NCBI GenBank assembly: GCA_024401305.1
Contig: JAKSLI010000020.1
Location: forward strand, 1 to 50,047
Direction: 5' to 3'
DNA: 50,047 bases
DNA from: Bacteroidaceae bacterium
GTDB taxonomy: Bacteria; Bacteroidota; Bacteroidia; Bacteroidales; Bacteroidaceae
Below, in pieces: positions 1 to 50,047 of this stretch; the first letter of the stretch is position 1, and every line of letters begins with the position of its first letter. A program made the position numbers and the translations under genes. The notes beneath the pieces were generated by a model. It was not told where the DNA came from and searched no databases. It saw nothing but the letters and a program-made list of their open reading frames with translations.

Positions 1-969
1 TGGATGAGGATTGTCGGAGTTGTTGTAGTTGAGCTTTGTGCCAGAATACATCGAGTACTTCATGAAAGCACTAGTAGTAAGCTTCATAGCTTCATTGATG
101 TTCCAATCCCAAGTGAGGATGGCAGAAGGCGCAAAGTCGTTGATGATGCGTGAGTTGCGCACCTTTCCGTTCTGGTAACCCCAATAAGGGTTGTAGAAGC
201 GGTCGTTGGCAATCCAGTACATCTCGTCAGTGGCAGCACCCTGTGAACCGCGCTCTGTAGGATTACCCCAAGTAGAGAGGGAAATCTGATGCTCGCTGTT
301 CAGGATCTTCGTCACACCGAGATAGTATGAGAGAGAGTTGTAGAATGTACCTTCAACATAAGCCGTACCTGGAGTGGCGCCACGATAAGTGACGTTTGCA
401 GCGTAAGCCCAGCCGTTTTCAGAAACGCCAGAGCCGTAAGTGTACATTGCGCGGAGAGAGTAGTTGCGGTTTGCGCCAGTGAGAGTGACGCGGTTGCCGG
501 CAGCTTGTGAGATTGCACGGAAGTTGTAGTTGTTGTTACCTGCCATGCCAGAGACAGAGTAGTTGTTTGCTTCGAAAGGCAAAGAGAACTCTGCTGTCTT
601 TGTCTGCTGGTTGAGACCGCCAACATTCGTGAATCGGAACTGTCCGCTCTCCATGTCGTTGAGAAGTACGCCGTTCATGTAAACCTCGTTGTACTTCTGG
701 TTCATGGCACGATAGCGGAATCGCATTGGTGAGAAAAGGTAGCCCACTTGATTCGCATACATGTTGTTTGAAGAACTCATGATGGTGACATTCTGCGATG
801 CATCATCGTCTTCTCCAAGCTGCGATTCGGTGAATGTGAACGAACCTTCCGTCTGCTCAGTCTTCTGGTCATCGTCGCCAGTGGTAGTGGTCACAGGCTT
901 GTCTGTCTGTGCCATCGCCACGGATGAGAGTAGCAGAAAACTTGCTAACAGCTTAAAATGTTTTTGCAT
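1..969 (-). CDS. TonB-dependent receptor, N-terminal part (cut by window edge)
   Basis: Outer-membrane importer powered by TonB; 323 codons are visible and the frame stays open to base 1. It starts MQKHFKLLASFLLLSSVAMA, a typical signal peptide ending before Gln21. An acidic, Thr-rich stretch follows. Next comes a plug-like region (about residues 40-115) with ANQVGYLFSPMRFRYR, YNEVYMNGVLLNDMESG and FTNVGGL, then barrel-type alternating strands rich in Tyr and Asn. It lacks the carboxypeptidase-regulatory-like domain and the SusC signature seen in the receptor at 34034, so it belongs to another receptor group, and no SusD is beside it. It lies 111 bp downstream of the surface nuclease gene on the same strand, so cotranscription and uptake of nuclease products are possible (inference). 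Substrate is unknown. Confidence 0.8.
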   Translation of the reverse strand, partial: MQKHFKLLASFLLLSSVAMAQTDKPVTTTTGDDDQKTEQTEGSFTFTESQLGEDDDASQNVTIMSSSNNMYANQVGYLFSPMRFRYRAMNQKYNEVYMNGVLLNDMESGQFRFTNVGGLNQQTKTAEFSLPFEANNYSVSGMAGNNNYNFRAISQAAGNRVTLTGANRNYSLRAMYTYGSGVSENGWAYAANVTYRGATPGTAYVEGTFYNSLSYYLGVTKILNSEHQISLSTWGNPTERGSQGAATDEMYWIANDRFYNPYWGYQNGKVRNSRIINDFAPSAILTWDWNINEAMKLTTSAFMKYSMYSGTKLNYNNSDNPHP

Positions 970-1002
970 ATTTGTGATTATTTAGTATTTTTATGGATAA
1001 GA

Positions 1003-1015
1003 CCGGCGACGCCGG
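1003..1015 (-). other. Small GC-rich hairpin between nuclease and receptor genes
   Basis: On the minus strand TTCCC leads into a CCGGC arm, a GTC loop and a GCCGG arm. There is no U-run, so it is not a clear terminator. It resembles the hairpins at 14716, 14756 and 27573 in beginning with TTCCC. Nearby, 1044-1078 holds two copies of an ACTAAACACTA-type direct repeat of unknown meaning. Confidence 0.45.
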
Positions 1016-1080
1016 GAACTGTGGTTAAGGGGGAAGTATTACGATTTAGTGTTTAGTATTTATAGTGTTTAGTGTTATCA

Positions 1081-2079
1081 CTACCAGGCGTTGGGGCTCA
1101 GCTTTGCCTCGATGGCATTCTCGACAACATCAGGGAGATTGCAGAAGAAGTCGATGCCGGTCTTTTTCTCAAGTTCGTCGATTGAAATCATATAAGGCTT
1201 GAGATCAACGGCAGAACTGACTTCCTTGTTCTCATGAGGGAACCAATATGCCATTGCCTTGTAGTTTGCAGGATCATTGCGATCAGTAGAGCCGTTCATT
1301 GGACGCCACATCATGTAAGCAGTATAGAAGAACTTTGGCACGATCATCTTCTTGCTGACGCGCTCTATGATTTGGCTTTCATCGTCGATTGTGCCTCCCT
1401 TAACGATGTAGAGTGTGTCTTTCGAAGCAAGATTGCTTGCTAATGTGCGGGTCTTGCCTTCCATGACATACCACAATCCTTTCTGGTTGAACTTTGAATA
1501 CTGTGGCTGCATATTCGTCATGAAGAATGTCTCAATGTTTGCTTCCTGCGTGTAAAGGCGGTCGGCAGAAGGACAGATGTGACCGTGGTCGTAAGGAGTT
1601 CCGTAATACAAATCCTCAAGCATCTCTGAAGAAGAGAGATTCTTGTGGTCGAAAGGATAAGTGCGCTCAGGGTATTTTGCGTCGCCATAGATTGAACCCG
1701 GATAACTGTAATCCTTCGGGGTCCAGCGAACAACGCTTGAGCCGTCACTACGCTTGCCAGTCTTTCGGTTTGATGTGTCAAAACGATAGCAACTCCAACG
1801 CTGCGATTTCTTATCAATATCCCATTCTACGGCATAATTCATTCCGTAGTTTCGCTCATCAGCTGATGTTCCGGTATAGACAATAACCCTGCTAGTTCCA
1901 CCTTTGACTTTTGGGAACTCAAGGTTGTTTTTCACATATTTGTTTCCAATGGTGTTCTTATTGTCGTTCTTCGCGATTGATGACGATTTAGAATCGTCGT
2001 CATCGCTACTGCAACTGCATACGCAGAAGGAAACGAGAAGAAGGGTGAAAAGGTATATGTAGAAGTGATTTTTATTCAT
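1081..2079 (-). CDS. Surface lipoprotein DNA/RNA non-specific endonuclease (NUC1 family)
   Basis: Secreted nuclease that would degrade extracellular DNA and RNA using a metal ion. From the ATG at 2079 the protein opens MNKNHFYIYLFTLLLVSF and reaches a lipobox-like VCSC (lipid Cys about residue 23). SSDDDD follows directly, which matches the Bacteroidetes export signal that sends lipoproteins to the cell surface. The nuclease core carries YDHGHICPSADR, a DRGH-type motif whose second His is the general base in this family, and downstream FNQKG supplies the usual metal-binding Asn. An upstream in-frame ATG at 2115 would add 12 residues ahead of the signal peptide; I prefer 2079 because it gives a normal n-region. 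A promoter-like sequence lies at 2138-2168. The TonB receptor gene follows downstream. Confidence 0.88.
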   Translation of the reverse strand: MNKNHFYIYLFTLLLVSFCVCSCSSDDDDSKSSSIAKNDNKNTIGNKYVKNNLEFPKVKGGTSRVIVYTGTSADERNYGMNYAVEWDIDKKSQRWSCYRFDTSNRKTGKRSDGSSVVRWTPKDYSYPGSIYGDAKYPERTYPFDHKNLSSSEMLEDLYYGTPYDHGHICPSADRLYTQEANIETFFMTNMQPQYSKFNQKGLWYVMEGKTRTLASNLASKDTLYIVKGGTIDDESQIIERVSKKMIVPKFFYTAYMMWRPMNGSTDRNDPANYKAMAYWFPHENKEVSSAVDLKPYMISIDELEKKTGIDFFCNLPDVVENAIEAKLSPNAW

Positions 2080-2137
2080 AGGTCTGTTGGTCTTTGACGC
2101 GCAACTCTTTTCCAAAAGAGAGGCATATTTAGCGCGA

Positions 2138-2168
2138 CAAAATTACAAAAGTTTTTTCAATGTACCAA
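2138..2168 (-). promoter_or_regulatory. Bacteroidetes-type promoter for the nuclease gene
   Basis: On the minus strand a TAATTTTG -7 box occupies 2138-2145, with a TTG at 2166-2168 about 20 bp upstream. Transcription would start near 2131, giving a leader of about 50 nt to the preferred start at 2079. The match is by consensus only. Confidence 0.55.
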
Positions 2169-2266
2169 CAGAAACCCAGAATATTATATAAATCAAGATA
2201 AATCAAGCAAAGAAAATGGAAAAACAGAATAATCTATGCCCTAAAAAACATGCTTCATCGAACTTT

Positions 2267-3100
2267 CTATGCTTTCAGAACTTTGTTCAAACAAACTATA
2301 AGTGCTACCAACATGAGTATGCATATCAGCATAACAGAAATCATAATCGGATAACTTCCACCGAAGGTTTCAAGCAAATGCTGGTCGGCTATTTTCGGGA
2401 AGAACTTTGCAATAATGAACACTAATGTGTTGTTTGCGAAATGCAGGAAGACTCCAGGCACAATGCTTCTTGTCTTGTAATATAGCCAACCCAAGAATGT
2501 TCCGACAAGCGTTGCATGAAAGAACTGGGCGATGTTGCCATGAACAATGCCGAAAAGAACGGCTGAGATGAGAATTGAATAAACAACTCCCTTGAGATTC
2601 GTGGTTTGAGAAGCTGACAATTGCTCGTCAACTTCACCTTCTTTACCGCCCTTGAAATAATCCAGCAAGAGTCTGAGCAAAGCGCCACGAAAGACGATTT
2701 CCTCTGTAATCGGGACAAGCAATGCTATAACAAGAAAGCTGATTGGAGATTGCATTATTTCCATCATGATGCGTTCCTGGGTTTCATCTGCCTCAACACC
2801 CATCAGTTCGAGCAGACTGGCAGAAGGAATAACGCAGCAAACGGCAAACAGACACAGCATAAGATAGACTGCAATGTTTGCTTTCCTAATATTATCCGCG
2901 CTCTCTGTCCACCATTTTCGCCACCAATACAAGCCTATCGTAATCACACTACTTAGAGTTAGCGTGATAGTCAAAGCCAATGGATTCAGCACAAAATCTT
3001 TCCAAATCAACACGCCGACAGAATTGCAAATCAGCTGTATCATTAGAAAGCACACAACATACCAAGAGGCATCTACAATCGTTCTAGTTTTCTTATTCAT
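2267..3100 (-). CDS. CPBP-family intramembrane glutamic protease
   Basis: Membrane protein of 277 residues from the CAAX-protease/bacteriocin-processing (Abi) family. Family members cleave peptide bonds within or next to the membrane; substrates in Bacteroidetes are mostly unknown. The motifs are intact: EExxxR at Glu133-Glu134-Arg138 (TEEIVFRGALLR), His187 in the FGIVHGN motif, and HxxxN at His220-Asn224 (FLHFANN). Hydrophobic segments lie near residues 12-32, 40-58, 74-94, 118-132, 172-186 and 240-275. It sits 35 bp downstream of the GH105 gene on the same strand with no clear promoter, so readthrough from the pectin operon is possible, although a protease has no obvious role there. Confidence 0.88.
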   Translation of the reverse strand: MNKKTRTIVDASWYVVCFLMIQLICNSVGVLIWKDFVLNPLALTITLTLSSVITIGLYWWRKWWTESADNIRKANIAVYLMLCLFAVCCVIPSASLLELMGVEADETQERIMMEIMQSPISFLVIALLVPITEEIVFRGALLRLLLDYFKGGKEGEVDEQLSASQTTNLKGVVYSILISAVLFGIVHGNIAQFFHATLVGTFLGWLYYKTRSIVPGVFLHFANNTLVFIIAKFFPKIADQHLLETFGGSYPIMISVMLICILMLVALIVCLNKVLKA

Positions 3101-3135
3101 AACTTTCTGATATATAGACTATTGAATATTGGGAA

Positions 3136-4566
3136 TTATTGGATGAGTTCGTCTGCATCTTCGTTGAAGATTGCTGCGGAAGTCTTCTGCTCTCGTGGAT
3201 AGAAATGCACCGCGCTATCATTCATCTTTGGATGATTCTGTTGTATAAGTCGGATGATTTCCGCACCAGCCCAGATGGCAGGTCCGTAGGCATGTGCTGC
3301 CATTGGATGAACAGGACGATAGTAATAGAATGCAGGATCGAACGCCATGCCAGTGCCGACGCATGTTCCCGTAACCTTTCCGTCCTGCTGAATCTCCGTG
3401 CTTACGGCATTCCAAGCGAGAAGGGCAGCTCCTCCGTAAGCGTTTGCCTCAAGCCAACCTTCGTTTATGGCGTGGGCAATGCAATAGGCGTAGATGGCCG
3501 TGCAAGAGCTTTCGAGATACGAATCCGTGCGATTGAGAAGCTGATGCCAGAAGCCTTCGCCACTCTGGAGAGCAACGAGTCCGCGAACATGCTTGCGAAG
3601 TTGCTCGAGAACCTCGGGACGGCGTGGATGATCCTTTGGCAGAACATCAAGGATTTCGCATGTGGTGAGAAGTGCCCAACCGTTGGCACGTCCCCAGAAG
3701 AACGCTGGCTGCTCTTTTCTGCCTTCGATATAGCCGTGGCGATAGATGTTGAGCTCTGGAACGAACATGCGGTTTACGAAGCCAAAGTAATGCTTCACAG
3801 CCTCGTCATAATGACCGCTGTAAGCCTCCGTTGGCAATCCCATGAACATGTCGTCAAGCCAAATGGTGTTGCGCAAAGGACGATTACGGCAGAATGTGCC
3901 GTCAGGAAGGCGAAGTTCCTTGTTGAGAACGAAATCGGAATAGCGTGCTATCTGGTCTTGGAGCTTGAGCTTTCCGTTTGCCTTGCTTGCCTTTATCATA
4001 GCGCAACAGATGGCGCCTGCATCGTCAAGGGCAAGCGGTTCGACTATCTTGCGAACGGTAGCCTCAGGTGTCTTACCCTTCTGAAGAACGTTCTTGTCGA
4101 AATAAGGAGCAATGTCTGCAAGGAATTGCATTCGCTTCTCTGCGTATTCGGTGTAACGCTTGTCGCCAGTAATCTTGCCGGCAGAAAGCATGGCAGAATA
4201 TGTCACGCCCCATTCGTAGCTTGTCAGTCGGAACGAGCCTTGCTTTAGGCGAGAGTTGGGCGTAATCTTCTTGTAGTCAGTAATTTCCGCACCGGTAGTC
4301 ATATCCTCGACAACCATGGGAGTAGTGTTGTCAAGGAAGGTAAAAATGCGGTCGATGTCAGCCTTTACCTTTGATACTTCAGGAATGCCGTAAGGAATCT
4401 TGTAGGCAGGCTTCATGAGATGAAGCGGAGTGGTAGCGTCGTTGATCTCCTGGGCGGAACAAGGCAGGATGAAACAAAAGAGAAGGAGCACACACAAGAG
4501 CCCACCCAAGCCCTCCCAAAGGGAGGGATGTTTAATAGTTTTGATAATTTGAGAAAATGATTGCAT
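3136..4566 (-). CDS. GH105 unsaturated rhamnogalacturonyl hydrolase
   Basis: Removes the unsaturated galacturonyl residue that pectin and rhamnogalacturonan lyases leave at the non-reducing end. The 476 residues show the GH105 six-hairpin alpha/alpha barrel pattern: IWLDDMFMGLPT with Asp238-Asp239, and FFWGRANGWALL near 289-300. The signal peptide is unusual: its n-region KHPSLWEGLGG is encoded by an interspersed repeat that also begins the next gene upstream. No start codon lies between the repeat and the hydrophobic core, so the repeat must be translated for export. It is the last enzyme gene of the RG-I operon, 60 bp after the PL26-like gene, and its substrate would come from the PL11 and PL26-type enzymes encoded upstream. 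Confidence 0.9.
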   Translation of the reverse strand: MQSFSQIIKTIKHPSLWEGLGGLLCVLLLFCFILPCSAQEINDATTPLHLMKPAYKIPYGIPEVSKVKADIDRIFTFLDNTTPMVVEDMTTGAEITDYKKITPNSRLKQGSFRLTSYEWGVTYSAMLSAGKITGDKRYTEYAEKRMQFLADIAPYFDKNVLQKGKTPEATVRKIVEPLALDDAGAICCAMIKASKANGKLKLQDQIARYSDFVLNKELRLPDGTFCRNRPLRNTIWLDDMFMGLPTEAYSGHYDEAVKHYFGFVNRMFVPELNIYRHGYIEGRKEQPAFFWGRANGWALLTTCEILDVLPKDHPRRPEVLEQLRKHVRGLVALQSGEGFWHQLLNRTDSYLESSCTAIYAYCIAHAINEGWLEANAYGGAALLAWNAVSTEIQQDGKVTGTCVGTGMAFDPAFYYYRPVHPMAAHAYGPAIWAGAEIIRLIQQNHPKMNDSAVHFYPREQKTSAAIFNEDADELIQ

Positions 4567-4634
4567 TATGTTATAAATTGGGTAATTATCTATTTACGAG
4601 TCAATTAAAAGTTCCCCCTTCGGGGGTTAGGGGG
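4501..4634 (-). repeat. Junction repeat, copy 1 (stop of one gene and start of the next)
   Basis: Read on the minus strand, this begins with a C5/G5 hairpin that contains the TAA stop of the PL26-like gene. An AACTTTTAAT tail and an AT-rich spacer follow, then ATGCAATCATTTT, an AAACTATTAAACATC block, and a second hairpin of CCCTCCC and GGGAGGG around TTT. The second hairpin encodes PSLWEGLGG of the GH105 signal peptide. The same order recurs at 7747-7913 with a longer spacer. Confidence 0.85.
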
Positions 4635-7600
4635 TCACGTTCAGCAGGTAGATGGCATCAAGACTCCAAGTGGCGGCGTCGTTGGTAGAAAGGCGCTTGA
4701 ACTCGGTCATGCGGTTGAGAAGCATTTGCTCAAGGGCAGAATCAAGGTATTTCTGATTGCCAGTGTGCTTGAAGGCGTATGCGGAAAGACGTGAGATGCG
4801 GAAGTTGTTCTTGCTGATCTTCTGGGCATTCTCGCGATAGTTCTCGCAGAATGAAAGCCATGTCTGATGCCAGTTCTTGTCAGAGAGAGCAGCTTCCAGT
4901 TCGTTGACAAACTCAAAGCCTCCCATTATCGGAAGAAGATGGTTTGTGTTCATCATCCGCGGATCGCCTTCCCATGAGATGACACCCGTTGCAGGGTCAT
5001 AGCCAAGAGCCTTTGGACCTGTGAATATTCCATTAGGGAAATCGGATATGCTCTTCATACCAGCCTTCAGCTTGTTAAGGTATTTCTTGTCCCTTGTGCG
5101 CTCCCAATGAGCAAACCAGTTGCCAGCGTATGCAAGCCAGTCAGGACCGATACGCAAACGGGCAGGAGCGGTGCAAGGGAATTGTTCACGAGGCTGCGCA
5201 AGTCGCATAGGATCAAGCGTGTAGAGCAGTTGGTCGGCATCGAGAACCTCTTCCATGAGTTCGCCAGCACGCTCATCTCCAGTGAGATAATAGTAGAAAC
5301 GATTCCACCAAGCCTGACTGATACGAGCTTCCTTGGCTCCACATCCCCAATGGCTAACGTTATGGCGAGTGCCAAGACCTGCGTGAGGACCACAGTGATA
5401 GACATCGACTTCGGAGTTATGACGGAACATTGCTTCTGCCATCTTCCAAACATCCTTGCGACCAGTGCGAAGGAAACTGTACCAAAGCCATAGGTTCGTG
5501 GCAAGCTCGGTATTGTCCCAAGCAAAGCCGCCTACGTCATAAAGCCAATCGTTACGGACAGGATCGCTCGTGTGCATGAAATCTCCGTAGTTCCAGAAGC
5601 CGTACCAATGGCAGTCTTCCTGGTTCTTCTTGTAGAGCGTGAGAAGAGAGTCTAGACGGTTCTCTATCTGACATTGCAGAGGAGTATCATACTTAGGCAA
5701 ACTCCATTCGCCAAAAGCCTTCTTTTCGTAAAGGTATTCAGGCGTGCAAGCGAGTTGTGGGAATGAGGTAAGCTGACGGGAAATGGCAAGAAGGGAATCG
5801 GGACCGCAGTAGCCGTTGGTAGGAACGAGGATTATTTCAGTGGTGCGAGCGATGCCTTGCGGTGTGCTCATGCCTTCCTGGATATCTTCGTAGCTTGCAT
5901 TCAAGCCATGACCTTCCTTGTCATAATGGCGCAAATCCATAGCTTCAGCCTCTGGGCTCCAAATCCAGAGAGTGAGCTTTGCTGTCTCGGAACATGCGTC
6001 AGTGACTTCGATTGTTGATGGATAAGACTGCCAGAAATCCTTCATGACGGCGATGAGTCCGTTTGTCTTGTCGCCAACGAATGCCATTCCGTCAGCACGT
6101 TTACCGGCGAAAGTGCCAACCATCATGCAGTCGGGCTTTGCCTGCTTGCGGATAGTGTAAGACATATCGTTGAGCTGAGAAAGGCGGAAACGATTCCATG
6201 AAGCCCAGTCTTTGAGCAGTTGCTGGCTCTTCTGGTCGAAGGAAGATGCTGGCGGTATTCTCTCGCCTCGCATCTGCTTGCGCTGAACGGCTTCGCCCTT
6301 GTCTTCATCGCCAAGAGTAGCACCATTGAGAAGCCGACGACCAACAAGCGGTTGGACAGGTTCTGACCATAGTTTTCCATCGGCAAGGAAAGCCACATGA
6401 CGGTTGTAAAGTTCATCTTTGAGAGCTACCTTCACCTGTATTCCAAGCGATTGGATGAAGTCCTTGTCTTGGTCGCCATCGTAGATGAATGTGTGAACGA
6501 GCTTAGTTTGTGTGCTTCCTGTGTAGGTATAGACACGGAGAATGGAAGGAAACTTGCCCACATGACCGCAAATCTTCGTGCAAGTGCGAACGGAATTAGA
6601 GGTTTCTACGACGGTGCTGTCGATAGTGTAAGGGAGAGTTGTACCGTCAGAGAGGGTGGCAATGAGGGAGAGGGAGTTGAGGGTTTCAGAGGTTTCAAGG
6701 GTTTCAGAGGTTTCAGGAGTTTCTGGAGTTTCAATGGTTTCAGGGGTTTCAGGGATTTTAGGAGAAACTACGGCAGAAACGGAAGCCCATTTCACGGAAC
6801 CATCTGCCCAATATGCAAGCGGAGAAACGGCGACATTTGTGCTGTTGGAAAGCTTCGCGTTCTGGAGTTGTTTAGGCATCATCTCGCCTTTGGCAAAAGG
6901 AACGCCGAAGGTTTGTGGGGTAGCGATTGTTGGGGTTTCATCGCCTATCCAATGAAGGGGGATAAGCTTGCCTGAGATGGAGAGGGATGAGCCCGCAGCT
7001 GACGCTACGGGAACAGGGGCTGAGTGAGGTTTTGAGGTTGTAAGGTTTTGAGGTTGAGAGGTTGGATTTTGAGGTTTTGAGGTTGGGGATTGCGGCTGGG
7101 TGACGCGGAAACGGCGGAGTTTCGTGTGCGATTTTGTAGTACGGAAGCCGAACCAGCCTTCCTTAAGTGGGTTTTCGTCGGTAAAGTCCACTATACATTC
7201 GCCATCAATGGAATAGCGAGTGTTGCTGCCCTTACATTCTATACGAATGTGATACCAATGGTTTGGCTTTATAAGATGCTTGCTGTCAGTATATTCCGTG
7301 AGAATCTTCGGACGAAGAGAAGCTTCATCAATAGCAGCCTTGTTGCCATCATAACGACGGAAACGAGTTGTGGAATTGTAGTTTCCACCATAGCCGAGAT
7401 AGTAAAGTTGGAGCGAATAGCAATTCAAGAAAATGCCACTTCGCCATTCCTTATTATATAATATGTCAGAAGGATGCTCAGGATCAGATGCTTTCCAGAA
7501 GCAATTCAAGTCGCTCACCCGATTCCATTCGCTATCATTTCCTTCTTCGTAAACAGCACAAGCGTCATATTCTATGGTACAATCGCCCGAAACTGGTTTG

Positions 7601-7812
7601 TTATACCATAGCGTCAAACCTTTCGGCGCCCACATCTCCACCTCATCTCCGTTGAAGGAAATGCGAGTGTCAGCGGATTCCGATTCAGGGGTCCAGAGGT
7701 GAGATTGGGCAGAACATGGAAGGACAAAACACAAGAGAAAGAGAAGCCCACCCAAGCCCTCCCAAAGGGAGGGATGTTTAATAGTTTTGGTATTTAGAAA
7801 AAATGATTGCAT
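4627..7812 (-). CDS. YetA/PL26-like exo-rhamnogalacturonan lyase with DUF6250-like N-terminal module
   Basis: Probable exo-acting lyase on the rhamnogalacturonan-I backbone, 1061 residues. After a signal peptide whose n-region is KHPSLWEGLGG, residues about 37-238 form a concanavalin-like module resembling DUF6250 (RVSDLNCFWKASDP). A linker at about 239-272 repeats SKPQN and TTSKPH units. The rest resembles the PcRGLX/YetA architecture: a RIFT-barrel domain from about 281, a beta-sandwich, and a C-terminal alpha/alpha toroid (WYGFWNYGDFMHT, SHWGCGAKEARISQAWWNR, GWFAH-type segments). A second low-complexity stretch of PET/SET units at about 354-378 interrupts the RIFT domain and comes from a 9-nt DNA repeat. 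It lies 93 bp after the PL11 gene and 60 bp before GH105. Family assignment is by overall pattern, and I cannot place the catalytic residues. Confidence 0.8.
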   Translation of the reverse strand: MQSFFLNTKTIKHPSLWEGLGGLLFLLCFVLPCSAQSHLWTPESESADTRISFNGDEVEMWAPKGLTLWYNKPVSGDCTIEYDACAVYEEGNDSEWNRVSDLNCFWKASDPEHPSDILYNKEWRSGIFLNCYSLQLYYLGYGGNYNSTTRFRRYDGNKAAIDEASLRPKILTEYTDSKHLIKPNHWYHIRIECKGSNTRYSIDGECIVDFTDENPLKEGWFGFRTTKSHTKLRRFRVTQPQSPTSKPQNPTSQPQNLTTSKPHSAPVPVASAAGSSLSISGKLIPLHWIGDETPTIATPQTFGVPFAKGEMMPKQLQNAKLSNSTNVAVSPLAYWADGSVKWASVSAVVSPKIPETPETIETPETPETSETLETSETLNSLSLIATLSDGTTLPYTIDSTVVETSNSVRTCTKICGHVGKFPSILRVYTYTGSTQTKLVHTFIYDGDQDKDFIQSLGIQVKVALKDELYNRHVAFLADGKLWSEPVQPLVGRRLLNGATLGDEDKGEAVQRKQMRGERIPPASSFDQKSQQLLKDWASWNRFRLSQLNDMSYTIRKQAKPDCMMVGTFAGKRADGMAFVGDKTNGLIAVMKDFWQSYPSTIEVTDACSETAKLTLWIWSPEAEAMDLRHYDKEGHGLNASYEDIQEGMSTPQGIARTTEIILVPTNGYCGPDSLLAISRQLTSFPQLACTPEYLYEKKAFGEWSLPKYDTPLQCQIENRLDSLLTLYKKNQEDCHWYGFWNYGDFMHTSDPVRNDWLYDVGGFAWDNTELATNLWLWYSFLRTGRKDVWKMAEAMFRHNSEVDVYHCGPHAGLGTRHNVSHWGCGAKEARISQAWWNRFYYYLTGDERAGELMEEVLDADQLLYTLDPMRLAQPREQFPCTAPARLRIGPDWLAYAGNWFAHWERTRDKKYLNKLKAGMKSISDFPNGIFTGPKALGYDPATGVISWEGDPRMMNTNHLLPIMGGFEFVNELEAALSDKNWHQTWLSFCENYRENAQKISKNNFRISRLSAYAFKHTGNQKYLDSALEQMLLNRMTEFKRLSTNDAATWSLDAIYLLNVTP
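6682..6762 (-). repeat. 9-nt coding repeat array in the PL26-like gene
   Basis: About nine imperfect 9-nt units of the GGTTTCAGA/GGTTTCAGG type (plus-strand reading) encode Pro/Ser/Ile-Glu-Thr triplets. Length changes by one unit would keep frame and shift the protein by three residues. Confidence 0.85.
7027..7085 (-). repeat. GGTTTTGAGGTT repeats encoding a linker in the PL26-like gene
   Basis: Imperfect copies of AGGTTTTGAGGTTG (plus-strand reading) encode the SKPQN/SQPQNLTTSKP linker after the DUF6250-like module. The same DNA motif reappears inside the PL11 gene at 9203-9238. Confidence 0.8.
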
Positions 7813-7913
7813 TTTATTATAAATTGTACATTATTCAAGTTTTGCAAGCTCAACTTGAATAATGGCAATAATTAATAGAACTATTAAAAGTTCCCCCTTC
7901 GGTGGTTAGGGGG
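7747..7913 (-). repeat. Junction repeat, copy 2
   Basis: Same layout as 4501-4634. The PL11 gene ends inside the first hairpin (CCCCC TAA CCACC), then AACTTTTAAT, an AT-rich spacer with an extra inverted repeat (7829-7864), ATGCAATCATTTTT, AAACTATTAAACATC and the CCCTCCC/GGGAGGG hairpin coding PSLWEGLGG of the next signal peptide. Confidence 0.85.
7829..7864. repeat. 13-bp perfect inverted repeat in the PL11/PL26 spacer
   Basis: CATTATTCAAGTT at 7829-7841 and its exact complement at 7852-7864 flank a 10-nt loop. The stem is AT-rich and has no clear U-run. It is absent from the otherwise similar junction at 4501-4634, so it looks like an insertion or an mRNA-stability element. Confidence 0.75.
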
Positions 7914-9912
7914 CTAACAGATATCCAAGATGTGGCGGCTGATTGTAGCAAACATTCTGCCAAGCAATAGCCATACGGTAGATGTGATCATGCATGAGAG
8001 TTGGCACACGATGTTCCGTTGGAATTGTGGTAGTATGGATGTAAAGCTTGTCGCAAGTGTCACGGTCATAGAGAATAACTTCCTCACGCCAGTCGCCAAA
8101 GAGGTCGGCAAGGATGTTTGGAGTATTCTTTGTACCGTTGCAAGCGCGGCCTTGGAGTTGAACAAGAGTTTCGAAAGAGATGGTCTTTTCCTTGTCGCCC
8201 GTAATGACTGGCTTATAGACTGTGTTGCCATCGTAAGGCTCATCCTGAAGATCGCCATCCCAATAGATGCGGAAGTTTGTAGGCTTTCTGCTTCCTTGCG
8301 CAAGTTTTCCGAGAATCTTGCCACTCTTTCCGCTGGCAGTATGTATGTTGTTGGTTGCAAGCGACCAGAACTCATAGCCCTTGGAACCGGCAAACATATC
8401 CATGGCAACGCCACGACCATTATCGTCATCTTGCTCAGAATCCTCACGCCAAAGGATCTTTCCTGTTACCGGGTCATGAATCTCGGCACAGTAATTTGCG
8501 TTCTTTCCTTCATGAACCATGAACACTTCAAGTCCTGGGCGTTCTGGAATCAAGTCGCCAAGATGGAGAGCATCGCCATGACCGAGACCTGTAGAAGAAA
8601 GGAGTTTTCCGTTATGGTCGATAGTTGCAGAGCCGTAGATTATCTCATCACAACCATCATTGTCAACATCGCCAACAGCTACAGAGTGAGCACCTTGTCC
8701 AAAAGCGCTATTCTTGCCGTGTTCAAGCGACTGATGAAGCCAACGAAGAGTGATGTTCTTGCCATCGAAGTCGTATGCAGCGAGGTTTGACTGAGTATAA
8801 TAACCACGGCAGAAAACCATACTTGGCTTCTTTCCGTCAAGGTAAGCTACGCAAGCAAGGTAACGCTCCGAGCGGTTGAAATGATTGTCACCCCACCATT
8901 CGATGTCCTTATAAGCTGGCTTATATGGCACGGTTGCAAGCTCCTCACCTGTCTCACCCTTGAATACAGTAAGATATTCAGGACCGCCAATTATCCTACC
9001 GAGCAGAGCACCTTCCTTGCCAACATAATCCGCGTCCTTGTCATCGCCTGGAAGAAGCACAAACTTCCCCTTGCCGTCAACAGTTCCAGGAGCTGTCTTG
9101 CAAGCTATCTCTGCCTTGCCGTCGCCATCAAAGTCGTAAGCAAGAATCTGTGTATAGTGAGCACCAGCACGGATGTTCTTGCCAAGACAGATACGCCAAA
9201 GGAGGTTTTGAGGTTTTGAGGTTGCAAGGTTTTGAGGGTCTGCTGTTGGGAGCTTATAGCAATCAATATAAACCGGATCGGTATAGCCTGTATGAGCATT
9301 GTCATGAGCATTGTGTGGATCCCACTTCAGGATGAGTTCGTAAACACCATCGCCATCAACATCAGCTACAGAGCAATCGCCTGGAGTATATTTGTGGGTG
9401 GCTGGTTGCCATCTTCTTTGACGCTGACCTTGATTCTGACCTTGTCCTTGACCGCCGTTTCTTGGTTCCCTAATGCGAGGACGCTGAGCACCTTGAATGG
9501 TATCAAACTCCGGACGCCTTTCACGAGGAATGAGATTGTCCTCTACAGGAGGTGTGAGGTTCATGGTAAGGTAAGTGTCTGACCAAGGCATGACGGTTTC
9601 GGAAGTTTCCGTTTCCTTGCCTTTGACAACAGTCTTCACCATATATTTTGACTCCACAGAACCGCTTTTGTCTGTGAAGTTACTCACTTTCAACGGAGAT
9701 GAATTGAGCTTCTTTCCGTCACGATAAAGATTAAACTTTACATCAGAATTGTCAGTTCCAAGTACACGCCAACTGATGAACACGCCATTATCTGTCTTCA
9801 CGGCAGTAACACCACGAGTGAGTTTCTCGTATTGCTGGTTTGCATTGAATGTCTGAGCAGAAGCACCCATTGCCGAAGCCGACAAAAGAAGTGCGAGGGT
9901 TAATGCTTTCAT
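7906..9912 (-). CDS. PL11 rhamnogalacturonan lyase
   Basis: Cleaves the alternating rhamnose-galacturonate backbone of RG-I by beta-elimination. The 668 residues match the PL11 (YesW/YesX-like) layout: signal peptide MKALTLALLLSASAMGASA, an N-terminal fibronectin-like region (VFISWRVLGTDN), then an eight-bladed propeller with calcium-type repeats such as VADVDGDGVYELILKWDPHN, YDFDGDGKAEIACKTAPGT and VGDVDNDGCDEIIYGSA, ending in HDHIYRMAIAWQNVCYNQPPH. Two insertions look unusual. Residues about 121-172 carry an Arg/Gln/Gly-rich run (GGQGQGQNQGQRQRR) before the first blade, and a short QNLATSKPQNL stretch comes from the GGTTTTGAGG DNA repeat. The stop codon lies in the junction repeat. The gene follows the BNR_4-type gene by 19 bp. 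Confidence 0.93.
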   Translation of the reverse strand: MKALTLALLLSASAMGASAQTFNANQQYEKLTRGVTAVKTDNGVFISWRVLGTDNSDVKFNLYRDGKKLNSSPLKVSNFTDKSGSVESKYMVKTVVKGKETETSETVMPWSDTYLTMNLTPPVEDNLIPRERRPEFDTIQGAQRPRIREPRNGGQGQGQNQGQRQRRWQPATHKYTPGDCSVADVDGDGVYELILKWDPHNAHDNAHTGYTDPVYIDCYKLPTADPQNLATSKPQNLLWRICLGKNIRAGAHYTQILAYDFDGDGKAEIACKTAPGTVDGKGKFVLLPGDDKDADYVGKEGALLGRIIGGPEYLTVFKGETGEELATVPYKPAYKDIEWWGDNHFNRSERYLACVAYLDGKKPSMVFCRGYYTQSNLAAYDFDGKNITLRWLHQSLEHGKNSAFGQGAHSVAVGDVDNDGCDEIIYGSATIDHNGKLLSSTGLGHGDALHLGDLIPERPGLEVFMVHEGKNANYCAEIHDPVTGKILWREDSEQDDDNGRGVAMDMFAGSKGYEFWSLATNNIHTASGKSGKILGKLAQGSRKPTNFRIYWDGDLQDEPYDGNTVYKPVITGDKEKTISFETLVQLQGRACNGTKNTPNILADLFGDWREEVILYDRDTCDKLYIHTTTIPTEHRVPTLMHDHIYRMAIAWQNVCYNQPPHLGYLLAP
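9203..9238 (-). repeat. GGTTTTGAGGTT repeat inside the PL11 gene
   Basis: Short tandem copies of AGGTTTTGAGGTT (plus-strand reading) encode NLATSKPQNL between two propeller strands just before LLWRICLGKNIRAG. This is the same motif as at 7027-7085 in the neighbouring gene. Confidence 0.8.
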
Positions 9913-9931
9913 AATATTGTAAGGGTTATAT

Positions 9932-11254
9932 TTATTTACGATTTACTGTTAACACATAAACAGGTGTAGGCTGACTTTGAGCCACTTTCTCACCGTCACC
10001 TTGCTTCGTTTGCTGAACAAACACATCGAGACGCTGGCGAGTGTTCAAAAGCGAGATGTCGTAACTTGGTTCCCAAGCATCAACAGCGAAGTCGGTAATA
10101 TCGGAAACTTTCCATTTGCCTTTGGCTAGATTCTTGCATTTGGCTACGGAAACCTTGCTACCTCTCTCCTCATCGCGGAAGATATAGTACGTCTCTACCC
10201 TACCCTTCTTCTCCTTAACAGCAAGTCGTGGACGGGAAATAGGAATCATCTTCGTGCCAACGCCACCAAGTGAAAATGGCTGGGTGCGCTCAAATATCTT
10301 GCATGAAGTCCAATTATCCTTCAAATCTTTCCACACAAGTCGATATTGAGGCACATTGGAATCCTGGTCACGCCAATAGGTTGCGATATAAGGATTGCCC
10401 TGAGAATCAGCAGTCATGCTTGTCTGATTGATGAGTTCGCTGTTCTGCGGAATAAAGAAAGCTGTCTCTGCTGTAGCGGCTGTTATAGGCAACTGATAGC
10501 GAGTGCCGTCGCTCTTCTCCCAAGTCTTTCCGCCATCCTTAGATCGAGCGTAACAAAGGTCATGGTTTGTTGCTACATCAGGAGTTTCGCGCCATACCCA
10601 AGAGACGTGGATTGTGCCTTGAGCGTCCACGCAAAGTTGCCAGTAAGCATTGCGCTTTTTCTCGCCATCTATCAGAACATCCTGCAGATTTTTCCAACGT
10701 TTTTCCTTCAGATGATAGCGCTTCATGACAAGATTTCCTCTACCCGAACTTCCTGAACGATAGGCAAATAGCAAGTCACCATTAGGAAGATTGTAGAACT
10801 CAGGATATGTGACATTCTTCTCGTCATTGCCATTCATTGGCTGAAGTTCTCCGAATTCCATTGAAAGCGGTTGCTTGCTCTTGCAATAGCGAAGCGGATG
10901 ACCATGATGATCGAACGAAAGATGAATGTAACCATCGCCGTCAATGCCAATGCTTATTATGTTATGGGCATCTCGAACATTTCCCTTATACTGCGTACGC
11001 TGCACTTGCCAATCGCCATCATTGCCTTTCTTTGCAAGCATTCTCTTGGCAAGAACCACATAACCGTCAGCATCGTAATACGCAGCAAACTGATAGTCGC
11101 CGTGAGTGATTACGGAACTTTGGCGAAAGATAGTCGTATTGACTGATGTTTGCGCATAGCCATCGCCAATCTTGCTCAAGGTCTGTGAGGTGACAGTGAG
11201 CGAGAATAGCAGGAAGAGCGTCAGTATCGTATTTTTCAAGTGATAAGTTTTCAT
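9932..11254 (-). CDS. BNR_4-type beta-propeller protein of the RG-I operon
   Basis: Secreted 440-residue protein with signal peptide MKTYHLKNTILTLFLLFSLTVTS. The conserved block RDAHNIISIGIDGDGYIHLSFDHHGHPLRYC at about 92-123, plus repeated strands such as SWVWRETPDVATNHDLCYARSKDGGKTW, identifies the BNR_4 repeat family. That family forms seven-bladed propellers and includes rhamnose-glucuronate-active enzymes (GH145/PL42 lineage). As first gene of an operon with PL11, PL26-like and GH105 enzymes, a role in removing rhamnose or uronate caps from RG-I oligosaccharides is plausible, but the activity is inferred from context. A promoter lies at 11311-11341. Confidence 0.78.
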   Translation of the reverse strand: MKTYHLKNTILTLFLLFSLTVTSQTLSKIGDGYAQTSVNTTIFRQSSVITHGDYQFAAYYDADGYVVLAKRMLAKKGNDGDWQVQRTQYKGNVRDAHNIISIGIDGDGYIHLSFDHHGHPLRYCKSKQPLSMEFGELQPMNGNDEKNVTYPEFYNLPNGDLLFAYRSGSSGRGNLVMKRYHLKEKRWKNLQDVLIDGEKKRNAYWQLCVDAQGTIHVSWVWRETPDVATNHDLCYARSKDGGKTWEKSDGTRYQLPITAATAETAFFIPQNSELINQTSMTADSQGNPYIATYWRDQDSNVPQYRLVWKDLKDNWTSCKIFERTQPFSLGGVGTKMIPISRPRLAVKEKKGRVETYYIFRDEERGSKVSVAKCKNLAKGKWKVSDITDFAVDAWEPSYDISLLNTRQRLDVFVQQTKQGDGEKVAQSQPTPVYVLTVNRK

Positions 11255-11310
11255 AGGTTTGAAATATTGGTTAGTGGGCAGTATATTTATAAATTGTCCT
11301 TAATTGCGCA

Positions 11311-11341
11311 CAAAATTACAAATAAAATTTCAACCAAACAA
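11311..11341 (-). promoter_or_regulatory. Promoter of the RG-I operon
   Basis: On the minus strand a TAATTTTG -7 box occupies 11311-11318; a TTG at 11339-11341 lies 20 bp upstream, with further TTG copies nearby. Predicted transcription start is near 11304, giving a leader of about 50 nt before the ATG at 11254. Confidence 0.6.
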
Positions 11342-11390
11342 CATTTTTCCAAGAAACCTTACATTATTATAATAAATGGCAAAAAATGGC

Positions 11391-11631
11391 ACTTCCCATT
11401 GATACTATTTTGTCAAACATTAGGGTCTTTTTAATAAACCTATGCAACTCGACCCAAAACTCAGCGGAACTCGATGCAAAACTCATAGGATTTTGACTCG
11501 TTTTCCTATGAGTTTTTAGTCGTTTTCCTATGAGTTTTTTCAAGCATTCGTAACCTTCACATTATCAAATAGTTACAAAAGCGCCATACAACCCAATTCG
11601 TCGTAAAAAGGCACTAATACTATTTTGTCAG
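11391..11631. repeat. Repeat-rich intergenic region between the RG-I operon and the MATE gene
   Basis: The 494-bp gap 11255-11748 has no gene. Its centre contains a 13-bp inverted repeat, AAAACTCATAGGA at 11478-11490 and TCCTATGAGTTTT at 11504-11516, with a third copy of the right arm at 11526-11538 giving a 22-bp direct repeat. Degenerate ACTCGA-CAAAACTCA copies precede it (11457-11480). An outer direct repeat, ATACTATTTTGTCA, lies at about 11402 and 11617. A related GCATCGAGTTCCTATG occurs near 49602. Function is unknown; it may be a dispersed element or a regulatory zone for the divergent genes. Confidence 0.7.
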
Positions 11632-11687
11632 CTTTTCCTTGAAAAAATTAGCACAAATAAATAAAAAATTTTATTTCCGACCATATC

Positions 11688-11719
11688 TTTGCAAGTCACA
11701 ATTATTTTTCGTTACTTTG
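11688..11719 (+). promoter_or_regulatory. Promoter of the MATE gene
   Basis: TTTG at 11688-11691 and TTACTTTG at 11712-11719 are 20 bp apart, a near-consensus Bacteroidetes promoter. A TATCTTTG at 11684-11691 is an alternative -7 box without a good upstream element. Confidence 0.55.
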
Positions 11720-11748
11720 CATCTTGTTTCGAATGAATAATCCTTAAA

Positions 11749-13131
11749 ATGAGCATATTTTCAAAAGAACAGGAGCAACGATTGCTCGAAATGATACGAC
11801 TTGGACAGGAGATGACCAGTCGGGACAAGTTCAACCTGATCGTCAGGCTGAGCATTCCGTCGGTTCTTGCCCAAATCACCTCCACCCTGATGTTCTTCAT
11901 CGACGCAGCCATGGTGGGCAAACTCGGAGCGGAAGCATCGGCAGCCATCGGTATCGTTGAAACAAGCACTTGGCTTATGTTCGGACTTTCGGCAGCTCTC
12001 GCAATGGGTTTCTCCGTACAGGCTGCACAGTTCATCGGTGCCAACGATATGAAGCAAGCGAAGAATGTCTATCGACAAGGCATAATCTGCATTTCCTTGC
12101 TATCGTTCGTGCTGATGGCAATATGCCTTGCCATTTCGCCTTTCCTGCCATATTGGCTTGGTGGAAACGAGGATATTGCAAGCGATGCTTCGTGGTATTT
12201 CGGAATATGCGCTGCGAGCTTGCCATTGATGATGATCGGGCGCTTGTCTTCAAGTATGCTAAAGTGCTCGGGAAACATCAGAATACCGAGTATAATAAGC
12301 ATCCTGACCTGCGTTAACGATGTGATTTTCAACTACATATTCATCTATATCTTCGGATTGGGCGTAATCGGAGCTGCCATCGGTTCCGGACTTGCCTACG
12401 CTGTTGCCTGTTGCATCGAGACATGGTACGCGGCTTCACGCTCAAAGGAGATTGGACTTGTTGGCGAGAGGTGGAATTTCCGCCCTGAATGGCATTACAT
12501 AAAGAATGCGGCAAAGATATCTCTTCCTATGGCTGCCCAATATGTAATGATAGACGGAGCACAGATAGTCAGCACCATGATTGTGGCTCCTCTCGGCACA
12601 ATAGCCATCGCTGCTAACACGCTGGGTATCACCGCAGAAAGTCTTTGTTACATGCCTGGTCATGGAATTAGCGAAGCAGCTACGACGGTTGTTGGACAAA
12701 GCATCGGCGCAGGCAGAAACAAGTTGTGCATGAGTTTCGCGAGAATATCGCTGGCTTTCGGCATGATTGTGATGGCTTTGATGGGCGTGATAATGTTCTT
12801 CACGGCAGTTCCGCTAATGTCCTTGCTGACTCCTGTTGACGAAATCATCCAACTTGGTGCCGGATGCCTTAGAATAGAAGCTTTCGCCGAACCGTTCTTC
12901 GCAGCTGCTATAGTCAGCAATGCTATTCTTCTTGGCGCTGGCGACACCGTGAAACCTGCCATAATATCACTCTGCAGCATGTGGTTCGTTCGACTCACTC
13001 TCGCTGCCGCCTTAGCTCCTCAATACGGACTTTACGGCGTTTGGATTGGTATGGCAATCGAACTTACTGTTCGCGGAATAGTGTTCTTGCTGCGTGTTTT
13101 CAAGGGAAATTGGATGAAAAAAGCAATATAA
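11749..13131 (+). CDS. MATE family efflux transporter
   Basis: Inner-membrane exporter of 460 residues that would use a Na+ or H+ gradient to expel organic cations, drugs or metabolites. About twelve hydrophobic segments occur as two six-helix halves. The first half has the family pattern IPSVLAQITSTLMFFIDAAMVGKLG near residues 34-58, and the second half repeats it as ISLPMAAQYVMIDGAQIVSTMIVAPLG. The length is normal for the family. It is divergent from the RG-I operon, with its own promoter about 30 bp upstream. The substrate cannot be told from sequence. Confidence 0.93.
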   Translation: MSIFSKEQEQRLLEMIRLGQEMTSRDKFNLIVRLSIPSVLAQITSTLMFFIDAAMVGKLGAEASAAIGIVETSTWLMFGLSAALAMGFSVQAAQFIGANDMKQAKNVYRQGIICISLLSFVLMAICLAISPFLPYWLGGNEDIASDASWYFGICAASLPLMMIGRLSSSMLKCSGNIRIPSIISILTCVNDVIFNYIFIYIFGLGVIGAAIGSGLAYAVACCIETWYAASRSKEIGLVGERWNFRPEWHYIKNAAKISLPMAAQYVMIDGAQIVSTMIVAPLGTIAIAANTLGITAESLCYMPGHGISEAATTVVGQSIGAGRNKLCMSFARISLAFGMIVMALMGVIMFFTAVPLMSLLTPVDEIIQLGAGCLRIEAFAEPFFAAAIVSNAILLGAGDTVKPAIISLCSMWFVRLTLAAALAPQYGLYGVWIGMAIELTVRGIVFLLRVFKGNWMKKAI

Positions 13132-13209
13132 TACATCAAAAAATCACATTTTCGCGCGTAAATAAATGTTAATGCGTGAAAGTTATGTGACTATTTACTG
13201 ATTTTTTCA

Positions 13210-13217
13210 TAACTTTG
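13210..13217 (+). promoter_or_regulatory. -7 box upstream of the outer-membrane protein gene
   Basis: TAACTTTG matches the Bacteroidetes -7 consensus; no convincing TTTG lies at the expected upstream distance. The start codon is 77 bp downstream, which would leave a leader of about 70 nt. Confidence 0.45.
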
Positions 13218-13293
13218 CACGCGATTACAATAAACTACAATAATTGTTTTTACAACATAAACATTCACTCGAACATTAAATTAACTGATCAAT

Positions 13294-13818
13294 ATGAAAA
13301 AGATTCTGTCTCTCTTGTTTGTGCTCATGGCAACACTTAGCGCTAACGCACAGTTTGAAGAAGGAAAAACTTATGTCGGCGCAAACCTCACAGGCCTTGA
13401 CATGAACATCAGCGGCGCTGAGAAATTCAGATTAAGCGCAGGTGCTTCCGGCGGTTATTTCATCATGGACAATGTGCTTGTCATGGCAAATCTCGGCATT
13501 GAAAAGAATGGCAGCGACATCAACAGAAATGTATTTTCAATTGGTGCTGGTGGCCGTTACTACTTTGTAGAGAATGGCATCTTCCTCGGCGCAAGTGCAA
13601 ACTACACTCATGTTCAGAAGAAATTCAACGATATCCTCCCACAGGTAGAAGCTGGTTATGCTTTCTTCATCAACCGCTCGGTTACTATCGAACCTGCCGT
13701 TTACTTCCAGGCTTCGTTCATCAATGCTGACCGCGACCGCTTCGGCTTGAAGGTTGGTATCGGTATTAACCTCGAAACAAACAAGAAAGACGGCTGCGCT
13801 TTCACAATGGAATATTAA
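13294..13818 (+). CDS. Small outer-membrane beta-barrel protein
   Basis: Protein of 174 residues with signal peptide MKKILSLLFVLMATLSANA, cleaved before Gln20. The mature part is a run of short amphipathic strands with Gly/aromatic alternation (VGANLTGLDMNISG, GGYFIMDNVLVMANLGIE, FSIGAGGRYYFVENGIFLGASANYTHV). This suits an eight-stranded OmpW/OmpX-like barrel (OMP_b-brl). The C-terminus DGCAFTMEY does not end in the usual Phe but still has a terminal aromatic. nadC follows after 12 bp, so the two are probably cotranscribed although their roles look unrelated. The function of this barrel is unknown. Confidence 0.82.
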   Translation: MKKILSLLFVLMATLSANAQFEEGKTYVGANLTGLDMNISGAEKFRLSAGASGGYFIMDNVLVMANLGIEKNGSDINRNVFSIGAGGRYYFVENGIFLGASANYTHVQKKFNDILPQVEAGYAFFINRSVTIEPAVYFQASFINADRDRFGLKVGIGINLETNKKDGCAFTMEY

Positions 13819-13830
13819 TTATAAACAAAT

Positions 13831-14682
13831 ATGCTTACACCAGATCAACTCAACGACGAACTCATAAAGCTCTCTTTCGCTGAAGATATCGGCGACGGTG
13901 ACCACACAACTCTCTGCTGCATCCCTGAAGATGCAATGGGCAAATCAAAGCTTCTCATCAAGGAAGACGGCATTCTCGCAGGTATCGAAATCGCAAAGAA
14001 GGTTTTCGCTGCTTTCGATAAGGATATGCAGGTTGAGGTATTCATCAACGACGGCGCAGAAGTAAAGAAAGGCGATGTTGCGATGATTGTTTCAGGAAAG
14101 GTTCGCTCTCTCCTTCAGACAGAACGCCTCATGCTCAACATTATGCAGCGAATGAGTGGTATTGCCACAATGACACGCAAGTATCAGCAGGCTCTCATCG
14201 ATGCCGGCACACAGACTCGCGTTCTTGACACTCGCAAGACTACTCCTGGCATGCGTATGCTTGAGAAGGAAGCTGTCAAGATTGGTGGCGGTATGAACCA
14301 CCGCATCGGACTCTTCGACATGATTCTCCTTAAAGACAACCATGTTGACTTCGCAGGTGGTATCCACAACGCAATCTCTCGTGCAAAGGCTTATTGTGCA
14401 GAGAAGAACAAGGACTTGAAGATTGAGATTGAGGTGCGTAACTTCAAGGAACTCGAAGAAGCTTTGGCAGAGAACCCTGATCGCATCATGTTCGACAACT
14501 TCACTCCTGAAGACACAGAGAAGGCTGTGAAGATCGTTAACCACCAGTGTGAGACAGAATCAAGCGGCGGCATCACTTTCGACACAATGATTCCTTACGC
14601 TAAGGCAGGTGTTGACTTCATCTCATTCGGTGCTCTCACCCACTCTGTCAACGGTCTCGACATGAGTTTCAAAGCCGTTTAA
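13831..14682 (+). CDS. nadC: Nicotinate-nucleotide pyrophosphorylase (carboxylating)
   Basis: Converts quinolinate and PRPP to nicotinate mononucleotide, CO2 and pyrophosphate in de novo NAD synthesis, in the cytoplasm. The 283 residues have the normal family length and motifs: AEDIGDGDHTT near the start, TERLMLNIMQRMSGIAT, the substrate-binding DTRKTTPGMR, GGGMNHRIGLFDMILLKDNH, EIEVRNFKELEEAL, and a C-terminal FISFGALTHSV. No nadA or nadB is nearby. Downstream are two GC hairpins before the next gene. Confidence 0.97.
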   Translation: MLTPDQLNDELIKLSFAEDIGDGDHTTLCCIPEDAMGKSKLLIKEDGILAGIEIAKKVFAAFDKDMQVEVFINDGAEVKKGDVAMIVSGKVRSLLQTERLMLNIMQRMSGIATMTRKYQQALIDAGTQTRVLDTRKTTPGMRMLEKEAVKIGGGMNHRIGLFDMILLKDNHVDFAGGIHNAISRAKAYCAEKNKDLKIEIEVRNFKELEEALAENPDRIMFDNFTPEDTEKAVKIVNHQCETESSGGITFDTMIPYAKAGVDFISFGALTHSVNGLDMSFKAV

Positions 14683-14715
14683 TCAAAAAGCGATTATTCA
14701 AAAAAGCCACTGTTC

Positions 14716-14775
14716 CCGGCGCTTTTACGCCGGCATCATAAAAAAAGCGATCATTCCCAGCGGTTTTCCGCTGGG
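14716..14775 (+). terminator. Two tandem GC hairpins after nadC
   Basis: First hairpin: CCGGCG (14716-14721), loop CTTTTA, CGCCGG (14728-14733). Second: CCCAGCGG (14756-14763), TTTT loop, CCGCTGGG (14768-14775). Both are preceded by TTCCC and by an A-rich run with AAGCG. Neither has a following U-run, so they may attenuate, pause or stabilise the transcript rather than terminate it cleanly. Confidence 0.5.
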
Positions 14776-14785
14776 CTCTATAGAA

Positions 14786-16447
14786 ATGAAATCCCTTTTA
14801 CTCTCTCTCTCATTACTGATTTCAACCTCAGTATTCGCCCAGCCTTCTGCCGTCAAGAATGTGCAGAAGGCGGTGTTTGCTTTTATAACATACGATAAGG
14901 CTGGCAACCAACTCGGTGAAGGTCATGGCGTTTTCGTCAGCAACGACGGCGAAGCCATTGCCCAGTGCAAGCCTTTCATTGGTTGCCATCGTGCTGTTGT
15001 TACTGACCAAGCAGGCAAATCATACGAAGTAAAGCGAATGCTTGGTGCAAACGAGGTTCACAATGTAGCCCACTTCAAGATTGAAGCAAAGACTACACCT
15101 GCAAACATTCTCAACGCAGCAACTCCACAACAAGGAACAAAACTTTATTGCGTAGGCACAAAACAAAGCGGAACAATCAACGAAGGTGCTGTTCGCAGCG
15201 TGGAAACTTTCCTCGACAAATATGCCTATTACATCGTAAAGCTCACAGGCCAGGAAGGTCTCGGCGGCTGTCCGTTCGTCACAGAGCAAGGACAGGTTGT
15301 TGGACTTCTTGAGATTTCATCAAATACTGCGGACGCTTATTCAACAGATATTCGCTACGCAAAATCGCTTGAGCCTCAGATGCTTTCTGCCAGTGACCCT
15401 GCGCTATTCAAGATTCACATCCCTCTTCAGCTTCCAGCAGAGAAGGATCAGGCACGCATTGTCATGATGATGCTTTCTAGTGGAGATTCCATCAAATATG
15501 TTTCTGCAGCAAAGGACTATATCAACGCTTATCCTGCAGAGATTGAAGGCTACCCTATTGTAGCATCAAATGAAGCTGCAGCCGGTAACTATGCAAACGC
15601 TGACAATATCATGAAGCAGGCTCTCAAGAACTGTAATGACAAGGCAGCAGCTAATTATGAGTTCAGCAAGCTCGTTTACAACAAGTCTCTTTATCAGCCT
15701 GAACCGGCTTATGCCGATTGGTCGTTTGACAAGGCTATCGAATACATCAAGGCGGCTCAAGGATTTGACAACAGTTCTCACTATCGCAACCACGAAGCGC
15801 AGATTCTTTTCGCTCAGCAGAAATATGCAGAAGCTGACGAAATCCTGACTTCGCTCATTGACGCAAAGGATGTAAACAAGTCTGAGATCTACTACGAATC
15901 TGCTCGTTGCCGCCAAGCTATGGAAAAGAGCAACGAAGAGATTGTCGCACTTCTTGACAGCGCAATAAATAATGTTGACTCACTCTCCATCAATTCTGCC
16001 GCTCCTTATTTCTGGATGCGCGGAAGAGTGTACGACAACATGAAGAAATATCGCGAGGCTGTGCTCGACTACTCTCGTTATCAGGTTCTTATGCAAGGTC
16101 GTGTGTACGAGGATTTCTACTACACTCGCTTCGCAGCAGAAGTTAATTGCAGAATGTTCCAGCAAGCTCTCATTGACATTCATAACTGTGCGATTCTCAA
16201 CCCTAAAGAACCTCTTTATCCTCAAGAGGAAGCCCAACTTGCCCTTCAGGTTGGCTTGATTGACAATGCGGTAGTTGCAGCTACCTATTGCACAGAGATA
16301 GCACCGGAATCATCTACGGGCTACACACTCCTCGCTCTCGCGCTTGCAAAACAAGGCAACAAGGAAGAAGCAAGAAAGAACTTCCAGAAGGCTAAGGAAC
16401 TCGGCGACGAGAAGGCAGACGAGTTGATGCAGAAATATTTGAAGTAA
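14786..16447 (+). CDS. Secreted TPR protein with a degenerate trypsin-like domain
   Basis: Protein of 553 residues with signal peptide MKSLLLSLSLLISTSVFA. Residues about 25-190 follow the trypsin/DegP-like fold order: GEGHGVFVSNDGEAIAQC, then HNVAHFKIE, then GLGGCPFVTEQGQVVGLLE. The places where an active enzyme has His (in TNxHV), Asp (DLAVLK) and Ser (GxSGGP) read Lys/Pro, His and Leu here. So it looks like a pseudoprotease, probably a binding module. From about residue 215 to the end are TPR-type helical repeats (QALKNCNDKAAANYEFSKLV, EAARKNFQKAKELGDEKA-like). It is probably periplasmic. mnmA starts 5 bp after its stop, so the two share a transcript. Role unknown. Confidence 0.75.
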   Translation: MKSLLLSLSLLISTSVFAQPSAVKNVQKAVFAFITYDKAGNQLGEGHGVFVSNDGEAIAQCKPFIGCHRAVVTDQAGKSYEVKRMLGANEVHNVAHFKIEAKTTPANILNAATPQQGTKLYCVGTKQSGTINEGAVRSVETFLDKYAYYIVKLTGQEGLGGCPFVTEQGQVVGLLEISSNTADAYSTDIRYAKSLEPQMLSASDPALFKIHIPLQLPAEKDQARIVMMMLSSGDSIKYVSAAKDYINAYPAEIEGYPIVASNEAAAGNYANADNIMKQALKNCNDKAAANYEFSKLVYNKSLYQPEPAYADWSFDKAIEYIKAAQGFDNSSHYRNHEAQILFAQQKYAEADEILTSLIDAKDVNKSEIYYESARCRQAMEKSNEEIVALLDSAINNVDSLSINSAAPYFWMRGRVYDNMKKYREAVLDYSRYQVLMQGRVYEDFYYTRFAAEVNCRMFQQALIDIHNCAILNPKEPLYPQEEAQLALQVGLIDNAVVAATYCTEIAPESSTGYTLLALALAKQGNKEEARKNFQKAKELGDEKADELMQKYLK

Positions 16448-16452
16448 CGAAA

Positions 16453-17535
16453 ATGGCAAAGATAGCATTACTTCTTTCCGGTGGAGTCGATTCTTCCGTT
16501 GTTGCTTACGAGCTTCATCGTCAAGGTTTGGAGTTTGACAGTTTCTATATAAAGATCGGTCCTGAGGACGACAAGGAATGGGATTGTTCAAGCGAAGAAG
16601 ACCTTGAGATGGCGACTGCTGTTGCGCATAAATACGGAACAAAACTGCAAGTCGTTGACTGTCATAAGGAATATTGGGACCAAGTTACCAAATATACAAT
16701 GGACAAGGTGCGCAGCGGTTTCACGCCTAATCCCGATGTGATGTGCAACCGACTCATCAAGTTCGGAGCTTTCCACGAGAAAGTCGGAAAGGACTATGAC
16801 ATTATAGCCACTGGTCATTACGCACAAACGGAAATCATCGACGGAAAGAAATGGCTTGTCACAAGTCCAGATCCGGTGAAAGACCAGACGGATTTTCTTG
16901 CCCAAATCTATGATTGGCAACTCCAGAAAGCCATCTTCCCTATCGGTCATTACCAGAAAGGCGAAGTTCGCGAGATTGCTGAGCGTGAGCATCTTGTAAA
17001 CGCAAAGCGTAAGGATTCTCAAGGAATATGCTTCCTTGGCAAGATAAACTACAACGACTACATCCGTCGTTATCTTGGAGAAAATCCTGGCGACTGCATT
17101 GAGTTTGAGACAGGAAAGTTCATCGGCAAGCATAAAGGACTTTGGTTTCATACCATTGGTCAGCGCAAAGGACTCGGTTTCGGCGGCGGACCTTGGTTCG
17201 TAATCAAGAAAGACATGGAGAAAAACATTCTCTATCTCTCAAAAGGCTACGACCCAGAGACAGCCTACAAGGACGAGTTCCTCATCCACGATCTTCACAT
17301 CCTGACGGAATCACCGTTTGCAGAATGCCAAGGCAAGAATCAAAGTTCTGTCTCTATAACCTTCAAAATCCGTCACACCGCAGACCACCACAAAGCCATC
17401 CTAACGGATAACCACGACGGCACTTACACCGTAAAATCAGAACAGAAAATCCACGGCGTAGCTCCTGGTCAGTTCTGCGTAATCTACGACGAACAGCATC
17501 ACCGCTGCTTCGGCTCCGGAGAGATCACCCTATAA
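16453..17535 (+). CDS. mnmA: tRNA-specific 2-thiouridylase
   Basis: Puts the sulfur on U34 of tRNA-Glu, -Gln and -Lys, using ATP and a sulfur relay. The 360 residues carry the PP-loop LLSGGVDSSVVA at 7-18 and the two catalytic cysteines in NPDVMCN (about residue 98) and DSQGICF (about residue 195). The family block HTIGQRKGLGFGGGPWFV follows, then a C-terminal barrel domain. Length is normal. It is packed 5 bp after the TPR gene and 12 bp before valS. This species uses the single-domain form. Confidence 0.96.
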   Translation: MAKIALLLSGGVDSSVVAYELHRQGLEFDSFYIKIGPEDDKEWDCSSEEDLEMATAVAHKYGTKLQVVDCHKEYWDQVTKYTMDKVRSGFTPNPDVMCNRLIKFGAFHEKVGKDYDIIATGHYAQTEIIDGKKWLVTSPDPVKDQTDFLAQIYDWQLQKAIFPIGHYQKGEVREIAEREHLVNAKRKDSQGICFLGKINYNDYIRRYLGENPGDCIEFETGKFIGKHKGLWFHTIGQRKGLGFGGGPWFVIKKDMEKNILYLSKGYDPETAYKDEFLIHDLHILTESPFAECQGKNQSSVSITFKIRHTADHHKAILTDNHDGTYTVKSEQKIHGVAPGQFCVIYDEQHHRCFGSGEITL

Positions 17536-17547
17536 ACCACAAAGAAT

Positions 17548-20247
17548 ATGGAATTAGCAACTAAATACAATCCCCAAGACGTTGAGTCAAAATGGTATCA
17601 GTACTGGCTCGACAACAAGCTCTTCGCGAGCAAACCAGATGGTCGTGAACCTTACACAATAGTTATCCCACCACCAAATGTAACAGGTGTGCTCCACATG
17701 GGTCACATGCTCAACAACACTATCCAGGACATTCTTGTTCGCCGTGCACGCATGGAAGGCAAGAACGCTTGTTGGGTACCTGGTACAGACCACGCTTCCA
17801 TTGCAACAGAAGCTAAGGTAGTAAACAAGCTTGCTCAGCAGGGCATCAAAAAGCGCGACTTGACTCGCGAACAGTTCCTTGAGCACGCTTGGGACTGGAC
17901 AAACGAGCACGGTGGCATCATCCTCAAGCAGCTCCGTCGTCTCGGTGCTTCTTGCGATTGGGATCGCACAGCATTCACAATGGACGAAAAGCGTTCTGAG
18001 TCAGTGCTTAAGGTATTCTGCGACCTCTACGACAAAGGTCTCATCTACCGTGGTCTCCGTATGGTAAACTGGGATCCAAAGGCTCAGACAGTGCTTTCTA
18101 CAGAGGAAGTTATCTACCGTGAGGAAAAGAGCAAACTCTATTACCTTAAATATTATGTAGAGGACAGCGATTCCGTTAAGCCTACAGGTGAGGAAGGCGA
18201 AGTTCTCCACAAGGACGAAAAGGGCTATTATGCTGTTGTGGCAACAACCCGTCCTGAGACTATCATGGGTGATACTGCTATGTGTATCAATCCTAAGGAC
18301 CCTAAGAACCAGTGGCTTAAGGGACACAAGGTTATTGTTCCGCTCGTAGGTCGTGTTATTCCTGTTATCGAAGACCGCTATGTTGATGTAGAGTTCGGTA
18401 CAGGCTGTTTGAAGGTTACTCCTGCTCATGATGTTAACGACTACGCTCTCGGTAAGACTCATAACCTTGAGACTATCGACATCTTCAACCCAGACGCAAC
18501 AATCTCTGAGGCAGCTGACATGTATGTTGGTCAGGATCGTATGGATGTTCGCAAGCAGATTGCCATCGATCTCGGTGAGGCAGGTCTCCTTGAGAAGGTA
18601 GAAGACTACGACAACAAGGTAGGATATTCAGAGCGTAACCAGGACACAGCAGTAGAGCCACGTCTCTGCAAGCAGTGGTTCCTTTCTATGCAGCATTTTG
18701 CTGACATCGCTCTCCCACCAGTACTCTCAGGCGAACTCAAGTTCTACCCAACAAAGTACGTCACTACATACAAGAACTGGCTCGAAAACATTCAGGATTG
18801 GTGTATCTCTCGTCAGCTTTGGTGGGGACATCGCATCCCAGCTTATTTCCTTCCTACAGAAGAAGATGAAGCAGAGAAGTTCGTTGTTGCCCTCACTGAG
18901 GAAGAAGCCCTTGCAAAGGCTCGCGCTAAGTATGGCGAGGGCATCACTGCCGACATGCTCACTCGCGACGAGGACGCTCTCGACACTTGGTTCTCTTCAT
19001 GGCTCTGGCCAATCTCTCTCTTCGACGGTATCAACAATCCTGGCAACGAGGAAATCAACTACTACTACCCTACTGCTGACCTCGTAACCGGTCCAGACAT
19101 TATCTTCTTCTGGGTAGCACGTATGATTATGGCTGGCTGCGAATATCAGAAGCAGATTCCTTTCCGCAACGTTTATTTCACTGGTATCGTTCGCGATAAG
19201 CTCGGTCGCAAGATGAGCAAGTCTCTTGGTAACTCTCCAGATCCACTTCTCCTCATCGACAAGTTCGGTGCTGACGGTGTTCGTATGGGTATGATGCTTT
19301 CTGCTCCTGCAGGAAATGACATTCTCTTCGACGAGGCACTCTGCGAACAGGGACGTAACTTCAACAATAAGATTTGGAATGCTTTCCGCCTCGTTAAGGG
19401 TTGGGAGGTTGCTGACATTGAGCAGCCAGAGGCAAGCAAGATTGCATGCCAGTGGTTCGACGCTAAGCTCAAGGCTTGCAATGCTGAGATTGACGACCTC
19501 TTCAAGAAGTACCGTCTTTCTGAGGCTCTCATGGCAGTCTATAAGCTCTTCTGGGATGAGTTCTCTTCATGGCTCCTTGAAATGATCAAGCCTGGCTATC
19601 AGCAGCCAATCGACAAGGCTACTTACGATAAGGTTCTCTCTTACTTTGACGCTCTCCTCAAGATGCTTCACCCATTCATGCCATTCATCACAGAGGAACT
19701 TTGGCAGAATCTCTATGAGCGTAATGATGGTGAATCTATTATGCGTGAGAAGCTTGAACTCCCTGCTCCAACAGCTGAGGAAGAAAAGCTCATCGCTGAC
19801 ATCGAGGTTGTTAAGCAGATTGTTGCCGGCGTTCGTATGGTTCGCAACCAGAAGAACATCGCACCAAAGGAACCTCTTGCCCTCAACCATGTTGGAGAGA
19901 ACGCTTACGCAGCTTACGACAGCGTAGTCACAAAGATGGCTAATCTTTCTGAAATCTCTAAGGTTGACGAGAAGTCTGCTGATGCTTCTGCCTTCATGGT
20001 AGGTACTATGGAATGGGCAGTTCCTGTAGGTAACCTCATTGATGTTGAGGCAGAAATCGCAAAGAACGAAGCTCAGCTCAAGCACCTCGAAGGTTTCCTC
20101 GCTGGCATCAACAAGAAGCTCGCCAACGAACGTTTCGTTGCAAATGCTCCAGAAGCTGTTGTTGCCATGGAACGTAAGAAGAAGGCAGACTCAGAGGAAA
20201 AGATTGCTGCCATCAAGGTTGCTCTCGAAACTTTGAGAAAGAAGTAG
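17548..20247 (+). CDS. valS: Valyl-tRNA synthetase
   Basis: Charges tRNA-Val with valine and edits mis-activated threonine, in the cytoplasm. The 899 residues include the class I signature as [13 protein letters not shown] (HMGH at 50-53) and KMSKS at about 555-559. The editing (CP1) domain carries [12 protein letters not shown]. The anticodon-binding helical domain ([15 protein letters not shown]) is followed by a C-terminal coiled coil at about 830-899, rich in Glu/Lys/Leu, which clamps the tRNA in this family. Length is normal. A peptidase lipoprotein gene follows 18 bp downstream. Confidence 0.98.
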
Positions 20248-20265
20248 AAATTGCAAAAAACAATA

Positions 20266-21507
20266 ATGAAAGAAAACCTCTATTATATCAAACTGCTCCT
20301 TCTGATGTTCTGCATCGGAGGAGCAGTTTCTGCTTGTAAAGATTATGATGAGGAGAAAAAGGAATCAGCAAAACCTGAACTCACTATTTTCATGCATCAG
20401 CCTTACAGCGGACTTGAATTTTATCTCAATAGGGATTTGGAGGAGGTGAACCAAGCTCTGCTTGATAATCCAGAACTCACCAAAAGAATAAACATCCTTT
20501 TTTTCCGTAACGACGAAATCACAGGAAGACTCTACAAAAAAGTATATCAAAAGAACAAGACAACTGGGGAAGATTTCATTGAAGATGTTCTCCTGAAAGA
20601 ATATCCTCTCTCACAAACGGATTATACATCATTCTCAGGACTGAACAAGATTATCTCTGATATAATCACTATTGGAAAGACAGAGAAATACGGAATGGTT
20701 ATTGGTTGCCACTCTAATGGTTGGTTGCCTACAATAACCGACAAATCCTCACGCGCGAACAATAATATATTACAAGCGCAAACAAGCAAAAGGAAAGTGT
20801 TCGGAAGGACAAGTACTGAAGATTTCGACACTACCTACAAGACTCTTGGCAAGGCTATTGAGGCAACCGGCAAAAAATTTGAATTCATTCTTGTTGATGA
20901 TTGCAACTCACAAAACATCGAAGTTGCCTATGATCTTCGCAACGCATGCCATTATCTTATTGGTTCCGTAACAGAAATTGGTGCCGACGGACAATCGTAC
21001 GACACAACTATCCCGAATCTTTTTGCAGCAAATTACGAAGCTATCTGCGACAATACTCTTGATTATTACACGCAACCTGGTAACAATTGGGGTACAGCAA
21101 CACTTTCCGTTGTTGATTGCAGCCAAGCAGAGCAGATGGCTTCAATTATGAAAGCCATCTACAACCAATCGGATGCCGCCACTGTCAATCGCTCTTCCGT
21201 ACAGGTTCTTGACGGATATGACCACTTTCTTTACGGCCACAACATATTCTACGATTTCTCGGATTATGTCCACAAGCTTTGCGATGACCAGAACCTTATT
21301 GCTGATTTTGAGGCACAACTCCAGAAACTCGTTATTTACAATGTCTTCACTCCAGAATTCAATTCGTGTTTCTTCGATGGTTATTACCGCGATGGAAAAC
21401 CATACCGACGCCCAATAGCAACTTGCTGTGGCATTTCTTGTTCTGACCCATGTACAGAGAAACTATCAGAGTGGAAAGAAACAGCTTGGTATATCGCAAC
21501 ACATTAA
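20266..21507 (+). CDS. Clostripain-family (C11) cysteine peptidase lipoprotein
   Basis: Predicted lipoprotein peptidase of 413 residues. I start at the ATG at 20266, which gives MKENLYYIKLLLLMFCIGG and a lipobox-like AVSAC; the TTG at 20251 would only add five residues. The C11 dyad appears present: His in MVIGCHSNGWLP (family pattern HGSGW) and Cys in FILVDDCNSQNIEVAYDL (family pattern DxCxM..E). The segment HYLIGSVTEIGADGQSYD resembles the family's post-catalytic region. The C-terminus holds a Cys-rich CCGISCSDPC motif that could be a disulfide knot. Clostripains cut after Arg or Lys, but specificity here is unknown. It is probably periplasmic or surface-exposed, at the end of the valS transcript. 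Confidence 0.82.
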   Translation: MKENLYYIKLLLLMFCIGGAVSACKDYDEEKKESAKPELTIFMHQPYSGLEFYLNRDLEEVNQALLDNPELTKRINILFFRNDEITGRLYKKVYQKNKTTGEDFIEDVLLKEYPLSQTDYTSFSGLNKIISDIITIGKTEKYGMVIGCHSNGWLPTITDKSSRANNNILQAQTSKRKVFGRTSTEDFDTTYKTLGKAIEATGKKFEFILVDDCNSQNIEVAYDLRNACHYLIGSVTEIGADGQSYDTTIPNLFAANYEAICDNTLDYYTQPGNNWGTATLSVVDCSQAEQMASIMKAIYNQSDAATVNRSSVQVLDGYDHFLYGHNIFYDFSDYVHKLCDDQNLIADFEAQLQKLVIYNVFTPEFNSCFFDGYYRDGKPYRRPIATCCGISCSDPCTEKLSEWKETAWYIATH

Positions 21508-21537
21508 TTCTCAGCAGAATATAACGACATTTGCTTT

Positions 21538-21930
21538 ATGGCATCTCACAATGAATATGGAGCGTGGGGCGAAGCTGTTGCAGAAGAATATCTTCGCCAC
21601 AAGGGTTATTCAATCCTTGACCGTGACTGGCGTTATGGGCATAAAGACATTGACATTGTGGCATACGAAGATGATACGGACACACTCGTCATTGTAGAAG
21701 TAAAAGCTCGCCATAAAGAAGAAGTAACCACCGCTTTACAAGCCGTTAGCAGTCAAAAAGAGAAGAATCTTATTGCTGCTGGATATGCTTTTGCCCGCAC
21801 TACAGGACACTTCTTTACAAATGTTCGATTTGATGTCATTACAATTGTTGGCTCAAAAGACGACTTCACCCTACAGCATTATCCTAATCTTTTCAAGCCA
21901 GGAAACAGAAACGGCAGGAGATTAAGATGA
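21538..21930 (+). CDS. YraN/UPF0102 family endonuclease-like protein
   Basis: Small protein of 130 residues of the UPF0102 family, which has a restriction-endonuclease-like fold. Visible motifs are GAWGEAVAEEYLRHKGYSIL near the start, GHKDIDIVAYEDD (conserved Asp) and LVIVEVKAR (the E-x-K pair of the PD-(D/E)xK core). The biological role of the family is not settled; a Holliday-junction-resolvase-like role is often suggested. It starts 30 bp after the peptidase gene and ends the cluster; a new promoter follows at 21994. Confidence 0.92.
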   Translation: MASHNEYGAWGEAVAEEYLRHKGYSILDRDWRYGHKDIDIVAYEDDTDTLVIVEVKARHKEEVTTALQAVSSQKEKNLIAAGYAFARTTGHFFTNVRFDVITIVGSKDDFTLQHYPNLFKPGNRNGRRLR

Positions 21931-21993
21931 AAATCACATTCTCGAAAGCTTTCTACTTATTCTACATCAAAATAACTTTTATCTCGTTTTTAT

Positions 21994-22024
21994 TTTGATA
22001 ATTGAAAATAAAAGCGTAATTTTG
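21994..22024 (+). promoter_or_regulatory. Consensus promoter of the GH97-GH95 operon
   Basis: TTTG at 21994-21997, a 19-bp spacer, and TAATTTTG at 22017-22024: an exact match to the Bacteroidetes housekeeping promoter. Transcription would begin near 22031, 26 nt before the ATG. Confidence 0.75.
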
Positions 22025-22056
22025 TCGCGAAATTCACGATAAAACTACCCTATACA

Positions 22057-25000
22057 ATGAATCCAAAATACACTAACATGAGTAGAAATCTTTTCTCTAC
22101 AATTATATTACTGCTAAGCTCTCTTGTCTTTACCACCAAGGTAGCAGCAAAGAACATTTCCACTCTATACTCTCCAAACAAGGCAATATACCTGAACTTT
22201 GACGTTACCGACGGCAAATTGTCAATGGACATTCTCAAGGGAAAAGAAACCGTAGTTTTCAAGAACATTCCTCTTGGCATAAAGACTTCACAAAGAGACT
22301 TCACTCAAGGAATATCACTAATACAAGAAGGCTATCGCTACGCTATTCGCGAAGACTACACTATGCTCACCGGCAAGCGCAAGAACTGCACCAACGAAGC
22401 AAATTGCCGCCCATTGTTCTTCAAGAACAGCAAAGGTGAAGAGTTTGAAATAGAGTGCCGCGCCTACAACGATGGGGTTGCATTGCGCTATAAGGTGAAG
22501 AATCCAAAAGAAGGCGAAAACCTCTCGGACGAAATCACAACATATCATATCAACAATGGTGCTCGCCGATGGATCCAAACCTATCATCCAGACAGTTACG
22601 AGGATTTCTATCCAATGGCAACAAATGGCGAGAAGCAACCTCGTCAAAGAAACGCAGAATGGGGGTATCCGGCACTTGTAGAACCTATCAATGGCACATA
22701 CGCTCTTATCACGGAAGCAAACATCCGTCGTGACAATTGCGGTTCAATCCTTTCCAATAGCACAAACCCAGACGATTACAAAGTAACCCTTGGCGACAAC
22801 GCATCACCGATGAAAGGTTCGGAATGGGTTTCACCATGGCGAGTGGTTATCATGGGAAGCCTTTCTACAATTGTAGAGAGCACCCTTGTAACTGATGTTT
22901 CCGATCCTTGCCAAGAAACAGACACAGAATGGATTAAACCTGGTATCGCATCTTGGATTTATTGGGCATACAATCACGGTTCACAAGATTGCCAGATCAT
23001 CAACAAGTACACAGACCTTGCTGTTGAAATGGGATGGCCTTACACACTTATTGATGCTGAGTGGGATGTAATGAGAAACGGCAATGTGGAAGATGCTGTC
23101 AAATATGCAGTAGGCAAAGGTATAAAACCAATGATTTGGTACAATTCGGATGCAAACTGGACAGGTTCCTCAGCCCCAACTCCACAAGGAAGACTCAAGG
23201 ATCCCGCAAAACGAGAGAAAGAGTTCTCATGGCTTAACAGCATTGGCGTTAAAGGTGTCAAAATAGACTTCTTCAAGAATGACGACACATGGTCGATGAA
23301 CTACTATCTTGACCTTATCGAAGCAACAAGGAAGCACAAACTCAATGTTGTGTTCCATGGATGTACTGTACCTCGCGGATGGCAGCGTACATATCCTCAC
23401 CTCATGACTTACGAAGCTGTTTATGGTGCAGAATGGTATAACAACCGCCCTACCCTAACAGATATGGCTGCTGCCCATAATGCAACACTACCTTTCACGA
23501 GAAATGTAGTTGGTTCCATGGACTACACGCCTGGCACATTCTCCGATTCACAGCACAAGCACATTACCACTCACGGACACGAACTTGCACTCCCATTGCT
23601 CTTTGAATCTGGTATCCAACACATGCCGGACCGTCCTGAGACCTATGCATCCCTGCCAAAAGATGTGCAGGCATTCCTAGCAAACCTTCCCACAACATGG
23701 GACGACACAAAGCTTCTCACTGGCGATGTCGCGAAGGAAGTTGTCATTGCTCGCAAGAGTGCAGACAAATGGTACATAGCAGGTATCAACGGAACCAATG
23801 AGGCGCGTACTATCTCATTCAACCTCAACCGTTTGAAGCTAGCGAGCAACAAGAATGTAATGCTCCGAATCATCGGTGATGGCAAGAGCCAGTATGAGTT
23901 CAATTCCTATAATAAAGAAGTAAAGGATAACGAAACAATCAGCATTGAGACACTACCTCGCGGAGGATTCGTCATTCAAGTTGATCAGGAAAAAGAACCC
24001 GCAAAACTAGCTTTGTGGTACAATCGCCCAGCAAACTATTTTGAGGAAGCTCTCCCTATTGGTAACGGTCGTATCGGTGCCATGGTTTACGGCGGTGCTG
24101 ATTGTGACTCAATTTTCCTTAACGACATCACAATGTGGTCCGGCAAACCATTCGACCGCCAACGCGACGCCGATGCTCACGAATGGCTTCCAGCCGTAAG
24201 AAAGGCTCTTTTCAACGAGGATTACAAGCTTGCTGACAGCCTGCAGCGTCGCATACAAGGTCCTAACTCTGAGTTCTATCGTCCTTTGGCACAGCTTTTT
24301 GTGCGTGACCTCAACAAAGGAAAAGCATCCGACTACCGCCGAGAGCTTGACATAAACCGCAGCATCTGCACAGACAGCTATACCCGTGGCGACAATAAGA
24401 TTACTCGCGAGTATTTCGCATCAAATCCAGACAAGCTCATAGCAATCCATTTCAAGCAGGAAAACTATAATGTTAACCAGCATCTGAACATGTCATTCAA
24501 GATGTCTTCGCTCGTTCCTCATAAGGTTTCATACGAGAAAGATGGCATTATCGTTGACGGTCGCTCGGATGATGACCCTAACAGCATACATTTCCGCACT
24601 CATGTTGTAATGAAGAACACAGGAGGAGAGATTCTGGCAAATGGCGATTCCATCATCGTCAAGGATGCTGACGACCTCATTGTTTATATAATAAATGAAA
24701 CAAATTTCAAGGGTTACAATATTCAGCCAGACGCAAGCAACACTGATTACATTACCACTGCCAACGAACGCAAAAGTCAGTTGAACTTCAACGATTACGC
24801 AAACATCCGTCATCGTCACATTACAGATTACCGCAAATTATTCGACCGATTCCAACTTACTCTTGGCAATGCGGAATACCAAGCTACTATCCCAACAGAC
24901 AAGTTGCTAAGCAACTATGGCAAGAGTAACAATCAGGTTCAAGACCAATACATTGAAACACTCTATACTCAATACGGCAGATACTTGCTTATCTCTTGCT

Positions 25001-26283
25001 CTCGCACTCCAAGTGTACCAGCAAATCTTCAAGGACTTTGGGCTGTTGAGAAGAATCAGCCATGGCGCGGCAACTATACTGTGAACATAAACCTTGAGGA
25101 AAACTATTGGCCAGCAGAAGTTGCAAACATGCCAGAAATGGTTATGCCTCTTGACGGCTTTGTGAAAGCTCTTGCCGACAATGGTGCGACAACAGCAAAG
25201 AACTACTATGGCATAAACAAAGGTTGGTGTTCAAGTCACAATTCCGACATTTGGGCAATGACGAATCCTGTTGGAGAGAAGCATGAAAACCCAGAATGGT
25301 CGAATTGGAATATGGGCGGTGCATGGCTTGTGGAAACTCTTTGGGAACATTATCTTTACAGCATGGACAAGGAGTATCTGCGCAACACGGCTTATCCACT
25401 CATGAAAGGTGCTGCAGAGTTCTGCCTCAACTGGCTCATACCAGACCCTAACAATCCTAAGCAACTCATCACTGCTCCTTCTACATCTCCTGAGAATGAG
25501 TATGTTACGGACAAAGGTTATCATGGTGAAACATGCTATGGCGGAACTGCCGACCTCGCTATCATACGCGAACTTCTCGTTAACACCTCAATGGCTTGCC
25601 AGATTCTTAACGCAGACAAAGCTTTCAAGAACAAGCTTGATGCTGCGTGCAGTAAGCTTCGCCCGTATCAAATCGGCAAGCGCGGCAACCTTCAGGAATG
25701 GTACTACGATTGGGATGACTTTGATTGGCACCACCGCCATCAGTCACACCTCATAGGTCTTTTCCCTGGCAATCATGTCACAAATCCAAGCAAGTTCACA
25801 GCAAAGCAGCCAAACAATCAGGATGCTATCCTAAAGGCTTGCGAGCGAACACTAGAGATCAAGGGTGACGAATCAACTGGTTGGAGCACAGGTTGGCGAA
25901 TAAATCTTTGGGCACGACTGAAGAAAGGCGATACAGCACACCACTATTTACAGAAACTTCTGACCTTCGTTGATCCTTCAAAGAAGCATCACAGCGGAAC
26001 ATATCCAAATCTTTTCGACTCACACAATCCATTCCAGATCGACGGAAACTTCGGTGGAACAGCAGGTGTGTGCGAAATGCTTATGCAGAGTAGCTATACT
26101 CCTGAAAAGGGCGCAGAAATCACTCTTCTGCCGGCTCTTCCGAAAGCATGGAAAAACGGAAGCGTCAAAGGACTGCGTGCTCGTGGCGGTTTCCTTGTTG
26201 ACATAACATGGCGTAACGGTGTTGTTGCCGACTACAAGATTACTCCTACATCATCAGAGACACGCTATAAAGTTGAATTCTAA
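22057..26283 (+). CDS. GH97-GH95 fusion: alpha-galactosidase-like plus alpha-L-fucosidase-like enzyme
   Basis: Secreted two-enzyme fusion of 1408 residues. The signal peptide may start at 22057 or at the ATG at 22078 ([18 protein letters not shown]). Residues about 32-642 are GH97. They carry [11 protein letters not shown] with Asp404 as candidate nucleophile and YEAVYGAEW with Glu459 as candidate acid/base; the spacing of 55 matches the retaining alpha-galactosidase branch rather than SusB. Residues about 650-1405 are a complete GH95: [20 protein letters not shown] opening, Asn1010/Asn1012 in [12 protein letters not shown], Glu1146 in [10 protein letters not shown] and Asp1329 in FQIDGNFGG, all positions used by 1,2-alpha-L-fucosidases. 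GH95 members can also be alpha-L-galactosidases. An MFS sugar permease follows 33 bp downstream. The frame is continuous with no slippery site at the join. Confidence 0.92.
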
Positions 26284-26316
26284 CACATATAGAACATTTC
26301 CGTTAGTACAATAATT

Positions 26317-27549
26317 ATGGAAAACAAAAAAACAAATTACCTTTTCCCACTTGCCATCATTGGCTTGTTCTTCTTCGCAATAGGTTTTGCATTCGGAATA
26401 AACGGTTTTCTCACACCAGTCCTTAAAGGTTCGCTGACAAACATCTCAACATTCCAGGCTAACCTTCTGATTGTTGTGAACTTCATACCGTTCCTCATCT
26501 TCAGTTATCCTGCAGCACAATGCATCAAGGCTATTGGTTACAAACGCACAATGGCTGTCAGTTTCATTCTCTTTGCCATTGCTTTCGGACTTTTTGTCCC
26601 TGCTACAAGCACACAGAGCATTTGGTTCTTCCTTATTGCTTGCTTCGTGTCCGGTATCGCAAACACCATTCTGCAGGCAGCTGTAAACCCATACATCACT
26701 ATCCTCGGACCTATCGAAAGTGCAGCACAGCGCATGTCAATCATGGGTATCTGCAACAAACTCGCATGGCCTACGACAACTGTTTTCATGCTTCTCGTTA
26801 TCGGAAAGACTGATGTAGCAAACATTCAGCTTGGCGAACTCTACACGCCATTCTACATTATCATAGCTATATTCATCGCTCTTGCTGTAGTTTCTCTCAT
26901 CGCTCCTCTTCCTGAAGTTACAGCAGAAGGAGAAACTGGCGACGCTGAAGCCACAGACACAGTAGCATCTGCTTCTGCAAGTTATGCACAGGGCAAGACA
27001 AGCATTTGGCAATTCCCACATCTCATCCTCGGAGCCATCACGCTTTTCCTCTATGTTGGCGTAGAAACGATCTCACTCAGCACGATAACTGACTACACAT
27101 CGTCACTTGGACTTGCTGACAGTCTCCCACAATGGGTGCTTTATATTCCGTCATTAGGCATGTGTGCCGGTTATATTATTGGAGCAACAATGATTCCTAG
27201 ATTCATTTCTCAGGTACTTGCCATGAGAATCTGCGCAATCGTTGCTTTGCTTGGTAGCATCGCGGTTTGCGTATTACCTGCTGAACTTAGTGTATATAGC
27301 CTATTCCTCATGGGCTTGGGGTGTTCACTTATGTGGCCTGCTCTTTGGCCTATGGCAATGGCAGACCTTGGTCCATTCACAAAGGATGGTGCAGCACTCC
27401 TAACAACAGCTATTGCTGGTGGTGCAGCAATGCCAGCAGTGAGAGCATGGATAGAAGGACTCTCATGCTACCAGACAAGCTATTGGGCTTGCGTACCATG
27501 CTTCCTCGTTATCGTATGGTACGGTTTCTTCGGATACAAAGTAAGATAA
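26317..27549 (+). CDS. FucP/GluP-like sugar MFS transporter
   Basis: Inner-membrane proton symporter of 410 residues for a monosaccharide such as glucose, galactose or fucose. It has about twelve membrane helices. The start, FFFAIGFAFGINGFLTPVLKG, and the block CFVSGIANTILQAAVNPYITILGP match the FucP/glucose-galactose transporter group. The loop between the halves is Glu/Ala/Thr-rich (about 205-227). The C-terminal half shows GLGCSLMWPALWPMAMADLG. It sits between the secreted glycosidase and a sugar kinase, so it would import the freed sugar. The exact sugar cannot be told. Confidence 0.92.
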   Translation: MENKKTNYLFPLAIIGLFFFAIGFAFGINGFLTPVLKGSLTNISTFQANLLIVVNFIPFLIFSYPAAQCIKAIGYKRTMAVSFILFAIAFGLFVPATSTQSIWFFLIACFVSGIANTILQAAVNPYITILGPIESAAQRMSIMGICNKLAWPTTTVFMLLVIGKTDVANIQLGELYTPFYIIIAIFIALAVVSLIAPLPEVTAEGETGDAEATDTVASASASYAQGKTSIWQFPHLILGAITLFLYVGVETISLSTITDYTSSLGLADSLPQWVLYIPSLGMCAGYIIGATMIPRFISQVLAMRICAIVALLGSIAVCVLPAELSVYSLFLMGLGCSLMWPALWPMAMADLGPFTKDGAALLTTAIAGGAAMPAVRAWIEGLSCYQTSYWACVPCFLVIVWYGFFGYKVR

Positions 27550-27572
27550 TAAAGAAAGATAAGCCCCCTGTT

Positions 27573-27592
27573 CCCAAAGCATCTGCTTTGGG
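27573..27592 (+). other. Intra-operon hairpin between transporter and kinase genes
   Basis: CCCAAAGCA (27573-27581), a 2-nt loop and TGCTTTGGG (27584-27592) form a 9-bp stem, preceded by CTGTT and followed by CTTCCAAT. There is no U-run. It shares the TTCCC-stem-GGG design with 14716-14775 and 1003-1015. Confidence 0.6.
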
Positions 27593-27636
27593 CTTCCAAT
27601 AACCAGAATCCTAAACAAACTAAATAAACAAAAAAA

Positions 27637-28602
27637 ATGAAAAATTACGCTTTTGGTATTGATATCGGCGGTACAAACTCCGTAATGGCAGTTGTTAGCC
27701 GCGAAGGTGAAATACTCGGTCAGTGCTCTATGCCTACAGCTAGCTTTGCAGAGTTTGATGAATATATCAACGCTCTCTGCGAACACCTGAAGAAACTTGC
27801 AGAAGAAACTTGCGGCATTGAGAACATTCTTGGAGTTGGTGTTGGTGCACCTAACGGCAATTTCTACACAGGACGAATCGATTTCGCTCCAAACCTCCCT
27901 TGGAAGGGCATTCTTCCTTTCGTAGAGAAGCTTCAGGAAGCCATTGGTCTTCCTTGCGTTATCACCAACGATGCTAATGCTGCTGCCATGGGCGAGCATG
28001 CTTATGGTGTTGCAAAAGAGATGGATCATTTCATCATGATTACTCTTGGCACAGGTGTTGGTTCTGGTATTTTCATCGACGGAAAGATTGTCTATGGCCA
28101 TGATGGTTTCGCTGGTGAACTTGGTCACACTATCATGGATTTCTCTGATGATGCACGCCTTTGCGGTTGCGGCCGAAGAGGTTGTCTTGAAACTTACGCA
28201 TCTGCTACAGGTGTAGCTCGTACAGCACGCCAGTTCCTTGCAGAGCGTACTGATGACAGTATCCTTCGCAAACTCGATCCAGAGAAGATAACTTCAAAGG
28301 ATGTTTACGACGCAGCTGTCCAAGGCGACAAAATCGCTATCGACATCTACAATTTCACAGGCGACATCCTCGGTAAGGCACTAGGAAACTTCATCGCATT
28401 CTCAGCTCCTGAAGCTATCGTACTCTTCGGCGGTATGGCACAGGCTGGTGAAATCCTGATGAAGCCTCTTCGCGAGTCAATGGACAAGCACACTCTTCCT
28501 TTGTGGCGCGGCAAGGTAAAACTTCTCGTGTCTTCACTCAAGAGCAGCAATGCTGCACTCCTTGGCGCATCTGCCCTCGTTTGGCCACTTGAAGAGCAGT
28601 AA
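27637..28602 (+). CDS. ROK-family sugar kinase
   Basis: Cytoplasmic ATP-dependent hexose kinase of 321 residues. It shows the phosphate-binding FGIDIGGTNS at 6-15, the catalytic Asp112 in TNDANAAAMG, the ROK ExGH pair Glu161-His164 in AGELGHT, and the zinc cluster CGCGRRGC at 176-183. There is no N-terminal helix-turn-helix, so it is a kinase and not a ROK repressor. Related Bacteroides enzymes act on glucose, and to differing degrees on mannose or GlcNAc. It lies 87 bp after the sugar permease in the same direction and would phosphorylate what that permease imports. Confidence 0.93.
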   Translation: MKNYAFGIDIGGTNSVMAVVSREGEILGQCSMPTASFAEFDEYINALCEHLKKLAEETCGIENILGVGVGAPNGNFYTGRIDFAPNLPWKGILPFVEKLQEAIGLPCVITNDANAAAMGEHAYGVAKEMDHFIMITLGTGVGSGIFIDGKIVYGHDGFAGELGHTIMDFSDDARLCGCGRRGCLETYASATGVARTARQFLAERTDDSILRKLDPEKITSKDVYDAAVQGDKIAIDIYNFTGDILGKALGNFIAFSAPEAIVLFGGMAQAGEILMKPLRESMDKHTLPLWRGKVKLLVSSLKSSNAALLGASALVWPLEEQ

Positions 28603-28636
28603 TCCCTACTACCCAACATCTCTTTATAACAACAAT

Positions 28637-28663
28637 CGGTCGCCGAATTCGGCGACCGCTTTT
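28637..28663 (+). terminator. Palindromic hairpin after the ROK kinase gene
   Basis: A perfect 22-bp palindrome, CGGTCGCCGAA and its mirror (28637-28658), can fold into an 8-bp GC stem with a GAATTC loop, followed by CTTTTG. The U-tract is short, so termination may be partial. Confidence 0.6.
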
Positions 28664-28701
28664 GCCTATATTTCCTCCATACCACATCCCTATCTCCAGC
28701 C

Positions 28702-30444
28702 ATGCTCTCCCGCCTTCTGACATTCCTCTTTCTCCTTATATTCTCTGCAACATCCTTTGCAGCAGAACGCACATACTATGCCACCTATAAACTTCACGGA
28801 CAAACTCGCAAGTTTGAACTTTACTTCACTCCTGTCAACGATGCGTCTTTGAAGTTGCGCTGGCGTATGGAGCGTCATGGCCATTGGCGCGAAGGAACTT
28901 ACGACATGAGTGCTACGGCAATTCAAAATGCTGACTGCATGAACTATAGCCAGCCTATCGACCTCAGTCATTACAATCTGAAAGACAATGAACTCTTCAT
29001 GCTAATAAGCAACAAATGTTTCAATGCTAAAGAGTTCAAACTCAACGGATTGGATTTCAAAGCCATTGGAGAGGGCAGCAATGAGACAGAAGTATTTGTT
29101 AACCAAAAGACTGGTTGCACAATTGAAGCACTGAAAGAAGAGAATTTCCATCTGATAATGAAGATGGAAAAGAACCCAATGAACATCAACTGGTCTGTCG
29201 TTAAATGGGCTCCAGCATCTGCCTCTTTGAAAGACGAGTTGAAAGCAGACCCTTGCAAGACTGCTAGCGTATATCGCGCCTACCCTTGGCTCAACAACAA
29301 TCCAGGACTTCTCACCACTACTCCAGAGGGTTATACTGCCTTCTACATCAGTCATTACGGTCGCCACGGCTCTCGTTGGATGCCGGATGCTGCGCGTTAC
29401 ACAACACTTATCGCAATATTCGACAGCATAAAGCAGACAAAAACACTCACACCAACAGGTGAGAAGGTTTACGGATATCTGCAAACGGCTTGGGAAGATG
29501 CGAAAGACCGTGAAGGCTCGCTTACACCAGTTGGTGCAGCACAGCATCAAGCCATCGCAAAGAGAATGGTTTCTCGTTTTCCTAGCGTCTTTTCGGGTAA
29601 AGCAAATGTAGAGGCACGCTCTAGCACTGTTATGCGTTGCGCAATGAGCATGACAGCCTTTTGCAATGCATTGAAAGAAGCAAACCCTTATTTGAACATA
29701 ACAACAGAAAGCAACGAACGGACATTAAAAATCATTAACAATGTTACGCCTGAAGCAAAGGCAATGAGCAAGGATGCTTCATGGTATAACGACTATCAGA
29801 AGTTCTGCAAGAAAGTCATCAACGGCGACAGGCTTTGCAAAAGCCTTTTCGGCGACAACAATCTCACAACCGAAGAGAAAACTGTCGTAATGACCGAACT
29901 CTATTGGTATGCAAGCGACATGCAAGACACAGAACTTAACATCGACATGTATGAGTTTTTTACTGACGAAGAACTCTACAACATGTGGACTACCATCAAT
30001 TACCGCATGTATGTCTGCAACACTTGGTGCCCACTTGGAAAAGGCACTGGTCCAAATTGCGCGAAGGCACTCTTGAAAGATTTCATTGATAAGGCAGACA
30101 GCAACATCAAGCAATCAAACAATCAAGAATCAGCAGGTACCGGTGCTTCTCTGCGCTTTGGTCATGACACTGCCCTACTCCGTCTCTTGGCACTCATGGG
30201 CATAAAAGAATGCAGCTCAAAAGAGAAGAATCCCGAAAAATTTGCTGATGCTTGGCAAGATTTCCGCATATCTCCAATGGCGGCAAATCTACAGATGGTA
30301 TTTTACAAAAATGCCAAAGGGACTGTTATCGTTAAATTCCTTCTCAACGAAGAAGAAACCACGATTCCTGCACTAACGCCTTGTTTATTTGAAACATACT
30401 ACAAGTGGGAAGATGTTAAAAATCTTTGGTCTAAAATGCTCTAA
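28702..30444 (+). CDS. Histidine acid phosphatase (branch 2, MINPP-like) with extra N-terminal domain
   Basis: Secreted phosphomonoesterase of 580 residues with signal peptide MLSRLLTFLFLLIFSATSFA. The catalytic motif RHGSRW is at 221-226 (HYGRHGSRW, His222 being phosphorylated in the family) and the proton-donor His488-Asp489 is in RFGHDTALLRLL. This places it in branch 2 with phytases and multiple inositol polyphosphate phosphatases. Residues about 21-185 form a beta-rich domain before the catalytic domain that I do not recognise. It starts 99 bp after the ROK gene, past a hairpin. Its link to the glycan locus is unclear; it may release phosphate from phytate or phosphorylated glycans (inference). 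Confidence 0.88.
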   Translation: MLSRLLTFLFLLIFSATSFAAERTYYATYKLHGQTRKFELYFTPVNDASLKLRWRMERHGHWREGTYDMSATAIQNADCMNYSQPIDLSHYNLKDNELFMLISNKCFNAKEFKLNGLDFKAIGEGSNETEVFVNQKTGCTIEALKEENFHLIMKMEKNPMNINWSVVKWAPASASLKDELKADPCKTASVYRAYPWLNNNPGLLTTTPEGYTAFYISHYGRHGSRWMPDAARYTTLIAIFDSIKQTKTLTPTGEKVYGYLQTAWEDAKDREGSLTPVGAAQHQAIAKRMVSRFPSVFSGKANVEARSSTVMRCAMSMTAFCNALKEANPYLNITTESNERTLKIINNVTPEAKAMSKDASWYNDYQKFCKKVINGDRLCKSLFGDNNLTTEEKTVVMTELYWYASDMQDTELNIDMYEFFTDEELYNMWTTINYRMYVCNTWCPLGKGTGPNCAKALLKDFIDKADSNIKQSNNQESAGTGASLRFGHDTALLRLLALMGIKECSSKEKNPEKFADAWQDFRISPMAANLQMVFYKNAKGTVIVKFLLNEEETTIPALTPCLFETYYKWEDVKNLWSKML

Positions 30445-30497
30445 AAAGGAACTATTTTGTTTCAAAAAGTTTACAAAACGAAGATAATTAGGAAATA

Positions 30498-30530
30498 TTT
30501 GCCATTTTTACCTTTTTTTCTTTAATTTTG
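30498..30530 (+). promoter_or_regulatory. Promoter of the GH89-NagX-SusCD block
   Basis: TTTG at 30498-30501 and TAATTTTG at 30523-30530 are separated by 21 bp. Predicted start of transcription is near 30537, 36 nt before the GH89 ATG. Confidence 0.65.
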
Positions 30531-30572
30531 CAGCGACAAAATATATAGATAACAAAGCTATCTAACATAATC

Positions 30573-32819
30573 ATGAAACGACTTTTATCAGTAATCTACA
30601 TATTAATCTTTTCCTTTATTGTATCATATGCAAATCCGATTACAAACCTGCTTGAGCGCATCGACAAAGGTGCGTCAAAGAAGATTGTTATTGAATTGAA
30701 AAATGTAGAAACTGATTTCTTTGAATTAGACCAGAAAGGAAACAAGCCTGTCATCCGTGGAAATTCATGGGTAAACATCGCAAGCGGTCTCAATTGGTAT
30801 CTCAAATATTATGCAGGTGTTCATCTGTCATGGAACGGAATGAGCGCCCAACTTCCAGAAGTTCTTCCTGCCGTTACAAAGAAGGAACGCCACGAGACGA
30901 ACCTCTCTCTCCGTTACGATTTCAACTACTGCACTTTCAGTTACACAATGGCTTTCTGGGACTGGAACCGTTGGGAACAGGAAATCGACTGGATGGCTCT
31001 TCATGGCATCAACATCCCTTTGGCTGCTGTTGGCGCTGAATGTGTTTGGAAGAACATGCTTACGAAGCTCGGCTATTCCAAGGAAGAAATCAATAATTTC
31101 ATTGCCGGTCCTGCTTTCCTTGCATGGTGGGAAATGAACAATCTCGAAGGTTGGGGCGGTCCTAACCCTGATTCTTGGTACACTCAGCAGGCAGCTCTTC
31201 AGCAGAAAATCCTTAAGCGCATGCGTGAATACGGCATGCACCCTGTTCTTCCGGGCTATAGCGGCATGGTTCCTTCAAACGCAAAGGAGAAACTCGGACT
31301 CAATGTAGAAGGCGATGGCGTTTGGAACGGCTATACACGCCCTGCATTCCTTATGCCAACAGACGCTCGTTACAATGAGATTGCCGACCTATATTACAAG
31401 GAACAGAAAGCACTTTACGGCACTTCTGACTTCTACTCAATGGACCCATTCCACGAAAGTTCTGCCGACAAGGGCGTTGATTTTGACGCAGCGGGCAAGG
31501 CTATCATGGGTGCGATGAAGCGAGTTAACCCGAAAGCCACTTGGGTTATCCAAGGCTGGACAGAGAACCCTCGCGAGGCAATGGTGGAAAGCATGAAGCA
31601 AGGTGATCTCTTAATCCTTGACCTCTTCAGCGAATGCCGCCCGATGTGGGGAATCCCATCCATTTGGAAGCGCGACAACGGTTATATGCAGCATAATTGG
31701 CTCTATTGTATGCTACTGAACTTCGGCGCAAATGTAGGCCTTCACGGTCGTATGGACCAACTTCTTGACAATTTCTATCAGACAAAGGGCAATCCACTTG
31801 CAAAGAACATCAAGGGCATCGGACTTTCTATGGAAGGTTCAGAAAACAATCCTGTAATGTTTGAACTCATGTGCGAACTGCCATGGCGACCTGAGAAGTT
31901 TACGAAGGAAGAGTGGATAAAGGGTTATGTTGCAGCTCGTTATGGCAATAATGGCCATTCGGCAAGTTTGTCAAATGTACAAAATGCATGGAACATCCTC
32001 ATTGATGGCATCTACAACTGTCCGAAAGGCAACAACCAGCAAGGTCCTCACGAGTCAATCTTCTGCTGTCGTCCTAACATGAATAATGTGCAGGCTTCAT
32101 CTTGGAGCAAGATAATGAACTACTACGACCCACGCTCTACAGAAGATGCCGCTCGCGAAATGATCAAGTTTGCCGACCAATTCAAGGGCAACAACAATTA
32201 CGAATACGACCTTGTTGACATCACTCGTCAGGCAGTAGCAGACCGTGCTCGCATTGTTTACCAGCGCATCATGGCTGACTTCAAGACATACGACAAGCGT
32301 CAGTTCAAGAAAGACACAGAGACTTTCCTAAACCTCCTTCTCGTTCAAGACAAGCTTCTCGGCACTCGCAAGGAATTCCGCGTTGGTCGTTGGACAGAAG
32401 ATGCACGTAACCTTGGCAACAACAAGGCAGAGAAAGACCTTTACGAATGGAATGCTCGCGTGCAGATCACCACTTGGGGCAACCGCACTTGTGCCAACAA
32501 AGGCAAGCTCCACGACTACGCTCACAAGGAATGGAATGGTCTGCTTAAGGACTTCTACATGCCACGTTGGCAAGCATTCTTCAAGAGTCTCGAGGATTGC
32601 ATGAACCGCAAGTTTGAACTTCCTCACGGTGGCAATGCCACAACATACGAAGAACTCAAGGCAACGCTCAGCAAGGAACAGCCAAGCGGTCTTCCTGAAG
32701 AGATAGACTTCTACGCAATGGAAGAACCTTGGACACTTCGCACAGCAGAATATTCAGCACAGCCACAAGGCGATCCAATCGAAATCGCGAAGGAAGCCCT
32801 CAAGCTTTTGGAGGAATAA
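30573..32819 (+). CDS. GH89 alpha-N-acetylglucosaminidase
   Basis: Removes terminal alpha-linked GlcNAc, as human NAGLU does in heparan sulfate breakdown and as Clostridium GH89 does on GlcNAc-alpha-1,4-Gal of gastric mucin. The 748 residues follow the family: a small N-terminal domain, then the barrel with FNYCTFSYTMAFWDWNRWEQEIDWMALHGIN and SMDPFHESS (Glu295). Further on are IQGWTENPREA and GIGLSMEGSENNPVMFEL (Glu421). Glu295 and Glu421 are 126 apart, close to the spacing of the NAGLU catalytic pair. A signal peptide, MKRLLSVIYILIFSFIVSYA, directs export. The NagX-like gene follows after 32 bp, and SusC and SusD come next. Confidence 0.94.
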   Translation: MKRLLSVIYILIFSFIVSYANPITNLLERIDKGASKKIVIELKNVETDFFELDQKGNKPVIRGNSWVNIASGLNWYLKYYAGVHLSWNGMSAQLPEVLPAVTKKERHETNLSLRYDFNYCTFSYTMAFWDWNRWEQEIDWMALHGINIPLAAVGAECVWKNMLTKLGYSKEEINNFIAGPAFLAWWEMNNLEGWGGPNPDSWYTQQAALQQKILKRMREYGMHPVLPGYSGMVPSNAKEKLGLNVEGDGVWNGYTRPAFLMPTDARYNEIADLYYKEQKALYGTSDFYSMDPFHESSADKGVDFDAAGKAIMGAMKRVNPKATWVIQGWTENPREAMVESMKQGDLLILDLFSECRPMWGIPSIWKRDNGYMQHNWLYCMLLNFGANVGLHGRMDQLLDNFYQTKGNPLAKNIKGIGLSMEGSENNPVMFELMCELPWRPEKFTKEEWIKGYVAARYGNNGHSASLSNVQNAWNILIDGIYNCPKGNNQQGPHESIFCCRPNMNNVQASSWSKIMNYYDPRSTEDAAREMIKFADQFKGNNNYEYDLVDITRQAVADRARIVYQRIMADFKTYDKRQFKKDTETFLNLLLVQDKLLGTRKEFRVGRWTEDARNLGNNKAEKDLYEWNARVQITTWGNRTCANKGKLHDYAHKEWNGLLKDFYMPRWQAFFKSLEDCMNRKFELPHGGNATTYEELKATLSKEQPSGLPEEIDFYAMEEPWTLRTAEYSAQPQGDPIEIAKEALKLLEE

Positions 32820-32851
32820 ATCATAAAATCGTCAAATCATCAATTCGCCCA

Positions 32852-33925
32852 ATGAAGCGCCTTTTAGCACTCGACATACTCCGCGGCATAACCGTAGCAG
32901 GCATGATTATCGTGAACAACGGCTACGGCGACACATTCGCTCCACTGCTTCACAGCCAGTGGAACGGTTGCACACCATGCGACCTTGTGTTCCCGTTCTT
33001 CCTGTTCATCATGGGTGTTTCGTGCTATCTCTCGCTCAGCAAGACAAACTTCACTGCCACAAAGTCAACGGTAATGAAGATTGCGAAGCGTGCGGTACTG
33101 ATTCTTCTTGTTGGTTGGGCAATACAATGGTGGAACCTCATTTGGAAAGGCGATTGGCTCCCATTCGACCATCTTCGACTCCTTGGCGTACTTCCACGCA
33201 TAGCAATCTGCTATTTCGTGGTTTCGATGATAGCCATTACGGTCAATCACAAATATTTGAAATGGTTTGTCGTTGCATTGCTTGCAATCTACGGAGCGAT
33301 ACTTCTCCTTGGCAACGGCTACGCTAACGACGAAACAAACATACTTGTGATAGCAGACCGTGCAATCTTTGGCGAAGCACATCTCTATACAAAAGCTCCA
33401 GTTGATCCGGAAGGATTCTTAAGCAGCATAAGTGCTATTGCCCATACGCTCATTGGCTTCTTGATTGGTCGTTTGATAAAGGAGACAAAAGATAACGGCG
33501 ATAAAGTCCAGAAACTATTCATTGCGGGTTTCATGCTCTTCGTTACAGGCTATCTGCTAACCTACGGCTTTGAACCAAACAAGCGCATCTGGTCGCCAAG
33601 CTACACGCTGCTTACAACTGGCGGTGCCACAATGCTTCTCTCTACATTAATATATATAATAGACATAAAGAACGGTGGCAAACAGACAAAGTGGACAACA
33701 TTCTTCCATGTCTTTGGCGTAAACCCACTCGCGCTCTATGTCCTTGCCGAAATGCTTGAGAAGCCGATACATGTACTTGGCATAGGCGAAGCTTACAAGA
33801 CTTGCATAGATGTCGTAATGCCTTACAGCTACGGAGCATCCTTGATTTACGCTTTAAGCTACATGCTGCTCATCTTTGGTGTCGGCTATGTGCTTTACAG
33901 AAAGAAAATATTCATAAAGCTTTAG
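32852..33925 (+). CDS. NagX/HGSNAT-like membrane acyltransferase (DUF5009 type)
   Basis: Inner-membrane protein of 357 residues with about ten helices. It begins MKRLLALDILRGITVAGMI, the hallmark start of the heparan-alpha-glucosaminide N-acetyltransferase/YeiB-like family, followed by NGCTPCDLVFPFFLFIMGVS and DHLRLLGVLPRIAICY. Human HGSNAT moves an acetyl group from cytosolic acetyl-CoA to terminal glucosamine across the membrane; bacterial NagX proteins are assigned a similar role on glucosamine. I start at the ATG at 32852; longer in-frame extensions overlap the GH89 gene. Placed next to GH89, it may acetylate GlcN-terminated products so that GH89 can cut them (inference). Confidence 0.85.
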   Translation: MKRLLALDILRGITVAGMIIVNNGYGDTFAPLLHSQWNGCTPCDLVFPFFLFIMGVSCYLSLSKTNFTATKSTVMKIAKRAVLILLVGWAIQWWNLIWKGDWLPFDHLRLLGVLPRIAICYFVVSMIAITVNHKYLKWFVVALLAIYGAILLLGNGYANDETNILVIADRAIFGEAHLYTKAPVDPEGFLSSISAIAHTLIGFLIGRLIKETKDNGDKVQKLFIAGFMLFVTGYLLTYGFEPNKRIWSPSYTLLTTGGATMLLSTLIYIIDIKNGGKQTKWTTFFHVFGVNPLALYVLAEMLEKPIHVLGIGEAYKTCIDVVMPYSYGASLIYALSYMLLIFGVGYVLYRKKIFIKL

Positions 33926-33931
33926 CACTCG

Positions 33932-33985
33932 TCAAAACGTCCCGAACGTTTTCGTTAATAACGTATAACGTTACTTACGTTACAA
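33932..33985 (+). promoter_or_regulatory. ACGTT-rich palindromic stretch upstream of susC-like gene
   Basis: The 108-bp spacer before the SusC gene holds at least six ACGT/ACGTT words within 54 bp, including the imperfect palindrome TAACGT-ATA-ACGTTA at about 33959-33973. No TAnnTTTG box is evident. It may be an operator or leader structure; this is speculative. Confidence 0.35.
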
Positions 33986-34033
33986 AGAACTCAAAATAAC
34001 AAACAAATAATTTTAACTAAACCAAAACAGTTT

Positions 34034-37000
34034 ATGAAAAAGCAAAGTTTTTCTACTAGAGTGCGTGCACTCTTCCTTGGCGCTGTTTTGAGTTTGTTCT
34101 GCGTGGCAGCTCAGGCTCAGAATAATGTCACTGGTACTGTTACCGATGAGAACGGTGATCCGCTCATCGGCGTTAGTGTCTTGGAAAAAGGCAGTTCACA
34201 AGGTGTCATCACTGACATCGATGGTAAGTATGCCATCACTGTCAACAAAGGCAAGGCTCTCGTGTTCTCTTACATTGGCTATGACACAAAGGAAGTAGCC
34301 ATTAAGGGCAATGTTGTTAATGTACAGCTCGGTGAAGACATCGCAGCTCTCAATGAAGTTGTAGTCGTAGGTTACGGTTCCATGCGCCGTAAGGACGTTA
34401 CTTCTTCCATCACTACCGTAAAGGCAGACGACCTCAACAAGGGTACTTTCACTGATGCTGGTAGCATGCTTCAGGGTAAGGTTCCTGGTCTCGTAGTTTC
34501 AACTACTGGCGACCCTAACGGCGGCAGCTCACTCACTCTCCGTGGTGCTTCTACTCTCCGTTCTGGCGCTATGTCACCTTACTATGTTGTTGACGGTATT
34601 CCTGGCGTAGATATCTCACTCGTTTCTCCTGACGACATCGAGTCTATCGACGTTCTCCGCGATGCTACTGCAACAGCTATCTACGGTTCAAAGGCAGCCA
34701 ACGGTGTGATCATCGTTACAACAAAGAAGGGTGCTGAAGACCGCGTGAACGTTTCTTACAACGGCTACGCAGCTTTCGACAACATCCTCAAGAAGCTCGA
34801 CATGTGTACTGCTGACGACCTCCGCAACTACGCTAAGTCTAACGGCGTTACTCTCAAGGACGGTGGTGCAAACACTGACTGGCAGGAGGAAGTTCTCCGC
34901 ACAGGTATCAGCCACAACCACAACGTAGGTATCAATGGCGGCAACCAGTCAACTCAGTACATGGTCAGCGCTAACCTCATGAAGCGTCAGGGTGTCATCA
35001 AGATGACAGGTATGGATCGTTTCAATGTTCGTTCGCTCGTTTCTACAAAGGTTCTCAAGGATCACCTCCAGATTTCTGCTGGTATTAACTCTATGTACGG
35101 CAAGCACTTCGGTGTTCCTACAGGCAATGAGGGTGCTTCTGTGCTCGACGCAATGAACTATTTCTCTCCTACAAACCCTATCAAGAATGCTGATGGTACA
35201 TGGTCAACAGGTTCTGGTTCAAAGAACTACAACCCACTTGCCCTCATGTACGAAGATACTTCTAACACTATCTGGAAGCGCAATCAGTTCATCGGCAAGA
35301 CTGCCCTTGAATTCTGCAAGGGTCTCGTTTGGAGCACAAACTACTCTTGGAGCAACTACCAGAGCACATACAGCGCTTACGACACTCGCTACTCACAGCT
35401 CGAAGGTATCGGCAACAAGAACGGTCAGGCTTCTCGCAACACTTACTTCGGCAAGGAGCAGACATTCGAGACTTACGTAAACTGGGATTTCACTCTCGCT
35501 CAAAAGAACAAGATTGGCTTGATGGCTGGTTATTCTTGGGAAGAGAAGCGCAACAATGACGGTTTCGGTATCTCTGTTCAGGAATACTACAACGACGACC
35601 TCAAGTGGAACAACCTCTCTTACGCTTCTACTGTTCTCGGTATCAGTTCTGTTTCTTCAGGTTACATCGAGAATGTTCGCAACATCTCATTCTACGGTCG
35701 TGCAAACTACTCTTTCGACAGCCGCTACATGCTCCAGGCTACTATCCGTCGCGACGGTTCTTCCGTATTCGGTAAGAACAATCGCTGGGGTACATTCCCT
35801 TCAGTTTCTGCTGCTTGGAACATCACAGAGGAAGGTTTCATGAAGAACCAGAGTCTCTTCGACAACTTGAAGCTCCGCGCTGGTTACGGTGTTTCAGGTA
35901 ACGCTATGGGCTTCGATGTTTATTCATCATACGTAACTTACGGTGCTACTGGTATCTTCCAGTACAATGGCGTAAACTATCGCACATACGGTGCTACAAA
36001 GAATGCCAACCCTGACCTCAAGTGGGAGTCAACAGCTATGCTCAACATCGGTCTCGACTTCGCATTCCTCAAGGGTCGCATCAATGGTACTATCGAAGTT
36101 TACAACAAGAAGACTACTGACCTCATCTGGGGTTATCCAGTTTCTACACTCATCTACCCATACTCATGGATGGATGCTAACGTAGGCGAGATGACAAACA
36201 AGGGTATCGAACTCACTTTGAACCTCGTTCCTGTTCGCACTAAGAACTTCCAGTGGCAGTCAACCATCAATCTCTCTCACAACAAGAACACTGTTGACAA
36301 GATGCAGAATGATGTGTTCCACACTACAAACCTCACTCAGGGTGACCCAATGGTATCAGGCGTTTCAGCAAATGGTTACACTCAGTCAATCATCGAAGGC
36401 GAGCCTATCGGTACATTCTTCACTTACGAATGGGCAGGCTTCAAGGACGGACGCTCTGTTTACTACGTTCACGACGCAGCTACTGGCGAGCGCACAGGCG
36501 AAGTAACAAGCAACCCAACTCTCAAGGATCGTACTATCACTGGTTGCGCACAGCCTAAGCTCAACGCAGGTTGGAACAACACATTCAACTACAAGAACTG
36601 GTCTCTCAACGCATTCATCACTGGCGTATTCGGCAATGATGTTTACAACAGCCAGCGTGCTCACTACACATCTGCACAGATGTTCTCTGATGGCAAGAAC
36701 GTTCTCAAGGAATTCCTTGACAACCCTGGCGGCGACGCTTCTGGTTCACTCCCATCAGACCGCTTCATCGAGGATGGTACTTACATTCGTCTCAAGACTC
36801 TCTCTCTCAGCTACACATTCAAGAACTGTTTCAACGATTGGATTCAGGACCTCACTCTCTACGGAACTGCAAACAACGTTCTCACATTCACTAACTACAA
36901 GGGCATCGACCCAGAAGTTAACCTCGGTGGCATCGACCCAGGTGTTGACTACCGTTGGAGCCGTTACCCACACACTCGCACATTCATGGTCGGCGTGAAG

Positions 37001-37405
37001 ATCAACTTCGGTGGCAGCAAGGCCAAGAAGGCAGCTGCTGGCAAGACCCAGTATGTAGAGAAGGTTGTTGAGAAGGTAGTGGAGAAGCCTGTTGTAAAGG
37101 AAGTCGTTAAGGAAGTTGTGAAGAACAGCACTGTTCAGAGCACTTACGTTGTGACATTCCCAGTTTCTTCTTATCAGATTCTCAACACAGCAGAACTCGA
37201 TGGCATCCAGAAGGGTCAGACAGTGGAGGTTGTTGCCTACGCTTCTCCAGAAGGACCGGCAGACCTCAACGCAGCTCTCTCACAGAAGCGTGCTGACGCT
37301 GTTGCCGACTACCTCAAGTCTCGCGGCGTTAACGTAACTCGCGTAGAGGCTAAGGGTGCTGACACAGAGCATGCTAACCGTATCGCTATCGTAACTGTTA
37401 AGTAA
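34034..37405 (+). CDS. SusC/RagA-family TonB-dependent receptor with C-terminal OmpA-like domain
   Basis: Outer-membrane glycan importer of 1123 residues. Order: signal peptide (MKKQSFSTRVRALFLGAVLS, ending about residue 28), carboxypeptidase-regulatory-like domain (NVTGTVTDENGDPLIGVSV), the SusC motif ALNEVVVVGYGSMRRKDVTSSI, plug, and a 22-strand-type barrel. The barrel reaches its normal end at TFMVGVKINF (about residue 993). A normal SusC stops there. This one continues for about 130 residues: a Lys/Ala linker, a Val-Glu-Lys coil (EKVVEKVVEKPVVKEVV), and an OmpA C-terminal-like domain (VEVVAYASPEGPADLNAA, then LSQKRADAVADYLKSRGV). The barrel's C-terminus faces the periplasm, so the extra domain could touch peptidoglycan. 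The frame is continuous. SusD follows after 50 bp. Confidence 0.93.
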   Translation: MKKQSFSTRVRALFLGAVLSLFCVAAQAQNNVTGTVTDENGDPLIGVSVLEKGSSQGVITDIDGKYAITVNKGKALVFSYIGYDTKEVAIKGNVVNVQLGEDIAALNEVVVVGYGSMRRKDVTSSITTVKADDLNKGTFTDAGSMLQGKVPGLVVSTTGDPNGGSSLTLRGASTLRSGAMSPYYVVDGIPGVDISLVSPDDIESIDVLRDATATAIYGSKAANGVIIVTTKKGAEDRVNVSYNGYAAFDNILKKLDMCTADDLRNYAKSNGVTLKDGGANTDWQEEVLRTGISHNHNVGINGGNQSTQYMVSANLMKRQGVIKMTGMDRFNVRSLVSTKVLKDHLQISAGINSMYGKHFGVPTGNEGASVLDAMNYFSPTNPIKNADGTWSTGSGSKNYNPLALMYEDTSNTIWKRNQFIGKTALEFCKGLVWSTNYSWSNYQSTYSAYDTRYSQLEGIGNKNGQASRNTYFGKEQTFETYVNWDFTLAQKNKIGLMAGYSWEEKRNNDGFGISVQEYYNDDLKWNNLSYASTVLGISSVSSGYIENVRNISFYGRANYSFDSRYMLQATIRRDGSSVFGKNNRWGTFPSVSAAWNITEEGFMKNQSLFDNLKLRAGYGVSGNAMGFDVYSSYVTYGATGIFQYNGVNYRTYGATKNANPDLKWESTAMLNIGLDFAFLKGRINGTIEVYNKKTTDLIWGYPVSTLIYPYSWMDANVGEMTNKGIELTLNLVPVRTKNFQWQSTINLSHNKNTVDKMQNDVFHTTNLTQGDPMVSGVSANGYTQSIIEGEPIGTFFTYEWAGFKDGRSVYYVHDAATGERTGEVTSNPTLKDRTITGCAQPKLNAGWNNTFNYKNWSLNAFITGVFGNDVYNSQRAHYTSAQMFSDGKNVLKEFLDNPGGDASGSLPSDRFIEDGTYIRLKTLSLSYTFKNCFNDWIQDLTLYGTANNVLTFTNYKGIDPEVNLGGIDPGVDYRWSRYPHTRTFMVGVKINFGGSKAKKAAAGKTQYVEKVVEKVVEKPVVKEVVKEVVKNSTVQSTYVVTFPVSSYQILNTAELDGIQKGQTVEVVAYASPEGPADLNAALSQKRADAVADYLKSRGVNVTRVEAKGADTEHANRIAIVTVK

Positions 37406-37417
37406 ATCCATTCATTT

Positions 37418-37437
37418 ATTTGCCTAGTTTGGCAAAT
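37418..37437 (+). other. Short hairpin between susC- and susD-like genes
   Basis: ATTTGCC (37418-37424), a 6-nt loop and GGCAAAT (37431-37437) make a 7-bp stem 18 bp before the SusD ATG. It may tune stability or translation of the two parts of the message. Confidence 0.5.
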
Positions 37438-37455
37438 TCTAAAAATGTCTAATAT

Positions 37456-39084
37456 ATGAAACTAAATAAATTGTTCATCACAGCCGGACTCTTTGCAGCA
37501 GCATTGACAGGCTGTACAAATTTGGATGTGGACGTTGAGTCTCAGTACACAAAGGATCCAAGCCAGGGCAGCGGTGTTGACCCAATGCTCATCGTTGAGG
37601 CTAAGATGGCTGACGTCTATTATCACCTCCGTGGTTGCCTCGGCCGTCGCTACATGGAAGCTCAGTGCCTTTCATCTGACGAGTTCACAGCTCTCGCTTT
37701 CGATGGCGGTTACTACGACGACGGTACTTACGCTAACCAGGCTCTCCACAACAGCCGTCCTACAGACGCTTCTCTCGACTGGTATGGCGACGTTACTGCC
37801 GGTATCACTAAGGCAAACATCATCCTTGAGGAGCTTGGCCAGAGCGCTTCCGTAGAGATGACAGCTCCTGCTCGTGCCATCCGTGCTTACTATACCTTCA
37901 TCCTTATGGACGGCTTCGGCGACGCTCCTATCATGGACCGCGTGCTCGAGGAAGGTCAGACTTTCGACCGCAAGCCACGCAAGGAAGTTGCTGAGTGGAT
38001 TGACAAGGAACTTTCTGAGATTGCAGACCACCTCACAGAGGATGTTACCCCTAACACTTACGGCAAGCCAACAAAGTGGATGGCTAAGGCTCTTCAGGCT
38101 AAGCTTTACCTCAACTGGGCTGTCTATACTCAGGATAATGTGGAAGATTACGATGCAGCAACTTCTGCCAACCAGAAGCTCGACGACTGTATCAATGTCT
38201 GCGAGGAGATCATCGCAAGCAAGATTTTCGACCTCGGTCCTATGGAGTACCGCTTCAAGTTCGCTCCTGACAATGGTCCTCAGGTGAAGGACTTCATCTA
38301 TGCCATGCCTTACGACGCTATCGACCAGAAGGGCTTCCAGTATGCTCGTCCTCGCACGTTCAAGGACATGAAGAACCTCCTGCCTAACTACTACGGCTCA
38401 ACCGACAAGTTCACTCAGTCTTTCGGTGGCAACATGGTAGTTACTCCTGAAATGGCAGCTCGCTTCGATGCACTTGATGCTTCTGACCAGCGCCGTCTCA
38501 GCGTTCTCGGTGGCGATATCTACAACCGCGACGCAAGCACTCTCCTTCCTACTACAGAGCGTTTCATGTACAAGGATCAGCCTGTTTCTTTCACAAAGGA
38601 CATCAAGCTTGCTAAGCAGGACAACACTATCGACGTAGGCAACAGCCCAGAGAGCTACATGCAGGGCTACCACTCTATCAAGTGGTTCATCGTTCCTAAC
38701 GACTACAACAACGGCCGTGACCAGAGCAACGACCTCCCTATCTTCCGTTATGCTGACGTTCTTCTCATGAAGGCAGAGGCTATGGTTCGTGCAGGACAGA
38801 GCGGTGCTATGGACCTCGTTAACCAGGTTCGCACATACGCAAAGGCTAACCCACTCACATCAGAGCCTACACTTGAGCAGATCTACAACGAGCGTGCAGT
38901 AGAGTTCTTCGACGAGAACTGGCGCCGCAACGACATGATCCGTTTCGGTCACTACGAAGATGAGTTCTTCCCACACTACAAGAACTTCCCAGACGCAAAC
39001 TTCGACAAGCGTCACCGCATCTTCCCAATCACACAGGGCATGCTCGACCTCAACCCAGGTTGGGAGCAGAACCCAGGTTACTAA
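37456..39084 (+). CDS. SusD/RagB-family glycan-binding lipoprotein
   Basis: Surface lipoprotein of 542 residues that caps the SusC barrel and captures oligosaccharides. Signal peptide MKLNKLFITAGLFAAALTGC ends in a lipobox with Cys20. The TPR-rich fold is indicated by RAIRAYYTFILMDGFGDAPIMD near 140-160 and WMAKALQAKLYLNWAVY near 208-224. The C-terminus has the RagB/SusD block PIFRYADVLLMKAEAMVRAG and YNERAVEFFDENWRRNDMIRFG. Pairing with the upstream SusC-OmpA protein is expected. No surface glycan-binding protein, hybrid two-component system or sigma/anti-sigma pair is seen around the locus. Confidence 0.96.
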   Translation: MKLNKLFITAGLFAAALTGCTNLDVDVESQYTKDPSQGSGVDPMLIVEAKMADVYYHLRGCLGRRYMEAQCLSSDEFTALAFDGGYYDDGTYANQALHNSRPTDASLDWYGDVTAGITKANIILEELGQSASVEMTAPARAIRAYYTFILMDGFGDAPIMDRVLEEGQTFDRKPRKEVAEWIDKELSEIADHLTEDVTPNTYGKPTKWMAKALQAKLYLNWAVYTQDNVEDYDAATSANQKLDDCINVCEEIIASKIFDLGPMEYRFKFAPDNGPQVKDFIYAMPYDAIDQKGFQYARPRTFKDMKNLLPNYYGSTDKFTQSFGGNMVVTPEMAARFDALDASDQRRLSVLGGDIYNRDASTLLPTTERFMYKDQPVSFTKDIKLAKQDNTIDVGNSPESYMQGYHSIKWFIVPNDYNNGRDQSNDLPIFRYADVLLMKAEAMVRAGQSGAMDLVNQVRTYAKANPLTSEPTLEQIYNERAVEFFDENWRRNDMIRFGHYEDEFFPHYKNFPDANFDKRHRIFPITQGMLDLNPGWEQNPGY

Positions 39085-39144
39085 TCTCTAGTAACACATA
39101 AATAAACCCAAATGGTTCATTAGGCCATGGATGGGATTTTAGAT

Positions 39145-39320
39145 TATCTTTGTGTCAGCGTTTGTAGCACATTGAATGAGCATAGGGGCTCCTATGTGAA
39201 TGAAATGAGCTGCAAAGGATGCCGAAGAGAAGCAAAATGACGCCAATGTGGCTAATGGACTATTTGGGATAAACAAAATCGTGGAGAAGCCATCGAGCTT
39301 TTCCACGATTTATTTTTTAT
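39145..39320 (+). ncRNA. Possible small RNA or structured 3' UTR after susD-like gene
   Basis: A TATCTTTG box at 39145-39152 matches the -7 consensus, although no clear TTTG lies 19-21 bp upstream. Transcription from about 39159 would run to the strong terminator at 39276-39320, giving about 160 nt with no ORF. A small hairpin, CATAGG/CCTATG, sits inside it. It could equally be the 3' end of the susD message. Evidence is limited to these two signals. Confidence 0.35.
39276..39320. terminator. Strong bidirectional terminator between convergent operons
   Basis: AAATCGTGGAGAAGC (39276-39290), loop CATCGA, and a matching right arm (39297-39311) form a 15-bp stem with one G-U pair on the plus strand, followed by ATTTTTTATT. 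On the minus strand the stem is followed by TTTGTTTA. It would stop both the SusD transcript and the converging glycosyltransferase transcript. Confidence 0.9.
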
Positions 39321-39353
39321 TGGAATGAAAGATATTCAGCGTAACACACACCA

Positions 39354-40565
39354 TTACTCAATCAAAGTAAAACATTCCTGATGAGTTATGATTAGATTGC
39401 GGTCTGGGTTGTATGTTCCAAGATACACATTCTCTTGCGGACTGCTAGAGAATTTCTCGAGAACCTGCGTGAAAGAGAATACAGAGAGATCGTAAACGAT
39501 GAAAGTGCTGTTCTTCTTGTCGCTAAACTTATGGTGGTTAATCTGCTGGATGAGATTGTCAGCATGCTGCGGACAGAGCGTAATGAACTCAGCTTCAAGG
39601 GCATTGTCGCTTGCCAAGGCGTTGCAAGCCTCAAGGTTCGACTTGTTTATCACAAACACATATCTCTGCGTTGCCCTTCGCTTGTTCGAACCGAAGCCGA
39701 GCATCTTCTTAGCCTTCTCATTGAGTGTTGAGCCGAGCGCGAGTGTTGCCTTTATGTAAATGGCAAGCTGGATAGGCAGTTTCAGGAAGAAGCTCATGTT
39801 GCTGAAGTGCTTGCTGATGAAGATGAGCATGGCCTGATAGAACACATGAACATAGCGGAAGCTGGACTTCGTAGTGCTCTCACCCTTGTAGTGCAGGATG
39901 TTTGTCGGGAGGAAATAGTTCTTGTAACCTTCCTGCATGATGCAATACGAAAGGTCGATATCTTCGCCATACATGAAATAATCCTCGTCGAGCATGCCAG
40001 CCTTCACGATTGCCTCCTTGCGTCCGAAGAAGAACGCACCGCTGATAACCTCTATCTCGTTTTCCTCCTCCCATGAGAGATAACTCATGTAATACTTGGC
40101 AAACCTACGGTGGTTAGGGAAACGCGTAGTAAGACCTGTCATCTTATAGAAGGAAGTCATTGGCGTAGGCAAGCCGCGACGACTTTCCATGGCACGAGTA
40201 CCATCAGGATGACGCTGACATACGCCGAGAGCACCGCAGTCATCATGTCTTTGCATGAAGTCAACACACTTTCGAAGCGTGTCTTGCTCAATTATCGTGT
40301 CAGGGTTAAGCAGCAGAATATAATCGCCAGTAGAACGCTTTATGCCAATGTTGTTGGCACGAGAGAAACCCAGATTATGGCTGCTTGCCATTATTCTAAC
40401 ATTAGGATACTGCTTGCGAAGGTAGGATACAGAGCCATCAGACGAGTGGTTATCGACAATTATTATCTCGACATCCATTCCGTCTGAAGCCTTCATCACG
40501 CTGTCAACACATTGCGAGATGTAGTACTTTACATTGTAGTTTACTATGATTACACTTACCTTCAT
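39354..40565 (-). CDS. Family 2 glycosyltransferase with C-terminal extension
   Basis: GT-A-fold glycosyltransferase of 403 residues, likely building a surface polysaccharide or lipopolysaccharide. It opens MKVSVIIVNYNVKYY and has IIIVDNHSSDGS, the nucleotide-binding LLLNPDTI (the DxD-equivalent is Asn-Pro-Asp), and GMLDEDYFMYGEDIDLSYCI, as in rhamnosyltransferase-like GT2 enzymes. An amphipathic, weakly hydrophobic stretch lies at about 245-285. The last 100 residues (ATQRYVFVINKSNLEAC onward) form an extra domain I do not recognise. It ends the recR operon, 5 bp after the small membrane protein gene. Confidence 0.9.
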   Translation of the reverse strand: MKVSVIIVNYNVKYYISQCVDSVMKASDGMDVEIIIVDNHSSDGSVSYLRKQYPNVRIMASSHNLGFSRANNIGIKRSTGDYILLLNPDTIIEQDTLRKCVDFMQRHDDCGALGVCQRHPDGTRAMESRRGLPTPMTSFYKMTGLTTRFPNHRRFAKYYMSYLSWEEENEIEVISGAFFFGRKEAIVKAGMLDEDYFMYGEDIDLSYCIMQEGYKNYFLPTNILHYKGESTTKSSFRYVHVFYQAMLIFISKHFSNMSFFLKLPIQLAIYIKATLALGSTLNEKAKKMLGFGSNKRRATQRYVFVINKSNLEACNALASDNALEAEFITLCPQHADNLIQQINHHKFSDKKNSTFIVYDLSVFSFTQVLEKFSSSPQENVYLGTYNPDRNLIITHQECFTLIE

Positions 40566-40570
40566 AAACT

Positions 40571-40789
40571 CTATTTCTTCTTTCTGATGAGGAGCAATGA
40601 CACAGCGCCTATGATGGCAAGATAACCGAACGAAGGCTGCTTGTCAAACACCAGATACAGCACGATGTTTGCGATGAGCGGTACGATGATTGCCGCCAAT
40701 GTAAACATGCGCTTTTTGCTCTTCAATGCAAACGGAATGAGAACTACCGTAAGCAGGATCATTATGTTGGAGATGATGTATTCTGTCAT
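40571..40789 (-). CDS. Small membrane protein of the recR operon
   Basis: Protein of 72 residues with three hydrophobic segments (about 4-20, 29-47 and 53-66) and a basic tail, LLIRKKK. Its ATG overlaps the recR stop by one base (TAATG), a sign of translational coupling. The glycosyltransferase gene follows after 5 bp. I do not recognise a family. The tight packing on both sides supports that it is a real gene, perhaps a membrane partner of the glycosyltransferase. Confidence 0.75.
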   Translation of the reverse strand: MTEYIISNIMILLTVVLIPFALKSKKRMFTLAAIIVPLIANIVLYLVFDKQPSFGYLAIIGAVSLLLIRKKK

Positions 40790-41394
40790 TAATTTATTAC
40801 TTTTCGGTCAATGATTGCGCGTCCTAGTGTAACCTCGTCAGCATATTCAAGTTCGCTGCCAGCCTGAATGCCTCGTGCTATGGCAGAAATGCGAACGTCA
40901 GTGTTGGCTAGTTTGCGGGTGATGTAGAAATTTGTTGTGTCGCCTTCCAAGGTTGATGAGAGCGCGAGGATCACCTCCTGCACATCACTTTCACCAGAAA
41001 CCCTTTCCACGAGACTTTCTATCTCCAAGTCGCTAGGGCCAATACCTTCCATCGGTGAGATGACACCGCCAAGTACATGATATACGCCGTTGAACTGCTG
41101 GGTATGCTCTATGGCCATCACATCCTGGATGTTCTCAACCACGCAGATTGTTGTGTGGTCACGGCGAGTGTCAGCACATATCGGGCACACATCCGTGTCA
41201 CTGATGTTATGGCAATGCTTGCAGTAGATTATGTCACGCTTGGCACGCAGCAGAGCACTGGCGAAATCCTCCACCTCCTCATCATCCCTGCGCAGCATGT
41301 TAAGCACAAGGCGGGTAGCCGTCTTGCGTCCGATGCCAGGCAAAGAAGCAAACTGCTTCACGGCACTTTCGAGGAGTTCTGAAGAATATTCCAT
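40789..41394 (-). CDS. recR: Recombination mediator protein RecR
   Basis: Works with RecO (and RecF) to load RecA onto gapped single-stranded DNA. The 201 residues match the family length and order. They begin with a helix-hairpin-helix start ([20 protein letters not shown]), then a C4 zinc finger ([16 protein letters not shown], about 58-73). The Toprim domain follows ([14 protein letters not shown], then GPSDLEI), and the Walker-like C-terminal GDTTNFYI with [26 protein letters not shown]. It is first in its operon. Three tandem promoter-bearing repeats lie immediately upstream. Confidence 0.97.
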
Positions 41395-41415
41395 GTTCTA
41401 CACTAAAAAACCGTG

Positions 41416-41446
41416 CAAAATTACGAATAAGTGAGAGAAATACAAA
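41416..41446 (-). promoter_or_regulatory. recR-proximal promoter (P1)
   Basis: Minus strand: TTTG (41443-41446), exactly 19 bp, then TAATTTTG (41416-41423). Transcription would start near 41409, giving a leader of about 15 nt to the recR ATG. The -33 element lies inside the left arm of the palindrome at 41437-41474. Confidence 0.75.
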
Positions 41447-41499
41447 AGAAAAAGTGCTTTTTCTTTTGTATTTCCGAACGAAAGTAATTTAGACAAAGT

Positions 41500-41530
41500 C
41501 AAATTTACGAATAAGTGAGAGAAATACAAA
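41500..41530 (-). promoter_or_regulatory. Second recR-facing promoter in the repeat array (P2)
   Basis: Minus strand: TTTG (41527-41530), 19 bp, TAAATTTG (41500-41507). It is identical in layout to P1, because it sits at the same place in the next repeat unit. Confidence 0.65.
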
Positions 41531-41583
41531 AGAAAAAGTGCTTTTTCTTTTGTATTTCCGAACGAAAGTAATTTAGACAAAGT

Positions 41584-41614
41584 CAAATTTACGAATAAGT
41601 GAGAGAAATACAAA
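41584..41614 (-). promoter_or_regulatory. Third recR-facing promoter in the repeat array (P3)
   Basis: Minus strand: TTTG (41611-41614), 19 bp, TAAATTTG (41584-41591). Transcripts from here would read through two of the hairpins before reaching recR. Confidence 0.65.
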
Positions 41615-41674
41615 AGAAAAAGTGCTTTTTCTTTTGTATTTCCAAACGAAAGTAATTTAGACAAAAGTCAAATT

Positions 41675-41851
41675 ACAAATGATAGTAACTTAGACGAAGT
41701 CAAAATAAATAATAAGCAACAATTCCTACCTACCCACGGATTTGACAAAAGTCAACAATATCACATATTTAGGCATAAATAAGAAGTTCGCGTATGAATC
41801 CTCAAAAATGCGGAGTATAATATCAGTGAACATTCAAAAACACTCGAATAT
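41675..41851. other. Intergenic remainder upstream of the NADAR gene
   Basis: No gene. It contains decayed copies of the array motif (GACGAAGTC at 41693, GACAAAAGTC at 41744) and an AT-rich stretch. I find no consensus promoter for the rightward NADAR gene, so its promoter is undefined. Confidence 0.5.
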
Positions 41852-42496
41852 ATGAATTACATTGCATCTAACCAAAGCACAAGTCACTCAGTAGCTAACC
41901 TCTCTCATCAAGAAGCTCTCGACCCTCAGTCGCTCAACCTCCTAACCTATTCAGGTCCGAAAGACACTTGCCAAGGCATCGCTTCGGGTCGTCTCGGCAA
42001 CATGGCTGGCGGTTTCCATTTCAACCTCTTCGGAGTGAAGTGGTACGGCACTGAGCACCTCTACCTCTGTGGCGAGTGGAGCCAGGAAGGAGAACGCTCC
42101 GAAGAGATTCAGCAGTACATCCGCAAGATGCCTTCAGGAGTCTATGCAAAGCGCTGTTCGAAGGCTAAGTACAAGTCAGAGATACGTGCTGACTTCACCG
42201 ACTTCCGCTACGATTGGATGCTGTGGTGCGTTTGGCAGAAGTGCTTGTTAAACAGCGACTTCGCATCACTTCTCCGAAGCATTCCCGAAGATTCCGTCAT
42301 CGTTGAAGTGGTCAAGAACGATCCCGTTTGGGCTGCTTATCCAGATGCAGAAGGCATCATCCGTGGCGGCAACGCAATGGGCAAGATACTCTCCATCTGC
42401 CGCCATTGCCTCATCACTGCCACAGAGCCAAGCATCAACCGCCAACTCCTTAACGAAGTTGGAATTTACATCCTCGGCAACAGAATTGAGTTTTAA
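41852..42496 (+). CDS. NADAR-domain protein (YbiA-like)
   Basis: Protein of 214 residues resembling the NADAR/YbiA superfamily, N-glycosidases that act on riboflavin intermediates or, in some phage-defence and toxin-antitoxin settings, remove ADP-ribose from guanine in DNA. Matching features are FNLFGVKWYGTEHLYL (conserved Glu-His at 68-69), a helical middle with KYKSEIRADFTDFRYDWMLWCVWQKCLLNSDFASLL, and VIVEVVKNDPVWAAYPDAEGIIRGGNAMGKILSICR, where D-x-VW and GxNxxG are typical. The first 35 residues are not part of the domain. No DarT-type toxin lies beside it. A 94-residue unknown and an AddAB-like pair follow on the same strand. Confidence 0.75.
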   Translation: MNYIASNQSTSHSVANLSHQEALDPQSLNLLTYSGPKDTCQGIASGRLGNMAGGFHFNLFGVKWYGTEHLYLCGEWSQEGERSEEIQQYIRKMPSGVYAKRCSKAKYKSEIRADFTDFRYDWMLWCVWQKCLLNSDFASLLRSIPEDSVIVEVVKNDPVWAAYPDAEGIIRGGNAMGKILSICRHCLITATEPSINRQLLNEVGIYILGNRIEF

Positions 42497-42534
42497 CATG
42501 ACAACTTGTATATCATTCTAGTTTTAACATGACA
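42489..42534 (+). repeat. Duplicated start region between the NADAR gene and the small gene
   Basis: AGTTTTAACATGACA occurs at 42489-42503 and again at 42520-42534. The first copy holds the NADAR stop and an ATG leading to a 7-codon mini-ORF; the second holds the ATG of the 94-residue gene. This looks like a 31-bp tandem duplication. Confidence 0.8.
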
Positions 42535-42813
42535 TATCGCAAAGCATTGATAAGGGCGGGCAGAGAGAACCGCCATAACATCGAGACGGCAGGAAAGAGC
42601 ATCTTCATCCTGGAACGCATCTATATCGACAACATCATTCATCGCCACATATCCTCCGTCATCGCCGTTTCCGAGAAGCGTGAGAACCTTGTGGATTTCT
42701 TCCACGCTCACTACTTCCCGGACATAGAGTTCAATGAAAGCGGACATACCAAAACCATGGACACAGGCATGGGTGAAGGATGTTTTCAGATTAAAGAGGT
42801 AGCATTCGTTTAG
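42529..42813 (+). CDS. Uncharacterised 94-residue protein
   Basis: I do not recognise this protein. It starts MTYRKALIRAGRENRHNI, is basic at the N-terminus, has a possible helix-strand core (KSIFILERIYIDNIIHRHISSVIAV), and ends GEGCFQIKEVAFV. No signal peptide or membrane segment is visible. It starts 33 bp after the NADAR stop and lies on the same strand as the nuclease-helicase genes 116 bp downstream. An opposite-strand frame covers the same bases, but gene order favours this one. A 7-bp inverted repeat, CGTTATT/AATAACG, sits in the gap at 42861-42876. Confidence 0.55.
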   Translation: MTYRKALIRAGRENRHNIETAGKSIFILERIYIDNIIHRHISSVIAVSEKRENLVDFFHAHYFPDIEFNESGHTKTMDTGMGEGCFQIKEVAFV

Positions 42814-42929
42814 CCAACAACACTTTTTGAATGAAATCGACAATAAAAGCCAAAAAGTCTCGTTATTAAAATAACGATAACAAGCATCGTTCCGGAAAAC
42901 AGCAAAGTCATATCTATACTCACACGAAT

Positions 42930-45596
42930 ATGAATATACATCTAAGTCTTCATTTTTCGCCCAATGCCTACATAGATCTCCCGAAGAGAGGTGGTATCAT
43001 GTATGATGAGTGCATTGCCAATATCGACGAGTTGGTGAAGCTGCTGAATCTTCACCTTGGAATACACACCGAGCAGATTGACCAGGCTAGTCGTCAGGCT
43101 GCATACCACAAGGCCTTCAGCGAGGTAGCCGACAAGAAATCCCTCGCCATGTCGTGGAATTGCAACAGCCTGGGCGTCAGCAACGAATGCCTCAAGTGGC
43201 GTGATGCATTGGTAGCCTGCGGTTGGAATGCCGATATGCCGCAGCCAAGCCTTCGACTTCAGGTTCTTGCCGAAGCAGAGAAGCGCTTTGATTCACCTTG
43301 TTCAGCCGATTATCTCATCGCACTCCTTTCTATCCTGAAGGAGAAGAATCCATTGCCAGCCGATAGCACAATCTATCTTGCGGCATCATCACTCAAAGCA
43401 TTGCCACCAGTCGTTGCAGAGCTTCTTGACAGCCTTAAGAAGAAAGGCACCAATCTCGTTTTCGAAGAGCAGAAAGCCATCGCACCTGCTGATAGCAATC
43501 TTGCCAAGGTGCAGCGACTCCTCCTTAATGCGGAAGCCAACAGTCTCAACACCGATGACGACAGTCTTGAGATATGGAAGTTCCCGACTGCGCTCGATGC
43601 CTACCGCTACATCGCTTCATGCCAGGACAAAGCAACGCTCTATATATGCAACGACGCAAAGACACTTGACAATGTCCAGCGCATGATGGGACAGGCAACA
43701 TCCGGTTCGAAGATGACCAACTCCCACCCACAGATCGCACAGCTCTTCAAGCTTGGCGTCACACTCTTCGAGCATCCTTTCAACATCCGCAACCTCGTCT
43801 CATGGCTCATGATGCCAAACCATCCTATCCCATACGAGTTGCGCCATGCCCTTGCGCAGGTTGTCGTCAACAATGGCGGCATACATAACGAGGATTTCAA
43901 TAAGGCGATCAGCGATTACAAGGATAAGATTGCGGAAGAAGACGGCCAGCGTCAGGACGATAAGGTCGATGACATTATCAGCACATTCATACCGACACCA
44001 AAGCATGAGTCAGTCGATAAAGCCACATTCTGCAATTTCCTGATACACCTCCGCGATTGGTGCAATATGATGACGATGATGACCGATCTCTCTGACATCA
44101 AACTCGCTCAGTTTGCCAAGGTTAGCGGACTCTGCAACGCCTTGCTTTCCGTTGTCAATGCTATAGAAAAAGACAACATCCCATACCGCGAGATAGAGAG
44201 CATGGCAAGTTCTCTCTACGAGGCAACCGACTTCGCTCTCTACGATGCACAGGCTGGTTCGCGTTGGGTAACGAATGTACATGACATAGTGGATCCTGCT
44301 GACTTCATCCTATGGACCGATTGCTACAACTACACCCCTGCCACGGTGCCAACGGAATTCCTCAATGCCACTGAGCGCAAAGCCCTCCAGGAGTCTGGCT
44401 GCCGTTTCTGGGACGACAACCTCTTCAACATCACTGCCATGCACGATGCAATGCGACCTGTGCTCATGGCAACCGATAAGCTTGTTCTTGTTACAACAGA
44501 CCAGAACAAGAGCGAAACAACGGCTAAGCATCCGCTCATCATCCGTCTTGAGGAAACCTATGGAAAGGCGTTGAATGACATCATCCATCATCCAGTCAAT
44601 AGCGCAGCGGAATCGCAAGAGATAACCCCAGTGAACACCAGTCACAACGGCACACAGCTCACTTTCTCAAATACCGGCCTCGTTCACATGCCAGACCATG
44701 AAAGCTACTCGGCATTGGAGAATCTTACGCAGCATCCGCTCGACTATTTCATGGAGAAGATATTGCGTTTCTACGATCGCGCCTCATACCAGTTGGACGA
44801 AATCGAGACCGTAAAGGGTAATGTGGCACACCGTGTCATCGAACTGCTTTTCACAGACAAGTCTTCCGTAGAAAAATCACAGCTCGACGAATGTTACGAC
44901 ACCCTCTTCCATCTAGCCATCCAGGAAGGAGGTGCACTACTCCTGCTCAAGGAAAACCTCATAGAGTTGGGAATCTATCGCGAACAACTGAAGGATAGTC
45001 TCGACACTTTGCTCACCATCATCAGCGAGAACGACCTTGAGGTTGTTGGCACGGAGCAAGAGGAGTGGCAGGACATCGGTTTGCTCGCCGATCGGGAAAT
45101 ACCTATCCGCGGTTTCATCGATATGCTTCTCAAGACAAGGAGCGGCAAATATATAGTGTTCGACTTCAAGTGGACAAGCAACAAGACCAAGCATAAGCGT
45201 CTGCTCGAGGAGAACGCTTCCATCCAGTTGGCACTCTACGATCGCATCATTTCGTCTGCCCCTGGCAAGGAAGTCGTGGCTACGGCATATTACACCATGC
45301 CAGCCCACAAGCTCTACACCACAAGCACTTATCTCAAGGATATGCCTAATGTGGAGCATATCACGCCAAAGAACAACGACGACCTTATCGCAAAACTCAT
45401 CAAATCCTATCGCTATCGTCGCGACGAACTTCTCAGCGGCACGATTTCCACTGAGGAAGGCTATGAAGCCACTGATGACCTTGCATACATTGCAAAAACC
45501 GAAGCCGAGAATCTCATTCCTCTCAAGGTGTTTGATGGATATGTTCCTTTCAATCTATACTCCAACTTCAACTGTTTCAAAGGCACACTACAATGA
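42930..45596 (+). CDS. AddB-like PD-(D/E)xK nuclease subunit
   Basis: Protein of 888 residues resembling the nuclease subunit of AddAB-type helicase-nucleases that process DNA ends. The C-terminal nuclease domain looks intact: GNVAHRVIELL (His634, Glu638), IPIRGFIDMLL (Asp731), YIVFDFKWTS (Asp745, Lys747) and the QxxxY-type motif at Gln766. The N-terminal and middle parts have the inactive-helicase-like pattern, but there is no Walker A motif at the start. The cysteines of the AddB iron-sulfur cluster are not evident near the C-terminus, and the protein is shorter than classical AddB. Its stop overlaps the next gene's start (ATGA), so the subunits are made together. It may be the cell's own AddB or an accessory version. 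Confidence 0.82.
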   Translation: MNIHLSLHFSPNAYIDLPKRGGIMYDECIANIDELVKLLNLHLGIHTEQIDQASRQAAYHKAFSEVADKKSLAMSWNCNSLGVSNECLKWRDALVACGWNADMPQPSLRLQVLAEAEKRFDSPCSADYLIALLSILKEKNPLPADSTIYLAASSLKALPPVVAELLDSLKKKGTNLVFEEQKAIAPADSNLAKVQRLLLNAEANSLNTDDDSLEIWKFPTALDAYRYIASCQDKATLYICNDAKTLDNVQRMMGQATSGSKMTNSHPQIAQLFKLGVTLFEHPFNIRNLVSWLMMPNHPIPYELRHALAQVVVNNGGIHNEDFNKAISDYKDKIAEEDGQRQDDKVDDIISTFIPTPKHESVDKATFCNFLIHLRDWCNMMTMMTDLSDIKLAQFAKVSGLCNALLSVVNAIEKDNIPYREIESMASSLYEATDFALYDAQAGSRWVTNVHDIVDPADFILWTDCYNYTPATVPTEFLNATERKALQESGCRFWDDNLFNITAMHDAMRPVLMATDKLVLVTTDQNKSETTAKHPLIIRLEETYGKALNDIIHHPVNSAAESQEITPVNTSHNGTQLTFSNTGLVHMPDHESYSALENLTQHPLDYFMEKILRFYDRASYQLDEIETVKGNVAHRVIELLFTDKSSVEKSQLDECYDTLFHLAIQEGGALLLLKENLIELGIYREQLKDSLDTLLTIISENDLEVVGTEQEEWQDIGLLADREIPIRGFIDMLLKTRSGKYIVFDFKWTSNKTKHKRLLEENASIQLALYDRIISSAPGKEVVATAYYTMPAHKLYTTSTYLKDMPNVEHITPKNNDDLIAKLIKSYRYRRDELLSGTISTEEGYEATDDLAYIAKTEAENLIPLKVFDGYVPFNLYSNFNCFKGTLQ

Positions 45597-48500
45597 AAAA
45601 CGTAACATACTATAGCGCTGGTGCGGGCAGCGGAAAGACATACAAGCTTACACACCTCCTTGCCGACAAGATACAGGGAGTTGTTCGCAATGACAAGAAC
45701 GACGTCATTGGCAGCTGCGATCCTTTGGCACCAAGCGAGGTCATACTCACCACCTTCACCAAAGCCGCAGCATCCGATTTCCGCGAGCGTGCGCGAGCAG
45801 CACTCTACGAAGTAGGTCTTCACGAGAAGGCAGCCTTGCTCGACCAGGCACTCATCGGAACAGTCCACTCCGTAGGCGAAGCTTTCATCCTTCGTTACTG
45901 GTACCTGCTCGGTCTCAGTCCGGATATGAGGATCATGGATGAGGAAAGCACCAATATCTACATCAGTCAGTCCCTATCCCAGTTGCCGACCGCTGACGAC
46001 ATCAGCCTTTTCCGTGAGTTCCAGCGAACCTTCGAACTTACCCTAAGCGAAGGCAGGCGCTCATTCCCCGACACCATGTTCTGGAAGGAGTGGCTCAATG
46101 CCATCATCACCAAGGGCGAATCTTATCGAGTGGAGGATTTCACAAACTCGTGCAATTATTCGTTGCAGAAAATCCGCGAATATTTCAAGCCTGACGGCAC
46201 TGACTTCGACCTGTCGCGCGACCGTTTCATCCCTTTGCTTCAGTTCGTTGTCGATACCGACAGTTCGGATGAGCGTAACGCTGCACAGACACGCTGCAAG
46301 AAGGCACGCGATTTCTTGGCAGACAAGATGTGGGGCATATCCGACTATGCGGCTGTAGGCAAGTTCCTTGGTGGACTTCCTAAGGGACACCAGAAAGGAT
46401 GTCCAGCCATTCCGAATGCAGCAGCAGAGCTCGCCGGCATCTGGCAGAGCAATCAGGTGTATTCGCTTTTGGAGAAACTTGTTAAGCGACTCTTTGAACT
46501 TGCCTCACAGTGGCGCAAGGAGTATAAGGCATACAAGCAGGAGATGCGCATCATCGACTTCAACGATATGGAAGTCTATATGTTGGAGTTGCTCAAGAAT
46601 CCAGACATCGGCGAGGAAATCAGCGGCCGCTACAAGTGCCTTATGGTCGATGAGTTCCAGGACTCAAGCCCTATACAGGTCGATATCTTCAACCGCCTGT
46701 CGAAACTCGTCAGCGAATCTTATTGGTGTGGCGATTCCAAGCAGGCTATCTACGGTTTCCGTGGAGCCGATACCGATCTCACGGAGGCTGTGGCAAACAT
46801 GATTCCTGCCGCCAACTTCCACACGCTCGACACCTCATATCGTTCGGAACCGGATATCGTCAATTTCTGCAACTCCGTCTTCACCCGTTCCTTTGCCGGC
46901 AAACTGCCTGCCGCCAAGGTGGTACTCAAGCCGCATCGCACGAAGACATCCTATGGTCCTAACCTTATCCATTGGGCGTCTTCCGAAAGCAACAAGGAAT
47001 CGTTCCACAATCAGCTTGCCGACTATGTTGCTGATTTCATCAAAGAATATGCCAACCACGAAGACGACCCTTTCGATTACAAGGACATTGCCATCCTTGC
47101 ACGCACTCGTTCAAATGCTGACAGCGATATCAATCAGATAGCCAACGCCCTCTCAGCGAAGGGCATTCCGGTCAATGTGGGTGCCGGTTCGCTCAAGAAT
47201 CAGAAGGAGACGGAACTCATCATGTCCATCCTTACACTTGTCACCGACCCGACAAGCCAGTTGGCAAAGGCTAAGATAGCACATCTTACCACTCCTGGCT
47301 TTGACCTCCCAACCCTCATCGACTCGCGCCTTGAGAGTCTTCAGGACAGTGAGAAGCGAAGGGCATGGCTCGACGACAACCCTCTCGTGCAGCGCATACT
47401 TTCCATTCGCAAGCAGTGGATTGACCAGAGCGTGTCAGCACTCGTTGAGAGCGTGATGGTGGAACTCAACCTCCGCTCCGTTATCAAGGGTTGGGAAGGT
47501 TCATGGCAACAGCGAGAGCGCAACCTCTATCAGATTATCGAATTGGCAACGAACTATGAGGAGCAATGCGAGGTGATGACACTTGGAGCCACGACAACCG
47601 GTTTCCTCGACTATCTCAAGGTCAACGATGCCGCTTCCGCAGGCGACAATAATGGCGTTGTCGTCGGCACATACCATCACTCCAAGGGTTTGCAGTGGAA
47701 GAATGTCATTCTCGTTTCCTTGGACCACGATTTTGCAAAGGACAAGGATGTTGTTCTTCGCCACATGCTGGGTGTGCAGAAAGTGCGTACCGCCCAGCCA
47801 ACGGCAGACAATCTGTTCCCGGAAATGATTATCAGTCTCATTCCGCAAGTGTTCCCTGTAAGTTATGGAACTCCGAGCATCCCAGACTATATCCTCAATG
47901 CCATTCTTGCATCGCCGGAATACGCCAAGGTGCGCGAGGCAACCATCGAAGAGTGCAAGCGACTGCTCTATGTCGGCATGACGCGCGCCCAGGACAAGCT
48001 CATCACAGTAACAAAGGTTCAGTCTCGCAACAACGACCCTGTGGCATGGCTCAAGAACATTGGCATGGATCCAAAACTGCCATCAGCCGACGACACCGAG
48101 GTTGACCTTTGCGGCACCGGACTGATGTCAGTCATCCAGAAACTTGCAACAGATGGGGAAGCAGAAGGTTCATTGACCCCTTTGAACCCTTTGAACCCTT
48201 TGAACCCTTTGAACCCACTGAACCCACTGAACCCACTGAAACCATCAGTTTACGACCTTCCTGCAAGCGATATCAAGGACTATAAAGCCAAGTATGTAGC
48301 CCCAAGCCACACCGGTCGCACGGACATCGGAACAGCCACTATCGTATCCACCAGCGAGCGCATTCCGTTCAAGGGCGACGACAATATGCACCTTGTTGGA
48401 GATTGCATCCATAACATCTATGCCGCATGCAATGGCGACGAGGCTCACGATGTAGAACTTGCCAAGAAATTCATTCGCGCTTGCCATTTCGACAAGATAC

Positions 48501-48856
48501 TCCCATCAGCAGAATCCGTCATTCGCGCCCGTCAGAACCTCCTGGATTTCCTTGCGCAGCAGGGAGAGAAAGTGGCGGAATACCACGAGCTACCGTTCAA
48601 CCACCTCGCAGAAGACCAGATAGTCAGAGGCTCCATGGACTTGGTTTGGGAAACAACCGACGGCTGCATCCTCGTCGATTACAAGACCTATCCGGGCAAG
48701 ATCTCCGATGTGGCAAACCCGAAGCACGCCCACTATGCTGGACGATACAAACCGCAGTTCGACTGCTACCGCTCAGCACTCGAGGCAGCAGGCAAACGCG
48801 TCCTTAAGAGCTTCGTCTATTACCCAATCAACGGAGCAATCGTCGAAATCTCATAG
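45593..48856 (+). CDS. AddA-like UvrD-family helicase-nuclease
   Basis: Protein of 1087 residues resembling AddA, the ATP-driven 3'-5' helicase subunit that also carries a nuclease. Walker A is at the very start (YYSAGAGSGKT, Lys15), then ILTTFTKAAASDFRERAR (motif Ia), RIIDFNDMEVY, CLMVDEFQDSSPIQ (Walker B, about 348-361), WCGDSKQAIYGFRGAD (motif III), GTYHHSKGLQWKNVILV (motif V) and ECKRLLYVGMTRAQDKL (motif VI). The C-terminal PD-(D/E)xK domain has LVGDCIHNIYAA, RGSMDLVW, ILVDYKTYPG and YKPQFDCYRSAL. A run of LNP units joins the helicase to the nuclease. Both subunits thus keep a nuclease site, as in AddAB. Confidence 0.88.
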   Translation: MKNVTYYSAGAGSGKTYKLTHLLADKIQGVVRNDKNDVIGSCDPLAPSEVILTTFTKAAASDFRERARAALYEVGLHEKAALLDQALIGTVHSVGEAFILRYWYLLGLSPDMRIMDEESTNIYISQSLSQLPTADDISLFREFQRTFELTLSEGRRSFPDTMFWKEWLNAIITKGESYRVEDFTNSCNYSLQKIREYFKPDGTDFDLSRDRFIPLLQFVVDTDSSDERNAAQTRCKKARDFLADKMWGISDYAAVGKFLGGLPKGHQKGCPAIPNAAAELAGIWQSNQVYSLLEKLVKRLFELASQWRKEYKAYKQEMRIIDFNDMEVYMLELLKNPDIGEEISGRYKCLMVDEFQDSSPIQVDIFNRLSKLVSESYWCGDSKQAIYGFRGADTDLTEAVANMIPAANFHTLDTSYRSEPDIVNFCNSVFTRSFAGKLPAAKVVLKPHRTKTSYGPNLIHWASSESNKESFHNQLADYVADFIKEYANHEDDPFDYKDIAILARTRSNADSDINQIANALSAKGIPVNVGAGSLKNQKETELIMSILTLVTDPTSQLAKAKIAHLTTPGFDLPTLIDSRLESLQDSEKRRAWLDDNPLVQRILSIRKQWIDQSVSALVESVMVELNLRSVIKGWEGSWQQRERNLYQIIELATNYEEQCEVMTLGATTTGFLDYLKVNDAASAGDNNGVVVGTYHHSKGLQWKNVILVSLDHDFAKDKDVVLRHMLGVQKVRTAQPTADNLFPEMIISLIPQVFPVSYGTPSIPDYILNAILASPEYAKVREATIEECKRLLYVGMTRAQDKLITVTKVQSRNNDPVAWLKNIGMDPKLPSADDTEVDLCGTGLMSVIQKLATDGEAEGSLTPLNPLNPLNPLNPLNPLNPLKPSVYDLPASDIKDYKAKYVAPSHTGRTDIGTATIVSTSERIPFKGDDNMHLVGDCIHNIYAACNGDEAHDVELAKKFIRACHFDKILPSAESVIRARQNLLDFLAQQGEKVAEYHELPFNHLAEDQIVRGSMDLVWETTDGCILVDYKTYPGKISDVANPKHAHYAGRYKPQFDCYRSALEAAGKRVLKSFVYYPINGAIVEIS
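48175..48243 (+). repeat. 9-nt coding repeat in the AddA-like gene
   Basis: Four TTGAACCCT-type units followed by three CTGAACCCA-type units encode repeated Leu-Asn-Pro. They lie between helicase motif VI and the C-terminal nuclease domain, so unit gain or loss would change linker length in steps of three residues without breaking frame. Confidence 0.9.
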
Positions 48857-49310
48857 GAAACAATATACTTTTAGGCACAAATCTTATAAACCGCAGATTG
48901 GCTTTGACTTTCCGCTTCGCGCCGCCTTCCTTCGGTTCAACCTAATTCACGCAGATAATTCTTATAATTATTTTTTATACCGAACACGAATATCTCGAAT
49001 TTAACGAATAAAAGATTAGAGTGTAATTCGTGTTCGAAAATAAAACTTTAAGTGGTAAATTTGGTTTAATTATAAATATAACTTTAGCAAATGAACACAA
49101 TTATTTTTTTACCGAACACGAAACGAAGGAAGGCGGCGCGAAGCGGAACTGAAAGTCGGCGGTCCGAAGGAGAAAGCCAAAGTCAATTTCTCGAATTTAA
49201 CGAATAAAAGAGTGTAATTCGTGCAATTCGTGTTCGAAAATAAAACTTTAAGTGGTAAATTTGGTTTAATTATAAAATACATCCGTTAGATCCGTGTTCA
49301 GATATAGCAG
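48857..49310. repeat. Nested direct and inverted repeats after the AddA-like gene
   Basis: No gene. A 23-bp inverted repeat lies at 48912-48934 and 49124-49146 (CCGCTTCGCGCCGCCTTCC side and its complement). A direct repeat of about 85 bp lies at 48993-49076 and 49189-49276; its last 52 bp are identical and exactly 200 bp apart. ACCGAACACGAA occurs at 48979 and 49111, and its complement TTCGTGTTCG lies inside the direct repeats. The layout suggests a non-autonomous mobile or dispersed element, or the result of its duplication. Confidence 0.8.
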
Positions 49311-49743
49311 AAATCCATCCGCGCCATCCGCGAGCAAAATCCCCCCTTTCAATCCGTAAGCAAATCCCCCTAATCCGCTTACAATCAGCATTTTGATTCG
49401 TCCTCTAGAATGAAACAAAAGTCACGAAAAGATATTTATGCGGAAAACATGACCGTTACAAAGAGATAGCAACTACCTGATTATCAGCAACATATCCCCT
49501 CTACACACCAAACCGCCCCCGAAAACACCCCGAAAAGCCGCGATTTCCGTGCCACTTTCGCACAATATCCCCGTGCATTACGCCACAAAACTCACGGTAA
49601 CTTGCATCGAGTTCCTATGCCTTTTGCAGAAAGAGCAGCAAACAGTGCGTTTTCATGCCAATTATCAGCGGCTCCACATCCCCGCAGAACTTTTCTGGGC
49701 ATAAATCCTGCGGACACGCCAACTTACGGTTCGTAATGAACAG
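49311..49743. other. Non-coding tail with short repeated phrases
   Basis: No convincing gene. It has repeated ATCCGC/ATCCGT phrases (49265-49385) and a CAAAACTCA...GCATCGAGTTCCTATG segment (49587-49617) related to the repeat near 11478. I see no RNA gene or terminator that I can support. Confidence 0.5.
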
Positions 49744-49896
49744 ACCGAACGAATGAACGAACGAACAACAAACACACCCCACACTCCCCCATTCCTAATA
49801 ATACATCATTCCTTAATTAAAATAAATATATAATAGATGTGTACCCCCTTTTTGTGTACCAATCCCATTGTATGTTTGTTCGTTCATTCGTTCGGT
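49744..49896. repeat. 19-bp inverted repeats flanking a 115-bp AT-rich segment
   Basis: ACCGAACGAATGAACGAAC (49744-49762) and its exact complement (49878-49896) enclose AT-rich DNA. A TATGTTTG at 49871-49878 matches the rightward -7 consensus, though a TTTG lies only 16 bp upstream of it. Arms built from GAAC units could also be simple repeats. An ATG at 50022 might begin a gene running out of the window, but only eight codons are visible. Confidence 0.6.
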
Positions 49897-50047
49897 TTTA
49901 GCCATCAATTTCAGTTGACTACAATTTGTAGCCAACTCGTTTCCTTGGCGTTTCAAACGGTTTTTCAGAACACTCCAGTATTTATACAATTAGGCACAAA
50001 GTCAAAGAATTACAAGGATTTATGGTAAGATTTCTGTTAGATTTAAG

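What the first reader, a model, noticed from the sequence alone, without database searches (positions are those of the whole stretch)
34034..37405. SusC glycan importer fused to an OmpA-like domain
SusC-family barrels end at a final aromatic strand. Here the barrel ends normally (TFMVGVKINF) and the same frame runs on through a VEK-rich coil into an OmpA C-terminal-like domain (ASPEGPADLN, then LSQKRADAV). The barrel's C-terminus faces the periplasm, so the domain could anchor this importer to peptidoglycan or fix its position relative to TonB. The tail looks like that of Prevotella OmpA proteins, which suggests a gene fusion. I do not know of a described SusC of this kind.
Basis: partly seen in the sequence, partly recalled or inferred. 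Interest (0 to 1): 0.72.

Follow-up and report, generated by a model that had tools for sequence, protein, structure and literature searches.

The report
Sugar importer with cell-wall anchor domain
A gut-type Bacteroidota sugar importer (SusC) carries an extra OmpA-like domain, of the sort that grips the cell wall, on its inner end; related importers have gained, swapped or lost such domains repeatedly, which suggests that some importers are tied to the wall.

Summary
Confirmed. ORF 34034-37405 is a complete SusC (TIGR04056, residues 31-992) whose frame continues through a VEK-rich linker into an OmpA domain (PF00691, 36.4 bits, cut-off 27.2). It is no assembly join: two more SusCs of this genome carry the tail on barrels about 30% identical, and 12 relatives of this importer in other genomes have a tail of the same type. 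In 29 sequences read from that importer family the barrel end shows three states: no tail (9), the window's type (13), a second OmpA tail with another coil (7), with at least 8 changes of state on a barrel-only tree. One tail-less gene keeps an in-frame relic. The OmpA domain is under purifying selection, nearly as strong as the barrel. Bacteroidales MAGs carry a third tail type, on up to 7 of about 20 SusCs; Oar-like receptors have OmpA tails too. Best reading: a repeatedly captured periplasmic anchor tying chosen SusCD importers to peptidoglycan. Caveat: the diaminopimelate-binding Asp of classical OmpA is absent here (Ser in its place) and in related stand-alone OmpAs, but present in the two other tail types. 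Wall binding untested; structure prediction unavailable. My literature searches listed no description.

The parts
34034..37405 (+). SusC-OmpA fusion gene, 1123 aa
34034..34117 (+). likely signal peptide (residues 1-28, ending AQA)
   Evidence: read by eye from the sequence; no predictor was run
34127..34366 (+). N-terminal extension, CarbopepD_reg_2
   Evidence: residues 32-111
34349..34375 (+). TonB-box-like stretch LNEVVVVGY (residues 106-114)
   Evidence: sequence; L106, E108, V110, V111, G113, Y114 invariant in A4; identity as TonB box recalled, not tested
34388..34708 (+). plug domain
   Evidence: residues 119-225
34709..37009 (+). SusC barrel; last strand ends TFMVGVKINF at F992
   Evidence: TIGR04056 31-992; solved SusC 8aa4 ends at 992; 8 of 9 tail-less relatives stop here, the ninth 6 residues later
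37010..37126 (+). linker, VEK/VKE-rich, 39 residues
   Evidence: sequence; alignments A1, A3
37127..37402 (+). abridged OmpA-like domain (residues 1032-1123), tail type P
   Evidence: PF00691 over cut-off; dN/dS 0.00-0.26 in 12 relative pairs, types P and C together
37244..37246 (+). Ser1071, at the place of the diaminopimelate-binding Asp of classical OmpA
   Evidence: alignments
37289..37291 (+). Arg1086, the conserved second peptidoglycan-binding residue (LSxxRA)
   Evidence: invariant in A4 and A5
37456..39084 (+). SusD partner lipoprotein gene
   Evidence: PF07980 E 7.7e-32; SusD-like sequence downstream in 27 of 28 relative loci
30573..32819 (+). NAGLU (alpha-N-acetylglucosaminidase), upstream neighbour
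   Evidence: PF05089 E 2.8e-130
32729..33925 (+). HGSNAT/NagX-like membrane protein, upstream neighbour (true start probably an ATG inside the ORF)
   Evidence: PF07786 E 1.9e-7; NF046061 below its cut-off

Best explanation
A working TonB-dependent SusC importer has acquired a periplasmic OmpA-like domain on a charged linker. Because the C-terminus of a SusC barrel faces the periplasm, the domain hangs below the importer and grips the peptidoglycan (directly, or through another wall-bound protein). That would fix the SusCD pair in place in the outer membrane, keep it out of vesicles, hold it against the pull of TonB, and add an outer membrane-wall tether in a phylum reported to lack pal. The tail behaves as a module: different OmpA-like tails were captured at the same barrel end, occur on different SusC families, and can be lost. 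Shown: the fusion, its recurrence, different tails or none at one point of orthologous importers, one in-place decay, and selection on the OmpA domain. Inferred: periplasmic side, wall binding, and each physiological benefit.
For: Domain identity. Same fusion in two further SusCs of this genome; of the 55 loci of the GTDB scan, 15 lie in frames that also align to the SusC barrel, 29 more have the tail but no barrel match, and 11 were not classified. In the window's importer family the barrel end has no tail / tail P / tail C in 9 / 13 / 7 of 29 ingroup sequences, at least 8 changes of state on the barrel tree. L134 reads GGSKKK, stop, AAP, stop, YIDLK, colinear with GGGKKKAAAPRYIDREVIK of its sister L137. 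OmpA domain dN/dS 0.00-0.26, barrel 0.05-0.17 in 12 pairs. The aligned tails of types B (6) and C (8) keep both peptidoglycan residues and match solved OmpA-type domains. Bacteroides BT_0418, with a peptidoglycan-binding domain, is retained in the outer membrane and not in vesicles (passage of PMC6222051). No pal detected in Bacteroidetes (section 10 of PMC12204202).
Against: The DAP-binding Asp is missing (Ser) in all 19 type-P SusC tails examined and in the 33 of 35 related stand-alone OmpAs that my motif could score, and the domain is shortened (PF00691 positions 28-81 of 98). Relatives with 75-80% identical barrels have no tail, so import presumably does not need it. The OmpA domain's dN/dS is above the barrel's in 7 of 12 pairs. 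No structure was obtained and no binding was tested. SusC of the B. thetaiotaomicron starch system already stays mostly in the outer membrane, so a tail is not needed for that.
Confidence: 0.55

Rival explanations
1. The OmpA-like fold is used for something other than wall binding: pairing of SusC units, docking of TonB or a periplasmic enzyme. The loss of the Asp in type P marks this change of use.
For: Ser instead of the DAP-binding Asp in all 19 type-P SusC tails examined; abridged domain; OmpA dimerisation through the C-terminus is mentioned for some bacteria (passage of PMC6572160).
Against: The aligned tails of types B and C, also attached to SusC barrel ends, keep Asp and Arg; the common property of different OmpA captures is most simply wall binding. 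Stand-alone OmpAs of the same subfamily also have Ser, so the change is not special to the fusion.
Confidence: 0.27
2. The tail is a passenger: neutral in-frame fusions with a neighbouring or recombined ompA end, tolerated because the barrel C-terminus is free.
For: Tail-less relatives exist at 75-80% barrel identity; one tail decayed in place (L134); the OmpA domain is somewhat less constrained than the barrel in 7 of 12 pairs.
Against: Clear purifying selection on the OmpA domain (dN/dS at most 0.26); at least 8 changes, with two different OmpA types at the same point; no other kind of domain was seen there in the 29 sequences read.
Confidence: 0.13
3. Assembly join or frameshift artefact of one MAG.
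For: The genome is a 115-contig assembly.
Against: Same architecture in other assemblies with 73-78% identical barrels and twice more in the own genome; DNA identity of 82-86% to relatives L050 and L056 in the 50-base bins from 36951 to 37100, with no break at the join.
Confidence: 0.01

Closest known systems
SusC/RagA TonB-dependent importers (TIGR04056; PDB 8aa4, 5t3r and others)
   Same: N-terminal extension, plug, barrel, SusD partner
   Different: the closest solved relative ends at the last barrel strand; this one goes on for 131 residues into an OmpA domain
Bacteroidota OmpA / porin F type proteins (e.g. BT_0418, F. johnsoniae OmpA; passages)
   Same: barrel, coil and OmpA domain; stand-alone OmpAs of Prevotella relatives carry the same tail subfamily
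   Different: 8-strand barrel, about 350-440 aa, no plug or TonB box
OmpM of Veillonella (PMC10628300, abstract and outline)
   Same: works alike in principle: one protein is nutrient channel and wall tether
   Different: trimeric porin with another periplasmic stalk, not a TonB-dependent receptor; homology was not tested here
PorE (NF052230) and Pal
   Same: OmpA-like wall-binding domain as outer membrane tether (section 10 of PMC12204202)
   Different: lipoproteins without a transport barrel

Membership tests
SusC/RagA importers | TIGR04056 full-length match over its cut-off | tested here: met
   779.6 bits against 368.25, residues 31-992
SusC/RagA importers | SusC signature TIGR04057 | tested here: met
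   62 bits against 46.2
SusC/RagA importers | SusD gene next door | tested here: met
   37456-39084, PF07980 and PF14322
SusC/RagA importers | protein ends at the final barrel strand (usual, not in the model) | tested here: not met
   131 residues follow F992; this makes it a variant, since relatives with and without the tail intermix on the tree
SusC/RagA importers | TonB-dependent glycan import | not testable with these tools
   needs uptake assays
OmpA-like domain PF00691 | score over the gathering cut-off | tested here: met
   36.4 bits against 27.2 on the tail
OmpA-like domain PF00691 | full-length domain | tested here: not met
   profile positions 28-81 of 98; first helix region and last loop have gaps against types B in A5
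OmpA-like domain PF00691 | DAP-binding Asp | tested here: not met
   Ser1071 in the window; ASPEG or SSPEG in all 19 type-P SusC tails
OmpA-like domain PF00691 | DAP-binding Arg in LSxxRA | tested here: met
   Arg1086, invariant in A5
OmpA-like domain PF00691 | OmpA fold | not tested
OmpA-like domain PF00691 | binding to peptidoglycan | not testable with these tools
   needs a sacculus pull-down
OmpA porins (8-strand barrel) | 8-strand OmpA barrel at the N-terminus | tested here: not met
   N-terminal part is SusC

The most novel reading that the evidence does not exclude
Bacteroidales use OmpA-like tails as interchangeable anchor modules on TonB-dependent importers: three or more tail types, captured more than once and shared among SusC and Oar-like receptors, decide which importers are pinned to the wall, so that glycan import and outer membrane-wall tethering are carried by the same protein and can be switched on and off in evolution.
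Probability: 0.45. Interest if true: 0.8.

Novelty: new variant of a known kind. Interest (0 to 1): 0.64.

Why it matters
How the outer membrane is tied to the wall in Bacteroidota is unsettled (no pal detected; PorE proposed: section 10 of PMC12204202), and what sorts SusCD importers between membrane and vesicles is open (passages of PMC6222051). Closely related importers that differ naturally in having no tail, tail P or tail C form a ready experiment for both questions.

Tried and rejected

Within-genome homogenisation of tails as a general rule: rejected. Among pairs with barrels under 40% identical, tails are no more alike within than between genomes (type B 62.0 against 59.8, 562 of 5000 label shuffles as high; type P 63.2 against 62.8, 2276 of 5000). 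Only for the three tails of this genome does a tree show a clade of their own (99/97). The AU test against one clade of the 11 tails on the window's importer type is only marginal (p 0.037).

An old single fusion with slow tails and fast barrels: disfavoured for type P, because between the window and its 10 close relatives tails change about as fast as barrels (barrel 73-77%, tail 66-72%), whereas SusCs of one genome with barrels mostly near 20-30% share tails of 45-89%. Some type-B pairs (L119/L121: barrel 50, tail 88) do not fit that calibration, so for type B an old fusion stays possible.

Ruminant association: many record titles of the SusC-OmpA loci name ruminants or RUG genomes, but so do those of many ordinary OmpA hits; not tested.

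Literature: searches are weak because 'susc' also matched 'susceptible'. (29 papers with SusC and OmpA as whole words) was judged from titles and abstract starts; passages were seen in two of them (PMC12611786; PMC6434023) and contain no such fusion.
Full report
OBSERVATION. The frame 34034-37405 is open for 1123 codons. The first 992 residues are a complete SusC: N-terminal extension, plug, barrel, with TIGR04056 at 779.6 bits over 31-992 and the SusC signature. A SusD gene follows at 37456-39084. After the last barrel strand (TFMVGVKINF, F992) come 39 linker residues (with VEKVVEKVVEKPVVKEVVKEVVK) and 92 residues that match PF00691 (E 6.8e-9 for the tail alone, 36.4 bits, cut-off 27.2) over profile positions 28-81 of 98. 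The best solved SusC relative ends at our residue 992 (8aa4_A).

NOT AN ARTEFACT. A PF00691 search of the own genome (3.2 Mb, 115 contigs, 86% complete) gave 13 matches, three of them in SusC-sized frames: the window, C27 and C31. Both others are uninterrupted SusC genes followed by genes that look SusD-like by eye. The three barrels are 30-31% identical, the tails 68-81%. A scan of GTDB species genomes with the tail alignment returned 55 loci. BLASTP recovered the tail in 44 of them; 15 of these 44 lie in frames that also align to the window's SusC barrel, the other 11 of 55 were not classified. Of the 15, seven are close relatives of the window gene (barrels 73-78%), two are other SusCs of Prevotellaceae MAGs (L051, L057), and six come from MAGs titled Bacteroidales and have a different tail.

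THREE TAIL TYPES. Type P (the window): short OmpA domain with YASPEG and LSQxRADAVA, about 130-140 residues with linker. Type B: full OmpA domain (GYADSATG, LSQQRA, SPESNRVAVCIVK) after the same sort of VEK linker (PF00691 5.2e-18 in L074). Type C: a coil (DNAEIDRLNGEINRLRAEN) and a full OmpA domain (GYADKQTG), PF00691 1e-11. Profile comparison links P with B over 114 columns including the linker (E 6e-22, probability 99.4) but P with C only weakly (E 3e-5, probability 73). So C looks like a separate capture, and whether P and B share one origin is open. Type C and type B match solved OmpA domains well, best a 'Major outer membrane protein' domain, 9uu2 (E 3e-25; E 5e-21).

HOW COMMON. Type P at E <= 1e-29: 3 of 399 family genomes, own one included, two genera (at most 10 candidates per genome were scored). 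In 100 genus genomes the rows listed for alignment A1 show SusC frames with the tail in 4 genomes, the own one included (the list was cut; a 1272-aa frame in G062 proved to be another receptor, see below). Type C at E <= 1e-30: 24 of 200 genus genomes, 30 matches, 28 in frames of 1164 aa or more, the others 482 and 186 aa; in an order sample, 4 of 324 genomes match, all in frames of 400-443 aa, that is ordinary OmpA size. Type B: no SusC-sized frame in 393 order genomes (the one match was 390 aa) and no match in 326 phylum genomes; neither search has a known positive genome in it. Where type B occurs it is frequent: by my hand count of the distinct over-cut-off SusC frames, tailed SusCs are 7 of 19 in G109, 7 of 20 in G110, 5 of 31 in G112 (one of them, L124, with a divergent OmpA-like end) and 3 of 33 in G108 (where not all SusC candidates were scored); type P is 4 of 24 in G102 and 3 of 16 in the own genome. 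G102 and G108-G113 were reached because they had a tail, so these figures are no frequency estimate.

GAIN, SWAP AND LOSS AT ONE POINT. A search of 200 genus genomes with the window's barrel found matches in 52 (E <= 1e-150). I chose and fetched 20 loci, with a view to different frame lengths; three (L138-L140) agree in contig length and tail sequence with L056, L053 and L054 and were dropped. Together with loci that had been found by their tails this gave 29 sequences of the family and one outgroup, so the shares below are not frequencies. The C-ends are of three kinds: they stop at the last strand (8) or six residues later (1), carry a type-P tail (13, the window included), or carry tail C (7). 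Further family members, mostly with frames near 1000 aa, were not read. On a tree of the barrels alone the three states need at least 8 changes; C alone needs 3, and starred branches force at least 6 for 'none' and 4 for P. L128 (type P) has a long branch and an unsure place. Parsimony does not tell gain from loss. SusD-like sequence lies downstream in 27 of the 28 other loci (25 residues only in L105, at a contig end; none in L052, which ends there). In L134 the frame ends GGSKKK, and the bases after the stop read AAP, stop, YIDLK, colinear with GGGKKKAAAPRYIDREVIK of its sister L137: an eroded tail, so at least this tail-less state is a loss.

THE TAIL IS UNDER SELECTION AND IS A MODULE. In 12 pairs of relatives (some sequences used more than once) the OmpA domain has dN/dS 0.00-0.26 and the barrel 0.05-0.17; the domain's value is higher in 7 pairs, equal in 1, lower in 4 (several dS values exceed 1 and are rough). 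SusCs of one genome have barrels of 18-50% and tails of 45-89% identity. Between the window and its close relatives tails change about as fast as barrels, so similar tails on unrelated barrels suggest that tails moved. The window's tail groups with the two other tails of its own genome (99/97) although its barrel sits with its relatives in other genomes (100/100). This is not general. In the tail tree 19 type-P SusC tails lie apart from 35 stand-alone OmpAs of the same subfamily, except that L127 and L128 fall on the OmpA side, so L128 may be a second capture. The 35 were taken from 36 loci with a length and motif filter, which dropped only L062 (151 aa).

OTHER RECEPTORS. L107, L132 and L133 (about 1270-1300 aa) are not SusCs: L107 has PF25183 (OMP_b-brl_4), CarboxypepD_reg and an OmpA domain, and L132 matches TIGR04056 only in its first 150 residues; L133 resembles L132 in sequence. 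I call them Oar-like from recall of that architecture. Of 20 further type-C loci fetched, 11 were classified by BLAST: four Oar-like (L154, L155, L157, L160), one fragment of the window's SusC type (L156), six other SusCs (L158, L159, L161, L162, L163, L166); 9 were not recovered by my motif filter and stay unclassified.

MECHANISM. The importer looks complete (likely signal peptide, extension, TonB-box-like stretch, plug, barrel, SusD). In known SusC structures the barrel's C-terminus is periplasmic (established knowledge, not tested here), so the tail should lie between outer membrane and wall. OmpA-like domains of A. baumannii bind diaminopimelate through D271 and R286 (passages of PMC6572160). 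The aligned tails of types B and C keep both residues. Type P has Ser1071 and Arg1086; all 19 type-P SusC tails and the 33 of 35 related stand-alone OmpAs that the motif could score have Ser. Hence wall binding is likely for B and C and open for P. In Bacteroides an OmpA-type protein with such a domain stays in the outer membrane and out of vesicles, SusC of the starch system is mostly retained without help, and other SusC-like proteins were found in both fractions. The most likely gain is a fixed, wall-tied importer; holding the receptor against TonB's pull is my inference.

CONTEXT. Upstream lie NAGLU, a HGSNAT/NagX-like protein, a histidine phosphatase, a ROK kinase, an MFS transporter, a GH97-GH95 protein and a C11 peptidase, which suggests a host-type or fucosylated glycan. 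NAGLU and NagX were not found beside the relatives in the stretches held (5.4-6.5 kb upstream in L104-L106, about 3 kb in most GTDB loci, under 1 kb in most others); a histidine phosphatase relative (34-46%) lies near four of them. The substrate of the SusCD pair is not settled.

VERDICT. It is a new variant of SusC, not a new kind of system. No paper describing it turned up in the listings, and one search found none; they search one open-access library only.

Noticed in passing
22057-26283: One 1408-aa frame holds GH97 (N, catalytic and C parts) followed by GH95 (N-terminal, catalytic and C parts): two glycosidases fused.
   Followed up: no
30573-33925: NAGLU next to a HGSNAT/NagX-like membrane acetyltransferase, like two consecutive lysosomal heparan sulfate enzymes (recalled), upstream of the SusC-OmpA gene.
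   Followed up: partly
L107 2415-6218; L132 2252-6040; L133: Oar-like TonB receptors of about 1270-1300 aa end in a coil and an OmpA domain; L132 and L133 have the same type-C tail as some SusCs.
   Followed up: partly
L134, just after the SusC stop: In-frame relic of a type-P linker with stops and the OmpA domain gone: a tail lost in place.
   Followed up: yes
L124: SusC of 1277 aa with an alanine/glutamate-rich coil and a divergent OmpA-like end, perhaps a fourth capture.
   Followed up: no
L016 1277-5256: Three tandem ompA-like genes of 400-409 aa in the own genome, all with GYASIEG where classical OmpA has the TD motif.
   Followed up: no
4627-7812 (minus strand): DUF6250 fused to a PcRGLX-type protein, beside a family 11 rhamnogalacturonan lyase (7906-9912) and a GH88 (3136-4566): a pectin cluster.
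   Followed up: no
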